Program-made: the position numbers and the translations under genes
Source: Lachnospiraceae bacterium UBA1818
Lineage (GTDB): Bacteria; Bacillota; Clostridia; Lachnospirales; Lachnospiraceae
NCBI GenBank assembly: GCA_904419285.1
Contig: CAJFQZ010000004.1
Span: forward strand, 1 to 64,000
DNA length: 64,000 nucleotides
Direction of reading: 5' to 3'
Notes under the pieces: generated by a model
The model's database searches: none
What the model saw: only the letters and a program-made list of their open reading frames with translations
What the model was told of the DNA's origin: nothing
Shown here: piece after piece, positions 1-64,000 of the stretch
Layout of the letters: every line of letters starts with the position of its first letter
Position numbering within the stretch: the first letter of the stretch is position 1

Positions 1-1
1 G

Positions 2-1819
2 AAACCGACACTGGTTATCGCCCATAATAAAACACTGGCCGCTCAGTTGTACGGAGAATTCAAGGAGATGTTCCCTGATAACGCAGTGGAATATTTTGTG
101 TCCTACTATGATTACTACCAGCCGGAGGCCTACGTTCCTTCCTCCGACACCTACATCGCCAAGGACTCCTCCATCAACGACGAGATCGACAAGCTCCGTC
201 TCTCCGCCACCATGGCGCTGACCGAGCGGCGGGATGTCATCATCGTTGCCAGTGTGTCCTGTATCTATGGTCTGGGAAACCCGGTGGATTACCAGAACAT
301 GGTGATCTCGCTGCGTCCGGGAATGATAAAGGACAGGGATGAAGTCATGGCGAAGCTGATCGAGATCCAGTATGACCGCAACGATATGGACTTTCACCGC
401 GGAACATTCCGTGTGCGCGGCGATGTCCTGGAGATCATCCCGGCGTATGAGAGTGATACTGCGATCCGCATCGAATTTTTCGGAGATGAGGTGGACCGTA
501 TCACGGAGATCGATATCCTGACAGGAGAGATCAAGGATGAGCTGAAGCACGTGGCGATCTTTCCTGCATCTCATTACGTGGTGGATAAAGAGAATATCAA
601 GAGGGCGATCCATGATATCGAGGAAGAGCTGGATGAGAGAGTAAAAGAATTCAAACGGCAGGATAAGCTTCTGGAAGCGCAGAGGATCGCGGAGAGGACA
701 AATTTTGACATTGAGATGCTCAAAGAGACTGGTTTCTGTTCCGGGATCGAGAATTATTCCAGGCATCTTGCGGGGCTTGCCCCGGGACAGCCGCCTTATA
801 CTCTGATTGATTATTTCCCGGATGATTTTATCATGATGATCGATGAGTCCCACAAGACGATCCCCCAGATCGGAGGGATGTATCACGGCGATCAGTCAAG
901 AAAGTCGACACTGGTCGACTACGGATTCCGGCTTCCCTCGGCGAAGGATAACCGTCCCTTGAATTTTGAAGAGTTTGAGAGTAAGATTAATCAGGTCCTG
1001 TTTGTCTCAGCTACTCCGGGACCATATGAGGAGGAACATGAACTACTCCGTGCAGAGCAGGTGATCCGCCCGACCGGCCTTCTTGATCCTGAGGTCACAG
1101 TGCGCCCTGTGGAGGGACAGATCGATGACCTGATCGGCGAGATCAATAAGGAAGTGGCAAAGAAGAATAAGGTCCTGGTGACCACGCTGACCAAACGTAT
1201 GGCTGAGGATCTGACGGATTATATGCGTGAGGTCGGAATCCGTGTCAAATATCTGCACTCAGATGTGGATACACTGGAGAGGACCGAGATTATCCGGGAT
1301 ATGCGGCTGGATGTGTTTGACGTCCTTGTGGGGATCAATCTTCTGAGAGAAGGACTGGACATCCCGGAGATCACGCTTGTGGCTATCCTGGATGCGGACA
1401 AAGAAGGGTTTCTGCGTTCTGAGACCTCATTGATCCAGACGATCGGACGGGCAGCTCGTAATGCAGAAGGACATGTCATCATGTATGCAGATACGATTAC
1501 CGAGTCCATGCAGATGGCGATCGATGAGACAAGACGCCGCCGGGAAATCCAGATGAAATACAATGAAGAGCACGGCATCACACCGACTACAATCCAGAAG
1601 TCGGTACGTGACCTGATCAGTATTTCGAAGAAGGTGGCGTCAGAGGAACTGCGCATGGAGAAGGATCCGGAGTCTATGAGCAGAAAAGAACTGGAAAAGC
1701 TGACCGCGGATCTGACAAAGCAGATGAAGAAGGCAGCCGCAGAGCTGAATTTCGAAGCGGCTGCAGAGCTGCGTGACAAGCTGATCGATCTGAAGAAAAT
1801 GCTGAATGACATGGATTGA
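2..1819 (+). CDS. uvrB: UvrABC excinuclease subunit B (5' partial)
   Basis: Damage-verifying helicase-like subunit of nucleotide excision repair; it is loaded by UvrA and recruits UvrC. The reading frame is already open at base 2 (beginning [15 protein letters not shown]), so the gene starts before the window. About 605 residues are present of the usual roughly 660, and the missing piece holds the Walker A loop. Visible UvrB hallmarks are the beta-hairpin region ([20 protein letters not shown]), the helicase motif with DESHKT, the helicase motif VI region (QTIGRAARN) and a C-terminal UVR domain ([14 protein letters not shown]) that contacts UvrC. uvrA follows 37 bp downstream on the same strand, the usual uvrBA operon. 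The truncation is only the window edge. Confidence 0.97.
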
Positions 1820-1856
1820 TGACTGATAATAAGATGCTGATAAGGAAGGATATACA

Positions 1857-4703
1857 ATGGGAAAGAAAATGGACGCCCGTCAGTACATTAGGATCCGGGG
1901 GGCGAATGAAAATAATCTGAAGAATATTGATGTGGATATCCCGAGAAATGAGCTGGTTGTTCTTACGGGGCTGAGCGGTTCGGGAAAATCGTCACTCGCA
2001 TTTGATACTATCTATGCTGAAGGACAAAGAAGGTATATGGAGTCTCTGTCCTCCTATGCGCGGCAGTTTCTGGGACAGATGGAAAAGCCGGATGTGGAGA
2101 GTATCGAAGGGCTTTCGCCGGCAATCTCGATCGATCAGAAATCTACCAACCATAATCCCAGATCCACAGTGGGGACTGTGACCGAGATCTACGACTATTT
2201 CCGACTTCTGTATGCCAGAGTGGGAATCCCACACTGCCCGAAGTGCGGGCGAGAGATCTCCAAGCAGACGGTAGATCAGATGGTGGATCAGATCATGGCG
2301 CTTCCGGAGAGAACAAAAATACAGCTCCTGGCGCCGATCGTCCGGGGGAGGAAAGGAACCCATGCAAAGCTCTTCGACCGTGCAAAGAAGAGCGGATATG
2401 TGCGTGTCCGGGTAGACGGCAGTATGTATGAGCTGTCTGAAGATATTACTCTTGATAAGAATATCAAACATAATATAGAGATCATTGTGGACCGTCTGGT
2501 AGTAAAACCGGGAATTGAAAAAAGACTGACGGATTCAGTGGAGAGTGTGCTTCATCTGGCGGAAGGACTTCTCATTGTGGATGTCATCGGCGGAGAGCCC
2601 ATGAATTTCAGTCAGAGTTTTTCCTGCCCGGACTGCGGGATCAGTATAGAAGAGATCGAACCGAGAAGCTTTTCCTTCAATAATCCGTTCGGGGCCTGCC
2701 CGGAGTGCTTCGGACTCGGATACAAGATGGAATTTGCGGAAGAGCTGATGATACCGGATCCGTCCCTGTCGATCAGCCAGGGGGCGATCAAAGTAATGGG
2801 ATGGCAGTCCTGTACGGACAAGTCGAGCTTTACCCATGCGATCCTGGAGGCTCTGTGCAGAGAGTATCAGTTTGATCTTGATACTCCTTTTGAGCAGTAT
2901 CCGAAAAAGATCCATGATATCCTGATCCACGGCACCAACGGCAGGAGCGTAAAAGTTTTCTACAAAGGGCAGAGAGGAGAAGGCGTCTATGACGTGGCAT
3001 TTGAAGGTCTGATCAAGAATGTGGAACGAAGGTATAAAGAGACCGGTTCTGAGACTGTGAAAGCAGAATATGAGACCTTCATGAACATCACGCCATGTTC
3101 GGCGTGTAAGGGCCAGCGTTTGAAGCCGGGAGCGCTTGCGGTCACGGTGGGAGGCAGGAATATAGCAGAAGTGACCTCTCTCTCCATAGAAAAGCTGCAG
3201 AAATTCCTCGCAGAGCTGGAGCTGACAAAGACACAGCTGATGATCGGCGGACAGATCCTGAAAGAGATCAGGGCAAGGATTCAGTTCCTGATGGATGTAG
3301 GCCTGGATTATCTTACGCTGGCGCGGGCGACGGCAACACTGTCCGGGGGAGAAGCCCAGCGGATCCGGCTTGCCACACAGATCGGATCCGGTCTGGTCGG
3401 CGTCGCATATATACTGGACGAGCCCAGCATCGGTCTCCATCAGAGGGACAATGACAAACTGCTCGCCACATTAAAGCATCTGCGGGATCTGGGAAACACT
3501 CTGATCGTTGTTGAGCACGACGAGGATACGATGCTGGCAGCAGACTATATTGTGGATATCGGGCCGGGAGCAGGGGAACACGGCGGCGAGGTCGTGGCCG
3601 TGGGAAATGCCCAGGAGATCATGAAAAATGAAAGATCGATCACCGGGGCGTATCTCAGAGGAAAGATAAAGATCCCTGTTCCGGAGGAGAGGAGAAAGCC
3701 GAGAGGATTCCTGAAGGTGGTCGGAGCCGCGGAGAATAACCTGAAGAACATCGATGTGAAGTTCCCGCTGGGCGTTATGACCTGTGTGACGGGAGTTTCC
3801 GGTTCCGGAAAGAGTTCTCTTGTAAATGAGATCCTGTACAAACGGCTTGCGCGGGATCTGAACCATGCAAGGACGATTCCCGGAAAGCACAGGCGGATCG
3901 AAGGGCTTGAACAGGTGGACAAGGTAATCGACATCGACCAGTCCCCGATCGGCAGGACTCCAAGGTCTAATCCTGCAACATACACAGGAGTGTTCGATCT
4001 GATCAGAGATCTTTTTGCAGCGACTCCGGATGCGAAAGCAAGAGGATACAAAAAAGGAAGGTTCAGTTTCAATGTAAAGGGAGGCCGGTGTGAGGCCTGT
4101 GCCGGGGACGGCATCCTGAAGATCGAGATGCATTTTCTGCCTGACGTGTATGTTCCATGTGAAGTATGCGGGGGAAAACGATATAATAGAGAGACACTGG
4201 AAGTGAAGTATAAAGGAAAGTCGATCTATGATGTGCTGAACATGACTGTGGAAGAAGCACTTGAATTTTTCGCTCATGTTCCCAGCATCCGCAGGAAGAT
4301 GGAAACGCTCAATGATGTGGGGCTGTCTTATATCCGTCTGGGGCAGCCGTCTACCGAACTCTCGGGAGGAGAGGCGCAGCGGATCAAGCTTGCAGCCGAA
4401 CTGAGCAAACGGAGCACAGGGAAGACGGTATATATCCTGGATGAACCAACAACAGGGCTTCATTTTGCTGATGTTCATAAGTTGACAGAGATCCTTCGCA
4501 GGCTGGCAGCTGACGGTAATACCGTGATCGTAATAGAACATAACCTGGATGTGATCAAAACGGCGGATTATATCATAGATATCGGACCGGAAGGCGGCGA
4601 TAAAGGCGGAACAGTAGTGGCATGCGGCACTCCGGAAGAGGTGGCGGAAAATGAAAAATCCTATACAGGAAAGTATATAGACGCAATCCTTAAGAAAAAA
4701 TAA
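1857..4703 (+). CDS. uvrA: UvrABC excinuclease subunit A
   Basis: ATP-driven DNA damage sensor of nucleotide excision repair, 948 residues, which is full family length. It has two ABC ATPase halves: Walker [10 protein letters not shown] near residues 38-46 and GVSGSGKSS near 644, with signature LSGGEAQRI near 495 and 835. Zinc-binding cysteine pairs are visible as CPKCG (about residue 127), CPDCG/CPECFG in the first insertion, and CEACAGDG with CEVCGG in the second. The ATG is preceded by AAGGA. It is probably co-transcribed with uvrB. A weak hairpin with a T run just after the stop may end the operon. Nothing unusual was seen. Confidence 0.98.
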
Positions 4704-4731
4704 AAATGAAAAAAGGGGTTTCCATTTTTTG
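4701..4731 (+). terminator. weak possible terminator after uvrA
   Basis: AAAAATG and CATTTTT can pair (7 bp, loop of about 14) and the second arm is itself the T run. The stem is AT-rich and weak, so this is only a candidate end for the uvrBA transcript. Confidence 0.3.
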
Positions 4732-4747
4732 AAAAGTCTATTATACT
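4719..4747 (+). promoter_or_regulatory. candidate promoter for mreB
   Basis: TATACT at 4742-4747 is a good -10, but the hexamer 17 bp upstream (TTTCCA) is a poor -35. It lies between uvrA and the long mreB leader, where a promoter is expected. Low to moderate support. Confidence 0.35.
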
Positions 4748-4829
4748 AGTGGTGCGGACGGCAGGAAACGTCCTTTCCGCCCGTTTTACATGAAAAAGAT
4801 GAATTCCCCCGGGGAAAAGAGATACATGT

Positions 4830-4861
4830 TTTCCGGCACAGCAGCAATGCCGTGCCGGAAA
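4830..4861 (+). other. stem-loop in the mreB leader
   Basis: TTTCCGGCAC (4830-4839) and GTGCCGGAAA (4852-4861) form a perfect 10-bp stem with a 12-nt loop, about 65 nt before the mreB start. No T run follows, so it is not an obvious terminator. It would lie in the 5' leader if transcription starts near 4755. Confidence 0.5.
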
Positions 4862-4927
4862 CTGGTTTGCATAACATCTGCAGACCGGCAGGGCAAGGGT
4901 ATAAAGAGTTTGGAAGGGAGAGTTAAT

Positions 4928-5917
4928 ATGTCTGTGGATCTTGGAATAGATTTGGGAACCGCCAGTGTGCTGGTTTATGTTAAGGGAAAAGGAGTCGTAC
5001 TGAAAGAGCCTTCGGTTGTTGCGTTTGACCGGGATACGAATGTCATCAAGGCGATCGGAGAGGAAGCGCGGCTCATGCTGGGCAGAACTCCCGGTAATAT
5101 TGTTGCAGTGCGTCCTCTGAGACAGGGAGTTATTTCCGATTATACAGTGACAGAGAAAATGATCAAATACTTTGTACAGAAGGCGCTGGGAAAACGTACA
5201 TTTAAGAAACCGCGCATCAGCATCTGTGTGCCAAGCGGCGTGACTGAGGTCGAGAAGAAAGCCGTGGAGGAAGCGACTTTCGCCGCGGGAGCAAGAGAGG
5301 TGCATCTGATCGAGGAGCCGGTGGCGGCTGCCATTGGAGCCGGGATCGATATTTCAAAGGCATGCGGAAATATGATCGTCGATATCGGAGGGGGTACGGC
5401 GGATATCGCCGTGATCTCGCTTGGGGGGACGGTTGTCAATACTTCGATCAAAGTGGCCGGAGATGATTTTGACGAGGCGATCGTGCGTTATATGAGGAAG
5501 AAGCATAATCTTCTGATCGGAGAGAGAACGGCAGAAGATATCAAGATCAAGATCGGTACCACATATCCTCTTGTGGAGGAAGAGACAATGGAGGTGCGTG
5601 GACGCAATCTTGTCACCGGGCTGCCCAAGACGGTCACGGTGACGTCATCAGAGACAGAGGAGGCTTTGAGGGAAGCCACCAGTCAGATCGTGGAAGCGGT
5701 CATCTCCGTGCTTGAGCAGACTCCGCCGGAGCTCTCAGCGGATATTCTGGACAGAGGAATCGTTCTGACCGGAGGCGGAGCAATGCTCCGCGGTCTGGAA
5801 GAGCTGATCGAGGAGAAGACAGGGATCAATACAATGACAGCGGAGGACCCGATGAAAGTTGTGGCGATCGGAACCGGACAGTTTGTGGAATTTATGAGCG
5901 GAAGAAAAGATTTTTAG
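4928..5917 (+). CDS. mreB: MreB/Mbl-family rod-shape actin homologue
   Basis: Bacterial actin that forms membrane-bound filaments and positions the elongation machinery for peptidoglycan. It has 329 residues, matching the family. The actin-fold nucleotide motifs are visible: phosphate-1 DLGTASVLVY at the N-terminus, phosphate-2 DIGGGTADIAV near residue 155, and the adenosine motif GGGAMLRGLEEL near 285. The frame stays open upstream to 4790, but the ATG at 4928 is chosen because GGAAGGGAG precedes it and the MreB homology begins exactly there. No mreC/mreD follows; the gene stands alone between uvrA and recD2 and has a clear terminator downstream. Whether it is MreB, Mbl or MreBH cannot be settled here. 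Confidence 0.93.
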   Translation: MSVDLGIDLGTASVLVYVKGKGVVLKEPSVVAFDRDTNVIKAIGEEARLMLGRTPGNIVAVRPLRQGVISDYTVTEKMIKYFVQKALGKRTFKKPRISICVPSGVTEVEKKAVEEATFAAGAREVHLIEEPVAAAIGAGIDISKACGNMIVDIGGGTADIAVISLGGTVVNTSIKVAGDDFDEAIVRYMRKKHNLLIGERTAEDIKIKIGTTYPLVEEETMEVRGRNLVTGLPKTVTVTSSETEEALREATSQIVEAVISVLEQTPPELSADILDRGIVLTGGGAMLRGLEELIEEKTGINTMTAEDPMKVVAIGTGQFVEFMSGRKDF

Positions 5918-5957
5918 AGAATATTCATGCCATACGCAGAACAGAGAAGGTGATTGG

Positions 5958-5993
5958 AAAGGGGTGTGCACAGCAGACGCACCCCTTTTCTGC
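5958..5993 (+). terminator. intrinsic terminator after mreB
   Basis: AAAGGGGTGTG (5958-5968) pairs with CGCACCCCTTT (5978-5988) with one G-U pair, loop 9 nt, followed by TTCTGCTGT. It separates mreB from recD2. Confidence 0.75.
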
Positions 5994-6036
5994 TGTCCGG
6001 AGGAATGACTAAAGTATAAGGAGAGAAGGGAAAGCG

Positions 6037-8247
6037 GTGGAGGCTGTAACAGGGTATGTTGATCATATCGTATTCCGCAATGAAGAGAACGGATATACGG
6101 TGTTTAATCTGGAGAATGATGACGGCGAGCTCACCTGTGTGGGCAGCTTTAATTTTATCAGCGAGGGAGAACTGCTGGAGCTTCAGGGGGATTATGTCAA
6201 CCACAATGTCTACGGCAGTCAGTTTAAAGTCTCTTCTTACCGGATAAAAGAGCCGGAAGATCTGGTATCCATCGAGCGTTATCTCGGATCAGGAGCGATC
6301 AAGGGAGTGGGCGCTGCTCTTGCCGCAAGGATCGTGAGGCGGTTTAAGGAAGATACCTTCCGAATTATAGAGGAAGAGCCGGAACGGCTTGCGGAGATCA
6401 AGGGGATCAGCGAGAGAAAGGCGCGGGAGATCGCGGTACAGGTGGAAGAGAAGAAGGATATGCGCAAGGCGATGATCTATCTTCAGAAATACGGAATCTC
6501 CCTCAGTCTTGCTGCAAAGATCTACCGGTATTACGGGATGAAAGTTTACAAAGTTCTGGAGGAGAATCCTTATCAGCTGGCAGACAATATTGAAGGGGTA
6601 GGTTTTAAGACCGCGGATGAGATCGCCTCGAGGATCGGAATCCATACAGATTCGGATTATCGGATCAAAAGCGGTATTTTTTACACACTGCAGCAGGCGG
6701 TGGGAGAGGGGCATATTTATCTTCCGCAGCAGGTTCTGCTGAAGAGAGCCAGTTCTCTGCTGGAAGTAGAGATTCAGAATATCGAAAAATATGTCATGGA
6801 TCTGTGTATCGAGCGCAAGACAGTGATGAAAGAATCTGACGGTGAGATACGGATCTATCCGTCCCACTATTATTATCTGGAACTGAATACGGCGAAGATG
6901 CTCCATGATCTGAACATAGACTGTGAAATGCCGGAAGAGATGATGGAGAGCCGGCTGAAAAAGGTGGAAAAAAAGGAAGAGATCGAGCTTGATCCAATGC
7001 AGCACCGCGCCGTGATAGAATCGATCAAACATGGGCTTCTTGTGCTCACCGGAGGTCCGGGAACGGGAAAGACAACGACGATCAACACGATGATACGATT
7101 TTTTGAGAGTGAAGGGATGAGCATTCTTCTTGCAGCGCCAACGGGAAGGGCGGCAAAGCGGATGACCGAGGCGACAGGATATGAAGCTCAGACGATCCAT
7201 CGGCTTCTTGAAGTGAGCGGCAATCCGGAGGAAGAAGGAAATTCCGGCGGCTTCCTCAGAAACAGGGAAAATCCTCTGGAGACAGACGTCCTGATCATTG
7301 ACGAGATGTCCATGGTGGACCTGCCGCTCATGCATGCGCTTCTCTCGGCGACCGTGCCGGGGACAAGGCTGATCCTTGTGGGAGATGTGGATCAGCTGCC
7401 TTCCGTCGGCCCGGGGAGCGTGCTGAAAGACATAATCCGGTCAGAGTGCTTCCCTGTCGTTCGTCTGACAAGGATTTTCCGTCAGGCGGGAGAGAGTGAT
7501 ATCGTGGTGAATGCACATAAGATCAATGCAGGAGAGCCGGTTATCCTGGACAATAAAAGCAGAGATTTCTTCTTCCTGCGGAGACAGAATGCGGACGTCA
7601 TCATAAGTGTGATCATCACTCTGATTCAGAAAAAGCTTCCCGGCTATGTCAAAGCCAGTCCGAACGAGATCCAGGTCATGACGCCTACGAGAAAAGGGCT
7701 CCTGGGAGTAGAGAGGCTGAACGTTATCCTTCAGCGCTATCTGAATCCGGCAGAGCCAGGGAAAGAAGAACAGGAGATAGGCGGAAGGCTTTTCCGAGTG
7801 GGCGACAAGGTAATGCAGATCAAGAATAACTATCAGCTGGAGTGGGAAGTGTGCACAAAGTTCGGGCTGACTGTGGATAAAGGACAGGGGATTTTTAATG
7901 GAGATATGGGTGTGATCACGGAGATCAATCCGTACACGGAAACACTGGAAGTAGAATATGATGAGGCGAGAAAAGTCAAGTACAGCTTCGAAGCGGTGAA
8001 TGAACTGGAGCATGCTTATGCCATCACAGTACATAAATCACAGGGAAGCGAGTATCCGGCTGTTATTATTCCTCTCCTGCCCGGACCGAGGATGCTGTAC
8101 AACAGGAATCTTCTATATACAGCGGTCACGAGAGCAAAGAGGTGCCTTACGATTGTAGGGAGTGATGTTACATTTCAGGAAATGATACAAAACAAAAGCG
8201 AGCAGGAAAGATATACCAGCCTGGCAGAGCGTATCAGAGAGTTCTAG
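6037..8247 (+). CDS. recD2: ATP-dependent RecD2-like DNA helicase
   Basis: Superfamily 1B 5'-3' helicase of the RecD2 type, 736 residues, full length. The N-terminal third carries the OB-like segment and helix-hairpin-helix repeats (for example GIKGISERKAREIA-type and EGVGFKTADEIA stretches). The motor follows: Walker A GGPGTGKTTT near residue 338, Walker B IIDEMSMVD near 421, and the C-terminal motif AITVHKSQGSEYP near 665. The start is GTG at 6037, with AAGGAGAG just upstream. RecD2 occurs in bacteria without a RecBCD partner and acts in replication-coupled repair. Its 3' end overlaps the probable true 5' end of the downstream comF-like gene. Confidence 0.95.
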   Translation: MEAVTGYVDHIVFRNEENGYTVFNLENDDGELTCVGSFNFISEGELLELQGDYVNHNVYGSQFKVSSYRIKEPEDLVSIERYLGSGAIKGVGAALAARIVRRFKEDTFRIIEEEPERLAEIKGISERKAREIAVQVEEKKDMRKAMIYLQKYGISLSLAAKIYRYYGMKVYKVLEENPYQLADNIEGVGFKTADEIASRIGIHTDSDYRIKSGIFYTLQQAVGEGHIYLPQQVLLKRASSLLEVEIQNIEKYVMDLCIERKTVMKESDGEIRIYPSHYYYLELNTAKMLHDLNIDCEMPEEMMESRLKKVEKKEEIELDPMQHRAVIESIKHGLLVLTGGPGTGKTTTINTMIRFFESEGMSILLAAPTGRAAKRMTEATGYEAQTIHRLLEVSGNPEEEGNSGGFLRNRENPLETDVLIIDEMSMVDLPLMHALLSATVPGTRLILVGDVDQLPSVGPGSVLKDIIRSECFPVVRLTRIFRQAGESDIVVNAHKINAGEPVILDNKSRDFFFLRRQNADVIISVIITLIQKKLPGYVKASPNEIQVMTPTRKGLLGVERLNVILQRYLNPAEPGKEEQEIGGRLFRVGDKVMQIKNNYQLEWEVCTKFGLTVDKGQGIFNGDMGVITEINPYTETLEVEYDEARKVKYSFEAVNELEHAYAITVHKSQGSEYPAVIIPLLPGPRMLYNRNLLYTAVTRAKRCLTIVGSDVTFQEMIQNKSEQERYTSLAERIREF

Positions 8248-8351
8248 ATCTTCTGTACCCGCCGGTCTGTCCGTTCTGCGGCAGGATCAGTTCAGAAGGG
8301 ATCTGCTCTGACTGCAGGAAGAAGCTTCCTTATATCAGGGAGCAGGGATGT

Positions 8352-8927
8352 ATGCACTGCGGAAAGCCCCTGCGGGAGGAGACGGATGAATACTGTCCGG
8401 ACTGCAGAAACAGAAAGTCCTATATCCGCCAGGGGAGGAGCGTGTGGCTTCACAGTGGTTCTGTGCCGGGAGCGGTCTACCGATTTAAATATCAGAACAG
8501 AAGAAGATACGGCAGGATCTTTGCGGAGGAGATGGCGGGATGCTGCGGCGGAATGCTCAGAAAATGGGAGATTAACGAGATTATCCCGATTCCTCTGCAT
8601 TCGTCCAGAAAACGTATGCGTGGATACAATCAGGCAGAGATCCTGGCAAGTGAACTTTCCTTTCTGACGGGAATCCCTGTCAGAAAAGATGTTCTCCTCA
8701 GGATCAGGAAGACGCAGCCCCAGAAACAGCTGGATGACAGGGAGAGAAGACAGAATCTCAGAGGTGCGTTTGCTGTGGCCAAGGGCTGGAATCCGTGCAG
8801 AAATGCTCTGCTGATCGACGATATCTATACGACTGGAAGTACAGTCGAGCGGTCTGCAAAAATGCTCAGAAAAGCAGGATGTGAAAATGTCTACTTTTTG
8901 ACTATAAGCATTGGACAAGGTCTCTGA
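8352..8927 (+). CDS. comF: ComF-family phosphoribosyltransferase with double zinc ribbon
   Basis: Type I phosphoribosyltransferase fold of the ComF/GntX family, linked to DNA uptake in other Firmicutes. The PRPP-binding motif is LLIDDIYTTGSTV near the C-terminus, and IIPIPLHSSRKRMRGYNQAE is the family core. From the first ATG (8352) the protein has 191 residues and begins inside the second zinc ribbon (CMHCG, CPDC). The frame is open upstream to 8166 and encodes the expected family start, LDLLYPPVCPFCG and CSDC, but with no ATG, GTG or TTG. A true start near 8172-8241 at a rare codon, or coupling to recD2, is likely; the coordinates given are the conservative version. Confidence 0.85.
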   Translation: MHCGKPLREETDEYCPDCRNRKSYIRQGRSVWLHSGSVPGAVYRFKYQNRRRYGRIFAEEMAGCCGGMLRKWEINEIIPIPLHSSRKRMRGYNQAEILASELSFLTGIPVRKDVLLRIRKTQPQKQLDDRERRQNLRGAFAVAKGWNPCRNALLIDDIYTTGSTVERSAKMLRKAGCENVYFLTISIGQGL

Positions 8928-8941
8928 GTATATGATATACT
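8911..8941 (+). promoter_or_regulatory. candidate promoter for the 9023 membrane-protein operon
   Basis: TTGGAC (8911-8916) and TATACT (8936-8941) with a 19-bp spacer, overlapping the end of comF. The spacer is longer than ideal, so support is modest. Confidence 0.35.
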
Positions 8942-9022
8942 AAAACATAATGGGTTGCCGCTATCTGTATGAGCGGATGAATAACCCGCGCAGCGGGGGC
9001 AGAAGGATGTGGAAACAGAGTC

Positions 9023-9424
9023 ATGTTGGATAAAAACAGGATTCGTCTGATGACGAAGATGGCGATATATGAGAAAGAATATGCAGAAGAGGATCTAAAG
9101 ATCACAAGTTATTATAAAAAAGATTATTCCAGTTTTAATACCTGGATCACACTCATATGGATTACCGCAGGCTATGTTCTTGCCGGCGGTCTGTTCCTGA
9201 TGTGCAATGCGGACGGGATCCTTGAGGGTATCACGATTCTGAAGCTGGTGATACTGACCGCGATCGCCGCGGGAGGATACCTTGCCCTGATCATTTTATA
9301 TGCCATAGGGGCAGGCAGATACTACAAAAAGAAGCACACCAGAGCAAAGCAGAGAGTAAAAAAGTATTACAGGGATCTTTCCCGTTTAGAAAAGATGTAT
9401 AAGAAGGAGCAGGAGAGAGCATGA
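9023..9424 (+). CDS. unrecognised small membrane protein
   Basis: A 133-residue protein that I do not recognise. A polar, charged N-terminal 40 residues is followed by two hydrophobic segments (about 41-63 and 70-95) and a strongly basic C-terminus with many Lys and Arg (YYKKKHTRAKQRVKKYY), so the termini are probably cytoplasmic. The gene overlaps the next membrane-protein gene by ATGA, which suggests translational coupling. A good ribosome site is lacking: AGAAGG ends 16 nt before the ATG. The pair sits directly upstream of cdaA, so a role linked to c-di-AMP or the membrane is possible but unproved. Confidence 0.7.
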   Translation: MLDKNRIRLMTKMAIYEKEYAEEDLKITSYYKKDYSSFNTWITLIWITAGYVLAGGLFLMCNADGILEGITILKLVILTAIAAGGYLALIILYAIGAGRYYKKKHTRAKQRVKKYYRDLSRLEKMYKKEQERA

Positions 9425-10539
9425 GTACATTACTTGTTTTAAGAGAAAGATTACGGAAGCTGTACGCGGAACATACAATTTTTATCGTGAAGATCCTGCA
9501 GTTTATTATGGGACTGCTTCTCTTCTGGATGATCAATTCCAATATCGGTTTCATGGAGACGGCATCCTCTGTATTCTGCACGGCCGGGCTGGCGGTGATC
9601 TGTACATTTCTTCCGGTCGCCATAATGATGATCGCTGCGGCCGGACTGATCCTCGTGCAGTTTTATGCATTGTCCATGCCGATTGCCATAGTGTCTTTTA
9701 TTATTTTCCTGATCATGTATATCTTTTATTTCAGGTTTGCTCCGAAGAAAGGATGGTTTGTCATTCTTGCAGCACTTGCTTTCGGGCTGAAGATCCCGTT
9801 CGTGATCCCGGTCGCGTTCGGTCTGCTGGGAACTCCGGTTCTGATCGTTCCGGCAGTGTGCGGTATTATTTCATACTATATGGTGCATTTTGTTAAAATT
9901 TCTGCAGCTGCGCTGAAGAATGCCGATGCATCCAGCATGGTAGACAGCCTGATGAGTTTTACAAGGCAGGTCCTTGCGAACAAAGAAATGTGGGTGATGG
10001 TGATGATCGCGGTGATCGGAATTCTTATCGTGAATGCGGTCAGGAACCGGCCGGTGGATCATGCCTGGAAACTGGCATCAGCTGCCGGGGCAGCAGCGTG
10101 TGTGATCGCCGGGGCGGCAGGCAATATGCTGCTGGATCTGAATGTATCGTATACGGTCCTGATCGTGAGTGCGGCACTGGGGCTTGTTTTGGGATTTGTC
10201 CTGGAATTTCTCTTTCTCTCCGTGGACTATTCCCGCACAGAGAATATGCAGTTTGAAGATGATGAATACTACTACTACGTAAAAGCTGTTCCAAAGATCG
10301 GAGTTCCGGTTCCGGAGAAAACGGTCAAACATATCACGGAGCATCAGTCTCAGGAAACGATCGTTATGGACAGCGCCGTTCAGGATCAGACTGCCCATCA
10401 GAAAGGCAGTGGACAGGATGAACAGATAAGAAGAGAGATGACAGATCAGGAGGTCGGAAGGGAGACTGACGAGATCCTGCTCACAAGAAGCCTGAGCAGA
10501 GAACTTGGACTGGACCGCGAAAATGAAAACAGGGAATAA
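9421..10539 (+). CDS. unrecognised polytopic membrane protein
   Basis: A 372-residue protein of no family I can name. It has about eight hydrophobic segments between residues 15 and 275 and a soluble, charged C-terminal tail of about 95 residues rich in Glu, Gln and Arg. It starts with ATG inside the stop of the preceding gene (4-bp overlap) and is preceded by AAGGAGCAGGAGAG. The two genes form a coupled pair ending 50 bp before cdaA. Codon use and composition match the neighbours. It could be a transporter-like or scaffold protein; no catalytic or transport motif is visible. Confidence 0.75.
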   Translation: MSTLLVLRERLRKLYAEHTIFIVKILQFIMGLLLFWMINSNIGFMETASSVFCTAGLAVICTFLPVAIMMIAAAGLILVQFYALSMPIAIVSFIIFLIMYIFYFRFAPKKGWFVILAALAFGLKIPFVIPVAFGLLGTPVLIVPAVCGIISYYMVHFVKISAAALKNADASSMVDSLMSFTRQVLANKEMWVMVMIAVIGILIVNAVRNRPVDHAWKLASAAGAAACVIAGAAGNMLLDLNVSYTVLIVSAALGLVLGFVLEFLFLSVDYSRTENMQFEDDEYYYYVKAVPKIGVPVPEKTVKHITEHQSQETIVMDSAVQDQTAHQKGSGQDEQIRREMTDQEVGRETDEILLTRSLSRELGLDRENENRE

Positions 10540-10589
10540 AGTACGGAAGATTTAGTTATATGTGAAGAAATGAGGCGGCAGTATACGCT

Positions 10590-11453
10590 ATGATGGATTG
10601 GATAAGAACTTATTTCAGCAATTATGCGCATGATCCATATATTCCCAGTATACAGATAACAGATGTGCTGGAGATCCTGATCATGACAGTGATCGTATAC
10701 GAGATCATGCTTTGGATTAAAAACACGAAGGCGTGGATGCTTTTAAGAGGCATTATCACATTGGGAGTGTTTATTCTGGTGGCTTTTCTCCTGCAGATGC
10801 ATACAATCCTGTTTCTTGCAAGAGAGTCGATCAGTGTGCTGGCGATCGCAGCTGTGGTCGTATTTCAGCCGGAACTGCGGCGTGCGCTGGAAAAACTGGG
10901 GGAGAGAAATCTGCTCAGCAATATTAACCCGTTTGACAGGAATAAGACGAATCAGAGGTTTTCGGATGATACGGTGGAGAGTATCGTGAAGGCCTGCTTT
11001 GATATGGGAAGTGTCTGTACAGGCGCGCTGATCGTGGTGGAGCAGGAGATTCAGCTGACAGAGTATGAAATGACAGGAATCGAGCTGGATTGTAAAGTGT
11101 CTGCACAGGTGCTGATCAACATTTTTGAACACAATACGCCGCTGCATGACGGCGCTGTTATCATAAGAGGAGACCGTATTACATCGGCCACCTGCTATCT
11201 TCCTCTTTCCGACAATATGTCGATCAGCAAGGATCTTGGGACAAGACACAGGGCGGCTCTGGGAATGAGCGAGGTGTGCGATGCGTTGATCATCGTCGTT
11301 TCGGAGGAGACAGGTCTGGTGTCTGTGGCTTCAGGCGGCGAACTCTCGAGAGGCGTGACGGCAGATGAACTGAAAGAACGGCTGAGCCAGATTCAGTATA
11401 GAAATTCCGAACCCCGGAAGTTTACTATGCGGAAAGGATGGCGCAGATCATGA
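10590..11453 (+). CDS. cdaA: diadenylate cyclase CdaA
   Basis: Membrane-bound enzyme that joins two ATP to make c-di-AMP, an essential second messenger for potassium and wall homeostasis in Firmicutes. It has 287 residues: three N-terminal transmembrane helices (about 20-80) followed by the DAC (DisA_N) domain. The catalytic motifs DGA (LHDGAVII, near residue 187) and RHR (GTRHRAALG, near 218) are intact. Two ATGs stand in tandem at the start and the Shine-Dalgarno sequence (GAGGCGG) is unusually far away, so translation may be modest. cdaR overlaps the 3' end, the standard cdaA-cdaR arrangement; glmM, which often follows, is not here. Confidence 0.96.
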   Translation: MMDWIRTYFSNYAHDPYIPSIQITDVLEILIMTVIVYEIMLWIKNTKAWMLLRGIITLGVFILVAFLLQMHTILFLARESISVLAIAAVVVFQPELRRALEKLGERNLLSNINPFDRNKTNQRFSDDTVESIVKACFDMGSVCTGALIVVEQEIQLTEYEMTGIELDCKVSAQVLINIFEHNTPLHDGAVIIRGDRITSATCYLPLSDNMSISKDLGTRHRAALGMSEVCDALIIVVSEETGLVSVASGGELSRGVTADELKERLSQIQYRNSEPRKFTMRKGWRRS

Positions 11454-12751
11454 AAAAGTACAAGCTGACAAGAAATCCGGGACTTAAGATCATTGCATTT
11501 GTCTTTGCAGTCCTTCTCTGGCTGATCGTGGCGAATGTGGATGATCCGGTGGCAAGGAGGACATACTCGGATATCCCGGTGGTCTTCGCAAATGACGACA
11601 TTATTTCCCAGGAGGGAAATGTATATCAGGTGCTGGACGAACAGAGTGTGAGTGTAGTAGTTTCAGCAAGAGGGTCTGTGCTACAGGACATTCATTCCGA
11701 TGATATCGTTGCGACGGCAGATATAAAAGAGATGGACACAGATACAGGCCTTGTGCCGATCCAGGTAACGATCAATAATCTAAGCGCAGGAAATGATTAT
11801 CAGTCGGCAGAGGCACTTCCGAGAAATATCCGGATCCAGGTAGAAAAGACAGGAAAGAAAGTGCTGTCCCTGTCAGTCGACCATACAGGAGAGCCGAGGG
11901 ATGGATATGTTTTAGGAGATATGACAGTAAGCCCTGAGCAGATAACGATAACCGGTCCGGAATCAAGGATCGAACAGATCGATCAGGCAGTGGCATTGAT
12001 CGATGTGGAAGGAATCTCAAGAGACAGCGATGTGACAGCAGAATTGAGGCTGTATGACGCATACGGCAATCAGGTCAGCACAAATCAGCTGTACAATAAT
12101 CTCGGTGACGACGGAATCACGGTACATGTTGAGGTGCTGCAGAAGAAGACGGTTCCCGTAACATTCAATGTCTCGGGAACGCCGGCAGACGGATACCGGT
12201 ATGTGGAGTGTACAAGCGAACCGGAGAGCGTGCAGATCTGTGGTAAGAGCGACGTGCTCCGCGAGGTGGATTCCATTGAGGTTCCCGCGGATGTCCTTAA
12301 TATAGACGGAGCGTCAGAAAACATGACAGAGACAGTGGATATCACGCCGTATCTGCCGGATGGAGTGGAGCTGTTTGAGGAATCATCTGGTAAAGTCTCT
12401 GTCACAGTGGTGATCGAAGAGGAGGATACAAGGACGATTGACTTTATGGTCAGTTCCATAAGGATTACCAATCTGTCGGATGATCTTCAGGTGTCTTATG
12501 AGCCGGATGCAGAGATATCCCTTCAGTTCAGAGGAGAACAGGATCTTCTCGATGTACTGGATATCAGCAATGCGGTATCCATGAATCTGAAGGATTATAA
12601 ACAGGCGGGAACATACAATATCCCGGTCGAGATCGACGTTCCGGATGGAATCGAGGTGGTCGGAGAGCCGAACGTATCGATCACGCTTCAGGAGAAAGAA
12701 AATGCGTCGGATACGAATGATCAGGAAGAAAGTGACAATACACAACACTGA
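11450..12751 (+). CDS. cdaR: CdaR, YbbR-domain regulator of CdaA
   Basis: Single-pass protein with extracytoplasmic YbbR repeats that binds CdaA and modulates its activity. From ATG 11450 it has 433 residues; this start is preferred over ATG 11438 because AAAGGA lies 11 nt upstream and it gives an ATGA overlap with the cdaA stop. One transmembrane helix (IIAFVFAVLLWLIVANVDD) follows a basic N-terminus, then about four YbbR repeats of 80-90 residues, and a short acidic tail. It is co-transcribed with cdaA. Confidence 0.93.
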   Translation: MKKYKLTRNPGLKIIAFVFAVLLWLIVANVDDPVARRTYSDIPVVFANDDIISQEGNVYQVLDEQSVSVVVSARGSVLQDIHSDDIVATADIKEMDTDTGLVPIQVTINNLSAGNDYQSAEALPRNIRIQVEKTGKKVLSLSVDHTGEPRDGYVLGDMTVSPEQITITGPESRIEQIDQAVALIDVEGISRDSDVTAELRLYDAYGNQVSTNQLYNNLGDDGITVHVEVLQKKTVPVTFNVSGTPADGYRYVECTSEPESVQICGKSDVLREVDSIEVPADVLNIDGASENMTETVDITPYLPDGVELFEESSGKVSVTVVIEEEDTRTIDFMVSSIRITNLSDDLQVSYEPDAEISLQFRGEQDLLDVLDISNAVSMNLKDYKQAGTYNIPVEIDVPDGIEVVGEPNVSITLQEKENASDTNDQEESDNTQH

Positions 12752-12805
12752 GAAACAGGGCTTCTGTAATTGAAGGAAAATAAGCAGGATAAGGAGTTGG
12801 TTGGA

Positions 12806-13081
12806 ATGGTAAGCGGTAAAGTCAGGATAAAGAACCCTACCGGTCTTCATCTGAGACCGGCCGGTCTGTTCTGTAAGACCGCAATGCAGTTTGAGAGCAA
12901 GATCACAGTTCATAAAGAAGGCAGAAATGAAGATGTGACTGCAAATGCAAAGAGTGTTTTAAGTGTGCTTGGAGCATGCGTGAAGAGTGGAGATGAGATC
13001 GAGATCGTATGTGAAGGCGCAGATGAAAAACAGGCGCTTGAAGTGATGACGCAGCTTGTGATAGACGGGCTGGGAGAATAG
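12806..13081 (+). CDS. HPr-like phosphocarrier protein
   Basis: Phosphocarrier of the sugar phosphotransferase system or a regulatory relative. The ATG at 12806 gives 91 residues and puts the phosphorylatable histidine at position 15 (GLHLRPAG), exactly as in HPr; AAGGAG sits 9 nt upstream. An upstream in-frame TTG at 12770 is less likely. The serine corresponding to regulatory Ser46 appears within NAKSVLSVLG at residue 50, because there is a short insertion near residues 38-45. The HLRP motif replaces the classic HARP. No PTS genes are nearby, so it may be the general HPr or a paralogue. Confidence 0.85.
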   Translation: MVSGKVRIKNPTGLHLRPAGLFCKTAMQFESKITVHKEGRNEDVTANAKSVLSVLGACVKSGDEIEIVCEGADEKQALEVMTQLVIDGLGE

Positions 13082-13099
13082 CCTCGGGAGGAAAATGAG

Positions 13100-14026
13100 A
13101 TGAGCAGAGCGACATTAGTGATCATGGCGGCCGGGCTGGGCAGCCGTTTTGGTGCGGGAATCAAACAGCTGGAGCCGGTAGGACCCGGCGGAGAGATCAT
13201 TATGGACTATTCGATCTATGATGCACTGGAGGCAGGGTTTGATAAAGTGGTCTTTGTGATCCGAAGAGATCTGGAGAAAGATTTCAGAGAGGTGATCGGA
13301 AGACGGATCGAGAAGATAACAGAAGTAGCGTATGCATATCAGGAAGTGGAAGATATCCCTTCTGAATTCAGAGAAAAATTTCCGGACCGGACAAAGCCGT
13401 GGGGAACGGGACAGGCTGTCCTGTGCTGCAGAAATGTGGTTGACAGCCCATTTCTCGTTATAAACGCAGATGATTATTATGGCAAGGAAGCATACCGGGA
13501 GGCGTATTCCTATTTGACAAGTATGCCAAAGACTGGTAAAATACAGATTTGTATGGTTGGCTTTGTGCTGAAGAATACACTCAGTGAGAACGGCGGGGTG
13601 ACGCGGGGTATCTGCCGGGTAGACGACAGCGGAATGCTGACCCAGATTGTGGAAACTCATAATATAGAAAAAAGTGGAGAGAACGCGGTAGTCAGGGAAG
13701 GAGAAAAAGTGACATATCTTGACATTGATTCTCCGGTATCCATGAATATGTGGGGACTTCCCGCAGACTTCTTTAACATCCTTGAGGAGGGATTCCGGAG
13801 GTTCCTGAAAGACACACCGCGGGATGATTTAAAAGCAGAGTATCTTCTGCCCACCCTGATCGGACAGCTTTTACACGAGCAGAAGATCAGTGTAAAAGTT
13901 CTGAAATCCAGGGAACAATGGTTCGGGGTGACATATAAGGAGGATAAAGATGCGGTAGTAAGTGCTTTAAAAAGATTGACGGAAGAAGAGAGCTACCCAT
14001 CCGTTCTGTATACTATGGACAGATAA
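13100..14026 (+). CDS. sugar nucleotidyltransferase
   Basis: A 308-residue nucleotidyltransferase (NTP_transferase fold), the kind that makes NDP-sugars from sugar-1-phosphates. The N-terminal nucleotide-binding motif is MAAGLGSRFGAGIKQLEPVG, a variant of the GxGxRxxPxTxxxPK signature, and NADDYYG resembles the metal-binding Asp site. The end of the protein has no left-handed beta-helix repeat, so no acetyltransferase is attached. The gene is 18 bp after the HPr-like gene and 13 bp before an LCP gene, which fits supply of an activated sugar for wall polymers. The specific sugar cannot be assigned. Confidence 0.8.
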   Translation: MSRATLVIMAAGLGSRFGAGIKQLEPVGPGGEIIMDYSIYDALEAGFDKVVFVIRRDLEKDFREVIGRRIEKITEVAYAYQEVEDIPSEFREKFPDRTKPWGTGQAVLCCRNVVDSPFLVINADDYYGKEAYREAYSYLTSMPKTGKIQICMVGFVLKNTLSENGGVTRGICRVDDSGMLTQIVETHNIEKSGENAVVREGEKVTYLDIDSPVSMNMWGLPADFFNILEEGFRRFLKDTPRDDLKAEYLLPTLIGQLLHEQKISVKVLKSREQWFGVTYKEDKDAVVSALKRLTEEESYPSVLYTMDR

Positions 14027-14039
14027 AGGAAGCAGACTA

Positions 14040-15575
14040 ATGTCAAAAAAACGCAGAGCAGCCGTCAGGGCTGAACGAATGAACAGAAATGCAAATAGAG
14101 CTTCCAGGCGTTCGAGCAGAAATCGATTCGGAGTGTTCTGCCTTATACTGCAGACAATCCTCAGCCTGGCATTTATGGTAGTGGTACTATTTCTTGATAT
14201 GCTCCCGATGAGATATCTGGCGATGATCGCACTTATTTTATTCTTCTTGTGGTGTATCACGCTGAATTCTCAGGTGGCACGCCGGAAGAGGGGGACGATC
14301 GGAAAAGTTTTCAGCCTTGTTGTCGTATGTTTTCTGTCGATCGGAACGTATTATATCGCCAAGACCAATGATGTGATCGGAATGATCACAGGCGGCAGTT
14401 TCAGAGTTGACAACATGGTCGTTGCGGTGCTTGCAGATGATCCGGCAGAGGGGATCGAGGATGCGGCGGATTATACATTCGGGATCCAGCTCGAGCGGGG
14501 CGCGGAGAATATGCAGGCTGCAATCACAGATATTCAGGATGAACTCGGTTCCGATATCGATACAGCTGAGTATGACAGTATTCAGGAACAGGCCCAGGCT
14601 CTTCATGACGGAGAGGTTGATGCCATCATTTATAATGAGGCATATACTGATGTTCTGGAGGAAGGATTTGAAGGTTACAGCGACAGCGTTAAGATCATAT
14701 ATACGCATGAGATCAGAGTTGAGATGAACTTTGGGGGAAATGCTTCGGATGACAGCCTGACGAAAGAGCCGTTTACTGTCTATATCAGCGGTATTGACGT
14801 GTACGGTGATGTGTCGCAGACAAGCCGGAGTGATGTGAATATTATTGCTGTAGTCAATCCGAATACGCATCAGATCCTTCTGGTGACGACACCGAGAGAC
14901 TATTATGTCGAGATACCTGGTGTGTCTGAAGGACAGGAAGATAAACTGACGCATGCGGGGATCTATGGCATAGACGCGTCAATGGCTACGCTGGGGGCAT
15001 TATACGAGACGGACATTAATTACTATGTGAGACTGAACTTTACCTCTCTGATCGATATTGTCGATATCCTTGGCGGAGTGGATGTCTATTCGGATATGGC
15101 GTTCTCAACCGGCTGGGAGTCCGGGTATGAGATGGATGTCCAGGAAGGATGGAATCATTTTAACGGAGAGCAGGCTCTTGCCTTCAGCCGTGAGAGAAAG
15201 AATCTTCCGGACGGTGATAATCAGAGGGGAATCCATCAGCAGGCTGTGATTACGGCAATGCTGAAAAAAGTACTGTCGCCGACAATGCTGCTGAAAGCAA
15301 ACAGTATCTTGAACCAGGTGAGCCAGGATGTAGAAACGAATGTCTCGCAGGCACAGCTGAATTCGCTGATCAAGTATCAGCTTGGAAGTAATGCAAAATG
15401 GTCAATTCGTTCAGTTGCGGCTACCGGAACAGCTTCGCGGGAGTACTGCTATTCATCCGGCGATACTTCGCTGTATGTAACCATTCCGGATTATGATGTC
15501 GTCAACGATATCATTGATCTGGTCAATGTAGTTGAAGAGGGCGGAACCTTGGAAGATACCGAGGAGTTAAATTGA
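14040..15575 (+). CDS. LytR-CpsA-Psr (LCP) family protein, CpsA-type with three TM helices
   Basis: A ligase-type protein that transfers lipid-linked polymers to peptidoglycan. 511 residues. A basic N-terminus is followed by three hydrophobic segments (about 37-53, 57-77 and 84-105). A separate accessory domain of about 120 residues comes next, and then the LCP domain from about 265 to 440 with the pyrophosphate-binding Arg of TTPRD near residue 284 and the ERKNLPDGDNQRG motif near 385. Three helices plus an accessory domain is the architecture of streptococcal CpsA. The gene is followed by a terminator and lies upstream of the polysaccharide locus. A second, single-TM LCP protein lies at 41120. 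Confidence 0.92.
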   Translation: MSKKRRAAVRAERMNRNANRASRRSSRNRFGVFCLILQTILSLAFMVVVLFLDMLPMRYLAMIALILFFLWCITLNSQVARRKRGTIGKVFSLVVVCFLSIGTYYIAKTNDVIGMITGGSFRVDNMVVAVLADDPAEGIEDAADYTFGIQLERGAENMQAAITDIQDELGSDIDTAEYDSIQEQAQALHDGEVDAIIYNEAYTDVLEEGFEGYSDSVKIIYTHEIRVEMNFGGNASDDSLTKEPFTVYISGIDVYGDVSQTSRSDVNIIAVVNPNTHQILLVTTPRDYYVEIPGVSEGQEDKLTHAGIYGIDASMATLGALYETDINYYVRLNFTSLIDIVDILGGVDVYSDMAFSTGWESGYEMDVQEGWNHFNGEQALAFSRERKNLPDGDNQRGIHQQAVITAMLKKVLSPTMLLKANSILNQVSQDVETNVSQAQLNSLIKYQLGSNAKWSIRSVAATGTASREYCYSSGDTSLYVTIPDYDVVNDIIDLVNVVEEGGTLEDTEELN

Positions 15576-15584
15576 CAGATTAAG

Positions 15585-15620
15585 AGTGCAGGGGTGCAGA
15601 GGCATGCCTGCACTTTCCCA
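15585..15620 (+). terminator. intrinsic terminator after the CpsA-type LCP gene
   Basis: AGTGCAGG (15585-15592) pairs with CCTGCACT (15607-15614), with TTTCCCATTTT after it. Eight perfect pairs; the loop can form GCA/TGC inside. The T run is imperfect. Confidence 0.6.
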
Positions 15621-15641
15621 TTTTCTGGAAAAAACTCCCTC

Positions 15642-15670
15642 TTGAATGAAAAAAAGAAAACTGATATTGT
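15642..15670 (+). promoter_or_regulatory. candidate promoter for the lectin-hydrolase gene
   Basis: TTGAAT (15642-15647), 17-bp A-rich spacer and TATTGT (15665-15670), about 79 bp before the start codon. Each hexamer matches at four positions. Confidence 0.4.
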
Positions 15671-15748
15671 TAATAAAGCGGCTGTGCAGGCTTAACACTG
15701 TGAAATACAGTTTTACATAGATATTCTTAAGGAACAGGAGTGCAAAGG

Positions 15749-18700
15749 ATGAAAAAAATCATTTCAAAACTGACGGCTGTGATTCTGCTGATATGTATGA
15801 TTGCAGGAAATATTCCGACAGGTGTTGTGTACGGGGCTGAGAGTGGACAGACAGGCAGCGGACAGACGACGGTATCTGACGAAAGTGAGGGAAACGCTGA
15901 GCCTGACGGACAGACGGAGGCGGAAGATAATAGTTCTGTGTCACAGGGCGATGAAGCCGGTGAGGCTCAGGCTTCGGAAAACGAAACGCCTGATGTCTCA
16001 GAAGAAACACAGGAAAGTAAAGTTGAGAACAGTGCTGTTCAATCAGAGGAAAAAGAGCAGGCTACAGAAGAACAGCCGGAAGAAATTGATACATACTCTG
16101 AAGAACAGAATGATCTTCATTACATTTATATTGAAAGCCCATATCTCCAAACACCTGGGATACAGCGGATCGTATTTTCGTTTGAGAATGCATTTGAAAA
16201 CTATGAAGGAATATCAATTACTGTAATGAATACAGAGGGGGTTCAGGAAGACTGGGCGCTGTCCAGAAATGTGGATAATCTTTATCTTTTTGAAAAGCAG
16301 TTTGACGATGAAACCTCTACCGGGGTCTATGAGGTGATCAGCTTTAATGTTGAGCGAAACGGAGCTGTTGAGAGGATTGATGCCGACGCCTTCGAGACAG
16401 AGGCTCAGTTTGGTGTAAACCAGGAGTATCAGGGAATTGAAGAACTCGCACCGATCGATGAAGAGCAGGCGGCAGAAGCTGCAGACGTAGACGCATCTGT
16501 AGTTACGATCGATGAGAATGGGGTAACTGAAGCTCAGGACAGTATTGCATCTGCACTGGAAGAAGCGGGCGCGTCTACACCGACCACGTTTTCCGATATC
16601 TCGGGTCGCAGCAGTGACATTGTGGTTGCCTTAGATCCGGGACATGATTCGACTCATGCCGGAGCGTCTGCTTTCGGGCTCAGGGAGGAAGATCTTACAT
16701 TAAAGATTGCAAATTACTGTAAAGAAGAGCTTGAGACGTATGCAGGCGTATCTGTATTTATGACCCGTACAAGTTCGGCGTGTCCGCATCCGGGAGGATC
16801 GTCCGGAAGTGATATTGCGGAAAGGGCTGCCGCAGCAGCTGCAGCGGGAGCTAAGATTTATGTCAGCTTTCATTTGAATTCTTCAACGGCATCCAGTGCG
16901 GCAGGCGCTGAGGTTATCATACCGAACAATAACTGGAAACCTCAGGTCGGCCAGGATGGCAGGGCTCTGGCGGAGCAGATCATGGCTGAACTGACAAAGC
17001 TGGGATTGGCTGACAGAGGAATCTACAGTAAAGATACAACGATTAATGAGCGATATCCGGATAACAGTCTTTCAGATTACTTTGCAGTCCAGATCTACAA
17101 TAAAGAGAATGGCATTCCGGGTATTATTGTTGAACATGCATTTATCTCGAACAGTAATGATGTGAACAGGTTCCTCGCCTCTGAATCAGGGCTGAAGCAG
17201 CTTGGTGCTGCCGATGCGGCGGGAATTGCAAAATATCTGGGATTATCCAAGATGGGAACAAAGGTTTCTGTGAAGGAAGGCACTTATGTGATCCAGAGCG
17301 CGCTGGTCTCGGATAAGGTGGTGGAAGTTCCGTCTGCAAGTCAGAATGCCGTGTCCATTGCCCTGGGAAGCAAGGATGAGAGCAAGTCATCCCAGAGATT
17401 TGAAATTGTAAGTACAGGAGACGGATATTACAATATTATAGCAGAACATTCAGGGAAAGCTCTTGAGGTAAAAGGCGGCTCGTCCGCTGCCGGAACCGCA
17501 ATACAGCAGAATACTCTGAATCGAAATTCGCTGGCGCAGAAGTGGTGTTTTATGAGCGCGGGAGACGGATATTATTATCTCTGTTCAGCGCTCGGGACAT
17601 ACATGGACGTTCAATCTGCAGTCAATTCGTCAGGGACTCCGGTGTGGACCTATACATTTAACGGAAGTACAGCTCAGAAATGGAAACTGACAGAGTCTGA
17701 TTATCATCCGATCGCGAATGGTACATATACGCTGGGTAACGGGCTGAATACAAACCTGGTTCTGGATGTGGATTCGGCATCACAGGCGGATTATGCGAAT
17801 ATACAGCTGTATACTTCCAATAATACGTCTGCACAGAGATTTGAGATTACTTATGCAGGCGGCGGATATTACAAAATCATTGCCGAGCATTCGGGAAAGG
17901 CTTTGGATATACTGAATGCATCCAATGCCGGCGGCGCGAATGTACAGCAGTATACGTGGAATGGCAGCGATGCGCAGTTGTGGAAGTTTGTGGATGCAGG
18001 AAATGGAATGTATTATGTGCGTTCTAAGCTGGGGACTGTGCTGGGACTTTCAAAGGAGAGCGCAGCAGCAGGAACGAATGTCTGCATGCAGAATATGAGT
18101 CAGACAAATTCAAAAAAATGGAGAATTACGGAATCTGAGAGCAGGCCGATAAAAGACGGAAAATATGTAATATCAAATATCCTGTCAGAGTATCAGGTAC
18201 TGTGTGTGAAAAATGGGAATGTTGAACTTGGCACATATGCGGGAACCGGAGATCAGATTTTTAATATCATTTATGTAGGAAACGGATATTATAAGATTGT
18301 TTCCGAAGCAACTTCAAAATCATTTGATGTTTACAGCGGGCTTGCAGCTGCTGGTACGAATTTGCGAGAGTGGACCTGGAACGGCAGTGATGCACAGTTG
18401 TGGAAATTCATAGAAAATGGAGACGGAAGCTTTTATATCAGGTCGAAGCTCGGTACGGTAGTTGATGTGTCGGGTGGCGTGATTCAGGCGGGAAGAAACG
18501 TGCAGATGTATACTATGAATGGTTCCTCTGCACAGAAATGGAAGCTTGATTCGGGGCGCGCATCGGTCGATACTATAAGTATAGAAAATGGTACTTATAC
18601 GATCCAAAATAGTACAAATACGAAACAGGTGCTGGATGTTAATTCTGCCTTAACAGGTAATGGAGCTAATGTGCAGACATATGCATCGAACAATACATCG

Positions 18701-20437
18701 GCACAGCGGTTTGAGGTCCTGTACGTGGGAGACGGATATTATCAAATTCTGGCGGAGCATTCCGGCAAGGCCCTGGATATTCTCAATGCATCAACAGCCG
18801 GTGGGGCGAATGTCCAGCAGTATGATCAGAATGGGTCAGATGCACAGTTGTGGAGATTTATTGATGCAGGCGGCGGTACCGTTTATATTCAGTCAAAATT
18901 AGGGACGGTTCTGGACATAAGTGGAGCTGTTGCTGCGTCAGGGTCTAATGTTCAGATGAGTTCCGGTATGGGAATGAAACAAAGTCAGAAATGGGTTCTT
19001 GAAAAATCAGAGTACAGGCCGGTTGAGGACGGACTATATAGTCTGCGCAGTGCAGTACATACCGAATATGCTGTAGATATAGCGAATGCGTCTAAAGCGG
19101 ATAATGCAAATGCATGGCTGTACTATTACAATGGTTCGGAACCACAGCAGTTTGAAGCAGAGTATGTCGGAAATGGATATTATAAACTGACGGCTAAGCA
19201 TTCGGGTATGGTTTTAGAATGTGATTCTTCCACATACAAAGCAGGAGCAAATGTGAGACAGGGTGTGTGGGACGGCTCGGATGGCCAGCTCTGGAAGTTT
19301 GTTTCGGCGGGGAACAGCAGTTATTATGTGAAGTCAAAAACGGGAACCGTTCTTGATATCAACAGCGCTGTATATGCTGCCGGCACAAATGTCCAGACAT
19401 ATAAGGCGAATGGGACGGATGCCCAGAAATGGAAGCTGAATAAGGAGTATGAGAGAGTTGATATAGAAGAAGGCGTCTATACAATTCAGACTTCATTAAA
19501 CAAAGAACGCGTTTTGGATATACTGGGAGCTTCATCAGCAAATGGGGCAAATGTTCAGATATATACCAGCAACGATACATCGGCTCAGCAGTTTAAAATT
19601 ACAGCAGTCAGAGACGGATATTATAAAATTGAGAATATGTCCTCCGGAAAGGTGCTTGATATTGCGAATGCATCCCGTGCTTCAGGGGCGAATGTACAAC
19701 AGTACAGCTGGAATAATTCTGATGCACAGCTCTGGAGATTTCTGGATGCAGGAAACGGGAAATACTTTATCCAGTCAAAACTTGGAACGGTTCTGGATCT
19801 TCTGAACGCGGTTACTACTCCCGGGAATAATGTTCAGGCCTATGAACTGAACCTTTCAGACGCACAGAAATGGGTGCTGAGAAGCGAAGAGGTATTATAT
19901 AGAATAATGGGAGAAACATCCGTTACAGTTTCTCAGATGGTATCTTTTTACAAAGACAATGCAAAGGTATCCTATCCTTACGGCAAAACAGATGTACCTA
20001 CGATCAATGAGTTCTGCAAGATTTACATAGAGGAATGCGAGGCGGAGGGCGTAAAAGCTGAAGTTGCATTTGCACAGGCTATGATGGAAACAGCTTTTCT
20101 GAGATTCGGCGGAGAAGTTGACAAAGATCAATATAATTTCGCCGGTCTCGGAGCAGTAGGAAATGGAGTTAAGGGAGAGAGTTTTCCAGATATCAGGACT
20201 GGAATACGAGCGCAGGTTCAGCATCTGAAGGCCTATGCATCAACTGAGCCATTAAAGCTTGAACAGGTGGACAATCGCTTCGGATACGTGAAACGCGGTG
20301 TGGCTGAGTATGTGGAGTGGCTTGGAATGCAGGAAAATCCGAACTCAACAGACAGTGTAAAGTATGGATGGGCTTCGGTAGAAAATTATGGGTATAACAT
20401 AGTGAATTTATATATTACTCCGATGAAGGAGTATTAA
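15749..20437 (+). CDS. secreted amidase with six ricin-type lectin domains and a glucosaminidase
   Basis: A 1,562-residue cell-wall hydrolase. The ATG at 15749 is 8 nt after AGGAG and opens a signal peptide (KKIISKLTAVILLICMIAG). An acidic linker and a short beta-rich region follow. The amidase_3 domain (about 290-495) has zinc-ligand and catalytic positions in DPGHD, LREEDLTL, SFHLNS and VEHAFIS. Six ricin B-type trefoil domains of about 140 residues (about 509-1376) repeat the AQ(L/K)WKF/L and GYYKI motifs. A glucosaminidase-like domain follows (about 1385-1562; AFAQAMMETAFLRFGG, YNFAGLGA). It should cut both the stem-peptide amide bond and the glycan. The gene is monocistronic next to the polysaccharide locus, so the lectins may bind that polymer (inference). 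No sortase signal is seen. Confidence 0.9.
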   Translation: MKKIISKLTAVILLICMIAGNIPTGVVYGAESGQTGSGQTTVSDESEGNAEPDGQTEAEDNSSVSQGDEAGEAQASENETPDVSEETQESKVENSAVQSEEKEQATEEQPEEIDTYSEEQNDLHYIYIESPYLQTPGIQRIVFSFENAFENYEGISITVMNTEGVQEDWALSRNVDNLYLFEKQFDDETSTGVYEVISFNVERNGAVERIDADAFETEAQFGVNQEYQGIEELAPIDEEQAAEAADVDASVVTIDENGVTEAQDSIASALEEAGASTPTTFSDISGRSSDIVVALDPGHDSTHAGASAFGLREEDLTLKIANYCKEELETYAGVSVFMTRTSSACPHPGGSSGSDIAERAAAAAAAGAKIYVSFHLNSSTASSAAGAEVIIPNNNWKPQVGQDGRALAEQIMAELTKLGLADRGIYSKDTTINERYPDNSLSDYFAVQIYNKENGIPGIIVEHAFISNSNDVNRFLASESGLKQLGAADAAGIAKYLGLSKMGTKVSVKEGTYVIQSALVSDKVVEVPSASQNAVSIALGSKDESKSSQRFEIVSTGDGYYNIIAEHSGKALEVKGGSSAAGTAIQQNTLNRNSLAQKWCFMSAGDGYYYLCSALGTYMDVQSAVNSSGTPVWTYTFNGSTAQKWKLTESDYHPIANGTYTLGNGLNTNLVLDVDSASQADYANIQLYTSNNTSAQRFEITYAGGGYYKIIAEHSGKALDILNASNAGGANVQQYTWNGSDAQLWKFVDAGNGMYYVRSKLGTVLGLSKESAAAGTNVCMQNMSQTNSKKWRITESESRPIKDGKYVISNILSEYQVLCVKNGNVELGTYAGTGDQIFNIIYVGNGYYKIVSEATSKSFDVYSGLAAAGTNLREWTWNGSDAQLWKFIENGDGSFYIRSKLGTVVDVSGGVIQAGRNVQMYTMNGSSAQKWKLDSGRASVDTISIENGTYTIQNSTNTKQVLDVNSALTGNGANVQTYASNNTSAQRFEVLYVGDGYYQILAEHSGKALDILNASTAGGANVQQYDQNGSDAQLWRFIDAGGGTVYIQSKLGTVLDISGAVAASGSNVQMSSGMGMKQSQKWVLEKSEYRPVEDGLYSLRSAVHTEYAVDIANASKADNANAWLYYYNGSEPQQFEAEYVGNGYYKLTAKHSGMVLECDSSTYKAGANVRQGVWDGSDGQLWKFVSAGNSSYYVKSKTGTVLDINSAVYAAGTNVQTYKANGTDAQKWKLNKEYERVDIEEGVYTIQTSLNKERVLDILGASSANGANVQIYTSNDTSAQQFKITAVRDGYYKIENMSSGKVLDIANASRASGANVQQYSWNNSDAQLWRFLDAGNGKYFIQSKLGTVLDLLNAVTTPGNNVQAYELNLSDAQKWVLRSEEVLYRIMGETSVTVSQMVSFYKDNAKVSYPYGKTDVPTINEFCKIYIEECEAEGVKAEVAFAQAMMETAFLRFGGEVDKDQYNFAGLGAVGNGVKGESFPDIRTGIRAQVQHLKAYASTEPLKLEQVDNRFGYVKRGVAEYVEWLGMQENPNSTDSVKYGWASVENYGYNIVNLYITPMKEY
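17275..19880 (+). repeat. six tandem ricin-type lectin modules in coding sequence
   Basis: Six modules at about 17281-17690, 17719-18126, 18160-18543, 18592-19000, 19030-19437 and 19474-19881. Each has paired sub-blocks with conserved GYYKI-HSGK-LDI and GSDAQLWKF-LGTVLD segments. Modules 2, 4 and 6 look most alike, while module 3 is the most degenerate in its first sub-block. This is protein-level repetition; the DNA is diverged. Confidence 0.85.
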
Positions 20438-20440
20438 AAG

Positions 20441-20482
20441 AAAAGGCTTCCCAAAGAGTGTGATCTGAGGAAAGCCTTTTAG
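20441..20482 (+). terminator. intrinsic terminator after the lectin-hydrolase gene
   Basis: AAAAGGCTT (20441-20449) pairs with AAGCCTTTT (20472-20480), extended by CC/GG with one bulged A; loop about 16 nt. It separates the hydrolase from the polysaccharide locus. Confidence 0.7.
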
Positions 20483-20504
20483 ATTAAATGTTAAACTGCA
20501 TGGC

Positions 20505-20533
20505 TTGAAATAGAAAAACAGATATTGTATACT
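20505..20533 (+). promoter_or_regulatory. sigma-A-type promoter opening the polysaccharide locus
   Basis: TTGAAA (20505-20510), 17-bp spacer, TATACT (20528-20533), giving a leader of about 67 nt before the ATG at 20607. Spacing is ideal and both hexamers match at five of six positions. Confidence 0.75.
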
Positions 20534-20606
20534 AACTAAGATATTGTCCAAAACAGAAACTTATTTATTTTGTTTAGAATAGGAATTTATTAAGGAGATA
20601 AGTGTA

Positions 20607-22439
20607 ATGTTAAAAGGAAAAGACAAAGAGAAACTTTTCGTCAATATCGGAAGCATGATATCTGCTTTTGCGGCAGTGTTCTCTGCAAACAAAATTCTGA
20701 CTGACGGTTCGCTCCGCCTGTCTGACAGCGTGATGTCTGTCATATTGTTTGCCGCGTTTTTTGCTGTTATAAAATATGCCATAGAAAAATGTCAGGAAAT
20801 TTCGTGGGCATTTGCAGTTGTTTCGGGAATCTTGTTTGCGGTTTTGTGGGTTCTTGGCGATAACCTGACTTCATCAGATTATACGATGATCGCATCGTGG
20901 AGAACATGGGCAAAAATAGTGCTGATAATCCCCCTTTTTATATCCGTTTTTCATATTCTGGAAAAGATGATTTTTCTGGCAGCAGAAAAATATAGAAACA
21001 GAACAGAAAATAGCCTTTTGAAAAATGATAAAGCGGGATTCATAATAACCTTCGTTCTTATATTGATCAGCTGGATCCCGGTTTTCCTCGCGGCTTTTCC
21101 GGGGATTTATGCCTATGATGCTGTTACCCAGACCGCTGAATTCTATGCGGATGCAGGATTGAGCGGGCATCATCCCATTGCGCATACGGCTCTTTTATGG
21201 GGACTGATCTCTCTTGGCAGGACTTTGTTCGGTTCTTATGGTGCGGGAATGGCTCTGTATTCTATCGTGCAGATGCTTATCATGGCATCCATTTTTGCTT
21301 ATGTGATCCATATGCTGAAGAAATGGAACTGCCCGAAGATCATCAGAGTGTGCTGCCTCCTTTTTTATATGTTTGTTCCGGTACATTCTGTGCTGGCGAT
21401 CAGTGCAACGAAGGACGTTCTTTTTTCAGGTTTTTTCACTCTTGTCGTTCTTTTTCTGGTGGATTTCAGTATGGATGCGGACAGCTTTATGAGGTCTCCG
21501 TTCAAATGGATTCGGTTTATACTTGCAGTATTCGCCATGGCGGCATTCAGGAATAATGGGATCTATGCGTTCGTTGTCTGTATACCGTTTATTATCTGGA
21601 CAGGCAGAAAGTATTGGAAGAAAGCGGTGGCTTTGTGTCTGTGCTGCATATTAATCTATGGAGTGTACAGCGGTCCGGTTAATACAATGCTGGGCGTGGA
21701 ACCGGGAAATTTCAGGGAAGCATTAAGTGTTCCTATCCAGCAGCTTTCCAGAGCAATGCTGTATAATTCGGATGAGCTGACAGCGGAAGAAAAGCAGAAG
21801 ATAGCGGAATTGATTCCGGATTATATGAATTATACTCCAAGAATATCCGACTCGACAAAAGGAACATTTCAGACTGAAAAGATGAAAGAAGATGTCATCG
21901 GATTTATAAAACTGTGGATCAGTGTCGGAATAAAAGCTCCGATCACCTATATTGATGCATTTATGAGCAACAGTATCGGGTTCTGGTATCCGGACATGCA
22001 GTATCCTGATTCGGGAGCGTTTCACGCGTATATCGAATATGAAAATACGCCCTATGACTTCCATACGGGTGGAGAATATGTCATGGATGATTCTTTTCTT
22101 CTGATCGAAAGAGACAGTAAACTGCCGGCGTTGGACAGGGCTCTGCACAACTGGGTCTATGATGTGAGCCACCAGCGGATCCCGGTTATTTCAATGCTTT
22201 TCAGTGTGGGAATGTATGCCTGGATCCTTCTTATCACAGTGATTTTATGCATCTGCAGGAAACAGTGGGAAATGCTTCCTGCCTGTATGTTTTTAGTCGG
22301 TCTCTGGCTGACGTTACTGCTGTCGCCGGTTGTCGTATACAGATATGGATATGCTTTGGGAATCTGTATCCCGGTTATGCTGGCAGTGTGCCTAAAATTC
22401 TGCTGTGGCACTGCCAAATGTGCGGGTTTGGCCAAATAA
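20607..22439 (+). CDS. DUF6020-like polytopic membrane protein (paralogue 1)
   Basis: A 610-residue protein with about 12 hydrophobic helices. An extracytoplasmic loop after a helix carries FPGIYAYDAVTQ, then HHPIAHT, SATKDVLFSGFF, FRNNGIYAF, a soluble segment (SVPIQQLSRAM to FWYPDMQYPD) and three C-terminal helices. The same motifs in the same order occur in the protein at 31837, so the two are paralogues. I connect it to the DUF6020 family found in surface-polysaccharide loci. An acidic residue in the first large outside loop followed by many helices resembles GT-C glycosyltransferases, which use polyprenyl-phosphate sugars; this is inference. It is the first gene of the operon, 80 bp before the ABC permease. 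Confidence 0.75.
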   Translation: MLKGKDKEKLFVNIGSMISAFAAVFSANKILTDGSLRLSDSVMSVILFAAFFAVIKYAIEKCQEISWAFAVVSGILFAVLWVLGDNLTSSDYTMIASWRTWAKIVLIIPLFISVFHILEKMIFLAAEKYRNRTENSLLKNDKAGFIITFVLILISWIPVFLAAFPGIYAYDAVTQTAEFYADAGLSGHHPIAHTALLWGLISLGRTLFGSYGAGMALYSIVQMLIMASIFAYVIHMLKKWNCPKIIRVCCLLFYMFVPVHSVLAISATKDVLFSGFFTLVVLFLVDFSMDADSFMRSPFKWIRFILAVFAMAAFRNNGIYAFVVCIPFIIWTGRKYWKKAVALCLCCILIYGVYSGPVNTMLGVEPGNFREALSVPIQQLSRAMLYNSDELTAEEKQKIAELIPDYMNYTPRISDSTKGTFQTEKMKEDVIGFIKLWISVGIKAPITYIDAFMSNSIGFWYPDMQYPDSGAFHAYIEYENTPYDFHTGGEYVMDDSFLLIERDSKLPALDRALHNWVYDVSHQRIPVISMLFSVGMYAWILLITVILCICRKQWEMLPACMFLVGLWLTLLLSPVVVYRYGYALGICIPVMLAVCLKFCCGTAKCAGLAK

Positions 22440-22518
22440 GGATGATTGTCTTGAAATATGCGGATGAATGGCGTATACTTATACAGAATGTAAAAAATAG
22501 AAAGAAAAGGTGGAGCTA

Positions 22519-23322
22519 ATGTATATAAAAAATATATTAGACAATTTTAAAAAGTATTCGTTTTTGTTGAAACAATTGGTTGCCAGAGATTTTAAAGTCA
22601 AATATAAACGGTCTGTGCTGGGAGTTCTCTGGAGCCTGTTATATCCGGTGCTGATGATGGCTGTCATGGCAGTCGTGTTTTCAAATGTGTTTAAGTTTTC
22701 TGTTCCGGGCGTGAATTACCTGGTTTACCTGATGACAGGCTTAACCTTCTTCAACTACTATAATGAGGCATCAAATCTTGCAATGAGTTCGGTAGTAGGG
22801 AACTTCTCTCTTCTGAATAAAATTTATATTCCGAAGTATATTTTCCCTTTGTCAAAGTGTCTGTTTGTGGGGATTAACTTTCTGCTGACGTTGATTCCGC
22901 TTTATGCGGTTATTCTTCTGAGCGGAAGCGGGGAGACAAAATGCCATATTACGGTAATCCATCTGCTGCTGCCGTATTCTTTCCTCTGCCTGCTCATATT
23001 TACAATCGGCATTAGTTTTATACTGTCTACAATATCCGTTTTTTTACGGGATATGTTTTACATTTATGGAATTGTTCTTACGATTTTGTCATACTTTACA
23101 CCGATTATGTATGACATTTCCATGCTGGATCCGATCATTCAGAAAGTGCTGAAGCTGAATCCGCTGTATCATTACATTACATTTGCAAGAACAATTATAC
23201 TGTATGATCAGGTTCCTTCACTGAGGAGTTTTGTGATCTGCGGCGCATCCTGCTTGATCGTATTTATTGCGGGTGTAATAATATTTAAGAAGAATCAGGA
23301 TAAATTTATCTATTATATGTAA
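22519..23322 (+). CDS. polysaccharide ABC exporter permease (Wzm/TagG type)
   Basis: Membrane half of an ABC-2 type exporter that moves undecaprenyl-linked polysaccharide or teichoic-acid polymer across the membrane. 267 residues from ATG 22519, chosen because AAAGGTGG precedes it, over the in-frame GTG at 22510. The N-terminal signature LVARDFKVKYKRSVLGVLWSL is typical, with six hydrophobic segments following. It is directly followed by its ATPase (19 bp), so the pair forms a complete exporter. TagG-like and Wzm-like functions cannot be separated from sequence alone. Confidence 0.92.
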   Translation: MYIKNILDNFKKYSFLLKQLVARDFKVKYKRSVLGVLWSLLYPVLMMAVMAVVFSNVFKFSVPGVNYLVYLMTGLTFFNYYNEASNLAMSSVVGNFSLLNKIYIPKYIFPLSKCLFVGINFLLTLIPLYAVILLSGSGETKCHITVIHLLLPYSFLCLLIFTIGISFILSTISVFLRDMFYIYGIVLTILSYFTPIMYDISMLDPIIQKVLKLNPLYHYITFARTIILYDQVPSLRSFVICGASCLIVFIAGVIIFKKNQDKFIYYM

Positions 23323-23341
23323 TATAAATTTGGAGGAAATT

Positions 23342-24088
23342 ATGATTGAAGTTCAAAACGTGTCAATGCGGTTTAATCTGGGAATCGAGAAAAATAATTC
23401 TCTTAAACAGATGGCAGTGGATTTGTTTAATAAAAAGGCAAGAGAGAAGAAAAAAAAGAATAATGAATTCTGGGCGCTGCAGGATGTGAGCTTTAAGGTA
23501 GAAAAAGGAGAGGTGCTTGGCTTTGTCGGATCGAACGGAGCCGGAAAGTCGACATTACTTAAAATTGTAGCCGGTGTTATGAAACCCACAAAGGGAAAAG
23601 TACTGGTTGGCGGAAATATCTGTCCGATGATCGAACTGGGGGCAGGATTTGATTTGGATCTGAATGCAAGGGAGAATATCTATCTGAATGGTGCTGTCAT
23701 GGGATACTCCAAGAGCTTTCTGGACAGTAAATTTCAGGAAATCGTAGATTTTTCTGAACTGCAGGATTTCCTTGATGTGCCGGTGAGAAATTTCTCCTCA
23801 GGTATGGTTGCCAGACTTGCTTTCTCGGTAGCTACGATTGTTGATCCTGAAATCCTGATCGTGGATGAGATTCTGTCAGTAGGAGATTTGAACTTCCAGA
23901 ATAAGAGTGAGAATAAAATGAGAAGCCTGATTTCCGGAGGAACTACTGTTCTGTATGTGTCTCATTCTATAAAATCAATTGAAAGTCTTTGCGACCGCGT
24001 AGTATGGCTTGAGCATGGAAAAGTCATTATGGTGGGAAAGACGGATGATGTCTGCAAAGCTTATTATGAGAGCCAGATGGGCAAATAG
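23342..24088 (+). CDS. polysaccharide ABC exporter ATPase (Wzt/TagH type)
   Basis: Cytoplasmic ATPase powering the exporter encoded just upstream. 248 residues from ATG 23342 (GGAGG 5 nt upstream); an in-frame TTG at 23330 is less likely. Walker A GSNGAGKSTLLK is near residue 63, the signature FSSGMVARLAF near 155 and Walker B ILIVDEILSVGD near 178. It ends soon after the nucleotide-binding domain, so it lacks the C-terminal carbohydrate-binding domain of long Wzt proteins. Chain recognition is therefore unlikely to come from this subunit. Confidence 0.93.
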   Translation: MIEVQNVSMRFNLGIEKNNSLKQMAVDLFNKKAREKKKKNNEFWALQDVSFKVEKGEVLGFVGSNGAGKSTLLKIVAGVMKPTKGKVLVGGNICPMIELGAGFDLDLNARENIYLNGAVMGYSKSFLDSKFQEIVDFSELQDFLDVPVRNFSSGMVARLAFSVATIVDPEILIVDEILSVGDLNFQNKSENKMRSLISGGTTVLYVSHSIKSIESLCDRVVWLEHGKVIMVGKTDDVCKAYYESQMGK

Positions 24089-24120
24089 GATATTTATACT
24101 TGAACAGTGAAAGGTGACTT

Positions 24121-26793
24121 ATGGAAAAAATAATTTTGCATAAAGAAGATTTTGGAGCTGACGGACAGCTGCTTAGAAATCCAGATACAGAAAAAATGAT
24201 TGTTGCGTCAAAAAAAAGCGTATATCTGAAAGATGCAGAGGCGAAGTATTGTAAGATATGTTTTAAAGGAAATGCTGAAAATGCCGGCGGATATTTGATT
24301 ATTAACGGGGAATATGATGTCCCTGTTAATTCTGTTTCTGTCATGGAGATCAAACCCCCGGTTTGTATGGATATAGCAATTGCGGTCTCAGCAGAATCTG
24401 AACTGTATATTGATGAAATATCATTTGAAGAACTGGACGCCTATGAAGATCTCACAGAACAGTGTGATGAAGAAAATAATGTACTAGTGATTACGCCGGA
24501 CTATCCCTCCAGTATTAATCTTTATCTCTGCGCATTTGCCCATTCACGCAACAGGGAGTATCTTGAAGCAGGGGTGCATTTTCAGGTGGCATCTATCTCT
24601 GTAAACAACTGGTATGAAACCGTATATACGATAGACGGTATCCCTGTTTTTCAGGGAACCTATGAATCGTTAAAGAAGCTGCTCAGTACGCGCAGATATA
24701 AAACGATAGTGACACATTTCGTAGAAGAAAATTTGTACAGCGTATTTGACGGCTATGTCTATCCTACAGATCAGCTCATTTTTATCTGCCATGGGCCTGA
24801 AACCACTTACCGGTTTATTGAAAATATTACGAGACCGTATTTTACCAGGCCTATTACGAAATCTGCACATGAAGAGTCATTTAATTTAAGGGATAAGTTC
24901 CTTAAGAAGTATTCTCAGATGGAAAATGTGGAGTGGGTATTTGTCTCTGAGTGGCTGAAGGAGTTTTCGGAGAAGCATCTGTGTCTGAAATTCAAAAACA
25001 GCAGGGTTATCAGTAATGTTATAAATGAGTCCCTTTTCCCGTATCAGCCGAAAAAGGCGGAAGACAGGAAAAAGATACTTATTTTGAGAAAATTTGATAA
25101 TATCATGGTCCATTCCGTGGATCAGAGTGTGAAGGCTATTCTGGAACTGGCGAAAAGAGACTTCTTTAATGAGCTTACATTTGAAGTGTATGGTGACGGA
25201 AAGTATTATGATGTATTGATTGATCCGATCAAAAAGTTCAAAAATGTTCATCTGCACAGAACGTTTATTCCAAACGACAGAATCTCAGAGATTCATAAAA
25301 ACTGCGGAATTCTGCTGATCCCGTCCAGACATGACACACAGGGAGTCGCCATGGGGGAGGGCGCATCATCAGGTCTGGTAGTGGTCGGATCCAGAGTGAC
25401 ATGCATCCCGTATTTTATGAATCAGAAGAAATTCCATACTCTGGCGGATCCGGAAGATCCGGTTGAACTTGCAGATATCATAGAACGGCTTTATAGAAAC
25501 CCGGATGAATATCTGGAAATCAGCAGGGGAATGTCAGAGCATATCAGGAGCCTCTGCAGTACATCTCAGACTGTAAAAAAAGAAATAGATCTGATCAATG
25601 AAAAGATAAAGCTTGCGGAAAGCAGTACGTTACAACTGAAAAAGCTTCCGGCAGAACAGCCGGTTCTGTCCATTGTCGTACCGGCGTACAATGTGGAAAA
25701 ATATCTTGAAAAATGCATTGTTTCACTGCTGAATTATGAAGAAAGCTATAAAACAGAGGTTATTGTTGTCAATGATGGCTCAACTGACAGAACAAGTGAG
25801 ATCGCAAAAAAAATGGCAGCGGTTTCGAATGGCATCGTGAAAGTCATTGACAAGGAAAATGGCGGGCACGGATCGACGATCAATGCCGGATTGAAAGCCG
25901 CGACAGGAAAATATTTCCGCCTGATTGATGGCGATGACTGGGTAGACAGCGGAGAATTGGAAAAATTGGTCTCAATTTTGGAAAAGGAAGACGCTGATCT
26001 TGTACTTACAAAGGGATCTTATGCGTATATCGAAAAAAGCTTATTTGAGACGATCGTAGATTATGATACTTTGGAAGAAAGCCGAAAATACCATTTTGAG
26101 GATTTGATCTATTACGGTTATGGATTTAAAGAACACGGCCCACTGCTTTCCACTTCAAATTATAAGACGGAATTATTAAGAAAGGCAGATTTCAGAATCA
26201 GTGAGAAGAAGCCGTACGTTGATATGGAATTTAATTCTTTCAGTATTCAGTATATCGATACGGTAAAGTTTTACGATCTCGACATCTATCGGTATTTAAT
26301 TGGCCGGGAAGGACAGACGGTTTCTAAAGATTACTGGAGAAAGAAATATAAGGATCATGCATTTATAATCTTCAATATTTTGAATACAATAGCAGGAAAA
26401 GATTACAGCAGGGCAAAACGAGAGTATATTAACCGTTATATTATTTCGCAGATGGTAGATTCTCAGGTATATATGTACGATGCGGTAATGGCTTGGGATG
26501 AATTAGATGCTTTCCTGAGCAGGCTTCGAAAGTTTACAGATGCTTATCAGGCATCGATCGACTACATCAACCAGAAAGAGGGAAATTCTCAGCTTATTCT
26601 GGCAATGTATAAAAAACATAATGGAAACTCTCCGATAATTATTCCTGGTATTTGTGAGACAATTCATGACGCAGAATTATTATCTAAAAGAGGGGATAAG
26701 CATAAGTCAATTAAATGGTACCTTAAAAAAGGAATAAAATGTGTCTTCCCATATGGAATTGTACGAATCATTGTACGAAGAAGAAATGGATAA
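24121..26793 (+). CDS. fused GT4-GT2 glycosyltransferase
   Basis: An 890-residue protein joining two transferases. Residues 1-120 form a small beta-rich unit I do not recognise. About 121-500 resemble GT4 (GT-B fold), with a C-terminal acidic motif region RHDTQGVAMGEGASSGL. About 515-870 are a GT2 (GT-A fold): SIVVPAYNVEKYLEKCI, VVNDGSTDRTSEIA, NGGHGSTINAG, and the metal-binding DGDDW. One polypeptide may thus add two sugars in sequence. The GT2 half is closely similar to the stand-alone GT2 at 27096, with shared motifs NGGHGSTIN and IYRY(L/F)IGR. Soluble, no signal; it should act on the cytoplasmic lipid-linked chain. Confidence 0.88.
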   Translation: MEKIILHKEDFGADGQLLRNPDTEKMIVASKKSVYLKDAEAKYCKICFKGNAENAGGYLIINGEYDVPVNSVSVMEIKPPVCMDIAIAVSAESELYIDEISFEELDAYEDLTEQCDEENNVLVITPDYPSSINLYLCAFAHSRNREYLEAGVHFQVASISVNNWYETVYTIDGIPVFQGTYESLKKLLSTRRYKTIVTHFVEENLYSVFDGYVYPTDQLIFICHGPETTYRFIENITRPYFTRPITKSAHEESFNLRDKFLKKYSQMENVEWVFVSEWLKEFSEKHLCLKFKNSRVISNVINESLFPYQPKKAEDRKKILILRKFDNIMVHSVDQSVKAILELAKRDFFNELTFEVYGDGKYYDVLIDPIKKFKNVHLHRTFIPNDRISEIHKNCGILLIPSRHDTQGVAMGEGASSGLVVVGSRVTCIPYFMNQKKFHTLADPEDPVELADIIERLYRNPDEYLEISRGMSEHIRSLCSTSQTVKKEIDLINEKIKLAESSTLQLKKLPAEQPVLSIVVPAYNVEKYLEKCIVSLLNYEESYKTEVIVVNDGSTDRTSEIAKKMAAVSNGIVKVIDKENGGHGSTINAGLKAATGKYFRLIDGDDWVDSGELEKLVSILEKEDADLVLTKGSYAYIEKSLFETIVDYDTLEESRKYHFEDLIYYGYGFKEHGPLLSTSNYKTELLRKADFRISEKKPYVDMEFNSFSIQYIDTVKFYDLDIYRYLIGREGQTVSKDYWRKKYKDHAFIIFNILNTIAGKDYSRAKREYINRYIISQMVDSQVYMYDAVMAWDELDAFLSRLRKFTDAYQASIDYINQKEGNSQLILAMYKKHNGNSPIIIPGICETIHDAELLSKRGDKHKSIKWYLKKGIKCVFPYGIVRIIVRRRNG

Positions 26794-27095
26794 GCCAGAT
26801 TCCGCGACAGTTTTCTAGCAAACCAGTTTGACACTTTGGTTTTTGGGGGAGTCTTCTTAGTTATTTGATGTAGTTGGAAAAAAGGCAGTTTTATCATTGA
26901 TAAAGGAAATTTTTGAAGAGCATTGCTCTGCTTCTATAGAGAGCGGGAAAAAGGGTATATTCTCTTGTATTAAACACAAGCAAATTGGCTTTCACGGGCT
27001 GAAAAATTGTGTGTGCATTTCAAATTATCAAAGAGATTTGCAATAGGATGAATAATTAGGCATACAAAGAAATGTGTACTGTGAGGTAAAAAGGT
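26794..27095 (+). other. 302-bp gap with a decayed open frame, no gene recognised
   Basis: The only gap of about 300 bp inside the polysaccharide operon. One plus-strand frame from about 26860 to 27044 is open for roughly 60 codons with no ATG (it contains GKKAVLSLIKEIFEEHC), ends at TAG, and is preceded by a stop. The first 60 bp look unlike the rest of the locus. No terminator hairpin or strong promoter was seen. It may be the scar of a lost gene or IS element; nothing can be named. Confidence 0.35.
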
Positions 27096-28121
27096 ATGAA
27101 AGTATTGACGATATTGGTTCCTGTATATAATACGGAAAAATATATCAGGCGATGCCTGGATTCTCTGCTTGTTCCGGAAATGCTGGAAAGTATCGAGGTT
27201 CTGGTTGTAAATGATGGAAGTAAAGACCGTTCACCGGCGATTGCGCAGGAATATGCAGAAGCGTTTCCGGAAACAGTTGTTCTGGTAAACAAGGAGAATG
27301 GCGGACATGGGTCCACCATAAATACTGGAATAGAGAGAGCAAAAGGAAAATATTTCAGGGTGCTCGACAGTGATGACTGGTTTAATACCGCAGAATTTGT
27401 TGAGTATGTAGAGAGACTGAAGAATGAAGATGCTGATCTGGTAGTCACTGATTACCGGAAGGAACATACCTATAACAGCGAATCCGAGTATTTTGAATAT
27501 AAAGATCTTGAAGATGGCCGATGCTACAGGCTGGATGACATTGATCTGAAAATACTCAACGGTGAATACTTTGTTATGGCAACATCAGCCTATAAAACAG
27601 AGATACTTCGAAAATCAGGCCTGAAACTGCTTGAAAATACTTTTTATGTTGATATGCAGTACAATGTTGTCCCGATCACGAGAGTGGAGACATTTGTATA
27701 TTACAGGCTGGATATTTACCGCTACTTTATCGGGAGAAAAGAACAGAGCATGAATATGGACAATTTTGTCCGCAACCAGGAGCATCATAAGAAAATGATC
27801 AAATGGCTGATCGAATACTATACAGCGATTTCGAGTAAGCTGTCTCCAAATAAAAGGGAATATATAGAAATCATTCTTACCTACACATTAAATACACATT
27901 ATTCTATTTACTGCGAGTATGACAAAAATCATAAGAGAGCGTATACGGAGATCATTAATTTCGATAATTATCTTTTGAAGAAAAATAAGCACCTCTACGA
28001 GAGACTGAACTGCATGGCTTATGTAAGATATAACAGGAAGACAAAGTTTAAATTTGTCAGGATAAACGGAAGCAAGTGGTATGGAGTAATGGCACTGGCA
28101 AGGCGCCTGAAAGGAAATTAA
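27096..28121 (+). CDS. GT2 family glycosyltransferase
   Basis: A 341-residue GT-A-fold inverting transferase. Visible motifs are ILVPVYNTEKYIRRCLDS, VVNDGSKDRS, NGGHGSTINTG and the metal-binding DSDDW near residue 92. The C-terminal 120 residues are soluble, with DIYRYFIGRKEQS shared with the fused enzyme at 24121, so the two GT2 units are paralogues. No membrane helix; it should work on the inner-leaflet lipid-linked precursor. The sugar is unknown. It follows the unusual 302-bp gap. Confidence 0.9.
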   Translation: MKVLTILVPVYNTEKYIRRCLDSLLVPEMLESIEVLVVNDGSKDRSPAIAQEYAEAFPETVVLVNKENGGHGSTINTGIERAKGKYFRVLDSDDWFNTAEFVEYVERLKNEDADLVVTDYRKEHTYNSESEYFEYKDLEDGRCYRLDDIDLKILNGEYFVMATSAYKTEILRKSGLKLLENTFYVDMQYNVVPITRVETFVYYRLDIYRYFIGRKEQSMNMDNFVRNQEHHKKMIKWLIEYYTAISSKLSPNKREYIEIILTYTLNTHYSIYCEYDKNHKRAYTEIINFDNYLLKKNKHLYERLNCMAYVRYNRKTKFKFVRINGSKWYGVMALARRLKGN

Positions 28122-28125
28122 ACAT

Positions 28126-29397
28126 ATGAAAAAGATATTAGTCATCAGCTGGTTTTATCCGCCGATCAATTCTTCTGAGGGACTGGTAACCTATAAACTG
28201 CTGAGAAATTCAAAACTGCAGTATGATGTATGCATGCAGGAGTCGAATGCATCCTGGTCGTATGGGAAAAATGAGAAACTTCCGGAAGCTGCGAATGTAA
28301 CAAGGATACCGGTCGCGGCAGATGATCTGGAAATGTGGAAAGAAGCGGCGGTAGAATATTTCAGGAAAAACAAAGAAAAATATGATATTGTTATGACTCG
28401 GTCCATGCCTCCGGAATCTCATATGATCGGCCTTAAGATCAAGGAGATAAAACCGGAAATCATATGGATCGCTTCCTTCGGCGACCCGATCGCAAATAAT
28501 CCGTTTGTCCTGAAGGATATGAATACTTTATCTCCATATTCACACAAATTCCTCAGAATGGGTATCAGAGAACTGATATCACCTAAACGCATATTGAAAA
28601 ATGCATTGTGGAAGAAGAGGACAAATGACAGTCTTGAGCCCTTCCGCAGGGAACAGAAGCTTGAGGAAGAAATATTAAAGCAGTGTGATCATGTTATTTT
28701 AAATAACAAGTATCAGGAAGTCTATATGCTCGGCAGTTATGACGAGAGTATCAAAGGCAAGGCACTCGTGCTGCCTCACAGCTATGACAGCACACTGTAT
28801 CCTGAAACTGCAGGAGAGAGCAAAGAGAACAAAAAGATCAGGATGGTCTATATAGGTCATCTTAATGATGTACGAACGCCGCATCTGCTGTTTGAGGCCG
28901 TAAAGCAGCTCAAAGAGATGAAAGCTGATCTTGCCGACCGGCTTGAGATTCAGCTTTATGGAAATATGTCTGATAAAGAAAAAGTTTATCTGCTGGACAA
29001 TGAACTTCTCGATATTATACAGATAAAGAAACCGGTAGATTACAGAACAAGCCTTGCTATTATGAAGGAGAGCGACTGGCTGATCCACATTGATGCCAAC
29101 TTGAGCGGTGTTCTGGATGAGAATATATTCTTTGCGGCAAAGCTTGCAGATTATATCGGCGCCGGAAAGCCAATTTTTGGTATTACAATGTTTGACGGTG
29201 CAGGTGCTGATGTGATCAGAGATGTGAATGGACTGACTGTCTCTTATACAGCGGATGAGATAAGAAATTATCTCTATCTGATCGTTTATAAGAATTACAC
29301 AATACAGATGGAAAGTGGAAAGAATAAAGAGCAGTATAATGCAGTGAACGTGGCAGCGCGCTTTGATGAATTTGTAAACAACAGAGTTCTGCAGTAA
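28126..29397 (+). CDS. GT-B-type glycosyltransferase (GT4-like)
   Basis: A 423-residue protein with an N-terminal strand and loop ILVISWFYPPINSSEG typical of GT4 enzymes, and a C-terminal half with MVYIGHLNDVRTPHLLFEAV and the nucleotide-sugar region ENIFFAAKLADYIGAGKPIFG. It is therefore probably a retaining transferase on the surface polymer. It starts 4 bp after the GT2 gene and ends 23 bp before wecB, so it is within the operon. Donor and acceptor are not predictable. Confidence 0.85.
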   Translation: MKKILVISWFYPPINSSEGLVTYKLLRNSKLQYDVCMQESNASWSYGKNEKLPEAANVTRIPVAADDLEMWKEAAVEYFRKNKEKYDIVMTRSMPPESHMIGLKIKEIKPEIIWIASFGDPIANNPFVLKDMNTLSPYSHKFLRMGIRELISPKRILKNALWKKRTNDSLEPFRREQKLEEEILKQCDHVILNNKYQEVYMLGSYDESIKGKALVLPHSYDSTLYPETAGESKENKKIRMVYIGHLNDVRTPHLLFEAVKQLKEMKADLADRLEIQLYGNMSDKEKVYLLDNELLDIIQIKKPVDYRTSLAIMKESDWLIHIDANLSGVLDENIFFAAKLADYIGAGKPIFGITMFDGAGADVIRDVNGLTVSYTADEIRNYLYLIVYKNYTIQMESGKNKEQYNAVNVAARFDEFVNNRVLQ

Positions 29398-29420
29398 CGG
29401 CAGCTATTGAGGAGTAGAAG

Positions 29421-30539
29421 ATGAGAAAGATAAAAGTAATGACTGTATTCGGGACAAGGCCGGAAGCGATAAAAATGGCTCCTGTCGTGAAAGAACTGCA
29501 GTCACGTGATGAGATTGAGGAAATAACATGTGTTACAGCACAGCACCGGCAGATGCTGGATCAGGTCCTTGAGACATTTAAGATCACGCCGGATTATGAT
29601 CTGGATATCATGAAACAGGGACAGACATTAAACGATGTGGTACAGAGAGTGCTGGGGAAGATCGGAGAAGTGCTTGAGAAAGAAAGACCGGATATTGTGC
29701 TTGTACATGGTGATACAACGACAACATTTGCAGGAGCTCTGGCAGCATTCCACAGCCAGATTGCGATCGGGCACGTTGAGGCAGGACTCCGTACATGGAA
29801 CAAGTATTCTCCATATCCGGAAGAAATGAACCGTCAGATGGTAGGATGTCTTGCAGATATGCATTTTGCTCCGACAAAAGTCAGCGCACAGAATCTTCTT
29901 CGTGAAGGCAAGGATGAGAAGAATATCTATATTACCGGCAATACGGCGATTGATGCAATGTCTACTACTGTAGACAGTGATTATAAGAATCCTATTTTTG
30001 ACTGGATCGGAGAGGACCGCATGATTCTTCTCACGGCGCACAGAAGAGAAAACCTTGGTGATCCCATGTATCACATTTTCCGTGCGATCCGCAGGATAGT
30101 GGATGAGTTTGATGATGTAAAAGTTATTTATCCGATACACTTGAATCCGCGCGTAAGAGAGATTGCAAATGACGTTTTTGAGGGTTGCGACAGAGTCCGT
30201 CTGATCGAGCCGCTGGAAGTATTTGATTTCCACAATTTCCAGAATAAGAGCTATCTTATAATGACAGACAGCGGCGGAATTCAGGAAGAGGCTCCTTCGC
30301 TTGGAAAACCGGTACTTGTCCTTAGAGATACAACTGAAAGACCGGAAGGGATTGAGGCGGGTACGCTGAAACTGACCGGAACGGACGAAGAAGTGATCTA
30401 CCGGGAGACAAAAAGGCTGCTTACGGATCCGGCAGAATATAATTCAATGAGTCATGCGAGCAATCCCTATGGAGACGGCCATGCAAGTGAGAGAATTGTA
30501 GATGCTATCATAGAGAGATTCAGCTATCTTTTAAAATAA
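29421..30539 (+). CDS. wecB: UDP-N-acetylglucosamine 2-epimerase (non-hydrolysing)
   Basis: Interconverts UDP-GlcNAc and UDP-ManNAc in the cytoplasm. 372 residues, the family size. Motifs: VFGTRPEAIKMAPVV at the N-terminus, LVHGDTTTTFAGALAAF, HVEAGLRTWNKYSPYPEE, LTAHRRENLG and TDSGGIQEEAPSLGKPVLVLR. UDP-ManNAc is the donor used by TagA/WecG-type enzymes, and one of these lies at 37788, so the polymer probably contains ManNAc (inference). AGGAG precedes the ATG. Confidence 0.96.
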   Translation: MRKIKVMTVFGTRPEAIKMAPVVKELQSRDEIEEITCVTAQHRQMLDQVLETFKITPDYDLDIMKQGQTLNDVVQRVLGKIGEVLEKERPDIVLVHGDTTTTFAGALAAFHSQIAIGHVEAGLRTWNKYSPYPEEMNRQMVGCLADMHFAPTKVSAQNLLREGKDEKNIYITGNTAIDAMSTTVDSDYKNPIFDWIGEDRMILLTAHRRENLGDPMYHIFRAIRRIVDEFDDVKVIYPIHLNPRVREIANDVFEGCDRVRLIEPLEVFDFHNFQNKSYLIMTDSGGIQEEAPSLGKPVLVLRDTTERPEGIEAGTLKLTGTDEEVIYRETKRLLTDPAEYNSMSHASNPYGDGHASERIVDAIIERFSYLLK

Positions 30540-30551
30540 AGGAGACAGATT

Positions 30552-31820
30552 ATGGACAGAAATGTGAAGTATTTGATCATTGGAGCGGGTATTTCAGGTC
30601 TTACCTTTGCAAATTACGCGAAGGGAGATTATCTCATCATTGAGAAAGAAGATGAAGTCGGCGGATACTGCCGTACGATAAAGAAAAAGGATTATGTCTG
30701 GGATTATGCAGGGCATTTTTTCCATTTCAGCACAGAAGAATTCAAAAAAAAGTTTCTTGACAGTGTTGATCCGGACGAGATTAAGTACAAGGATAAGAAT
30801 ACAAAGATTATGTATAAAGGAAAACTGATCGACTATCCGTTCCAGACGAATATTCATCAGCTTGATAAACAGGAGTTCATTGACTGCCTTTACGATCTTT
30901 TTCACAGAAATGAGAAGAAAGAATACAGCAGTTTTCTGGATATGCTGTATGGAAGATTTGGTAAATCTATCGTAGAAAAATTCCTCAAACCATACAACGA
31001 GAAGCTGTATGCGATCGATCTGACAACATTGGACAAAGATGCAATGGGCAGATTTTTCCCATATGCGGATATTCCGGCGATCATTGACAATATGAAAGCA
31101 AATAAGGACAGTACTTCTTACAATAATACCTTTTTGTATCCGAAATCAGGAGCAGGTTCCTTTATCCAGATTCTTTATGATGCGCTGGATAAGTCGAAAG
31201 TGCTGCTGGGGCACAGAGTGACAAAAATTAATAATGACGAGAAAACAGCTGAACTTGATGATGGAAGCAGGATCAGATATGAGTACCTGATCAATACTTC
31301 ACCTCTGAATGAGTTCCTTACCTATTTTGACGGCGAAGAGTTCAGAAAACTGAGAGATTCGCTCTCTTATAATAAGGTGCTGGTATTCAATCTCGGGTTT
31401 AACAAGAAATCTAAATTTACAAAGGAACACTGGTTCTATATCCCGGATAAAAATGTTAATTTTTACCGTATCGGTTTCTATGACAATATACTTGATGCTG
31501 ACAAGCTCAGCATGTATATAGAGATCGGCTATAATAAGGATGATGTGATCGATGCGGACAAACAGCTGGAGCTGACTCTTGAAAATCTCAGAAAGCTGGG
31601 AATCACAGATGAAGATATGAAACTGGAAGAGCACTCTACGATCATAATGGATCCTGCTTATGTTCATATCAATACTGAGACAGAGAAGAAGGTACAGGAA
31701 TTTAAGGACAGAGAGGCGCAGAATAATATCTATACGATCGGAAGATACGGAGCATGGACATACTGTTCAATGGAAGATTGTATGGTAGCAGCTAAGAAAC
31801 TTGCAGAAAAGCTGCAGTGA
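30552..31820 (+). CDS. FAD-dependent oxidoreductase, UDP-galactopyranose-mutase-like
   Basis: A 422-residue flavoprotein. The dinucleotide-binding motif IIGAGISGLTFA is at the N-terminus, with IEKEDEVGGYCRT and DYAGHFFHF after it, and a C-terminal FAD-contact segment GRYGAWTYCSMEDCMVAA. The layout resembles amine-oxidase/UDP-galactopyranose-mutase-type proteins in polysaccharide loci. Classic UGM residues cannot be checked by eye, so I do not call it glf. If it were a mutase it would supply a furanose sugar; other oxidoreductase roles are possible. It lies 12 bp after wecB. Confidence 0.75.
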   Translation: MDRNVKYLIIGAGISGLTFANYAKGDYLIIEKEDEVGGYCRTIKKKDYVWDYAGHFFHFSTEEFKKKFLDSVDPDEIKYKDKNTKIMYKGKLIDYPFQTNIHQLDKQEFIDCLYDLFHRNEKKEYSSFLDMLYGRFGKSIVEKFLKPYNEKLYAIDLTTLDKDAMGRFFPYADIPAIIDNMKANKDSTSYNNTFLYPKSGAGSFIQILYDALDKSKVLLGHRVTKINNDEKTAELDDGSRIRYEYLINTSPLNEFLTYFDGEEFRKLRDSLSYNKVLVFNLGFNKKSKFTKEHWFYIPDKNVNFYRIGFYDNILDADKLSMYIEIGYNKDDVIDADKQLELTLENLRKLGITDEDMKLEEHSTIIMDPAYVHINTETEKKVQEFKDREAQNNIYTIGRYGAWTYCSMEDCMVAAKKLAEKLQ

Positions 31821-31836
31821 GAGCCAGGCAGGAAGT

Positions 31837-33681
31837 ATGACAGAAAACATAAAACAGTTAAGAAAGAGACAACATCTGACAACAGCCTTGAGTTTCCTCT
31901 TAGGATTTCTGGGGACATGCGGCATTGCTTTTTATGGAAAGACAGGGTCTGAAATTAGTGTTTATCAGGAAAACTTTACGAACAGTGTCCTGTATCTTGC
32001 ACTGTTTTATCTGTTGACAAAAGGCTGGAAGAGCGTCTTAAATACAGCAGAAAAGAGAGTATCTGCAGCAGCTGCCATAAGCGGGTTTATATGTGCAGCG
32101 CTGCTTGTACTTGGCGCTCAGCTGGATTATGACAGCTCGATTCAATGGAATTACGCTACAGTAGTAAAGATCATCCTGCTGGCACCTGTGCTCCAGATGC
32201 TGATCTGCTTATTGTTTTTATATGTTGAAAGACATAAAGAACGCGTTCTGGAATTGAATATCAGTGCCGGAATGCAGAAGGTTATTGTATATTTTGCTAT
32301 TTTAGCAGTATGGGGAATTACCTATCTTGCACTTTTTCCCGGAGTTTACGGATATGACGCTCCATACCAGATCCTGCAGGCATTAGGAGAAATGGAAGTT
32401 ACTACTTATCAGCCTGTTCTGCACACTTTTATTATGGGAAAATGCGTGCAGCTTGGGCACATTCTGTGTGGAAGCTATGAAATCGGCCTTGGTATCTATT
32501 CATTTCTTCAGATGGCATTTCTTGCCTATGCAGCGATGAAAGTATGCATGTATGCATGTTCGAGAACAAGAAATTATTTATGGCTTCTCGGGACAGTTCT
32601 GTTTTTTGTACTGTTTCCCTTACATGGCGTGCTGGCGGTATCTTCTACGAAGGATATAATATTTACCGGTATCTTTGCATTGATCTTCATCAAGGTTTTG
32701 AGGTTGACGGAGAATCCGGAAGGCTTCTGTGATTCAAAGAAAGATATTATTGAGTACTGCATTCTGCTGTTCTTTCTATTTTGGTTCAGGAGCAATGGAA
32801 TTTACATTTTAATTTTTATGATTCCATTCCTTATTATCCTGCTGAGAAAGCATAGAAGAATATGGAAACGGATGCTGCTGTTCACTGTCCTGCCAATAGC
32901 GGCTTTTCTCATCACAGAGAATGCTGTTATGACAGTTTTTGACATTGCTCCGGGACCGGGAATCAGAGAGATGCTCAGCATTCCGTGTCAGCAGCTGGCA
33001 AGGGCTTATGATTATCATTATGATACTTTTACGGATGAAGAAAAGAAAACTCTATTAGAAATCATTCCGGAAGAAAATTTGGAATATCATACCTCCAGGC
33101 AGATGATATCTGACAGCATTAAAGTGGGGCTGGATACTGAAAAACTGATGGAAGACCCGCTGAAATATATTTCCTTGTATTTCAAGATTGGATTAAAAAA
33201 TCCTAAAAGCTACATTGAGGGTGCCATGCTCAGCTGTCTGGCTACGTGGTATCCTGATAAATACTATCAGGATGACCGCCAGTATCATCCCTATATTGAA
33301 ATTGATATGATAGACGCTAAGACATATAATTCCAGATATCTTGAGCTTGAAAGATACAGCGCCATTCCCGCGTACGAGAAAGCACTGACAGATTTATTTC
33401 AGGAAGCGCAGTGGATGCGGATCCCGATCATATCTTCATTGTTTACTCTGGGGACATACGTGTGGATCCTGTTCCTTTGTTTTGTGTATATTTTGGTCAG
33501 GAAGGCATACAAATATCTGCTTCCGATTAGTCTTCTGATCGGATTGATCATCACGATTATCCTGGGGCCGGTATCGCTGATCAGATACGGGTATCCGCTT
33601 ATATTTATAATACCGTTAGTGCTTACGCTATTCAGGATAAAAACAGTGAACAATAGTGGTGATGAAAGAATTGAGAGATAA
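31837..33681 (+). CDS. DUF6020-like polytopic membrane protein (paralogue 2), candidate GT-C transferase
   Basis: A 614-residue paralogue of the protein at 20607, from ATG 31837 after AGGAAG; an in-frame TTG at 31801 lies inside the previous gene. About 12 hydrophobic segments. Shared motifs are FPGVYGYDAPYQ, YQPVLHT, SSTKDIIFTGIF, FRSNGIYIL, SIPCQQLARAY, EEKKTLLEIIPEE and ATWYPDKYY. The next two genes encode a GtrB-like polyprenyl-phosphate glycosyltransferase and a GtrA-like flippase, in which setting the third gene is usually an extracytoplasmic GT-C transferase. That role is inference from order and topology. Confidence 0.75.
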   Translation: MTENIKQLRKRQHLTTALSFLLGFLGTCGIAFYGKTGSEISVYQENFTNSVLYLALFYLLTKGWKSVLNTAEKRVSAAAAISGFICAALLVLGAQLDYDSSIQWNYATVVKIILLAPVLQMLICLLFLYVERHKERVLELNISAGMQKVIVYFAILAVWGITYLALFPGVYGYDAPYQILQALGEMEVTTYQPVLHTFIMGKCVQLGHILCGSYEIGLGIYSFLQMAFLAYAAMKVCMYACSRTRNYLWLLGTVLFFVLFPLHGVLAVSSTKDIIFTGIFALIFIKVLRLTENPEGFCDSKKDIIEYCILLFFLFWFRSNGIYILIFMIPFLIILLRKHRRIWKRMLLFTVLPIAAFLITENAVMTVFDIAPGPGIREMLSIPCQQLARAYDYHYDTFTDEEKKTLLEIIPEENLEYHTSRQMISDSIKVGLDTEKLMEDPLKYISLYFKIGLKNPKSYIEGAMLSCLATWYPDKYYQDDRQYHPYIEIDMIDAKTYNSRYLELERYSAIPAYEKALTDLFQEAQWMRIPIISSLFTLGTYVWILFLCFVYILVRKAYKYLLPISLLIGLIITIILGPVSLIRYGYPLIFIIPLVLTLFRIKTVNNSGDERIER

Positions 33682-33698
33682 ATATGGAGGAACTGAAA

Positions 33699-34646
33699 AT
33701 GGATAAGATAGCAGTCCTGATTCCGTGTTATAACGAGAGTCAGACGATTGAAAAAGTAGTAACAGACTGGAAAAAGGAGCTTCCGGAGGCTGTCATCTAT
33801 GTTTATGACAACAATTCTACCGATAACACGGCAGAGATTGCCAGAAATGCCGGAGCGGTAGTGCGTTACGAGTATCAGCAGGGAAAAGGAAATGTCATCC
33901 GGAGAATGTTCCGTGAGATTGATGCGGAATGTTACGTCATGGTGGACGGGGATGATACCTATCCGGCAGAATTCGGACGTGAAATGGTTTCTAAAGTACT
34001 TGACAGAAAGGTTGACATGGTTGTGGGCGACAGGCTTTCTTCCACTTATTTTGAAGAAAATAAACGCCCTTTCCATAATTTCGGAAACAGCCTTGTGAGA
34101 GGAACGATCAATCGGCTTTTCAAGAGTAATATCCGGGATATTATGACAGGTTACAGAGCGTTCAGCTATCTGTTTGTAAAGACATTTCCGGTGCTCTCCA
34201 AAGGATTTGAAATCGAGACAGAGATGAGTATTCATGCGGTTGAGAAAAATATGCTGGTGGAGAATGTGATCATTGAATACAGAGACCGTCCGGAGGGCAG
34301 CGAGTCCAAATTGAATACTTATTCCGATGGAGCGAAGGTCCTCGGAACAATCGCGCGCCTGTACAAAAATTACAGACCGTTCCGGTTTTTCGGTATCGTG
34401 GCACTGCTTCTCATGATTATTTCAGCGGTTATGTTTGTACCGGTGTTAGTGACGTATATTCAGACGGGTCTTGTGCCGAATTTCCCGACACTGATCGTGA
34501 GCGGATTTGTGGCTCTGGCTGCGATCCAGTCGTTTTTCGCAGGACTGATCCTGACTACTCTGGTAGAGAAGGACAGACAGGACTTTGAGTTCAAACTCCA
34601 GATGGCAAGTAACGGAAGGAACAGGGAAAACGATGAAGAGAAATAG
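33699..34646 (+). CDS. GtrB/DPM1-like polyprenyl-phosphate glycosyltransferase
   Basis: A GT2 enzyme expected to load a sugar onto undecaprenyl phosphate on the inner leaflet. 315 residues from ATG 33699 (GGAGG upstream); the in-frame ATG at 33684 lies before the ribosome site. Motifs: VLIPCYNESQTIEKVV, YVYDNNSTDNTAEIA, metal-binding DGDDTYPAE, GDRLSS and the DPM-like EIETEMSIHA. Two C-terminal hydrophobic segments (about 232-255 and 265-290) anchor it, as in GtrB/CsbB. The 3' end overlaps the GtrA-like gene by 14 bp, suggesting coupled synthesis of the pair. Confidence 0.88.
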   Translation: MDKIAVLIPCYNESQTIEKVVTDWKKELPEAVIYVYDNNSTDNTAEIARNAGAVVRYEYQQGKGNVIRRMFREIDAECYVMVDGDDTYPAEFGREMVSKVLDRKVDMVVGDRLSSTYFEENKRPFHNFGNSLVRGTINRLFKSNIRDIMTGYRAFSYLFVKTFPVLSKGFEIETEMSIHAVEKNMLVENVIIEYRDRPEGSESKLNTYSDGAKVLGTIARLYKNYRPFRFFGIVALLLMIISAVMFVPVLVTYIQTGLVPNFPTLIVSGFVALAAIQSFFAGLILTTLVEKDRQDFEFKLQMASNGRNRENDEEK

Positions 34647-35034
34647 CAGGAATCTGTTTCAGCAGATCATCAAATTCGGATTTGTCGGAGGAACTGCTTT
34701 CATTATTGATGCGGGTGTACTGTTTATACTGACAGAATTCTTTAATATTCATTATCTGATTTCCGGTGCGATCTCGTTTACCGTGTCTGTGATATATAAT
34801 TATATTCTCAGTGTCAGATGGGTATTTGACGCCAGAACAGATGTGAATAAAGCACAGGAACTGACAGTATTTATCGGTCTCAGCGTGATCGGTCTCGGAC
34901 TGAATCAGGTGTTGATGTGGATCTTTGTTGACAAGCTGAATATTTATTATATGCTGTCAAAGATCATCGCGACAGCGATTGTGATGGTATATAACTTTAT
35001 TACAAGAAAACTGTTTATTGAACGAAAGAATTGA
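34633..35034 (+). CDS. GtrA-family membrane protein (putative lipid-sugar flippase)
   Basis: A 133-residue four-helix protein of the GtrA family, which is thought to flip polyprenyl-phosphate-linked sugars across the membrane. The family start is IIKFGFVGGTAFIIDAGVLFIL, with ISFTVSVIYNYILSVRWVF and the end FITRKLFIERK. ATG 34633 is preferred because it follows AGGGAAAA and opens the homology; the frame is open back to 34585 inside the preceding gene. Overlap with the GtrB-like gene is strong context support. Confidence 0.92.
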   Translation: MKRNSRNLFQQIIKFGFVGGTAFIIDAGVLFILTEFFNIHYLISGAISFTVSVIYNYILSVRWVFDARTDVNKAQELTVFIGLSVIGLGLNQVLMWIFVDKLNIYYMLSKIIATAIVMVYNFITRKLFIERKN

Positions 35035-35088
35035 ATTTTTGTCAGGACTCAGACGATTTTCGATGAGAAAACAAAACGGGAGAATAAA

Positions 35089-36228
35089 ATGAAAGATCGG
35101 AGAAGAATGCATCGAAGATATTATCAGAAACGTTTAAAACACAGAAAACATAAGCTTCGAAAAACAGTCTTTGCAGTACTTATCCTTCTGTTTGCACTGC
35201 TGATCGGATTATTGGTGAAAGTCGTGTTGTTCCCGAAGGAAGATGGAAAAGAAAAGAATCGGCACGAAGACAATACTTCCGCAGATTTGACAGGGGATGA
35301 TCAGAAGGAACAGAAGAGCACGGCGGTTATTACCCTGAATGGTGAGAATTCGATTGAGATTAAACTGGGAGAAGAATACATTGATCCCGGATATTCTGCA
35401 GCTGATAAAGACGGGACTGATCTGACAGCTCAGGTCCAGGTAGACAGCAGTGCGCTGAATCGTGCAGGAGAACAGCAGATTATTTACAGCGTGAAGGACA
35501 GTAAGGGACGGGAGGCACAGGCGGTCAGAAAAGTGACGGTGCTTCCGAATACAGAATATGATACTCCGGGACTGCCTATATGTATGTATCATTATGTGTA
35601 TGATCCGGCCAGTCCGCCGGACAATCTGGACAGCAACTTTATCTCCACGGATTCTCTGGCGGAGGAGATGAAATATCTCCATGATAATGGATATTATTTT
35701 CCGACCTGGCAGGAAGTGCGGGATTATGTAGACGGAAAACTGATCCTTCCGGAGAAAAGTATTGTCCTTACTTTTGACGATGGACCGAATTATATGTATC
35801 TGGGGATTCCGATCCTGGAGCAGTACCAGACTCCGGCCACATCTTTTGTGATCACAAGTTACTGGAATGACCGGGAGATGCTCTATGGATATGCGAGTGA
35901 TTATCTGACTTTTGAATCTCATTCTCATAAGATGCACCAGGGCGGCGGCAGTATCGGACATGGCGGGATTTACACAGCGATGACCAGGGAGGAAGTACTC
36001 GCTGATTTGGAACAGTCTTTTGAAATCTGCGGAAACAGAGATGCTTTTGCTTATCCATTCGGGGATTATACGGAAGAAGGCTGCAGTACTCTGGAGGAGG
36101 CAGGACTGCTCTGTGCTGTAACTACGGAGAATGCAAAATGTTATCCGGGGGATAACCCATATATTCTCCCGAGGGTGAGGATGCTTGGCACGCAGACACT
36201 GGCTTCCTTTATTTCGGCAGTTAATTGA
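35089..36228 (+). CDS. membrane-anchored polysaccharide deacetylase with Ig-like domain
   Basis: A 379-residue extracytoplasmic enzyme. A very basic N-terminus and one transmembrane helix (about residues 26-45) are followed by an Ig-like (DUF5011-type) domain of about 75 residues with EEYIDPGYSAADKDG. The NodB-type deacetylase domain is at about 165-379: the metal and catalytic motif TFDDGP near 228 and the His motif ESHSHKMH near 280. It removes acetyl groups from an N-acetylated polysaccharide, probably the polymer made here or peptidoglycan glycan. It is the last gene before the terminator at 36241. Confidence 0.9.
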   Translation: MKDRRRMHRRYYQKRLKHRKHKLRKTVFAVLILLFALLIGLLVKVVLFPKEDGKEKNRHEDNTSADLTGDDQKEQKSTAVITLNGENSIEIKLGEEYIDPGYSAADKDGTDLTAQVQVDSSALNRAGEQQIIYSVKDSKGREAQAVRKVTVLPNTEYDTPGLPICMYHYVYDPASPPDNLDSNFISTDSLAEEMKYLHDNGYYFPTWQEVRDYVDGKLILPEKSIVLTFDDGPNYMYLGIPILEQYQTPATSFVITSYWNDREMLYGYASDYLTFESHSHKMHQGGGSIGHGGIYTAMTREEVLADLEQSFEICGNRDAFAYPFGDYTEEGCSTLEEAGLLCAVTTENAKCYPGDNPYILPRVRMLGTQTLASFISAVN

Positions 36229-36240
36229 AAAGAAAGATAT

Positions 36241-36272
36241 AATGCAGATGCACAGATGCGTCTGCATTTTTT
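36241..36272 (+). terminator. intrinsic terminator ending the first half of the polysaccharide locus
   Basis: AATGCAGATGC (36241-36251) pairs with GCGTCTGCATT (36258-36268) with one G-U pair and a 6-nt loop, followed by TTTT. It comes 12 nt after the deacetylase stop. Confidence 0.8.
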
Positions 36273-36312
36273 AATGAATTGTAACATATTTAACATTTGA
36301 GTCATAGAAATC

Positions 36313-36341
36313 TTGAAAAATGAAATGATATATAATATAAT
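36313..36341 (+). promoter_or_regulatory. strong sigma-A-type promoter for the second half of the locus
   Basis: TTGAAA (36313-36318), exact 17-bp spacer, perfect TATAAT (36336-36341). The leader to the ATG at 36432 is about 84 nt and contains an AGCCA/TGGCT mini-hairpin and an ACACA/TGTGT pairing. Confidence 0.85.
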
Positions 36342-36431
36342 TTGTTTCAGTTCACACATGTCAAAATGTCTAAGAGTGTGTAAAGTCAGCCATAATCTGG
36401 CTCATGTAATAGATTCGAAAGAAGAAAGGAC

Positions 36432-37787
36432 ATGACATTTATGGAATCGAAGGGATTGGAACAGTATAAACGACTGATCCGTTTTGCATTTAATATTATT
36501 CTGTTGATCTGTCTGATGGGGATATTCATCCATGTCTGGGATATGAACTACAATGATGAGATCGTGTTTCCTTTCTATTATAAAGGTTATCTGATGATGG
36601 GGGCGTTTTATGCCTTTTTCTTTGTCATTTTTTCTTATATTCTCGGGGGTATGAAGATCGGTTATCTGAAGAGCAGCAGCCTCCTGCTGTCGCAGACGAT
36701 CGCTCTGTTCGCGACAAATGTGTCCATCTATCTTGAGACAGTGCTCCTGTCGGCGAGATTTGTTAAGGTCGTTCCCATGATCGAACTTACAATGGTGGAC
36801 ATTTTCATCATAGTTCTGTGGACATTTGTGGTCAACCGCATTTTCAGAAAGCTTTTTCCGCCCCATTCCATTATCCTGCTGTATGAGGAATATGACCCGA
36901 CGCCGCTTCTCAAGAAGGTCAATTCGAGAAGAGACCGGTATATTATCAAGAAATCCATGAATGTGGAAGAGGGCTGGGAGAAGGTTACCGAGGAAATCAT
37001 GAATTATGATGCGGTGTTCCTGTGCGATATCCATTCTCCGCTGCGTAACAGGTATGTAAAATTCTGTTATTCAAAAGGCATCCGTTCCTATATCACTCCG
37101 AAGATATCTGATATTATTATCAGGAGTTCAGAGAATATACATCTTTTTGACACGCCTCTCCTGCTTTCGCGCAATCAGGGGTTCAGTTTTGAGGAAAAAT
37201 TTGTCAAGAGACTGATGGATATCATCATTGCATCACTGGCGCTGATCATCACCTCTCCGATCATGCTCATCATCGCAGCGGCGATCAAGCTGTACGACGG
37301 CGGTCCGGTCTTTTTCCGTCAGGACAGATGCACGATCAACGGGAAAGTGTTCTCCATCCATAAGTTCCGCAGTATGATCGAGAATGCGGAAAAAGAAGGA
37401 GAGGTCATTCCGACGACGGAGGATGACCAGAGGATCACTCCGGTCGGCAAATTTATCAGGAAGACCCGTCTGGACGAACTTCCGCAGTTCATCGATATCC
37501 TGAAAGGCGATATGAGCGTAGTCGGCCCGCGGCCGGAGAGAGTGGAGCATGTACGCCAGTATACTGCGGAGATCCCGGAGTTTGAATACAGACTTAAGGT
37601 GAAGGGCGGTCTGACCGGCTATGCACAGATTTACGGGAAGTATAATACAAGCGCGTATGACAAGCTGAAGCTTGACCTGATGTATATACAGAACTATTCG
37701 ATCCTGCTGGATCTGAAGCTGATCATTATGACAGGGAAGATCGTGTTCATGAAGGAAAGTACGGAAGGATTTGAGGAGAAAAAATAG
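36432..37787 (+). CDS. polyprenyl glycosylphosphotransferase (priming enzyme)
   Basis: Starts polymer synthesis by placing a sugar-1-phosphate on undecaprenyl phosphate. 451 residues: four N-terminal hydrophobic segments, a middle soluble domain, and the bacterial sugar transferase domain from about 257: KRLMDIIIASLALIITSP (anchor helix), FFRQDRCTINGKVFSIHKFRSM, RKTRLDELPQFIDILKGDMS, VGPRPER and GLTGYAQIYG. The initial ATG follows AAAGGA closely; ATG 36441, three codons later, is also possible. It is first in its operon, directly upstream of a TagA-type gene, and the order is consistent with early steps of assembly. Confidence 0.93.
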   Translation: MTFMESKGLEQYKRLIRFAFNIILLICLMGIFIHVWDMNYNDEIVFPFYYKGYLMMGAFYAFFFVIFSYILGGMKIGYLKSSSLLLSQTIALFATNVSIYLETVLLSARFVKVVPMIELTMVDIFIIVLWTFVVNRIFRKLFPPHSIILLYEEYDPTPLLKKVNSRRDRYIIKKSMNVEEGWEKVTEEIMNYDAVFLCDIHSPLRNRYVKFCYSKGIRSYITPKISDIIIRSSENIHLFDTPLLLSRNQGFSFEEKFVKRLMDIIIASLALIITSPIMLIIAAAIKLYDGGPVFFRQDRCTINGKVFSIHKFRSMIENAEKEGEVIPTTEDDQRITPVGKFIRKTRLDELPQFIDILKGDMSVVGPRPERVEHVRQYTAEIPEFEYRLKVKGGLTGYAQIYGKYNTSAYDKLKLDLMYIQNYSILLDLKLIIMTGKIVFMKESTEGFEEKK

Positions 37788-38522
37788 ATGGCAGTCCGGA
37801 TGAGAACCTATTACGATAAGGCATATAAAGGAAAAAAGAAGGATTTCCTGAACCTTCTGAAAGAGAGGATCGACAGTGGGAGAAGGACGTTTGTGGTCAC
37901 CGCAAATCCTGAGATCTTCATGCTGGGAAGAAAACTGCCGGAGATGAATGAAGCGCTCAGCGATGAGGAGACGCTGATCGTCCCGGACGGAATCGGCGTT
38001 ATCCGCGGCGGAAAGCAGCTGGGGTACGAGTTCGAAGAGCGGATCCCCGGAGTAGAGATCTGTGAGGAGCTGTTCGCCTATGCGGATCAAAAAGGGCGTT
38101 CGCTCTATCTGTTCGGCGCAGAGAAAAGTGTGCTGGAAGATCTTGCGGCACGGGTCCGCAGGGAATATCCCAATGCGGTGCTGGCAGGCTGTACGGACGG
38201 CTACGTGCAGGATAAGGAGAAGGTGTTCCGTGAGATCGTGGAAATGCAGCCGGATATTGTCCTTGTGGCTCTGGGAGCTCCGAAGCAGGAGCTGCTGATC
38301 CACAGATATTACCGCCGGGGAGAAAAAGGGGTTTTTATCGGAGTCGGCGGAAGCTTTGACGTGCTGAGCGGACGGAAGAAGCGCGCGCCGTCTTTTTTTA
38401 TCAGACATAACCTGGAGTGGCTTTACCGCATTGCGAGCGAACCGAAGCGGCTGAAAAGGTTCTGGGACAGCAACATTAAATTTTTGTTCGAGTTAAGGAA
38501 AGAAAAACATGGGAATCGGTGA
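37788..38522 (+). CDS. tagA: WecG/TagA/CpsF-family glycosyltransferase
   Basis: GT26-type transferase that in teichoic-acid and ECA systems adds ManNAc or ManNAcA to a lipid-linked GlcNAc. 244 residues. Motifs: TANPEIFMLGRKLPEMNEAL, VPDGIGVIRGGK, YLFGAEKSVLEDLA, LVALGAPKQELLIH and IGVGGSFDVLSGRKKRAP. It begins immediately after the priming transferase stop. With wecB in the same locus a ManNAc step is the simplest reading, but the donor is inferred. It overlaps the next gene by 14 bp. Confidence 0.9.
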   Translation: MAVRMRTYYDKAYKGKKKDFLNLLKERIDSGRRTFVVTANPEIFMLGRKLPEMNEALSDEETLIVPDGIGVIRGGKQLGYEFEERIPGVEICEELFAYADQKGRSLYLFGAEKSVLEDLAARVRREYPNAVLAGCTDGYVQDKEKVFREIVEMQPDIVLVALGAPKQELLIHRYYRRGEKGVFIGVGGSFDVLSGRKKRAPSFFIRHNLEWLYRIASEPKRLKRFWDSNIKFLFELRKEKHGNR

Positions 38523-39756
38523 TAAGCTGAAGAAAGTACGGCAGCTCGGCGCTGCCGGCAGTATGAAGATGGCGGCTGTAAAGTGGAAGAAGATGGAACT
38601 GACGGAGGGAGGTCCGACAGCTCCGGGGCGAAGGGCCATACTAGATAAAATATTCAGCCGGGATTACAAAAGGATCGTTATTTTTGAAAATCATTTCGGA
38701 TATCGGAATATCATGATGCAGAGGCCTCAGCATCTCCTGAAAAATATGGGAGACAGCGATACTCTGGTCCTGTACAATTCCTATTATGATATTGATTTTG
38801 AGGACAGAGGCAGGATCACGCGGATCGACCGCTCGGTCTACGTTCTTGACCTGTTCTATTTCAGAAGATATCTTCTGGAAGCGGCAGAGAAGATAGAGCA
38901 CAGATATCTGATGGTATATTCTACGGATACGGTTCCCGTTTCGCGGATCACCCAGTATCTCAATCTGGGTTTCAGAGTGATTTATGAATATGTGGACGAC
39001 ATCAATCCGGAGCTGATCTCTCCGCGCAGGATAGGAAAGATCATGGAGCGCCACCGCTTCCTGATCGGAAGTGAAGACGCGCTGGTCGTTGCGACTGCAG
39101 ACAAGCTGTACGATAATGTGAGGAAAATGAATGGGGCGGCAGAGGCGGTGCTGATCCCAAACGGGGCGGAGTGCGGCAGGTTCCTGCCGGAGTCCGTGAC
39201 TGATGACAGGGAATACCTCTCATGGCTGAGGCCGGATAGCATCCATGCAGGATATTATGGAGCCCTGGCAAGCTGGGTAGATTATGACCTGCTGGCAGAG
39301 CTTGCGGAAGATGAACGGATCCAGATCATTCTGATCGGTATCGAGCACGATGATTCTCTGGCGAAGAGCGGCCTGACGGAAAGAGAGAATGTCAGGTATT
39401 TCGGCAGGAAAGAATATGCGTCCCTTGCAGGTTACGTTCATTATTTTGATGTGTGCATCATCCCGTTCCTTGTCAATGAGATCACCATGGCGACTTCTCC
39501 GGTCAAACTGTTTGAATATATGGCGATGGGAAAACCGGTGGTGACCACAGACCTTCCGGAGTGCAGGAAATATAATGTGGTAAAAACTGCCGGTACGAAG
39601 GAGGAATTTAAAAAGGCGGTTTATGAATGTTATGAGCAGCGGGAAAATAATGAGATTAAGGAAGGGCTGAGAGAGTGCGCCTGGGAAAACGACTGGTCCG
39701 CAAGGGCAGAAGAACTGAAGCGGCGGCTGTCTCAGTGGGAGAACGATGAGAGATAA
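38509..39756 (+). CDS. GT-B glycosyltransferase, QRPQH-motif family (copy 1)
   Basis: A 415-residue soluble protein. The N-terminal half has IVIFENHFGYRNIMMQRPQHLL, then YEYVDDINPEL. The C-terminal half has ADKLYDNVRKMN, NGAECGRF, GYYGALASWVDYDLL and the donor-binding segment ATSPVKLFEYMAMGKPVVTTD. It shares all these motifs with the next gene, so they are tandem paralogues. The family resembles TuaH-like teichuronic acid transferases, though specificity is unknown. It overlaps both neighbours (14 bp before, 11 bp after), a sign of coupled translation. Confidence 0.87.
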   Translation: MGIGDKLKKVRQLGAAGSMKMAAVKWKKMELTEGGPTAPGRRAILDKIFSRDYKRIVIFENHFGYRNIMMQRPQHLLKNMGDSDTLVLYNSYYDIDFEDRGRITRIDRSVYVLDLFYFRRYLLEAAEKIEHRYLMVYSTDTVPVSRITQYLNLGFRVIYEYVDDINPELISPRRIGKIMERHRFLIGSEDALVVATADKLYDNVRKMNGAAEAVLIPNGAECGRFLPESVTDDREYLSWLRPDSIHAGYYGALASWVDYDLLAELAEDERIQIILIGIEHDDSLAKSGLTERENVRYFGRKEYASLAGYVHYFDVCIIPFLVNEITMATSPVKLFEYMAMGKPVVTTDLPECRKYNVVKTAGTKEEFKKAVYECYEQRENNEIKEGLRECAWENDWSARAEELKRRLSQWENDER

Positions 39757-41032
39757 GATTAGTAAATTAAAGAATCTGATAAAAAAATACGGCTTTGCCG
39801 GAACCGTGAAGAAAGCAGCCGACTATATCCGTTCCAATTATCTGGTAAGGATTTCTCTGAGAGAGCGGATCATCATTGCGCTGCATAAGAAGAAGATCGC
39901 GGCGAAGATCGACCGGATCCTTGAGAGGGATTCTTATGACCGGATCGTGGTATGGCGCAGTTCCTTCGGATGGAACGTGCCGCTGTATCAGCGCCCGCAG
40001 CATATCTTCAGCAATTTTGCAAAACAGAGGACCCTTGTTTTTTATGAAGTGACAAGATTCACAGACGATGTGAAGCGGATGAAAAAGCAGGCGGACAATC
40101 TCTATCTTGTGAATTATGCGAACAGCGCGTTTTCAAAGATCCTTCATGAGGAGATCGAGAAGAGGAAGGAGCCGAGATATCTGCAGTTTTATTCCACAGA
40201 CTGGACCATGCCTGCGAAGAAAGTCAGAGAATATATGGACCGGGGATACAAAGTGGTGTATGAATACATTGATGATCTGAATCCTCATCTGGCGGGAACA
40301 GACCAGCTTCCGGTCAACGTGAAGGAAAAGTATGAAATGGCGATGAGCACGCCGGAGATCTTTGTTGTAGTGACCGCGGGCGCTCTGGAGAGAGACGTAC
40401 TGGAAAAGAGAGGTCCCGGGAGACTTGTCTATTCCAGCAACGGTGTGGACTATGATCATTTTCACGACAACTGTGATGAGAATTTCAGGCTGGACAGGGA
40501 GTTTGAGTCGATCCTGGAGAAAGACCAGCCGGTCATCGGCTACTACGGTGCTCTGGCAAAATGGTTTGATTATGATCTTCTGAAGAAGATCGATGCCTGC
40601 GGCAGATACCAGGTGGTGCTGTTCGGCATTAAATACGATGATTCCTATGACAGGTCCGGCGTGGACAAGTGCAGGAATATTCATTTCTGCGGCGCGAAGG
40701 ACTATGCGGTGCTGCAGAATTATGCATCCAGGATTGATGTCCTGACGATCCCGTTCCTGATCAATGACATAACGAGGGCCACATCTCCTGTAAAACTGTT
40801 TGAATATATGGCTCTGAACAAGCCCATCGTGACGACAGATATGGATGAATGCAGAAAATATGAGTCGGTGCTCATCGGCCATGACCACGATGAGTTCCTC
40901 GCACAGCTCGACCATGCTCTTGAACTGAGATCAGATCCACAGTATCTTGAGCTGCTGGACAGAGAAGCTCTTGCCAATACGTGGAAGGAAAAGGCAAAAT
41001 GCATTCTGGACGAGCTGGCAAAATATGAATAG
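39746..41032 (+). CDS. GT-B glycosyltransferase, QRPQH-motif family (copy 2)
   Basis: A 428-residue tandem paralogue of the gene at 38509. Shared motifs in order: IVVWRSSFGWNVPLYQRPQH, YEYIDDLNPHLAG, SNGVDYDHFHD, GYYGALAKWFDYDLLKKI, CGAKDYAVLQNY and ATSPVKLFEYMALNKPIVTTD. An extra basic N-terminus of about 50 residues may contact the membrane surface. Two such enzymes back to back suggest two related sugar additions in one repeat unit. It is the last gene of this operon before a new promoter. Confidence 0.87.
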   Translation: MRDKISKLKNLIKKYGFAGTVKKAADYIRSNYLVRISLRERIIIALHKKKIAAKIDRILERDSYDRIVVWRSSFGWNVPLYQRPQHIFSNFAKQRTLVFYEVTRFTDDVKRMKKQADNLYLVNYANSAFSKILHEEIEKRKEPRYLQFYSTDWTMPAKKVREYMDRGYKVVYEYIDDLNPHLAGTDQLPVNVKEKYEMAMSTPEIFVVVTAGALERDVLEKRGPGRLVYSSNGVDYDHFHDNCDENFRLDREFESILEKDQPVIGYYGALAKWFDYDLLKKIDACGRYQVVLFGIKYDDSYDRSGVDKCRNIHFCGAKDYAVLQNYASRIDVLTIPFLINDITRATSPVKLFEYMALNKPIVTTDMDECRKYESVLIGHDHDEFLAQLDHALELRSDPQYLELLDREALANTWKEKAKCILDELAKYE

Positions 41033-41047
41033 ATTTGGGTGAAACGG

Positions 41048-41076
41048 TTGAATCCTGCTGAAGATTGTTGTACTAT
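41048..41076 (+). promoter_or_regulatory. candidate promoter for the LCP gene at 41120
   Basis: TTGAAT (41048-41053), 17-bp spacer, TACTAT (41071-41076). Spacing is ideal; the -10 matches at four positions. Confidence 0.5.
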
Positions 41077-41119
41077 TTAATGCAGGTAAAAAATAATATT
41101 CTGGTAAAGGTGTGTGGTT

Positions 41120-42502
41120 ATGTCGAAAAACGTGAGAAGGCGCGGCAGATGGCGTGCCCGTAGAAAACAGGGAAACTGGTTCACCAGAATGAAGGTGTGG
41201 CAGAGAGTGCTGGTCTGCTTTGCGGGAGTGCTGGTCTGTCTTTCAGCATCAGCCGCAGTCTATGTGGCTGCCCAGTGGGGCAAGATCGATACACGGGAGA
41301 TCCAGGCAGAAGATCTCATCATCAATCAGGATCTCCAGCAGAATGCGGATATCGATCTCGGCGAGGGGTACACGAACGTGGCTCTCTTCGGTGTGGACTC
41401 CAGGGACGGTAATCTGGGAGAGGGAAACCGGACTGACTGCATAATTGTGGCGAGCCTGAACAATGAAACGAAAGAGATCAAAATGGTCTCGGTATACAGG
41501 GACACGCTTCTGGATCTTTCGGACGGGACATTTCAGAAGTGCAATGCGGCATACAGCTACGGCGGTCCGGTCATGGCGATCAATATGCTGAACAAAAACC
41601 TGGATCTTGACATTCAGGACTATGTGACAGTGGACTTCGGCGCGATCGCCGACGCGATCGATCTTCTCGGAGGTGTAGAGATCGAAGTTACGGAGGCTGA
41701 ACTTCCCTACATCAATCAGTACATCCCGGAGACAGCGGCTTCGGCGGGAAAAGAAGCGCACTATGTTGAAAGTGCAGGGCTGCAGCTCCTGGACGGAACA
41801 CAGGCCACCACATATGCAAGGATCCGGTCAACGGCAGGCGGAGATTTTACCAGGACAGAGCGCCAGCGCACTGTGATCGAAAAGATGGTGGAAAAAGCAA
41901 AGAGTGCGGATCTTCTCACAATTAATAGTATTATCAATAAAGTTTTTCCACAGATCTCTACGAGTTTTACTCTGGCTGAGATCCTGAATTACGCATCTGC
42001 TTACAGTGAATATAAACTGATGGGAAATATGGGATTCCCGGCTGACAAGTCTACGGATACGATTTCCGGATTCGGAAGCATCGTGATCCCGGAGGATCTG
42101 ACATCCAATGTTGCGCAGGTCCATGACTTCCTTTTCGGTACGACGGGGTATCAGCCGTCATCTACAGTCACACAGCTGAGTGCGGATATTGCGTATACTG
42201 TCAGCTCGGCGGGGGCATCCTCAGGGGACAGCAGCGGCGACAGCTATTATGACAGCTCCGCTTCCGACGGGTATGATGATTATGACAGTTCCGGCTACAG
42301 TGACAGCTATGATTATTCTTCAGAAGAGGAAACGGAATATACACCACCTTCATGGGAAACGCAGTCTCCGGAACAGCCAGAGCCGGCTCCCGGAGGTGAG
42401 ATGGACACAGGCGGAACTGGAACAGGCAGCAGTGATGGGACCGACAGCGGCGGTTCAGACGGAGGAGAATCTTCCGGAATGGATACCACACCGGTCGAAT
42501 AA
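41120..42502 (+). CDS. LytR-CpsA-Psr (LCP) family protein with low-complexity tail
   Basis: A single-TM LCP protein of 460 residues, expected to ligate lipid-linked polymer to peptidoglycan outside the membrane. ATG 41120 follows AAAGG; GTG 41114 is less likely. A very basic N-terminus and one helix (about 27-48) precede the LCP domain (about 90-350: NRTDCIIVASLN, VSVYRDTLLDL, FGAIADAIDLLGGVEI, ATTYARIRSTAGGDFTRTERQR). The last 90 residues are Ser, Gly, Asp, Tyr and Thr rich, disordered and acidic. It sits at the end of the polysaccharide locus with its own promoter, and is a different subtype from the three-TM LCP at 14040. Confidence 0.93.
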   Translation: MSKNVRRRGRWRARRKQGNWFTRMKVWQRVLVCFAGVLVCLSASAAVYVAAQWGKIDTREIQAEDLIINQDLQQNADIDLGEGYTNVALFGVDSRDGNLGEGNRTDCIIVASLNNETKEIKMVSVYRDTLLDLSDGTFQKCNAAYSYGGPVMAINMLNKNLDLDIQDYVTVDFGAIADAIDLLGGVEIEVTEAELPYINQYIPETAASAGKEAHYVESAGLQLLDGTQATTYARIRSTAGGDFTRTERQRTVIEKMVEKAKSADLLTINSIINKVFPQISTSFTLAEILNYASAYSEYKLMGNMGFPADKSTDTISGFGSIVIPEDLTSNVAQVHDFLFGTTGYQPSSTVTQLSADIAYTVSSAGASSGDSSGDSYYDSSASDGYDDYDSSGYSDSYDYSSEEETEYTPPSWETQSPEQPEPAPGGEMDTGGTGTGSSDGTDSGGSDGGESSGMDTTPVE

Positions 42503-42532
42503 TGTCGGAATATTCAGAGATGGGGATAATTC

Positions 42533-42561
42533 TGGACAAACTTTTGCAAAACGTGTATGAT
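42533..42561 (+). promoter_or_regulatory. sigma-A-type promoter for the cohesin-like gene
   Basis: TGGACA (42533-42538), 17-bp spacer, TATGAT (42556-42561); each hexamer matches at five positions. Confidence 0.65.
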
Positions 42562-42573
42562 AGTAAGCAGATA

Positions 42574-42599
42574 TGCCTGAAGTATTCAGCTTTCAGGCA
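42574..42599 (+). other. leader hairpin before the cohesin-like gene
   Basis: TGCCTGAA (42574-42581) and TTCAGGCA (42592-42599) form an 8-bp stem at the very start of the transcript predicted from the promoter at 42533. No T run follows. It could stabilise the mRNA 5' end. Confidence 0.45.
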
Positions 42600-42632
42600 G
42601 AGAAGAATAAAGACAAAAGAGAGGGAGCTTAC

Positions 42633-44192
42633 ATGAAATTGATGAAGAAATTAACCGCGGTTCTGCTGTCAGTTTTTCTTGCCGTTCCGATGTTCGGGAT
42701 CATCGCGAATGCGGCAGAAGGTACGCTGATGTTCTCAGACCCGGAGACACAGGTAGGAGAGACGGTGAGCGTTGATCTTGTCGTCAGGACACAGGGAGAG
42801 GCAATCGGCGATGCTGACATTACAATGAATTATGATACGACGGCTCTGGAGTTTATAAGCGGAGACGGAGTAGAAGCTGACGGATCAGGAACGCTTTCCT
42901 ATTTCGGAAGCGGGACAGGAAGTCAGACAGAGCTTCGGACGACAATGCAGTTCAGAGCACTAAAGGCAGGAGAGACTTCCATCACAGTCACCGGAAGTAC
43001 TGCATATCTCTATTCTGATGAGACTCTGGATCTGGATGAAGGTTCATCTGCGATCCAGATCGCAGCGGCGGCTGACGGAAGCACGTCAGTGGATCCTTCG
43101 GCCAATGCGGGGACGACGGCACAGCCGGCGGACAGCACACCGGGCGAGACAACAGATATTGTTGTAGAGGTGGCTGGACAGCAGTATAATTTTTCGGAAG
43201 CATTTACCAGTTCAGACCTGCCGGCCGGGTATAAAGAGACAACTCTGACATTTAACGGAGCTGAGAGAAAGTTCGGAGTGAATGACGCAGGCGTGTATCT
43301 CGGATATCTTGTGGACTCTACAGGAACCGGCAGATTTTTCCTCTACAATGAAGAGGATGCCACATTCGCTCCCTATGTAGAACTGAGTATTTCAGATACA
43401 ACTTCCATTGTTCCTCTGGATGAGCCGGATGCGGTATCCCTTCCGAGCAGCTATCAGGAAGTGGAGATGACCATCCTGGATCAGAAATTCCCGGTATGGT
43501 CCAAGTCCGGGGAGGAGCGCTTCTATGTCATGTATGCGCTCAATACAAGGACCGGTGAGAAGGGACTTTATCGGTATGATACGGATGATGGGACATATCA
43601 GAGTATTGAGACACCGGCCCAGGAGGAAAATCAGCCTGCAGAGACATCGCTGCTTGACAGGATCGGAAGGATCATGAGCGACTATACTATCGTCGTTCTC
43701 ATTGCAGCGGGCGGTGTGCTTCTCCTGCTTCTTATCCTTATGATCGTGTTTGCGGTCAAACTGGTTCACCGGAATCAGGAACTGGATGACCTCTATGATG
43801 AATATGACATTCCGTTTGATGACGAGGATGACGATGACGGAAATGTGGCGCCGACCGTACAGAAGAAATCCCGAAGCCAGTTCGCTGTCCGCAGAGAAGA
43901 TGAGAAAGTGGAGGAAGAGCCGGAAGAGCCCGAATCGGATGAAGTACCTGAGGGCGAACCGGAAGAGTACTACGATGAAGATACGGAGTACTATGATGAG
44001 GATGAAGAAGAGTATTACGACGCCGATGAGGAATATGATGACGAGTACGATGATGAATATGACGATGAGTATGATGACGAAGATGAAGAAATAGAGGACA
44101 ATTTCCCGGATGATACGGAAGACATAGGAAAGAGAAAGAAATCTCCGGAGAGTGATGAGGATAACTTCGACATTGATTTCATCGACGTGTAG
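42633..44192 (+). CDS. membrane-anchored protein with cohesin-like domain and acidic cytoplasmic tail
   Basis: A 519-residue protein. ATG 42633 follows GAGGGAG and opens a signal peptide (KKLTAVLLSVFLAVPMFG); the frame is open further upstream without support. Residues about 28-145 resemble a cohesin-type beta-sandwich (VGETVSVDLVVRTQGEAIG, MNYDTTALEF). About 170-350 hold a second extracytoplasmic region I do not recognise. A transmembrane helix lies near 372-395, and the final 120 residues are highly acidic with DDEY repeats, probably cytoplasmic. No dockerin partners are visible in the window, so a cellulosome role is not supported. Function unknown. Confidence 0.75.
   Translation: MKLMKKLTAVLLSVFLAVPMFGIIANAAEGTLMFSDPETQVGETVSVDLVVRTQGEAIGDADITMNYDTTALEFISGDGVEADGSGTLSYFGSGTGSQTELRTTMQFRALKAGETSITVTGSTAYLYSDETLDLDEGSSAIQIAAAADGSTSVDPSANAGTTAQPADSTPGETTDIVVEVAGQQYNFSEAFTSSDLPAGYKETTLTFNGAERKFGVNDAGVYLGYLVDSTGTGRFFLYNEEDATFAPYVELSISDTTSIVPLDEPDAVSLPSSYQEVEMTILDQKFPVWSKSGEERFYVMYALNTRTGEKGLYRYDTDDGTYQSIETPAQEENQPAETSLLDRIGRIMSDYTIVVLIAAGGVLLLLLILMIVFAVKLVHRNQELDDLYDEYDIPFDDEDDDDGNVAPTVQKKSRSQFAVRREDEKVEEEPEEPESDEVPEGEPEEYYDEDTEYYDEDEEEYYDADEEYDDEYDDEYDDEYDDEDEEIEDNFPDDTEDIGKRKKSPESDEDNFDIDFIDV
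44037..44084 (+). repeat. 12-nt tandem repeat encoding Asp-Asp-Glu-Tyr
   Basis: Four consecutive 12-nt units (44037, 44049, 44061, 44073) encode DDEY, DDEY, DDEY and DDED within the acidic tail of the cohesin-like protein. Third-base differences show that the units have drifted, but length variation by slippage is possible. Confidence 0.8.
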
Positions 44193-44214
44193 AAATCGAA
44201 TATAACAACTATTG

Positions 44215-44263
44215 ATAAAATGAGGCAAGGATGCGGTATCACACGCTGATTGTCTCATTTTAT
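44215..44263 (+). terminator. bidirectional-type terminator between the cohesin-like gene and glmS
   Basis: ATAAAATGAGGCAA (44215-44228) pairs over 14 positions with TTGTCTCATTTTAT (44250-44263), with one G-U pair and a 21-nt loop that can form GCG/CGC. The flanking A and T runs would work on either strand. Confidence 0.75.
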
Positions 44264-44286
44264 AAATTTGAAGGGAGAAAATTATT

Positions 44287-46113
44287 ATGTGTGGTATTGT
44301 AGGTTATGTTGGAGAAAAGCAGGCGGCCCCGATCCTTCTTGACGGTCTTTCCAAATTGGAATACAGAGGGTACGATTCTGCAGGGATCGCTGTATTTGAC
44401 GGTGAGAAGATCAATATGACGAAGTCAAAGGGGCGCCTTAAGGTACTGGAGGAGCTCACCCATGACGGTGCTACCATGCCGGGAGTACTGGGAATCGGGC
44501 ATACAAGATGGGCAACTCATGGGGAACCGTCAGATATTAACGCGCATCCCCATCTGAACAAGGATGGCAGCATTGCCGTCGTGCATAACGGTATCATAGA
44601 AAACTATCTGAAACTGAAGAAAAAGCTGACAAATAAAGGGTATGAGTTCATTTCCGATACAGATACAGAGGTTATCGCCCATCTTCTTGATTACTACTAT
44701 GACGGGAATCCTCTTCGTGCGATCACTAAGGTCATGCACCGTATGGAGGGGTCATATGCGCTGGGAATTATTTTCAAAGATTTTCCGGATGAACTGTACG
44801 CGGTGCGCAAGGACAGTCCTCTGATCGTAGGGCATACGGAGACCGGAAGCATCATCGCATCAGATGTTCCGGCTGTCCTGAAGTATACACGCGATGTTTA
44901 TTTTATCGAGAATGAAGAGATCGTGCGCATGGAGAAAGACTCGATGGAGTTTTTCAATGTTGATGAAGAGCAGATCGAGAAAGAATCTGTCCATATTGAC
45001 TGGGATGTGGACGCAGCGGAAAAAGGCGGATATGAGCATTTCATGCTCAAGGAGATGTATGAACAGCCGAAAGCGATCACAGATACATTTTCTCCCCGCA
45101 TTAAGGGAAATGATATTGTGATCGAAGAGCTGAATATGACTGATGACGATATCCGGGCAGTCAAAAAACTGATGATCGTTGCCTGCGGATCAGCCTATCA
45201 TGCCGGTGTGACCGGTAAGTATGTGTTTGAGGGCATGGCGAGGATCCCGGTGGAAGTGGATCTGGCCAGCGAGTTCAGATACCGTGACCCCATCCTTGAG
45301 GAGGGGACTCTCGTGATCGTGATCAGCCAGTCAGGGGAGACTGCTGATTCACTTGCGGCGCTCAGAGAATCTCAGGAGAAAGGCGCCAAGGTGCTTGGCA
45401 TCGTAAATGTAGTGGGGAGTTCCATTGCCCGGGAGGCAGATAATGTGATGTATACCTGGGCAGGGCCGGAGATCGCAGTGGCGACTACAAAGGCGTACTC
45501 CTGCCAGCTTATCGCACTGTATCTTCTTGCCATCAAATTTGCAAAGGTAAGAGGAAAGATTACGGATGCAGAGGTGAAAAACTATATCGAAGACCTGAAG
45601 AGGCTTCCGGATCAGGTTGAGCTCCTTCTGAATAACAAGAACAGGATCCAGAAATTTGCAAACCGTTACCTTGCGGCAAAGGATGTGTTCTTTATCGGAA
45701 GAGGGATCGATTATGCGATTTCCCTGGAAGGCTCGCTCAAGCTGAAGGAGATCTCCTATATCCATTCTGAGGCGTATGCGGCGGGAGAGCTGAAGCACGG
45801 TACCATCTCGCTGATCGAGGATGGGACGCTTGTGACTGCTGTGCTCACTCAGGATGATCTGTTTAAGAAGATGATAAGCAATATCGTTGAGGTACGCACA
45901 AGAGGAGCTTTCGTGCTCGCTGTGACAACGGAGGGCAATGATGAGGTTAAGAAAGCAGCAGATTATGTGATCTATATCCCGAGGACAAACAAGTATTTCA
46001 CAAACTCACTTGCGATCATTCCGCTGCAGCTTTTCGGATATTATATTTCTGTTGGAAGAGGCTGCGATGTAGATAAACCGCGAAATCTTGCAAAATCGGT
46101 GACTGTAGAGTAA
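44287..46113 (+). CDS. glmS: glutamine-fructose-6-phosphate aminotransferase (isomerising)
   Basis: Makes glucosamine-6-phosphate from fructose-6-phosphate and glutamine, the first committed step to UDP-GlcNAc and so to peptidoglycan and the polymer made here. 608 residues, full length. N-terminal nucleophile Cys2 (MCGIVGYVG) of the class II amidotransferase domain, GHTRWATHGEP, then two SIS domains (ACGSAYHAGV, VISQSGETADSLAAL, GRGIDYAISLEGSLKLKEIS) and the C-terminal DKPRNLAKSVTVE. No space for a glmS ribozyme is present upstream; only 94 bp separate it from the previous gene, mostly a terminator. Confidence 0.98.
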   Translation: MCGIVGYVGEKQAAPILLDGLSKLEYRGYDSAGIAVFDGEKINMTKSKGRLKVLEELTHDGATMPGVLGIGHTRWATHGEPSDINAHPHLNKDGSIAVVHNGIIENYLKLKKKLTNKGYEFISDTDTEVIAHLLDYYYDGNPLRAITKVMHRMEGSYALGIIFKDFPDELYAVRKDSPLIVGHTETGSIIASDVPAVLKYTRDVYFIENEEIVRMEKDSMEFFNVDEEQIEKESVHIDWDVDAAEKGGYEHFMLKEMYEQPKAITDTFSPRIKGNDIVIEELNMTDDDIRAVKKLMIVACGSAYHAGVTGKYVFEGMARIPVEVDLASEFRYRDPILEEGTLVIVISQSGETADSLAALRESQEKGAKVLGIVNVVGSSIAREADNVMYTWAGPEIAVATTKAYSCQLIALYLLAIKFAKVRGKITDAEVKNYIEDLKRLPDQVELLLNNKNRIQKFANRYLAAKDVFFIGRGIDYAISLEGSLKLKEISYIHSEAYAAGELKHGTISLIEDGTLVTAVLTQDDLFKKMISNIVEVRTRGAFVLAVTTEGNDEVKKAADYVIYIPRTNKYFTNSLAIIPLQLFGYYISVGRGCDVDKPRNLAKSVTVE

Positions 46114-46212
46114 AAACATGAAAGATTAATCGAATGAACACAATTTCATCACAATACATCAGTATTATTATACTCGTGAAGATGAAATACAGGAGAGGAC
46201 GGGTAATCTTTT

Positions 46213-47544
<1,332 letters not shown>

Positions 47545-47580
47545 CATACCCAGATATACATGATAAGATGAAAACTGATG

Positions 47581-47645
47581 AAAAGCCATGAACAGATGCG
47601 CGGGCAGGACAGGAGTCCTGTCCGCACTCTGTTTATGGCTTTTTT
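47581..47645. terminator. long hairpin terminator between htrA-like and cotJC (convergent)
   Basis: AAAAGCCATGAACAGA (47581-47596) pairs with TCTGTTTATGGCTTTT (47628-47643) with one G-U pair, enclosing a GCAGGAC/GTCCTG inner stem. A and T runs on both sides mean it can stop transcription from either direction. Confidence 0.85.
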
Positions 47646-47731
47646 CAGGATACAGTCTTTTCTGTACAGACCCAGCCCCTTTGAGTTCTTTTCGCCGGAG
47701 CCTGTGTAACTGTACCCTGCCGAAAAGGGGG

Positions 47732-48328
47732 CTATTTGTCGAATTCGGGGTTAAATGCATAGAAATTACGGCTGTCAAGCTTTTCCTGCACGAGCCGGAG
47801 GCTTTCGCCGAATCTCTGGTAGTGGACGATCTCCCGCTGCCGCAGGAAGCGGATCGGATCACAGACCTCAGGATCTTTTACGAGCCGGAGGATATTATCG
47901 TAGGTTGTGCGGGCCTTCTGCTCAGCGGCAAGGTCCTCGTGGAGATCCGTGATCGGATCGCCTTTTGACTGAAATACGGTAGCGGTCCAGGGCATGCCGC
48001 TGGCAGCCTGCGGCCAGAGAGCAAGGGTATGGTCCACGTAGTAGGGTGCAAATCCGGATTTTTCAATCTCTTCCGGAGAAAGATCTTTTGTAAGCTGGTA
48101 GACGATCGCGCAGATCATCTCCATATGAGCAAGTTCTTCTGTCCCGATATCTGTGAGTATCCCCGTTACTTCTTTGTAGGGCATGGTATATCTCTGGGAC
48201 AGATATCTCATGGAAGCGGCAAGCTCGCCGTCCGGTCCGCCAAACTGGGAGATGATGACCTGGGCAAGCTTCGGGTTAGTTTTAGTGATCTTGACCGGGT
48301 ACTGCAGTCTTTTTTCATAATTCCACAT
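47732..48328 (-). CDS. cotJC: CotJC, manganese-catalase-like spore coat protein
   Basis: A 198-residue ferritin-like protein of the Mn-catalase family, part of the spore coat in Bacilli and Clostridia. The family metal-ligand stretches are visible: GELAASMRYLSQRY, TDIGTEELAHMEMI and FLRQREIVHYQRFGESL. AAGGAGG sits about 10 nt before the ATG. It is last in cotJA-cotJB-cotJC, read leftward, and the three overlap or nearly touch. Their presence is the clearest sign that the host makes spores. Catalase activity is not certain from sequence. Confidence 0.95.
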   Translation of the reverse strand: MWNYEKRLQYPVKITKTNPKLAQVIISQFGGPDGELAASMRYLSQRYTMPYKEVTGILTDIGTEELAHMEMICAIVYQLTKDLSPEEIEKSGFAPYYVDHTLALWPQAASGMPWTATVFQSKGDPITDLHEDLAAEQKARTTYDNILRLVKDPEVCDPIRFLRQREIVHYQRFGESLRLVQEKLDSRNFYAFNPEFDK

Positions 48329-48331
48329 AGA

Positions 48332-48601
48332 TCAGCATCCTCCTTCCTGCCACGGCCACGGTTCGTTGACCCAGTTCCATCTGTCTTCACAGGAGACATC
48401 GGCTGTGTCGACCGTAAGCGGTCCGTAGTTCTCTGAATACTCCTTCAAGGCGCGGTTCCGCTGGCGGCTGTAGTCTTTGAAATAAGCCAGAGCTTCAGTG
48501 TCGCAAGGGTGTGTATCCAGATAGAGTTTTACCTCGTCGACCGCGAAGCTGACTTGATTGATGTGAGAGAGAAGCTCTCTGCGGTTCATTCGGCTGTTCA
48601 C
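48332..48601 (-). CDS. cotJB: CotJB spore coat protein
   Basis: An 89-residue CotJB-family protein (RRELLSHINQVSFAVDEV, LYLDTHPCD, YSRQRNRALKEYSENYGPLT, WNWVNEPWPWQEG). The start is GTG at 48601, with AAAGGAGG 9 nt upstream; the internal ATG four codons later lacks a well-spaced site. The GTG overlaps the cotJA stop as GTGA, indicating translational coupling. It is required with CotJC for coat assembly in Bacillus; the same is likely here. Confidence 0.92.
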   Translation of the reverse strand: MNSRMNRRELLSHINQVSFAVDEVKLYLDTHPCDTEALAYFKDYSRQRNRALKEYSENYGPLTVDTADVSCEDRWNWVNEPWPWQEGGC

Positions 48602-48933
48602 TGGCAGCGTCCTCCTTTCCCGAGAAACGGTTTGTCAAGGTCTTCAAAAATCGTACCGCGCTCAAGTGCTCTGCAGGGTTCATAGAGATTCTGCCACAGC
48701 TGCCAGGGAACATAGGCCATGGCAGGAGGCATTCCGCGAAGGGAATCACTGCGGCAGCTCCCGCAGTCATCCTGTCTGTATCTGGAAGAAGCGCTGCTCT
48801 GAGGTACGGGGACAGAGCGTCGGACGTTACCGCGGTTCCCACAGAAACCTGCGTTTCGAGCCGGCTGTGCAGTGCGGGAGACGGAATTTCCGGTCTGCCG
48901 GGCAGAACACATATTATTCTGACAATTTTGCAT
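48598..48933 (-). CDS. cotJA: CotJA spore coat protein
   Basis: About 111 residues from ATG 48933, preferred because AAGGAAA lies 8 nt upstream; an earlier in-frame ATG at 48951 has no ribosome site. The C-terminal half is the CotJA core (AMAYVPWQLWQNLYEPCRALERGTIFEDLDKPFLG). The N-terminal 60 residues are an unusual low-complexity stretch rich in Cys, Arg, Ser and Asn (CQNNMC, CGNRGNVRR, DDCGSCRS). The extension could cross-link in the coat through cysteines (inference). Confidence 0.88.
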   Translation of the reverse strand: MQNCQNNMCSARQTGNSVSRTAQPARNAGFCGNRGNVRRSVPVPQSSASSRYRQDDCGSCRSDSLRGMPPAMAYVPWQLWQNLYEPCRALERGTIFEDLDKPFLGKGGRCQ

Positions 48934-48972
48934 TTTGGATTTTCCTTTCATAATATTTTACACAATTATAGT

Positions 48973-48980
48973 ATGGAGAA
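48973..48980 (-). promoter_or_regulatory. candidate sporulation sigma-E -10 element for cotJABC
   Basis: On the minus strand CATACTAT lies about 40 nt before the cotJA start and matches the sigma-E -10 consensus CATACAHT at seven of eight positions. A -35 around GTAACATT is less clear. This is consistent with the known mother-cell control of cotJ. Confidence 0.35.
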
Positions 48981-48999
48981 AAAATAAAAAATGTTACGC

Positions 49000-49028
49000 T
49001 TTACTTTTCGGCGGAAATTATATATAAT
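49000..49028 (+). promoter_or_regulatory. sigma-A-type promoter for tRNA-Pro
   Basis: TTTACT (49000-49005), 17-bp spacer, perfect TATAAT (49023-49028), 11 nt before the tRNA 5' end. Confidence 0.75.
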
Positions 49029-49039
49029 GTATTAGTCAG

Positions 49040-49114
49040 CGGGGTATGGCTCAGTTTGGTTAGAGCGCACGGCTGGGGGCCGTGAGGTCGCAGGTTCGAA
49101 TCCTGTTACCCCGA
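49040..49114 (+). tRNA. tRNA-Pro (anticodon GGG)
   Basis: Full cloverleaf by eye: acceptor CGGGGTA/TACCCCG, D stem GCTC/GAGC, anticodon stem CACGG/CCGTG with loop CTGGGGG (anticodon GGG at 49075-49077), T stem GCAGG/CCTGT with loop TTCGAAT, discriminator A. CCA is not encoded. It has its own promoter and terminator. Confidence 0.95.
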
Positions 49115-49122
49115 TTATCCCT

Positions 49123-49172
49123 AAAAGCAATGATATGAATATGCGAGGAGGTGTATTCGTATCATTGCTTTT
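49123..49172 (+). terminator. terminator after tRNA-Pro
   Basis: AAAAGCAATGATATGAATA (49123-49141) pairs over 19 positions with TATTCGTATCATTGCTTTT (49154-49172), with one G-U pair and a 12-nt loop. Confidence 0.8.
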
Positions 49173-49202
49173 ACCGTTTCTGGCTTAAGTGCGGGCAGGG
49201 AG

Positions 49203-49231
49203 TTGTTTTTGAGGATAAAAGAGGATATAAT
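49203..49231 (+). promoter_or_regulatory. sigma-A-type promoter for asnB
   Basis: TTGTTT (49203-49208), 17-bp spacer, perfect TATAAT (49226-49231), about 37 nt before the start codon. Confidence 0.75.
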
Positions 49232-49267
49232 AATTAAGATTTGACGGAAAGAAGGAGAAATGGCTAT

Positions 49268-51148
49268 ATGTGTGGATTTGCAGGTTTTGTCGGCAGTGTG
49301 GAAGACAGAGAGCAGGTTCTTGTAAATATGATGAATACGATCATCCACAGAGGTCCTGACAGTGAGGGCAGATACGTGGATGAGGATGCAGCGCTGGGAT
49401 TTCGCCGTCTGAGCATCATTGACCTTTCCTCAGTGGGCGATCAGCCGCTCTACAACGAGGACAGGAGCATGGTCCTTGTCTTTAACGGTGAGATATACAA
49501 TTATCAGGAGCTCCGTGCAGAACTGGTGGAGGCCGGACATGTATTCGTCTCCAACACAGATTCAGAGACGCTGATCCACGGGTATGAGCAGTGGGGAGAG
49601 CATCTGCTGGACAGACTGCGCGGAATGTACGCGTTCGTGATCTGGGATACAAAGAAGAAGAAGCTGTTTGCCGCAAGAGATGTCTTCGGGATCAAGCCGC
49701 TCTATTATGCGCAGATGAACGGAACGCTGATGTTTGCCTCCGAGATCAAGGCATTTATGGAGCATCCGAAGTTTGATAAAGTGTTTAATGAGGATGCGCT
49801 GGGAAATTATCTGTCCTTCCAGTTTGTACCTACGAACGAGACCTTTTTCAAGGGAGTGTTCTGCGTACAGCCGGGACATTATCTCACCTACGAAGACGGA
49901 AAGCTTGAGATCACAAGATATTTTGAACCGAATTTTACGGGCAGCTGCAGAAAGCCGTTCAAGGAAGTTGTGGATGACGTGGAGGCTGTCATGAAAGAAT
50001 CCGTGGAAATGCATAAGATCAGCGATGTAGAGGTTGCCTCCTATCTTTCCAGCGGTGTGGATTCCAGTTATCTGACCTATCTGGGACAGGTGGACAGAAC
50101 GTTTACCGTGGGATTTGATGAAGGAAAGTACAGTGAGATCCAGGATGCGAAGGAGTTTGCGGCCAGCATCAACATGAAGAATGATGCCAAGGTGATCACT
50201 CCGGATGAATACTGGGACAAACTGTCGGATATCCAGTACTATATGGATGAACCGGTCGCGGATCCCGCGGCTGTAGCCCTGTATTTCCTGAGTGCGGAGG
50301 CGTCGAAGAAAGTGAAAGTCGTTCTTTCCGGAGAGGGATCGGACGAGCTGTTCGGCGGATACAATATTTACTGTGAGCCTCTGGAGCATACGTCCTTTAA
50401 CAAGATACCGATGGGGATCCGCCGCATCCTCGGAAAGTTTGCAGAGTACTGTCTTCCCCGCGGCATGAAGGGAAGGGGATTCCTGATGCGCCATGGCAAG
50501 ACGCTGGAAGAGAGATATTTTGCCAATGCAACGAATATCTTTACCGAGCGGGAAGCGAATAAGATACTGAAGAAGGGCTGCACTCCGGGCATACAGAAAG
50601 TGACGCGGCCGCTCTATGACAGAGTGAAGGGAAAAGATCCGGTGACCAAGATGCAGTACGTAGATCTTCATCTCTGGCTGGTCCACGATATCCTGATGAA
50701 GGGGGATAAGATGGGAATGGCCAATTCACTGGAGGTGCGCGTCCCGTTCCTTGACAAGAAGGTGCTGGAGCTTGCAGAGACGCTTCCGCTGAAGTATAAA
50801 GTGCGGGCGCCGAAGACCAAGGTCGCGCTCAGAGCAGCGGCGGAGCGTAATATCCGGAGAAAGACGGCGGAAAAGAAGAAGCTCGGCTTCCCGATCCCGA
50901 TCCGTGTCTGGCTGAAAGAGGATAAGTATTACAGTAAGGTCAGGGAGATGTTCCAGTCTGATGCGGCAAAGCGCTTTTTCCGCACGGACCTTCTCCTGAA
51001 GATGCTGGATGATCATAAAAACGGAAAGAATGTGAATGAAAAGACGGACAACAGCCGTAAGATCTGGACGGTATACGTATTCCTTGTTTGGTATGACCGG
51101 TTCTTTGAGCACGGCAAGCCGATCCATCCGGCTATGAATGCAAGATAG
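49268..51148 (+). CDS. asnB: AsnB-family glutamine-hydrolysing amidotransferase
   Basis: Class II glutamine amidotransferase plus ATP-pyrophosphatase synthetase domain, 626 residues. ATG 49268 exposes the catalytic Cys2 (MCGFAGFVG) and follows AAGGAG; the frame is open upstream to 49241 without homology. The synthetase motif SSGVDSSYL is near residue 262 and SGEGSDELFGGY near 355. It normally makes asparagine, but some Gram-positive AsnB homologues amidate the diaminopimelate of peptidoglycan. A SEDS-family gene begins 10 bp downstream, so the second role is plausible here but unproved. Confidence 0.93.
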   Translation: MCGFAGFVGSVEDREQVLVNMMNTIIHRGPDSEGRYVDEDAALGFRRLSIIDLSSVGDQPLYNEDRSMVLVFNGEIYNYQELRAELVEAGHVFVSNTDSETLIHGYEQWGEHLLDRLRGMYAFVIWDTKKKKLFAARDVFGIKPLYYAQMNGTLMFASEIKAFMEHPKFDKVFNEDALGNYLSFQFVPTNETFFKGVFCVQPGHYLTYEDGKLEITRYFEPNFTGSCRKPFKEVVDDVEAVMKESVEMHKISDVEVASYLSSGVDSSYLTYLGQVDRTFTVGFDEGKYSEIQDAKEFAASINMKNDAKVITPDEYWDKLSDIQYYMDEPVADPAAVALYFLSAEASKKVKVVLSGEGSDELFGGYNIYCEPLEHTSFNKIPMGIRRILGKFAEYCLPRGMKGRGFLMRHGKTLEERYFANATNIFTEREANKILKKGCTPGIQKVTRPLYDRVKGKDPVTKMQYVDLHLWLVHDILMKGDKMGMANSLEVRVPFLDKKVLELAETLPLKYKVRAPKTKVALRAAAERNIRRKTAEKKKLGFPIPIRVWLKEDKYYSKVREMFQSDAAKRFFRTDLLLKMLDDHKNGKNVNEKTDNSRKIWTVYVFLVWYDRFFEHGKPIHPAMNAR

Positions 51149-51158
51149 GTGATGATAT

Positions 51159-52664
51159 ATGAGAAGCAGAACTGTACAGCCGGTCAGACGGCGTGGACAG
51201 AAGAATAGTGGAAGGGACAGGAGACGGCGCAGGAGCAGCCTTGGCGATACACAGCCCCTTCGTCCGGTGAATCCGTCCGCGGGCAGGAGAGTGAGCGGAG
51301 ACACAGAGCCCATGCCGGTCATCAGGCAGTATTCGGGAGGCTATGCCGGGGAAGGGCAGTATGGCGGCCGCGGGCAGGAGAGCGGCCGCTCAGACCGGGG
51401 CAGATATCAGCGGATGATGGAACAGAGGCGCCGGGTGGTGCGGACACCCAGACCGCAGGCGGCCCGCTCCGCGGCACGGCGCCGTCCTCAGCCGTCGGCG
51501 CTGAGCTCTGTCATACACAGGCTGAGGCACGGAACACAGATGAAGGAGCAGTACTTTGACTTCGACCTTCTCCTTATTGTTGTCTTTCTCATGTGCTTCG
51601 GGCTGGTCATGCTGTACAGTACAAGCGCTTACAGCGCACAGCTGGATTTCGACAATGACATGTACTATTTTTCGAAGCAGGCGCTGATCGGCCTGGCGGG
51701 TATCGTCGTTATGATCGCGGTGTCAAAGATTGATTATCATCTCTATGGCGCTTTCGCCGGGGAGATATTTGTCTTTTCCCTGTTTATGATGGCGCTGGTG
51801 AAATCGCCTCTGGGAGTGACGGCGAACGGAGCCAGAAGATGGATCCAGCTTCCCGGAAATCTGACGCTGCAGCCGGCGGAGATCACGAAGATCGCCGTGA
51901 TCCTGTTTATTGCCTATGAGCTGTGCAGGCTGGGAAAGAAGGCGTCCTCCGTGGGAGGAATCATAAGAGTCTTTGTGTTTGGCGCGATCGCGGCAGGAGG
52001 CGTCCTGTTCCTGACAGATAACTTGAGCACAGCGATCATTGTGATGGCGATCACGTGTGTGCTGATCTTTGTGATCCATCCCAAAACAAAGCCGTTTCTT
52101 GTTTCCCTGGGAATTGTGGCCGCGGCAGCAGGAGTGGTGATCGCAATCCTCTCAGTGACAGCGGCGAACAGCGATAATTTCAGGCTTCAGAGGATCATTT
52201 CCTGGCTGAACCCGGAGGCAAGCGCGGACAGCGGAAGTTTCCAGGTCATGCAGGGGCTGTATGCGATCGGCTCCGGAGGCTTTTTCGGGAAGGGACTCGG
52301 AAGCAGCACCCAGAAGCTGGGAATCCTTCCGGAGGCGCAGAATGACTGGATCCTTGTCATTATCTGTGAGGAACTCGGCGTGTTTGGCGTTCTGGTGATC
52401 CTGTGCCTGTTCGGTTTCCTGCTGTACCGGCTGATGTTCATTGCGCAGAACGCGCCGGATCTGTACGGATCACTGATTGCGACCGGTATTTTTGTACATA
52501 TCGCTCTTCAGGTCATCCTGAACATTGCGGTTGTCACCGGAATCCTTCCGTCAACGGGAATCATCCTGCCATTCATCAGTTACGGAGGAACGGCGGTCCT
52601 GTTCCTTATGGCTGAGATGGGGATCGCGCTCGGAATATCGAGAAGGATCAAGCTGGAGGGATAA
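51159..52664 (+). CDS. SEDS-family protein (FtsW/RodA/SpoVE) with Arg-rich extension
   Basis: Lipid-II glycan polymerase-type protein, 501 residues. The first ~130 are unusual: highly Arg-rich, cytoplasmic and probably disordered (RRRGQKNSGRDRRRRRSS). The remainder has about 10 transmembrane helices with SEDS motifs: VMLYSTSAYSA, WIQLPGNLTLQPAEITKIA, LYAIGSGGFFGKGLGSSTQK, LPEAQNDWILVIICEELG and LPFISYGGTAVLF. A shorter FtsW-like protein at 62684 lies inside the dcw cluster, so this copy may serve elongation or sporulation. It forms an operon with asnB (10-bp gap) and ends in a strong terminator. Confidence 0.92.
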   Translation: MRSRTVQPVRRRGQKNSGRDRRRRRSSLGDTQPLRPVNPSAGRRVSGDTEPMPVIRQYSGGYAGEGQYGGRGQESGRSDRGRYQRMMEQRRRVVRTPRPQAARSAARRRPQPSALSSVIHRLRHGTQMKEQYFDFDLLLIVVFLMCFGLVMLYSTSAYSAQLDFDNDMYYFSKQALIGLAGIVVMIAVSKIDYHLYGAFAGEIFVFSLFMMALVKSPLGVTANGARRWIQLPGNLTLQPAEITKIAVILFIAYELCRLGKKASSVGGIIRVFVFGAIAAGGVLFLTDNLSTAIIVMAITCVLIFVIHPKTKPFLVSLGIVAAAAGVVIAILSVTAANSDNFRLQRIISWLNPEASADSGSFQVMQGLYAIGSGGFFGKGLGSSTQKLGILPEAQNDWILVIICEELGVFGVLVILCLFGFLLYRLMFIAQNAPDLYGSLIATGIFVHIALQVILNIAVVTGILPSTGIILPFISYGGTAVLFLMAEMGIALGISRRIKLEG

Positions 52665-52693
52665 AGAGCCGGATGAGGATCCGGGAAAATCAT

Positions 52694-52746
52694 ATACAGG
52701 GGAAGAAAGATGTATGAAACAGATCTTTCTTCCCCTGTATTTTATT
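52694..52746 (+). terminator. strong terminator after the asnB/SEDS operon
   Basis: ATACAGGGGAAGAAAGAT (52694-52711) pairs perfectly over 18 positions with ATCTTTCTTCCCCTGTAT (52723-52740), followed by TTTATTTG. Confidence 0.9.
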
Positions 52747-52892
52747 TGACTTGTTCAGGATCATTCAATTCTGTCCGGAAGATGAAAAAAGGACTTCCCA
52801 AGCGGATCAAAGTGTGATATATTCATATGTTGTATTTAAAACTACATGTAATGGAAAAACAAAATGCAATTTGTGGTTCGGGAGGATATGTT

Positions 52893-53732
52893 ATGGATTA
52901 TAGAATCATTGTTGACAGCTGCGGCGAGCTTACAGAAGAGATGAAGGAGAGCGGGATATACGAGACAGCGCCGCTGAGCATGGAAGTGGGCGGTGTCACT
53001 GTGATTGATGATGAGACTTTTGATCAGGCGGATTTCCTCAGGCGTGCTGCGGCCAGTCCGGAATGTCCGAAATCATCCTGCCCGTCCCCGGAAAAATATA
53101 TGGAACTGTACTGCTGCAGTGCAGAACGGGTATATGCAGTAACACTTTCTTCCGAGCTGAGCGGCTCGTATAACAGTGCTGAACTGGGAAAGAAACTGTA
53201 TGAGGAGGAACACGGCGACAAGAAGATCTATGTATTTAATTCCAGATCCGCATCGGTGGGAGAGACGCTGATCGCCATGAAGATCCGCGAATGTGAAGAG
53301 AAGGGGATGTCTTTTGAGGAGGTCGTTTCGACAGTTGAGTCCTATATTGAAGGGCAGCACACGTATTTTGTCCTTGAGAATCTTGACACGCTCCGCAAGA
53401 ACGGTCGCCTTACAGGAATCAAGTCCTTTGTGGCGAGCGCTCTGAACATCAAGCCGGTCATGGGTTCCACTCCGAAAGGGACGATCTGCCAGCTGGGACA
53501 GGCGCGGGGAGTGAAGCGCGCGCTTGTCAAGATGGCTGACTGCATCCAGAAAGATGCGGTAGATCCGTCGCAGAAAGTTCTCGCTGTCGCCCACTGCAAC
53601 TGTCCGGAACGGGCAAAAGAGGTGAAAGACCTCCTTCTGGAGCGGTTGAAGGTGAAGTCCAGTTTTATTGTGGATACCGCGGGGATCAGCACGATGTATG
53701 CGAATGACGGCGGGATAATTGTTGTATTATAG
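52893..53732 (+). CDS. DegV-family fatty-acid-binding protein
   Basis: A 279-residue DegV protein; members bind a fatty acid and can supply it to a fatty-acid kinase. ATG 52893 is preferred, with GGGAGG 8 nt upstream; the frame is open to 52827 without support. Motifs: YRIIVDSCGELTEEMKE, SCPSPEKYMELY, TLSSELSGSYNSA, IYVFNSRSASVGETLIAMKI, NLDTLRKNGRLTG, SALNIKPVM and VDTAGISTMYANDGGI. Monocistronic. The upstream 228-bp region holds the previous terminator and no convincing promoter. Confidence 0.92.
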   Translation: MDYRIIVDSCGELTEEMKESGIYETAPLSMEVGGVTVIDDETFDQADFLRRAAASPECPKSSCPSPEKYMELYCCSAERVYAVTLSSELSGSYNSAELGKKLYEEEHGDKKIYVFNSRSASVGETLIAMKIRECEEKGMSFEEVVSTVESYIEGQHTYFVLENLDTLRKNGRLTGIKSFVASALNIKPVMGSTPKGTICQLGQARGVKRALVKMADCIQKDAVDPSQKVLAVAHCNCPERAKEVKDLLLERLKVKSSFIVDTAGISTMYANDGGIIVVL

Positions 53733-53750
53733 CTGATTTTGTGTTAAAAT
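53722..53750 (+). promoter_or_regulatory. sigma-A-type promoter for the 78-residue membrane protein gene
   Basis: TTGTAT (53722-53727), 17-bp spacer, TAAAAT (53745-53750), overlapping the degV stop codon. Confidence 0.6.
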
Positions 53751-53787
53751 AGCTATAATTCAGCGTGACGGAAGGAGTAACGGCAAA

Positions 53788-54024
53788 ATGAGTCAGGAAA
53801 AAGTAGACAGATATAAGAAGGAAAAGGCAAACCGGAAGCAGACCATGCGGAAAGAGCGGATGATGAGCATAGTCCGCAAGACAGTTCTCGCTGTTGTGGC
53901 GGTGGCGCTGGTTGCATGGCTTGCATATTCAGCGTATGATATCCATGAGTCGAACAAGGAGAGAGCAGTTGCAGAAGTGAACTACAGTGCGGTTACTGAT
54001 TATCTGAACAGTCTGTCCGAATAG
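53788..54024 (+). CDS. unrecognised small single-pass membrane protein
   Basis: A 78-residue protein I cannot assign. The first 29 residues are very basic with four Met, one hydrophobic helix (about 30-49: TVLAVVAVALVAWLAYSAYD) follows, and the short outside tail has no motif. GGAAGGAG precedes the ATG. It has its own promoter and a strong terminator downstream and sits just before the dcw cluster. Its form is like small division-complex proteins, but no function is claimed. Confidence 0.75.
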   Translation: MSQEKVDRYKKEKANRKQTMRKERMMSIVRKTVLAVVAVALVAWLAYSAYDIHESNKERAVAEVNYSAVTDYLNSLSE

Positions 54025-54065
54025 GAAAACACGCCTCTGCGGAGGGTGAAAACAGCGTAAACACA

Positions 54066-54110
54066 AAATATGGGGTACAAGGAATTTCCTTGTACCCCAT
54101 ATTTTTGTTT
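54066..54110 (+). terminator. strong terminator upstream of the mraZ promoter
   Basis: AAATATGGGGTACAAGGA (54066-54083) pairs perfectly over 18 positions with TCCTTGTACCCCATATTT (54087-54104), then TTGTTTT. It isolates the dcw operon from upstream transcription. Confidence 0.9.
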
Positions 54111-54182
54111 TGCCCGGAAATCCTGCAGGATTCAGTGCTTTGCGGCAGGTCTGCTGAAACATGAAAATTTCAAAAAAGGGGG

Positions 54183-54211
54183 TTGAAAAAGGGAACGCAG
54201 TGGTTTACAAT
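54183..54211 (+). promoter_or_regulatory. promoter of the dcw (mraZ) operon
   Basis: TTGAAA (54183-54188), 17-bp spacer, TACAAT (54206-54211), with transcription expected near 54218. The spacer and -10 are overlapped by the first MraZ boxes. Confidence 0.75.
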
Positions 54212-54265
54212 GGGGACAAGTGGTGAGAAGTGGTGGACAGTGGCATAAAGTGGGGAGCGATGTGG
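54199..54265 (+). promoter_or_regulatory. MraZ operator: repeated TGG boxes at 10-bp period
   Basis: TGG recurs at 54201, 54211, 54221, 54231, 54241 and 54251, exactly 10 bp apart and mostly as AGTGG, with a seventh at 54263. MraZ of other bacteria binds TGGG-type direct repeats at this spacing to repress its own operon. The array covers the promoter spacer, -10 and start region, fitting autorepression. Confidence 0.85.
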
Positions 54266-54293
54266 AGGCTCACATTTAGAGAAAGGGTTCCGG

Positions 54294-54731
54294 ATGTTAT
54301 TAGGAGAGTTTAACCATAGCATTGATGAAAAGGGCAGACTCATCATCCCGGCCAAGCTTAGGGATGATCTGGGAGACAGTTTCGTGATCTGTAACGGACT
54401 GGAAGGATGCCTTTTTGTCTACTCTCAGGAAGAATGGAACAAATTCGTTGCCGAGCTTGAAACCTTACCACGGATGAACAAGGATGCCAGAATTTTCAAA
54501 CGGTATTTCTTCGGAAGCGCTTCGGAGGGCAGTTTTGACAAGCAGGGGAGAGTGCTTGTGCCGCCGTCGCTGAGGAAAGCGGCTCACCTGGAGAAAGACG
54601 TGGTCCTGGTGGGAGTCCAGGATCGTGTTGAGATCTGGGATAAGGCTCTCTGGGAAGAGCGCAGCCAGGTCAGCGAGGAAGATCTGGACGCGATTGCAGA
54701 GAGGATGGAGGCCATCGGGATCAGGATCTGA
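54294..54731 (+). CDS. mraZ: transcriptional regulator MraZ
   Basis: First gene of the division/cell-wall cluster; 145 residues forming two AbrB-like DNA-binding motifs, each with the DxxxR signature: DEKGRLIIPAKLRDDL near residue 11 and DKQGRVLVPPSLRKAA near 82. AAAGGG lies 6 nt before the ATG. It binds repeats in its own promoter, and such repeats are present just upstream. It therefore probably sets the level of the downstream rsmH-ftsL-pbp genes. Confidence 0.96.
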   Translation: MLLGEFNHSIDEKGRLIIPAKLRDDLGDSFVICNGLEGCLFVYSQEEWNKFVAELETLPRMNKDARIFKRYFFGSASEGSFDKQGRVLVPPSLRKAAHLEKDVVLVGVQDRVEIWDKALWEERSQVSEEDLDAIAERMEAIGIRI

Positions 54732-54782
54732 TGGGTATCTTCTCGCATTTCTGTGAAAAAATAACAGCACAAGGAGGAAATC

Positions 54783-55724
54783 ATGGCATTCGAGCACACA
54801 TCAGTCCTGCTGCATGAGACAGTGGACGGGCTTAACGTCAGACCGGACGGCATTTATGTTGATGCAACGCTGGGCGGAGGCGGACATGCTTCTGAAGTGT
54901 GCAGACGTTTAAGCGACAAGGGGAGATTAATTGGAATAGACCAGGACGCCGATGCGATCGAGGCAGCGGGAAAACGCCTGGAAGGCTTCGGGGAGAAGGT
55001 CACGATAATCAGGAGCAATTATTGTGATATGAAGCCAAGGCTCCATGAGCTGGGAATTGACAGAGTCGACGGCATCACGCTGGATCTGGGAGTTTCCTCC
55101 TATCAGCTGGATACGGCAGAACGAGGATTTTCCTACCGTGTGGACGCACCGCTTGATATGCGGATGGACCGGCGGCAGAAGATGACGGCGAGAGACATTG
55201 TCAATGACTACAGCGAAGCGGAGCTTTACCGCATTATCCGCGATTACGGGGAAGACAGATTTGCAAAGAATATTGCGAAGCATATCGCGGCTGAGCGGGA
55301 GAAAGCGCCGATCGAGACAACGGGACAGCTGAATGAGATCATACGGCATGCGATTCCGATGAAGGTGCAGAAGACATCCGGCCATCCGTCGAAGAGAACG
55401 TTTCAGGCGATCCGGATCGAGCTGAACCATGAACTCGATGTGCTGAAGGATTCGCTGGATGACATGATCGACATGTTGAATCCGGGGGGACGGATCTGTA
55501 TCATTACATTTCATTCGCTGGAGGACAGGATCGTAAAAAGTGCATTCCGCAAGAATGAGAATCCGTGTACCTGTCCAAGTTACTTTCCGGTCTGTGTCTG
55601 TGGGAAGACATCTAAAGGGAAAGTGATCACAAGAAAGCCCATCCTTCCGTCGGAGGAAGAGATGGCGGCGAACAGCCGATCCAAGAGCGCAAAACTGAGG
55701 ATCTTTGAACGGGGTTCGCTTTAA
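54783..55724 (+). CDS. rsmH: 16S rRNA (cytosine1402-N4)-methyltransferase
   Basis: SAM-dependent methyltransferase (MraW) modifying C1402 of 16S rRNA. 313 residues, normal length. The SAM-binding motif is [16 protein letters not shown] near residue 26; [31 protein letters not shown] and a C-terminal [11 protein letters not shown] are family marks. AAGGAGG precedes the ATG. Second gene of the dcw operon. Confidence 0.97.
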
Positions 55725-55847
55725 GGGAGTATTTGAGACATAATCTGCACAGGCTTTTAGAGGGAAGCACGTGCAGGAACAACAGCATCCGGCAGGGAAG
55801 GGGAGAGCCCGAAAGGATGGATGAGACTGGGAAAGGAGCTTTTCGCA

Positions 55848-56393
55848 ATGGCGGCAGGAAGACGTACATCGGATTACAGAAGAAGAAATATTTCAAGTAT
55901 GGACCGGAGACAGTTCTATGTGTACGGAAGTGCGGTGCAGCAGGCGGAGGCTCTGCCGAAGAGAAGACCGGAGACACACAGGAGAAAGGCTCCGCAGCAT
56001 GTGAGCCGCCAGGTGGTGAGAAACAGGAACCGGGCGATGAATATCAATCCGGCGTATGCGGTATTTCTTGTTGCCGCAGCGTTCTGCGCAGTTTTCCTCT
56101 GTGTGATGTATCTGAGGCTGCAGTCAGAAGTGGTGAATCATTCGGAAAACCTTACCACTCTGCAGGAGGATCTCGCGAATCTTACAGAGGCAAACAATAC
56201 AGCGTACAACGCGGCTGAGGATTCTGTCAATCTGGAAGAGATCCGCGACAAGGCCATGAATGAGATGGGCATGGTATACGAGTCACAGGGAAACGTGATC
56301 GAATATGAAAGCCCGGCCAGCGGTTATGTAAAACAGTATGACAGCATTCCGGAGGACGGTGTGCTTGCCCAGTCACAGGATATTTCAAATTAA
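55848..56393 (+). CDS. ftsL: FtsL-like cell division protein
   Basis: Bitopic division protein that joins the FtsQ/DivIB-DivIC subcomplex. 181 residues from ATG 55848, chosen over ATG 55821 because AAAGGAG sits 9 nt upstream. A long basic cytoplasmic part (about 60 residues, RRR- and HRRK-rich) is followed by one helix (about 69-89) and a coiled-coil segment with LTTLQEDLANLTEANNTA. Identity is weak by sequence, as always for FtsL, and rests on topology plus its place between rsmH and a PBP gene. Confidence 0.82.
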   Translation: MAAGRRTSDYRRRNISSMDRRQFYVYGSAVQQAEALPKRRPETHRRKAPQHVSRQVVRNRNRAMNINPAYAVFLVAAAFCAVFLCVMYLRLQSEVVNHSENLTTLQEDLANLTEANNTAYNAAEDSVNLEEIRDKAMNEMGMVYESQGNVIEYESPASGYVKQYDSIPEDGVLAQSQDISN

Positions 56394-56405
56394 GGATTAT
56401 TGAAA

Positions 56406-58421
56406 ATGGCTGGAAGAAAAAGAAGAAAAAACAGATTTGAGTTTTTGACGAAAAAATTTCCAATCAGAATGCAACGGAAGCTGGTAATGCTATTTATGGC
56501 AGTTATACTGGCTTTTGTTGTTCTTATCGGCAGGATTACCTGGATCAATGTCACAAAGGGCAGCAGGTATACGAAGATCGTGCTGGATCAGCAGAACTAT
56601 GACAGCAGGACGATCCCCTATAAGCGCGGCGACATCGTGGACCGCAACGGGACGAAGATCGCAACCAGTGAACGTGTCTATAATGTGATCCTGGATGTGG
56701 TCGTTATGACGGATAAGGAAGAGTATATTGAACCTACCATCGAAGTGCTCAGGGACTGCTTCGGCATTGACGAGCAGAAGGTGAGGGACGTGATCAAAGA
56801 GCGCCCGGACACAAGATATGCGGTCCTGGCGACGGATGTGGACTACGAGACTGCACAGCGGTTCAAAGAGATAGACGAGGACGATGAAAACTATCCGAAT
56901 GTGCAGGGGGTATGGCTGGAAGACGACTACACAAGAACATATCCCTACGGTTTCCTTGCAAGTGATGTGATCGGGTTTACATACTCGGGAAATGCAGGAG
57001 CGATCGGGATAGAGAGCGCCTACAATGACGTCCTTAACGGCACAGACGGAAGAGAGTACGGGTACTTTGACAGCGATTCTTCCGTGGAAAGAACGGTGAA
57101 GGCTGCAAAAAACGGAAACACAGTTGTGTCAACGATCGACGTGACGCTTCAGAGTATTGTGGAAAAATGCATCCTTGAGTTCAATGAAGCCCATGCCGGC
57201 GAGGCGAGAGAGGGAGAGCCGGGAAGCAGGAATACGGCAGTGATCATCATGAACCCGAATACAGGTGAGATCCTTGCCGAGGCATCTTATCCTAATTTCG
57301 ATCTCAATGATCCGAGAAATCTGTCCATCCTTTACACAGAAGAAGCGTGGGATGCCATGAGTGAGGATGAGCAGCTCGACGCCATGAGTGAGCTGTGGCG
57401 CAACTTCTGTGTCAGCGACGCTTTTGAACCGGGATCTACGATGAAGCCGTTTACTGTAGCGGCGGGGCTGGAGACCGGGACATTGACGGGCGATGAGACT
57501 TATTACTGCGGAGGATCGCTGGAGGTGGGCGGCGTGAATATCGGCTGCCATCTGCGGAGCGGCCACGGGACAGAGACGGTCCAGGATGCTGTGGCTAATT
57601 CCTGCAATGTTGCGCTGATGAATATGGCTGAGGCGATCGGAGTGGAAAATTTTACGAAATACCAGCATATCTTCGGATTCGGAGAGTACACGGGCATTGA
57701 CCTCCCGGCGGAGGCGGACACCTCGGCTCTGCTCTTTACGGCGGATACGATGACGCCCATCGACCTGGCGACAAACTCCTTCGGACAGAGCTTCAATGTG
57801 ACGATGACACAGATGGCGTCTGCGTTCTGTTCTCTGATCAACGGAGGATATTATTATGAACCTCATGTGGTAAAGCAGATCCAGGATGAGGATGGCAGCG
57901 TGATAGAGACAAAGGATCCGGTGCTTTTGAGAAAAACCGTTTCCTCTGAGACTTCGGAACAGATCAAGACATATCTGAAGGCAGTAATGGATTATGGAAC
58001 CGGCCAGAGGGCGCAGGTAGAAGGATATGACATCGGCGCCAAGACGGGGACTGCGGAAAAGCTGCCCCGGGGCAATGGAAATTATCTTCTTTCCTATATC
58101 GGCTATGCTCCGCAGAAGAATCCGGAAGTTATGATCTATGTTGTCATTGATGAGCCGAACGCAGAGTCCCAGGAGAACAGCGCGCTTGTCCTGGACCTGT
58201 CAAAGCGGATCATGGAGGAGGCTTTCCCGTATCTCGGTATTACTACCATCGAGGAGAGTGAGGCTGAGGAAGCGCAGACCGGAGCAAGCTTCGGCGAGAC
58301 AGAATATTCAGACTACGACTCAGAGTATGAGGATACTTACGATAATCCGGACGGAGCCTACATTGATGAAAATTACGATCCGGACCTGGATGACTGGGCT
58401 GACACAGACACAGGCGAATGA
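56406..58421 (+). CDS. class B penicillin-binding protein (FtsI/PBP2-type transpeptidase), copy 1
   Basis: Septal peptidoglycan transpeptidase, 671 residues from ATG 56406 (AAGGA 8 nt upstream; in-frame TTG 56400 is too close). One N-terminal helix (about 26-46), a dimerisation domain with RGDIVDRNGTKIA, then the transpeptidase domain with Ser344 (GSTMK), Ser399 (SCN) and KTG at 546-548 (AKTGTAEK). All three motifs are intact. No PASTA domain; instead the last 50 residues are an Asp, Glu and Tyr-rich tail (SEYEDTYDN). Its position after ftsL is the usual ftsI place. Confidence 0.93.
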   Translation: MAGRKRRKNRFEFLTKKFPIRMQRKLVMLFMAVILAFVVLIGRITWINVTKGSRYTKIVLDQQNYDSRTIPYKRGDIVDRNGTKIATSERVYNVILDVVVMTDKEEYIEPTIEVLRDCFGIDEQKVRDVIKERPDTRYAVLATDVDYETAQRFKEIDEDDENYPNVQGVWLEDDYTRTYPYGFLASDVIGFTYSGNAGAIGIESAYNDVLNGTDGREYGYFDSDSSVERTVKAAKNGNTVVSTIDVTLQSIVEKCILEFNEAHAGEAREGEPGSRNTAVIIMNPNTGEILAEASYPNFDLNDPRNLSILYTEEAWDAMSEDEQLDAMSELWRNFCVSDAFEPGSTMKPFTVAAGLETGTLTGDETYYCGGSLEVGGVNIGCHLRSGHGTETVQDAVANSCNVALMNMAEAIGVENFTKYQHIFGFGEYTGIDLPAEADTSALLFTADTMTPIDLATNSFGQSFNVTMTQMASAFCSLINGGYYYEPHVVKQIQDEDGSVIETKDPVLLRKTVSSETSEQIKTYLKAVMDYGTGQRAQVEGYDIGAKTGTAEKLPRGNGNYLLSYIGYAPQKNPEVMIYVVIDEPNAESQENSALVLDLSKRIMEEAFPYLGITTIEESEAEEAQTGASFGETEYSDYDSEYEDTYDNPDGAYIDENYDPDLDDWADTDTGE

Positions 58422-58440
58422 TCGGAAAAGAAATATGAAT

Positions 58441-58497
58441 AACCCTGCAAAAGAGATAATAAATTGTAGAAATATCTTTTGCAGGGTTTGTTTTGTT
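58441..58497 (+). other. terminator-like hairpin abutting the start of the second PBP gene
   Basis: AACCCTGCAAAAGA (58441-58454, then GATA) pairs with TATCTTTTGCAGGGTT (58473-58488) with a two-base bulge, followed by TGTTTTGTT and the ATG at 58498. It looks like an intrinsic terminator or attenuator, and the only Shine-Dalgarno-like bases (AGGG, 58483-58486) are inside its 3' arm. Confidence 0.7.
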
Positions 58498-60222
58498 ATG
58501 AAGAATAAGACTTATAATAAGAAGAAAATCCTTGTGGTGTTTCTGTGTGCGGTAGTCATGATCTTCAGTCTGATCGGCAGGCTTGTCTATCTTATGATCT
58601 TCGACGCAGAATATTATCAGGAGCTGGCCCAAGACCTCCACGAGCGCGAACGGGAGATCAAGGCGGCGCGGGGAGAGATCGTGGACAGGAACGGCGTGGT
58701 CCTGGCGACCAATAAAACAGTGTGCACCATCTCCGTGATCCACAGCCAGATTGAAGATCCTGACCGGGTGACAGAGGTGCTGGCTTCAGAACTTGGGCTT
58801 GATGCAGCAGAAGTGCGAAAAAAAGTAGAGAAGGTTTCCTCCATGGAGAAGATCAAGACGAATGTGGAGAAGGAGACAGGAGACCGGATCAGGAATTATG
58901 ATCTTGCAGGAGTGAAGGTGGACGAGGATTATAAGAGATACTATCCATACAATGAGCTGGCTTCTAAAGTCCTCGGGTTTACAGGGGGCGACAATCAGGG
59001 AATCATCGGCCTGGAGGTAAAATATGAAGCATATTTAAAAGGAAAGAACGGAACCATCCTGACTACCACTGACGCCAGGGGGATCGAGCTGGACGGGGTG
59101 GCGGAGGACAGGATCGAACCGGTCGCCGGGGAGACGCTGAAGGTGAGCCTGGACTACAATATTCAGTCGTACTGTGAACAGGCGGCGCTGAAGGCAATGG
59201 AGGAGAAACAGGCGGACAGTGTCTCCATCCTGCTCATGAACCCGCAGAACGGGGAAATCTACGCCATGGTAAATGTGCCTGAATTCAACCTGAACGACCC
59301 TTATGAACTGAATACGGGGGTGGATGTGGAAACACTGTCTGATGAGGAACTCCAGGATCAGCTCAACCAGATGTGGAGGAACGGGTGCATCAATGATACT
59401 TATGAGCCCGGATCTACATTCAAGATCATCACCTCTTCCGCCTGCCTGGAGGAGGGTGTCGTGTCGCTGGACGACACCTTCATGTGTCCCGGTTACCGCA
59501 TTGTGGAGGACCGGAAGATCCGCTGCCACAAAGTGGGAGGGCATGGGAGCGAGACATTTGTACAGGGTATCCAGAACTCGTGTAATCCGGTGTTTATCGA
59601 CATCGGCCTGCGGCTTGGCGCAGAGAAGTTCTACGACTATTTTGAAAAATTCGGACTTCTCAGCCTGACTAATGTAGACCTGCCGGGCGAGGCGGGGACG
59701 ATCATGCATAAAAAAGAAGATATCGGGACCGTGGAGCTTGCCACGATGACGTTCGGACAGTCCTTTCAGATCACGCCGATCCAGCTTGCCACCACGGTGA
59801 GCTCCATCGTAAACGGGGGCAGGCGGATCACCCCTCATCTCGGGATGGCGGTCCTTGACAGCGGCGGAGAGGTGATCGAGGAGTTCGAGTACGAGGTGCA
59901 GGAGGGAATCGTCTCGGAGAAGACGTCCGAGACGATGCGTACGCTCCTGAAAAGCGTAGTCGAGGAAGGATCGGGAAAGAACGGGTATATTGAAGGCTAC
60001 TCTATTGGAGGAAAAACTGCAACCTCGCAGACGCTTCCCCGCAGCGCTAACAAATATATCGCCTCGTTTCTCGGATTTGCCCCGGCGGAAGATCCGGTGA
60101 TCCTGGGGATGGTCGTGATCCACAATCCCCAGGGCGTGTACTACGGCGGCACGATCGCAGCCCCTGTGCTGAGGAGTATTTACGACAATGTCCTTCCCTA
60201 TCTCGGGATTGAAAAAAGCTGA
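58498..60222 (+). CDS. class B penicillin-binding protein (PBP2/SpoVD-like), copy 2
   Basis: A second transpeptidase of 574 residues, directly after the first. N-terminal helix (about 10-31), dimerisation domain with ARGEIVDRNGVVLAT, and catalytic motifs Ser306 (GSTFK) and Ser361 (SCN). The third motif, KTG in almost all members, reads KTA at 506-508 (GGKTATSQT). No acidic tail or PASTA domain. ATG 58498 is the natural start by homology although it lacks a clear ribosome site, and a terminator-like hairpin lies immediately upstream. In spore formers a second PBP here is often SpoVD, needed for the spore cortex; that is inference. Confidence 0.9.
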   Translation: MKNKTYNKKKILVVFLCAVVMIFSLIGRLVYLMIFDAEYYQELAQDLHEREREIKAARGEIVDRNGVVLATNKTVCTISVIHSQIEDPDRVTEVLASELGLDAAEVRKKVEKVSSMEKIKTNVEKETGDRIRNYDLAGVKVDEDYKRYYPYNELASKVLGFTGGDNQGIIGLEVKYEAYLKGKNGTILTTTDARGIELDGVAEDRIEPVAGETLKVSLDYNIQSYCEQAALKAMEEKQADSVSILLMNPQNGEIYAMVNVPEFNLNDPYELNTGVDVETLSDEELQDQLNQMWRNGCINDTYEPGSTFKIITSSACLEEGVVSLDDTFMCPGYRIVEDRKIRCHKVGGHGSETFVQGIQNSCNPVFIDIGLRLGAEKFYDYFEKFGLLSLTNVDLPGEAGTIMHKKEDIGTVELATMTFGQSFQITPIQLATTVSSIVNGGRRITPHLGMAVLDSGGEVIEEFEYEVQEGIVSEKTSETMRTLLKSVVEEGSGKNGYIEGYSIGGKTATSQTLPRSANKYIASFLGFAPAEDPVILGMVVIHNPQGVYYGGTIAAPVLRSIYDNVLPYLGIEKS

Positions 60223-60237
60223 CCGATGGGTTATACT
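60209..60237 (+). promoter_or_regulatory. internal promoter for mraY-murD-ftsW-ftsQ
   Basis: TTGAAA (60209-60214), 17-bp spacer, TATACT (60232-60237), starting inside the last codons of the second PBP gene. The leader to mraY is about 95 nt. Confidence 0.7.
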
Positions 60238-60246
60238 GTATTGGAA

Positions 60247-60300
60247 TTCAGCCGTGCGGCAGGAGAAAGGCGGGCAGCCGTACAGTCCGGCGCGGCTGAA
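60247..60300 (+). other. long-range stem in the mraY leader
   Basis: TTCAGCCGTGC (60247-60257) pairs with GCGCGGCTGAA (60290-60300) over 11 positions with one G-U pair, enclosing 32 nt. No T run follows, so it is probably a leader structure and not a terminator. Confidence 0.55.
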
Positions 60301-60338
60301 ATTGTTGATAGAGACAAAAGAGATGAAGAGGTGGATTT

Positions 60339-61295
60339 ATGAGCAGTCATGTAGTGATTCCGGTATTGATCTCATTTGCGGTGAGCCTTGTGCTGGGCCC
60401 TGTGGTCATACCGTTTTTGCGGAAACTGAAAATGAAGCAGACAGAGCGTGTGGAAGGGGTTCAGTCTCATCTGAAGAAAGCGGGGACTCCTACGATGGGG
60501 GGAATCATAATCCTCGCGGCTATTATCGTGACGTCCCTGTTTTATGTGAAGGACTATCCGAAGATCATCCCGGTGCTTTTCCTGACAGTGGCGTTCGGCC
60601 TGATCGGCTTTCTCGATGATTACCTGAAGGTCGTCCTGAAGCGTTCCGACGGTCTGCTCCCGATGCAGAAGATGGCGCTTCAGATCGTTGTGACGGCGGT
60701 CTTCGCATTCTATATCGTGAAAGTGGCACATATCCCGCTGACCCTGCTTGTCCCGTTTTCCGGAGGATTCTACTGGGATATCGGATGGCTGGCGGTTCCG
60801 GTCCTTTTTGTTGCCGTGATCGGGACGGTCAACGGCACGAATTTTACGGACGGACTGGACGGTCTGGCATCAAGTGTAACGGTTCTCGTGGCAACCTTCT
60901 TTACTGTTGTGGCGGTCGGAACACAGAGCGGCATTGAGCCGATCACCTGCGCGGTCGTAGGGGCGCTGCTGGGATTCCTTCTGTTTAACGTATATCCTGC
61001 CAGCGTGTTCATGGGAGATACGGGTTCGCTTGCTCTGGGCGGATTTGTGGCAGGAACTGCGTATATGATGCAGATGCCGCTGTTTATCATCATTGTCGGA
61101 TTTATCTATCTGGTAGAAGTGGCTTCTGTAATACTTCAGGTTACTTATTTTAAGAAAACCGGGGGAAAGCGCCTGTTTAAGATGGCTCCGATCCACCATC
61201 ACTTTGAGCTGTGCGGATGGTCGGAGACAAGAGTGGTCGCTGTATTTTCCGTGATCACGGCGCTTCTCTGCCTGATCGCATTAATGGGGGTATAG
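60339..61295 (+). CDS. mraY: phospho-N-acetylmuramoyl-pentapeptide transferase
   Basis: Integral membrane enzyme that makes lipid I from UDP-MurNAc-pentapeptide and undecaprenyl phosphate. 318 residues with about 10 helices. Active-site motifs: DDYLKVVLKRSDGLLPMQK near residue 90 (aspartate pair), NFTDGLDGLA near 168, and APIHHHFELCGW near 285. GAGGTGG precedes the ATG. It is headed by its own promoter and stem-loop leader, so its supply may be set apart from the upstream PBPs. Confidence 0.97.
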   Translation: MSSHVVIPVLISFAVSLVLGPVVIPFLRKLKMKQTERVEGVQSHLKKAGTPTMGGIIILAAIIVTSLFYVKDYPKIIPVLFLTVAFGLIGFLDDYLKVVLKRSDGLLPMQKMALQIVVTAVFAFYIVKVAHIPLTLLVPFSGGFYWDIGWLAVPVLFVAVIGTVNGTNFTDGLDGLASSVTVLVATFFTVVAVGTQSGIEPITCAVVGALLGFLLFNVYPASVFMGDTGSLALGGFVAGTAYMMQMPLFIIIVGFIYLVEVASVILQVTYFKKTGGKRLFKMAPIHHHFELCGWSETRVVAVFSVITALLCLIALMGV

Positions 61296-61298
61296 AAA

Positions 61299-62669
61299 AT
61301 GGATATCAGAGAAAAGAAAGTACTTGTATTCGGTTCCGGGATCAGCGGGGAATCTGCCTGCCGTCTCCTTCTCAGGGAAGGTGCGGAGGTTGTTCTCTAT
61401 GACGGGAACGACCGGCTGGACCGGGAAGAGATCCTGGCGAAGATATCGCCTGAAGAAGGACAGAATGTGGAGATCCTGCTCGGCGAACTTACGGGACAGC
61501 AGCTGGAAGGACTTCTGGACGAGCTTTCGCTTGTAGTCATGAGTCCGGGGGTTCCGACCGATCTTCCGATCGTGGAGCAGATGCGCGCGCACGGGCTCCC
61601 GATCTGGGGAGAGATCGAACTAGCCTACGTGTTCGGCAGAGGAGATGTTCTGGCAATTACAGGGACGAACGGGAAGACGACGACAACAGCCCTGCTTGGC
61701 GAGATCATGAAAAATTATAAGGACAGTGTCTTTGTGGTTGGAAATATAGGCAACCCCTATACGAGCGCCGCTTGGGAGACCACGGAGGAATCGGTCGTGG
61801 TGGCGGAGATCAGCAGCTTTCAGCTGGAGACGATACATACATTCCACCCGAAGGTGAGCGCTGTCCTGAATATCACGCCGGACCACCTGAACAGGCATCA
61901 CACGATGCAGGCATATATTGAGGCGAAAGAGCGGATCGCGGAGAACCAGACGGCAGAGGATGTGTGTGTCCTGAACTATGAGGACGAGGAGACCAGGGCA
62001 TTCGGAGAAAAAACGGGCGCGCAGGTTCTATATTTCAGCAGCCGGCGTAAACTGAAAAAGGGAGTTTATCTTGAGGATGGGAATATCATCTGTGATATCG
62101 ATGAGAAGATCCCTGTGTGCAGTGTAGATGAACTGAATATTCTGGGCACGCACAACCACGAAAATGCGATGGCAGCGGTCGCTATGGCCTATGCCTATGG
62201 CACGCCGATGGAGATCATCCGGAAGACGCTGAAGGAGTTCCAGGGCGTGGCGCACCGGATCGAATTTGTCGCGGAGAAGAACGGTGTGGCGTATTATAAT
62301 GATTCCAAGGGGACGAACCCGGACGCCGCGATCAGAGGCATCCAGGCGATGAACCGTCCTACGGTCCTGATCGGAGGCGGCTATGACAAAGAGTCTTCCT
62401 ACGATGAGTGGATCCAGGCTTTTGACGGAAAGGTGAAGAAACTGGTCCTTCTCGGAGCAACCCGGGAGAAGATCGCCCAGACTGCGAGAAGGCTCGGATT
62501 TAACGAGATCGAGATGGCAGATACATTTGAAGAGGCATTTGCAAAGTGCGTAGAGTGTGCGCAGCCCGGAGACGCAGTGCTTCTGTCTCCGGCATGTGCG
62601 AGCTGGGGCATGTTTAAAAATTACGAAGAACGCGGAGATAAATTCAAAGAACTTGTAAATCAGCTGTAG
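61299..62669 (+). CDS. murD: UDP-N-acetylmuramoyl-L-alanine:D-glutamate ligase
   Basis: Cytoplasmic ATP-dependent ligase adding D-Glu to UDP-MurNAc-L-Ala. 456 residues. N-terminal Rossmann-like motif FGSGISGESACRLL, ATP loop AITGTNGKTTTTALLGE near residue 119, NITPDHLNRH and the C-terminal DSKGTNPDAAIRGI and LLSPACASWGMFKNYEERG. It starts 3 bp after the mraY stop and is followed 14 bp later by ftsW, so the three are one transcript. Confidence 0.97.
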   Translation: MDIREKKVLVFGSGISGESACRLLLREGAEVVLYDGNDRLDREEILAKISPEEGQNVEILLGELTGQQLEGLLDELSLVVMSPGVPTDLPIVEQMRAHGLPIWGEIELAYVFGRGDVLAITGTNGKTTTTALLGEIMKNYKDSVFVVGNIGNPYTSAAWETTEESVVVAEISSFQLETIHTFHPKVSAVLNITPDHLNRHHTMQAYIEAKERIAENQTAEDVCVLNYEDEETRAFGEKTGAQVLYFSSRRKLKKGVYLEDGNIICDIDEKIPVCSVDELNILGTHNHENAMAAVAMAYAYGTPMEIIRKTLKEFQGVAHRIEFVAEKNGVAYYNDSKGTNPDAAIRGIQAMNRPTVLIGGGYDKESSYDEWIQAFDGKVKKLVLLGATREKIAQTARRLGFNEIEMADTFEEAFAKCVECAQPGDAVLLSPACASWGMFKNYEERGDKFKELVNQL

Positions 62670-62683
62670 GGAGTGGATTTTTA

Positions 62684-63769
62684 TTGGAGCGTTCTGTGAA
62701 GAAACGGCGGTATGACGATACGCTGCTTGTGACAGTGCTGATCCTGGTTGGGATCGGCCTGGTCATCCTGTACAGCACCAGTGCCTATAATGGGCAGGTG
62801 AAGTTCCATGATTCTCTGTATTATCTGAAGAAGCAGGGATTCGCCACTCTTCTGGGGCTTGCGGGGATGGCTGTGACCGCGAAGATCGACTACCACAGAT
62901 GGGTGCCGCTGGCAGTGCCGGGGTATCTGGCGGCGATCCTCCTTTCCGTTGCCGTCATGTTCTTCGGAGATGAGTATAACGGGTCCAAAAGATGGCTGTC
63001 TTTGGGCCCGCTTTCTTTTCAGCCTTCGGAGTTTGCAAAAGTGGCTGTCATCCTGTTCCTGGCATGGCTGGTCAGCAGAAATGTCAGGAGAATGGGAAAG
63101 TTCTCGACGCTGGTCCTGGTGATGCTCTCCGTGCTGCCCATCGTCGCACTTGTCGGCGCGAGCAATCTGAGCACTGCGATCATCATCCTGGGGATCGCGG
63201 TGATCGTCGTTTTTACGGCAAGTCCGAAGTACTCCCAGTTTATCTGGATGGGGACGGCAGGGATCGGATTCATGGCGGTCTTTCTGGCGCTGGAGAGCTA
63301 TCGGCTTGAGCGTCTGGCGATCTGGAGGAACCCGGAGAAGTACGAGAAAGGCTACCAGACGCTCCAGGGACTTTATGCGATCGGAAGCGGAGGCCTGTTC
63401 GGGAGAGGACTTGGAAACAGTGTGCAGAAGCTGGGGTTTCTTCCTGAGGCACAGAATGACATGATATTTTCCATTATCTGCGAAGAACTGGGCCTGGCAG
63501 GAGCCTCGGTGATCGTCCTGCTGTTCCTTGTACTGATCTGGCGTTTCTTTGTGATCGCGACCAAGGCGAAGGATCTGCTCGGGGCGCTGATCGCATCAGG
63601 GGCGATGGCCCATATGATGATCCAGGTGATCCTGAATATCGCAGTCGTGACGAATACGATCCCGAATACGGGGATCACACTGCCGTTTATCAGCTATGGA
63701 GGGACATCTGTTGTGTTTCTGCTTCTGGAAATGGGGCTTGTCCTGAGCGTGTCCAATCTGATAGAATAG
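62684..63769 (+). CDS. ftsW: FtsW, SEDS-family septal glycan polymerase
   Basis: Divisome lipid-II polymerase, 361 residues with about 10 helices and no N-terminal extension, unlike the copy at 51159. Motifs: LYSTSAYNGQV, WLSLGPLSFQPSEFAKVA, LYAIGSGGLFGRGLGNSVQK, LPEAQNDMIFSIICEELG and LPFISYGGTSVVF. The start is TTG at 62684 with AGGGAG 10 nt upstream; GTG 62696 is an alternative. Its place after murD and before ftsQ is the standard dcw order, although murG is not between them. Confidence 0.94.
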   Translation: MERSVKKRRYDDTLLVTVLILVGIGLVILYSTSAYNGQVKFHDSLYYLKKQGFATLLGLAGMAVTAKIDYHRWVPLAVPGYLAAILLSVAVMFFGDEYNGSKRWLSLGPLSFQPSEFAKVAVILFLAWLVSRNVRRMGKFSTLVLVMLSVLPIVALVGASNLSTAIIILGIAVIVVFTASPKYSQFIWMGTAGIGFMAVFLALESYRLERLAIWRNPEKYEKGYQTLQGLYAIGSGGLFGRGLGNSVQKLGFLPEAQNDMIFSIICEELGLAGASVIVLLFLVLIWRFFVIATKAKDLLGALIASGAMAHMMIQVILNIAVVTNTIPNTGITLPFISYGGTSVVFLLLEMGLVLSVSNLIE

Positions 63770-63819
63770 TACCATCGCCTGTATCTAGAGTCTTTTTCGG
63801 CGGTGCAAGGAGGAATACC

Positions 63820-64000
63820 ATGAAGAAAAGAAAGCACAGGAGAAAAGCATGGAAGATCGTGCTGGCAGTGCTGGCGGTCGTGATACTGTTCGCCGCGATC
63901 GTAGTGTTCGGTTTCCGGACCCGGTCGATCGAGGTGGAGGGCAATGAATATTACGGCGAGAGCTCGATCCTGGCATGGATAGAGAACGATAAGCTGTCGG
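63820..64000 (+). CDS. ftsQ: FtsQ/DivIB-like cell division protein (3' partial)
   Basis: The first 60 residues only; the gene runs past the window end. AAGGAGG lies 7 nt before the ATG. A basic N-terminus (KKRKHRRKAWK), one helix (about 12-31), and the start of a POTRA domain (RTRSIEVEGNEYYGE) fit FtsQ/DivIB, which bridges FtsL and the division site. Confidence rests on this pattern plus its place after ftsW. Confidence 0.88.
   Translation, partial: MKKRKHRRKAWKIVLAVLAVVILFAAIVVFGFRTRSIEVEGNEYYGESSILAWIENDKLS

Follow-up and report, generated by a model that had tools for sequence, protein, structure and literature searches.

A DUF6020 membrane protein as a probable GT-C-type partner of a GtrB lipid-phosphate sugar synthase in a Lachnospiraceae polysaccharide cluster

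The three-gene operon and its surroundings

The window analyzed here is a 64,000-nucleotide stretch of DNA from Lachnospiraceae bacterium UBA1818 in which genes for a DUF6020 protein, a GtrB-type lipid-phosphate sugar synthase and a GtrA protein form a tight operon (Table 1). A sequence-only reading had described three consecutive genes, the last two overlapping; this was borne out by the Pfam matches and by an overlap of 14 nt between the GT2 gene and the likely start of GtrA, the ATG at 34633. The DUF6020 gene begins with an ATG at 31837, preceded by the purine-rich stretch AGGCAGGAAG, and its product belongs to PF19484, matching the family over residues 190–602 (6e-32; 111.2 bits against a curated cut-off of 28.3). 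Likely starts of the GtrB gene are 33684 and 33699; the second of these ATGs follows a GGAGG and is perhaps the actual start. Its product has the attributes of GtrB-type polyprenyl-phosphate GT2 enzymes: a GT2 domain, the motifs DNNSTD and DGD (DxSxD-type and DxD) and the two C-terminal hydrophobic helices noted earlier, here placed at residues 238–256 and 271–289. Its nearest NCBIfam model is AglJ (TIGR04182; 4e-62), at 210 bits below the equivalog cut-off of 325, and the closest protein in a PDB search is dolichol monophosphate mannose synthase (6.8e-8). The GtrA protein scores well above the PF04138 cut-off (99.9 versus 26.1 bits). Hydropathy, with counts that depend on the threshold, predicts 11–13 helices for DUF6020 and 3–4 for GtrA, so that the twelve and four given previously are fair descriptions.

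Table 1. Features of the window, with the evidence for each
Position	Strand	Feature	Basis
20607..22439	+	Second DUF6020 protein, 610 aa; may draw on the same donor as the first	PF19484 5e-51
22510..24088	+	ABC-2 permease and ATPase	Export of galactan and of teichoic acid as top NCBIfam models, scores under the cut-offs
29421..30539	+	UDP-GlcNAc 2-epimerase WecB (UDP-ManNAc source)	TIGR00236 540 bits, over cut-off
31837..33681	+	DUF6020 protein, 614 aa; proposed GT-C glycosyltransferase (lipid phosphate sugar to outside acceptor)	PF19484, topology, conserved residues, GT-C profile links
32356..32358	+	D174 codon; proposed catalytic base, outside loop after first core helix	Asp 78/80, Glu 2/80
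32650..32655	+	K272-D273 codons; near-invariant, predicted outer helix end	K 80/80, D 77/80
33583..33588	+	R583-Y584 codons; near-invariant pair, predicted outer side near C-terminus	R 79/80, Y 80/80
33684..34646	+	GtrB-type GT2, 320 aa; predicted polyprenyl-phosphate sugar synthase	PF00535 3.2e-17, motifs, two C-terminal helices
34633..35034	+	GtrA, 133 aa; proposed flippase of lipid-phosphate sugar	PF04138 1.4e-28
36432..37787	+	Polyprenyl glycosylphosphotransferase; would start the polymer	PF02397 2e-66; TIGR03025 over cut-off
37788..38522	+	WecG/TagA/CpsF-family glycosyltransferase	PF03808 1.1e-55; TIGR00696 over cut-off
41114..42502	+	LCP-family ligase; would anchor the polymer to the wall	PF03816 1.1e-36; TIGR00350 over cut-off

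The gene trio goes beyond chance, since the same order and the same longer cluster recur in [Ruminococcus] torques ATCC 27756 (L163; the locus scan used a seven-sequence alignment). Twelve genes of the two clusters are 61–88% identical, while the DUF6020 proteins share only 35%. The window operon and L163 each bring together genes for a predicted lipid-sugar synthase, a proposed flippase and, with DUF6020 in that presumed role, a GT-C enzyme. The window also holds a second DUF6020 gene, absent from the earlier reading, which neither GtrB nor GtrA adjoins; its product and the first share 33% identity across an alignment of 572 positions.

Association of DUF6020 with one GtrB lineage

Co-occurrence was surveyed across 250 genomes from the window's own family, taken one per genus as the only correction for shared descent. 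The GtrB lineage of the window was present in 53 of 60 genomes with DUF6020 and in 31 of 190 without (OR 39, p=1.5e-24), leaving seven of the 60 DUF6020 carriers without it. In the same 250 genomes, control comparisons with YfhO showed no association for DUF6020 (OR 1.14, p=0.42) or for GtrB (OR 1.23, p=0.31). Across 391 genomes of the class, GtrB accompanied DUF6020 in 17 of 18 cases, against 25 of 373 genomes lacking DUF6020 (p=1.9e-17); the association held outside the window's own family (8/9 versus 25/366, p=1.3e-8) and when the class was counted by genus (8/9 versus 12/202). Genomes with sub-cut-off DUF6020 matches only were counted as lacking it (G473 and G492 among the 250, G098 in the class survey), and copy numbers are lower bounds, at most four candidates per genome having been scored in one survey and at most three in the other. 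GtrA was found in 59 of 60 genomes with DUF6020 and 174 of 190 without (p=0.054), a comparison that says little because GtrA is present in 233 of the 250. The trees of DUF6020 and GtrB were correlated (mirror-tree r=0.69, 0 of 1000 permutations as high), a result set aside as evidence because shared ancestry alone yields it. Changes on the tree numbered 38 for GtrB and 11 for GtrA nearness, as counts without a shuffle control.

Gene neighborhoods were scored for 102 DUF6020 genes, ORFs below 430 aa being excluded and a GT2-GtrA fusion (L153) counted as GT2 rather than GtrA. From the DUF6020 matches of the two surveys 99 regions were taken; those of genomes G007, G098, G099, G181, G223, G349 and G384 and the pieces G401:C33, G429:C29, G451:C46, G473, G492, G502:C14, G514:C50, G544:C6 and G617:C63 were left aside. 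GtrB is the direct same-strand neighbor of 19 of these genes and is found no more than two genes away from 23. When other membrane-anchored GT2 genes are counted along with GtrB, 31 have such a direct neighbor and the remaining 71 have none. Seven such loci fall outside the window's own family, six of them with GtrB and four also with GtrA within two genes. Over all 102 genes, GtrA lies that close to only eight. The neighborhood check suggested with the sequence-only reading upholds the tie to GtrB and finds the family largely independent of GtrA; with adjacency this rare and co-occurrence this uninformative, GtrA was dropped as the partner of the family, and the earlier proposal is corrected to one in which DUF6020 is tied to this GtrB lineage and not to GtrA.

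Among 191 non-redundant DUF6020 genes, GtrB lies downstream of 40 and upstream of 31, in compact operons whose genes overlap by a few bases. Median identity over 71 adjacent pairs is 64% for GtrB and 24% for DUF6020, a contrast that we read as that between a conserved donor synthase and a probably varied transferase. A Collinsella copy of DUF6020 is surrounded by unrelated genes. No DUF6020 relative was found in viral contigs by pattern and tblastn searches; three short unannotated phage records and one Collinsella record were found but not accepted as evidence of mobility.

GtrB also occurs at 69 places without nearby DUF6020, of which 60 were examined (six lay in regions already covered; G506, G565 and G604:C2 were excluded). 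At 24 of the 60 loci without adjoining DUF6020 by Pfam, a large polytopic protein is the direct neighbor. The 26 such proteins, all of them scanned, comprise three of DUF2142, two of YfhO (L284 and L285), two of DUF6044, one of DUF6056, one of Wzx type (L286), one acyltransferase and 16 without an accepted name; we take DUF2142, DUF6044 and DUF6056 to be GT-C families. L291 has a shorter DUF2142 protein, GtrB and GtrA as consecutive genes, and at L309 the neighbor is matched by the DUF6020 profile built here and not by Pfam.

Kinship, predicted topology and conserved residues

The window DUF6020 protein matched only DUF6020 in a Pfam search at E up to 0.1; it did not match YfhO (PF09586), and PMT_2 (PF13231) gave no match for it and none in its own genome. 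Among 80 family members searched at that threshold, PMT_2 is touched by four (best 1.2e-5) and DUF2142 by three (best 1.2e-7), and one member (G401:C6) exceeds the PMT_2 cut-off (32.7 versus 26.1 bits). Profile comparison with hhalign gave scores of 33–43 for DUF6020 as query against DUF2142, PMT, PMT_2, GtrII and YfhO, 42–64 for the reverse comparisons, and at most 23 against eight non-GT-C clusters, which were run as templates only; six clusters labelled GT-C were thereby compared with eight labelled otherwise (p=6.7e-4). DUF6056 was not separated from the controls, its 23.2 equalling the MBOAT score, and hhalign probabilities with DUF6020 as query reached at most 48% for labelled families, with 5% for YfhO and 1% for DUF6056. 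Other GT-C queries scored 30–31 against non-GT-C clusters (PMT with Wzx, DUF2142 with MBOAT), near the 33 of DUF6020 with YfhO. Many high scorers among the 39 clusters compared, including the top one (69.5), carry no Pfam name. A PDB search with the protein gave no match, and one with the 80-sequence profile gave a sucrose transporter (0.0054) and then receptors, none convincing. Sequence kinship of DUF6020 to accepted GT-C families is detectable, though this PDB profile search returned no GT-C chain; the profiles point to relatedness with PMT, PMT_2, GtrII and DUF2142, and less firmly with YfhO. YfhO and PMT-2 are named as GT-C in PMC8035078, as are the Gtr type enzymes in PMC11127046.

The predicted topology places a single Asp, D174, rather than a DxD motif, in an outside loop past the first core helix, where GT-C enzymes carry an Asp, DxD or variant. 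Lysine and arginine average 0.4 in this loop (residues 166–193) and 5.5 and 3.3 in the flanking loops, and D174 lines up with an Asp in a GtrII protein. Of the 26 near-invariant residues, 19 fall in loops assigned to the outside, and the six loops assigned to the inside hold none; the near-invariant charged residues all lie at the predicted outer face. This topology counts residues 194–235 as one crossing; a lower threshold yields two helices there, which would flip everything downstream. A long predicted outside loop spans residues 365–534 between helices.

A model for DUF6020 and its relation to known systems

Co-occurrence with GtrB, the presence of YfhO, DUF2142 and others in the same place, the profile links, and the topology and conserved residues have led us to regard DUF6020, with high probability, as a family of GT-C glycosyltransferases supplied with lipid-phosphate sugar by one GtrB, and the trio as a transmembrane glycosylation module whose acceptor is most likely wall polysaccharide. 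The earlier proposal that DUF6020 is the third enzyme of a GtrA/GtrB system is largely supported as to a GT-C-type partner of GtrB and is corrected as to GtrA. We infer a mechanism in which GtrB, working on the inner face of the membrane, would load undecaprenyl phosphate with one sugar from a nucleotide sugar. The loaded lipid would be carried across by GtrA, or in other members of the family by a flippase encoded at a distance, and DUF6020, with D174 as probable base, would take over the sugar on the outer side and set it on an outside acceptor. The choice of the wall polymer of the surrounding cluster as that acceptor is drawn from the gene cluster only. A single GtrB in each genome would supply several DUF6020 enzymes, among them, in the window, the second copy. 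At about even odds, the whole DUF6020 family is a GT-C family dependent on one conserved GtrB lineage, and each genome combines a single GtrB donor synthase with a fast-diverging DUF6020 set that places the same sugar on different outside acceptors, so that exchange of transferases would alter surface glycans while the donor stays fixed.

Several observations run against the GT-C reading: the PDB profile search without a GT-C chain, the modest hhalign probabilities, the seven DUF6020 genomes that lack this GtrB, the many DUF6020 genes with no GtrB beside them, the second copy of the window included, the Collinsella copy among unrelated genes, the weak GtrA association, the four of 80 members that touch Acyl_transf_3 (best 0.0014), and the acyltransferase and the Wzx-type protein that also adjoin GtrB. 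The long loop at residues 365–534 recalls Wzy and WaaL proteins, which have a long outside loop between helices. Together with the touching of Wzy_C (PF04932) by two of the 80 members (best 0.014) and the 71 genes that no donor gene directly adjoins, it would suit a polymerase or ligase using lipid-diphosphate-linked glycans that merely shares polysaccharide clusters with GtrB. This is unlikely given that DUF6020 specifically depends, across genomes, on a single GtrB lineage from a family of monophosphate-donor synthases, and given the better links to PMT_2 and DUF2142 (the hhalign comparison including no Wzy-labelled cluster) and the predicted siting of the Asp past the first core helix. Very improbable is a role as transporter or flippase of the lipid-linked sugar, with GtrA as a helper of GtrB. 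Such a role would fit a polytopic protein that adjoins GtrB where GtrA is mostly not nearby, the sucrose transporter as best PDB match of the profile and the Wzx-type neighbor in L286, but the MATE, Wzx and ABC membrane clusters score low (15–22), the near-invariant charged residues all face outward in the prediction, and YfhO, a described GT-C enzyme, occupies the same position beside GtrB.

If DUF6020 is a GT-C enzyme, its acceptor might still be other than wall polysaccharide, such as an exported protein, lipoteichoic acid or a glycolipid, which we hold to be a lesser though appreciable possibility. The nearest model of the GT2, AglJ, belongs to archaeal protein glycosylation, its closest PDB match is dolichol monophosphate mannose synthase, and protein mannosyltransferases are among the PMT families by their Pfam names; on the other side, the cluster encodes the start, building, export and wall anchoring of a polymer, and most of it is retained in R. 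torques. Mere coincidence, whereby genomes rich in surface-polysaccharide genes carry DUF6020 and GtrB with no functional link, draws on the presence of both in polysaccharide clusters and on an association controlled for descent only by genus. It appears very improbable, as YfhO, likewise a surface-glycan family, is associated with neither, and GtrB adjoins DUF6020 in tight operons on either side.

Taken as a GT-C family, DUF6020 gains a testable function as a surface-glycan sugar transferase, with the product of one GtrB lineage named as the donor for testing. A public record still names the family by number, and a search of the open-licence PMC literature (subscription papers being outside its scope) found no paper, and so no published function, for DUF6020 or PF19484. 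The arrangement points to a modular route by which the surface glycans of gut Firmicutes may be varied, and the R. torques cluster offers a ready comparison.

The three-component logic of synthase, flippase and transferase is already known from PMC8035078, where CsbB/GtcA/YfhO of Bacillus subtilis and Staphylococcus aureus likewise comprise a membrane-linked lipid-sugar synthase, a GtrA-type flippase and a polytopic transferase; in the window the transferase would instead be DUF6020, without a PF09586 match, and a separate YfhO-GtrA fusion lies elsewhere in the genome. Phage and enterobacterial gtrA-gtrB-gtr(type) operons, as described in PMC11127046 and PMC7117936, also have three genes with a type-specific transferase, and DUF6020 has a profile link to GtrII (PF14264), whereas the window operon lies in a chromosomal polysaccharide cluster of a Firmicute. 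The GT136 pentofuranose systems of PMC11127046 similarly combine a lipid-phosphate donor, a flippase and a GT-C enzyme that has its proposed catalytic Asp just past the opening helix, as D174 in DUF6020, and a conserved Arg-Tyr pair (R349-Y350) parallel to R583-Y584 by description only; they differ in a phosphoribosyl-type donor synthase and a MATE flippase, and are likened here by description, not sequence. AglJ, the closest named model of the window GT2, differs in that the latter is bacterial and has a GT-C-type partner. In Lactococcus lactis, according to PMC8035078, CflA works with CsdAB, CsdCD and CsdEF, one component being common to several donor/transferase pairs; there the flippase is shared, whereas the DUF6020 system would share its donor synthase.

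The gene module and its surroundings

The DUF6020 gene is separated from the GT2 gene by 2 bases, and the GT2 and GtrA genes overlap by 14 bases. The flanking genes encode WecB, an FAD protein, a polyprenyl glycosylphosphotransferase, a WecG/TagA-family enzyme, GT4 enzymes, an ABC exporter and two LCP ligases. The presence together of the WecB, glycosylphosphotransferase, WecG/TagA, GT4, ABC exporter and LCP genes leads us to read the region as a wall-linked polysaccharide cluster. In the GT2 gene product, DNNSTD and DGD are present together with two C-terminal helices; among named models AglJ fits it best (4e-62, below that model's cut-off), and a PDB search at E ≤0.001 gave a single relative, dolichol monophosphate mannose synthase (6.8e-8). 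By these sequence features it is a GtrB-type enzyme. Its relatives in the compared loci form one tight lineage, with phmmer E values of ~1e-110 or better before the next matches drop to 1e-17.

Features of the cluster and their coordinates in the window
Feature	Position	Strand	Description
1565-aa protein	15740-20437		Amidase and glucosaminidase domains, 13 ricin-type lectin stretches; immediately precedes second DUF6020 gene
Second DUF6020 gene	20607-22439		5' of ABC exporter
DUF6020 gene	31837-33681	+	PF19484, 6e-32, residues 190-602
GT2 gene (GtrB-type)	33684-34646	+	GT2 enzyme by domain match
GtrA gene	34633-35034	+	GtrA domain match
Polysaccharide deacetylase	35089-36228		Bacterial Ig-like domain; immediately after GtrA

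Association of DUF6020 with one GtrB lineage

Among 250 Lachnospiraceae genomes, one per genus, DUF6020 (counted when over cut-off) was found in 60 and GtrB in 84, the two occurring together in 53 genomes versus 20 expected (odds ratio 39, p=1.5e-24). The control YfhO, present in 187 of these genomes, was associated neither with DUF6020 (odds ratio 1.14, p=0.42) nor with GtrB (odds ratio 1.23, p=0.31). Across the class (391 genomes), 17 of the 18 genomes that have DUF6020 also carry GtrB, versus 25 of the 373 that lack DUF6020 (p=1.9e-17); outside Lachnospiraceae the figures are 8/9 versus 25/366 (p=1.3e-8). DUF6020 depends on this one GtrB lineage, and the dependence runs one way, as many genomes have GtrB without DUF6020. 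GtrB gives a single match at E ≤1e-40 in 82 of the 84 Lachnospiraceae genomes that have it; DUF6020 gives up to four matches per genome, a count that includes fragments of one gene and, at most four candidates being scored per genome, is to be read as "at least". In the window's own genome, a third DUF6020 copy (L154, contig C19, 66682-67583) appears broken or misassembled because its matches fall in two frames; it also matches DUF2142 (3.4e-9).

Gene neighbourhoods were counted for DUF6020 genes with a length of 430 aa or more, 102 in all, drawn from the compared regions and the window. GtrB directly adjoins 19 of them on the same strand and is no more than two genes away from 23; either GtrB or another membrane-anchored GT2 directly adjoins 31. 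For GtrA, a distance of at most two genes is seen in 8 cases, of which 7 also have a membrane-anchored GT2. Most DUF6020 genes are therefore separate from the donor gene, and GtrA is exceptional. The order DUF6020, GtrB, GtrA recurs at L163 of [Ruminococcus] torques ATCC 27756, which holds the nearest relative of the window protein, and at loci L148 and L169; other near relatives have GtrB, with GtrA absent at the locus. Outside Lachnospiraceae, GtrB is found within two genes at 6 of 7 loci, and GtrA too at 4. Among 191 non-redundant DUF6020 genes, a set that takes in 80 loci picked for kinship to the window protein, GtrB lies downstream of 40 and upstream of 31. A single GtrB stands amid four DUF6020 genes in Limosilactobacillus oris DSM 4864 (L210:1900-10437), and a Collinsella copy is isolated. 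At another locus (L153:9871-10932), a DUF6020 gene adjoins that of a 353-aa protein in which a GT2 domain (2.5e-15) and a GtrA domain (1.1e-9) join donor synthase and flippase-type domain in a single chain.

The window cluster is syntenic with that of R. torques, where 12 of 15 window genes compared are 61-88% identical (GtrB 86%, GtrA 76%; LCP gene identity measured on a cut piece) and DUF6020 is 35% identical. The 890-aa double glycosyltransferase matches only the counterpart of another gene, and no counterpart of the polysaccharide deacetylase was found in the compared stretch. Across 71 adjacent pairs, GtrB has a median identity of 64% and DUF6020 one of 24%. A conserved GtrB with a divergent DUF6020 is the pattern that a shared donor serving acceptor-specific transferases would give.

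The GtrB-adjacent slot and kinship to GT-C families

Sixty GtrB loci without an adjoining DUF6020 by Pfam search were surveyed for direct, same-strand neighbours with at least 380 aa and seven helices. Such polytopic neighbours were present at 24 loci, 26 proteins in total: three DUF2142, two YfhO, two DUF6044, and one each of DUF6056, Wzx-type and acyltransferase by Pfam scan. The remaining 16 have no accepted Pfam name, including one (L297) with a PMT_2 score below cut-off. One YfhO neighbour overlaps GtrB by four bases, and at L291 a shorter DUF2142 protein, GtrB and GtrA are consecutive. YfhO has been described as a GT-C partner of GtrB-type enzymes (PMC8035078). Since YfhO and like proteins adjoin GtrB elsewhere, DUF6020 sits in the slot of a GT-C enzyme; the slot is not exclusive to GT-C-type proteins. 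The window's own genome also encodes a 1033-aa YfhO-GtrA fusion (L155:5265-9363, contig C5; YfhO 4.1e-35, GtrA 1.5e-18), whose gene overlaps a second, distantly related GT2 gene and forms with it a separate conventional system. Open frames of ~1000 aa matching both YfhO and GtrA recur in Lachnospiraceae.

When 80 aligned DUF6020 sequences were scanned individually, PMT_2 matched four (best 1.2e-5), DUF2142 three (best 1.2e-7), Acyl_transf_3 four (best 0.0014) and Wzy_C two (best 0.014). In a separate scan, one DUF6020 protein exceeded the PMT_2 cut-off. In profile-profile comparison, DUF6020 as query scored 43 against DUF2142, 42 against PMT, 41 against PMT_2, 39 against GtrII and 33 against YfhO; with these families as queries the scores were 64, 42, 46, 46 and 44, respectively. 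DUF6056 scored 23, and the non-GT-C clusters (MATE, Wzx, three acyltransferase, MBOAT and two ABC membrane), which served as templates only, scored 15-23. Other GT-C queries reach 30-31 against a non-GT-C cluster in the same table, so that the link to YfhO carries little weight on its own. In the alignment to GtrII, D174 of DUF6020 falls opposite an Asp of GtrII, and the HHPxxHT region aligns opposite HPPLG in the PMT alignment. No GT-C chain was among the matches of a PDB search with the DUF6020 profile. The top profile score to DUF6020 (69.5, 94%) belongs to a polytopic family of ~533 aa without a Pfam name (L133:4846-6486 and 11 relatives).

Predicted topology and proposed role

Alternation of K+R content predicts that loop 166-193 (P168, G169, D174, Q178) lies outside, with a mean K+R of 0.4 against 5.5 and 3.3 in the flanking inside loops. 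Treating 194-235 as a single crossing, the same outer side is predicted for K272-D273, R318, a 170-residue loop carrying E378, R389, D426 and K429, and P578, R583 and Y584. Of 26 near-invariant residues, 19 fall in predicted outside loops and none in the six predicted inside loops. The four helices preceding residue 146 are weakly conserved or absent from some relatives, so D174 comes after the first core helix, a placement of Asp described for GT-C enzymes (PMC11127046).

The best reading, which we consider likely, is lipid-sugar synthesis, flipping and outside transfer by a GT-C-type enzyme: GtrB would make an undecaprenyl-phosphate sugar, GtrA would flip it, and DUF6020 would transfer the sugar onto an acceptor outside the cell. 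Here we infer DUF6020 catalysis, lipid-sugar flipping, donor sharing and the acceptor. No mention of DUF6020 or PF19484 was found in the open-licence PMC literature. The GT136 enzyme described in PMC11127046 also has an Arg-Tyr pair, a possible parallel to R583-Y584. The general multi-component scheme is already well known; what would be new is an additional GT-C family within it, tied to one GtrB lineage.
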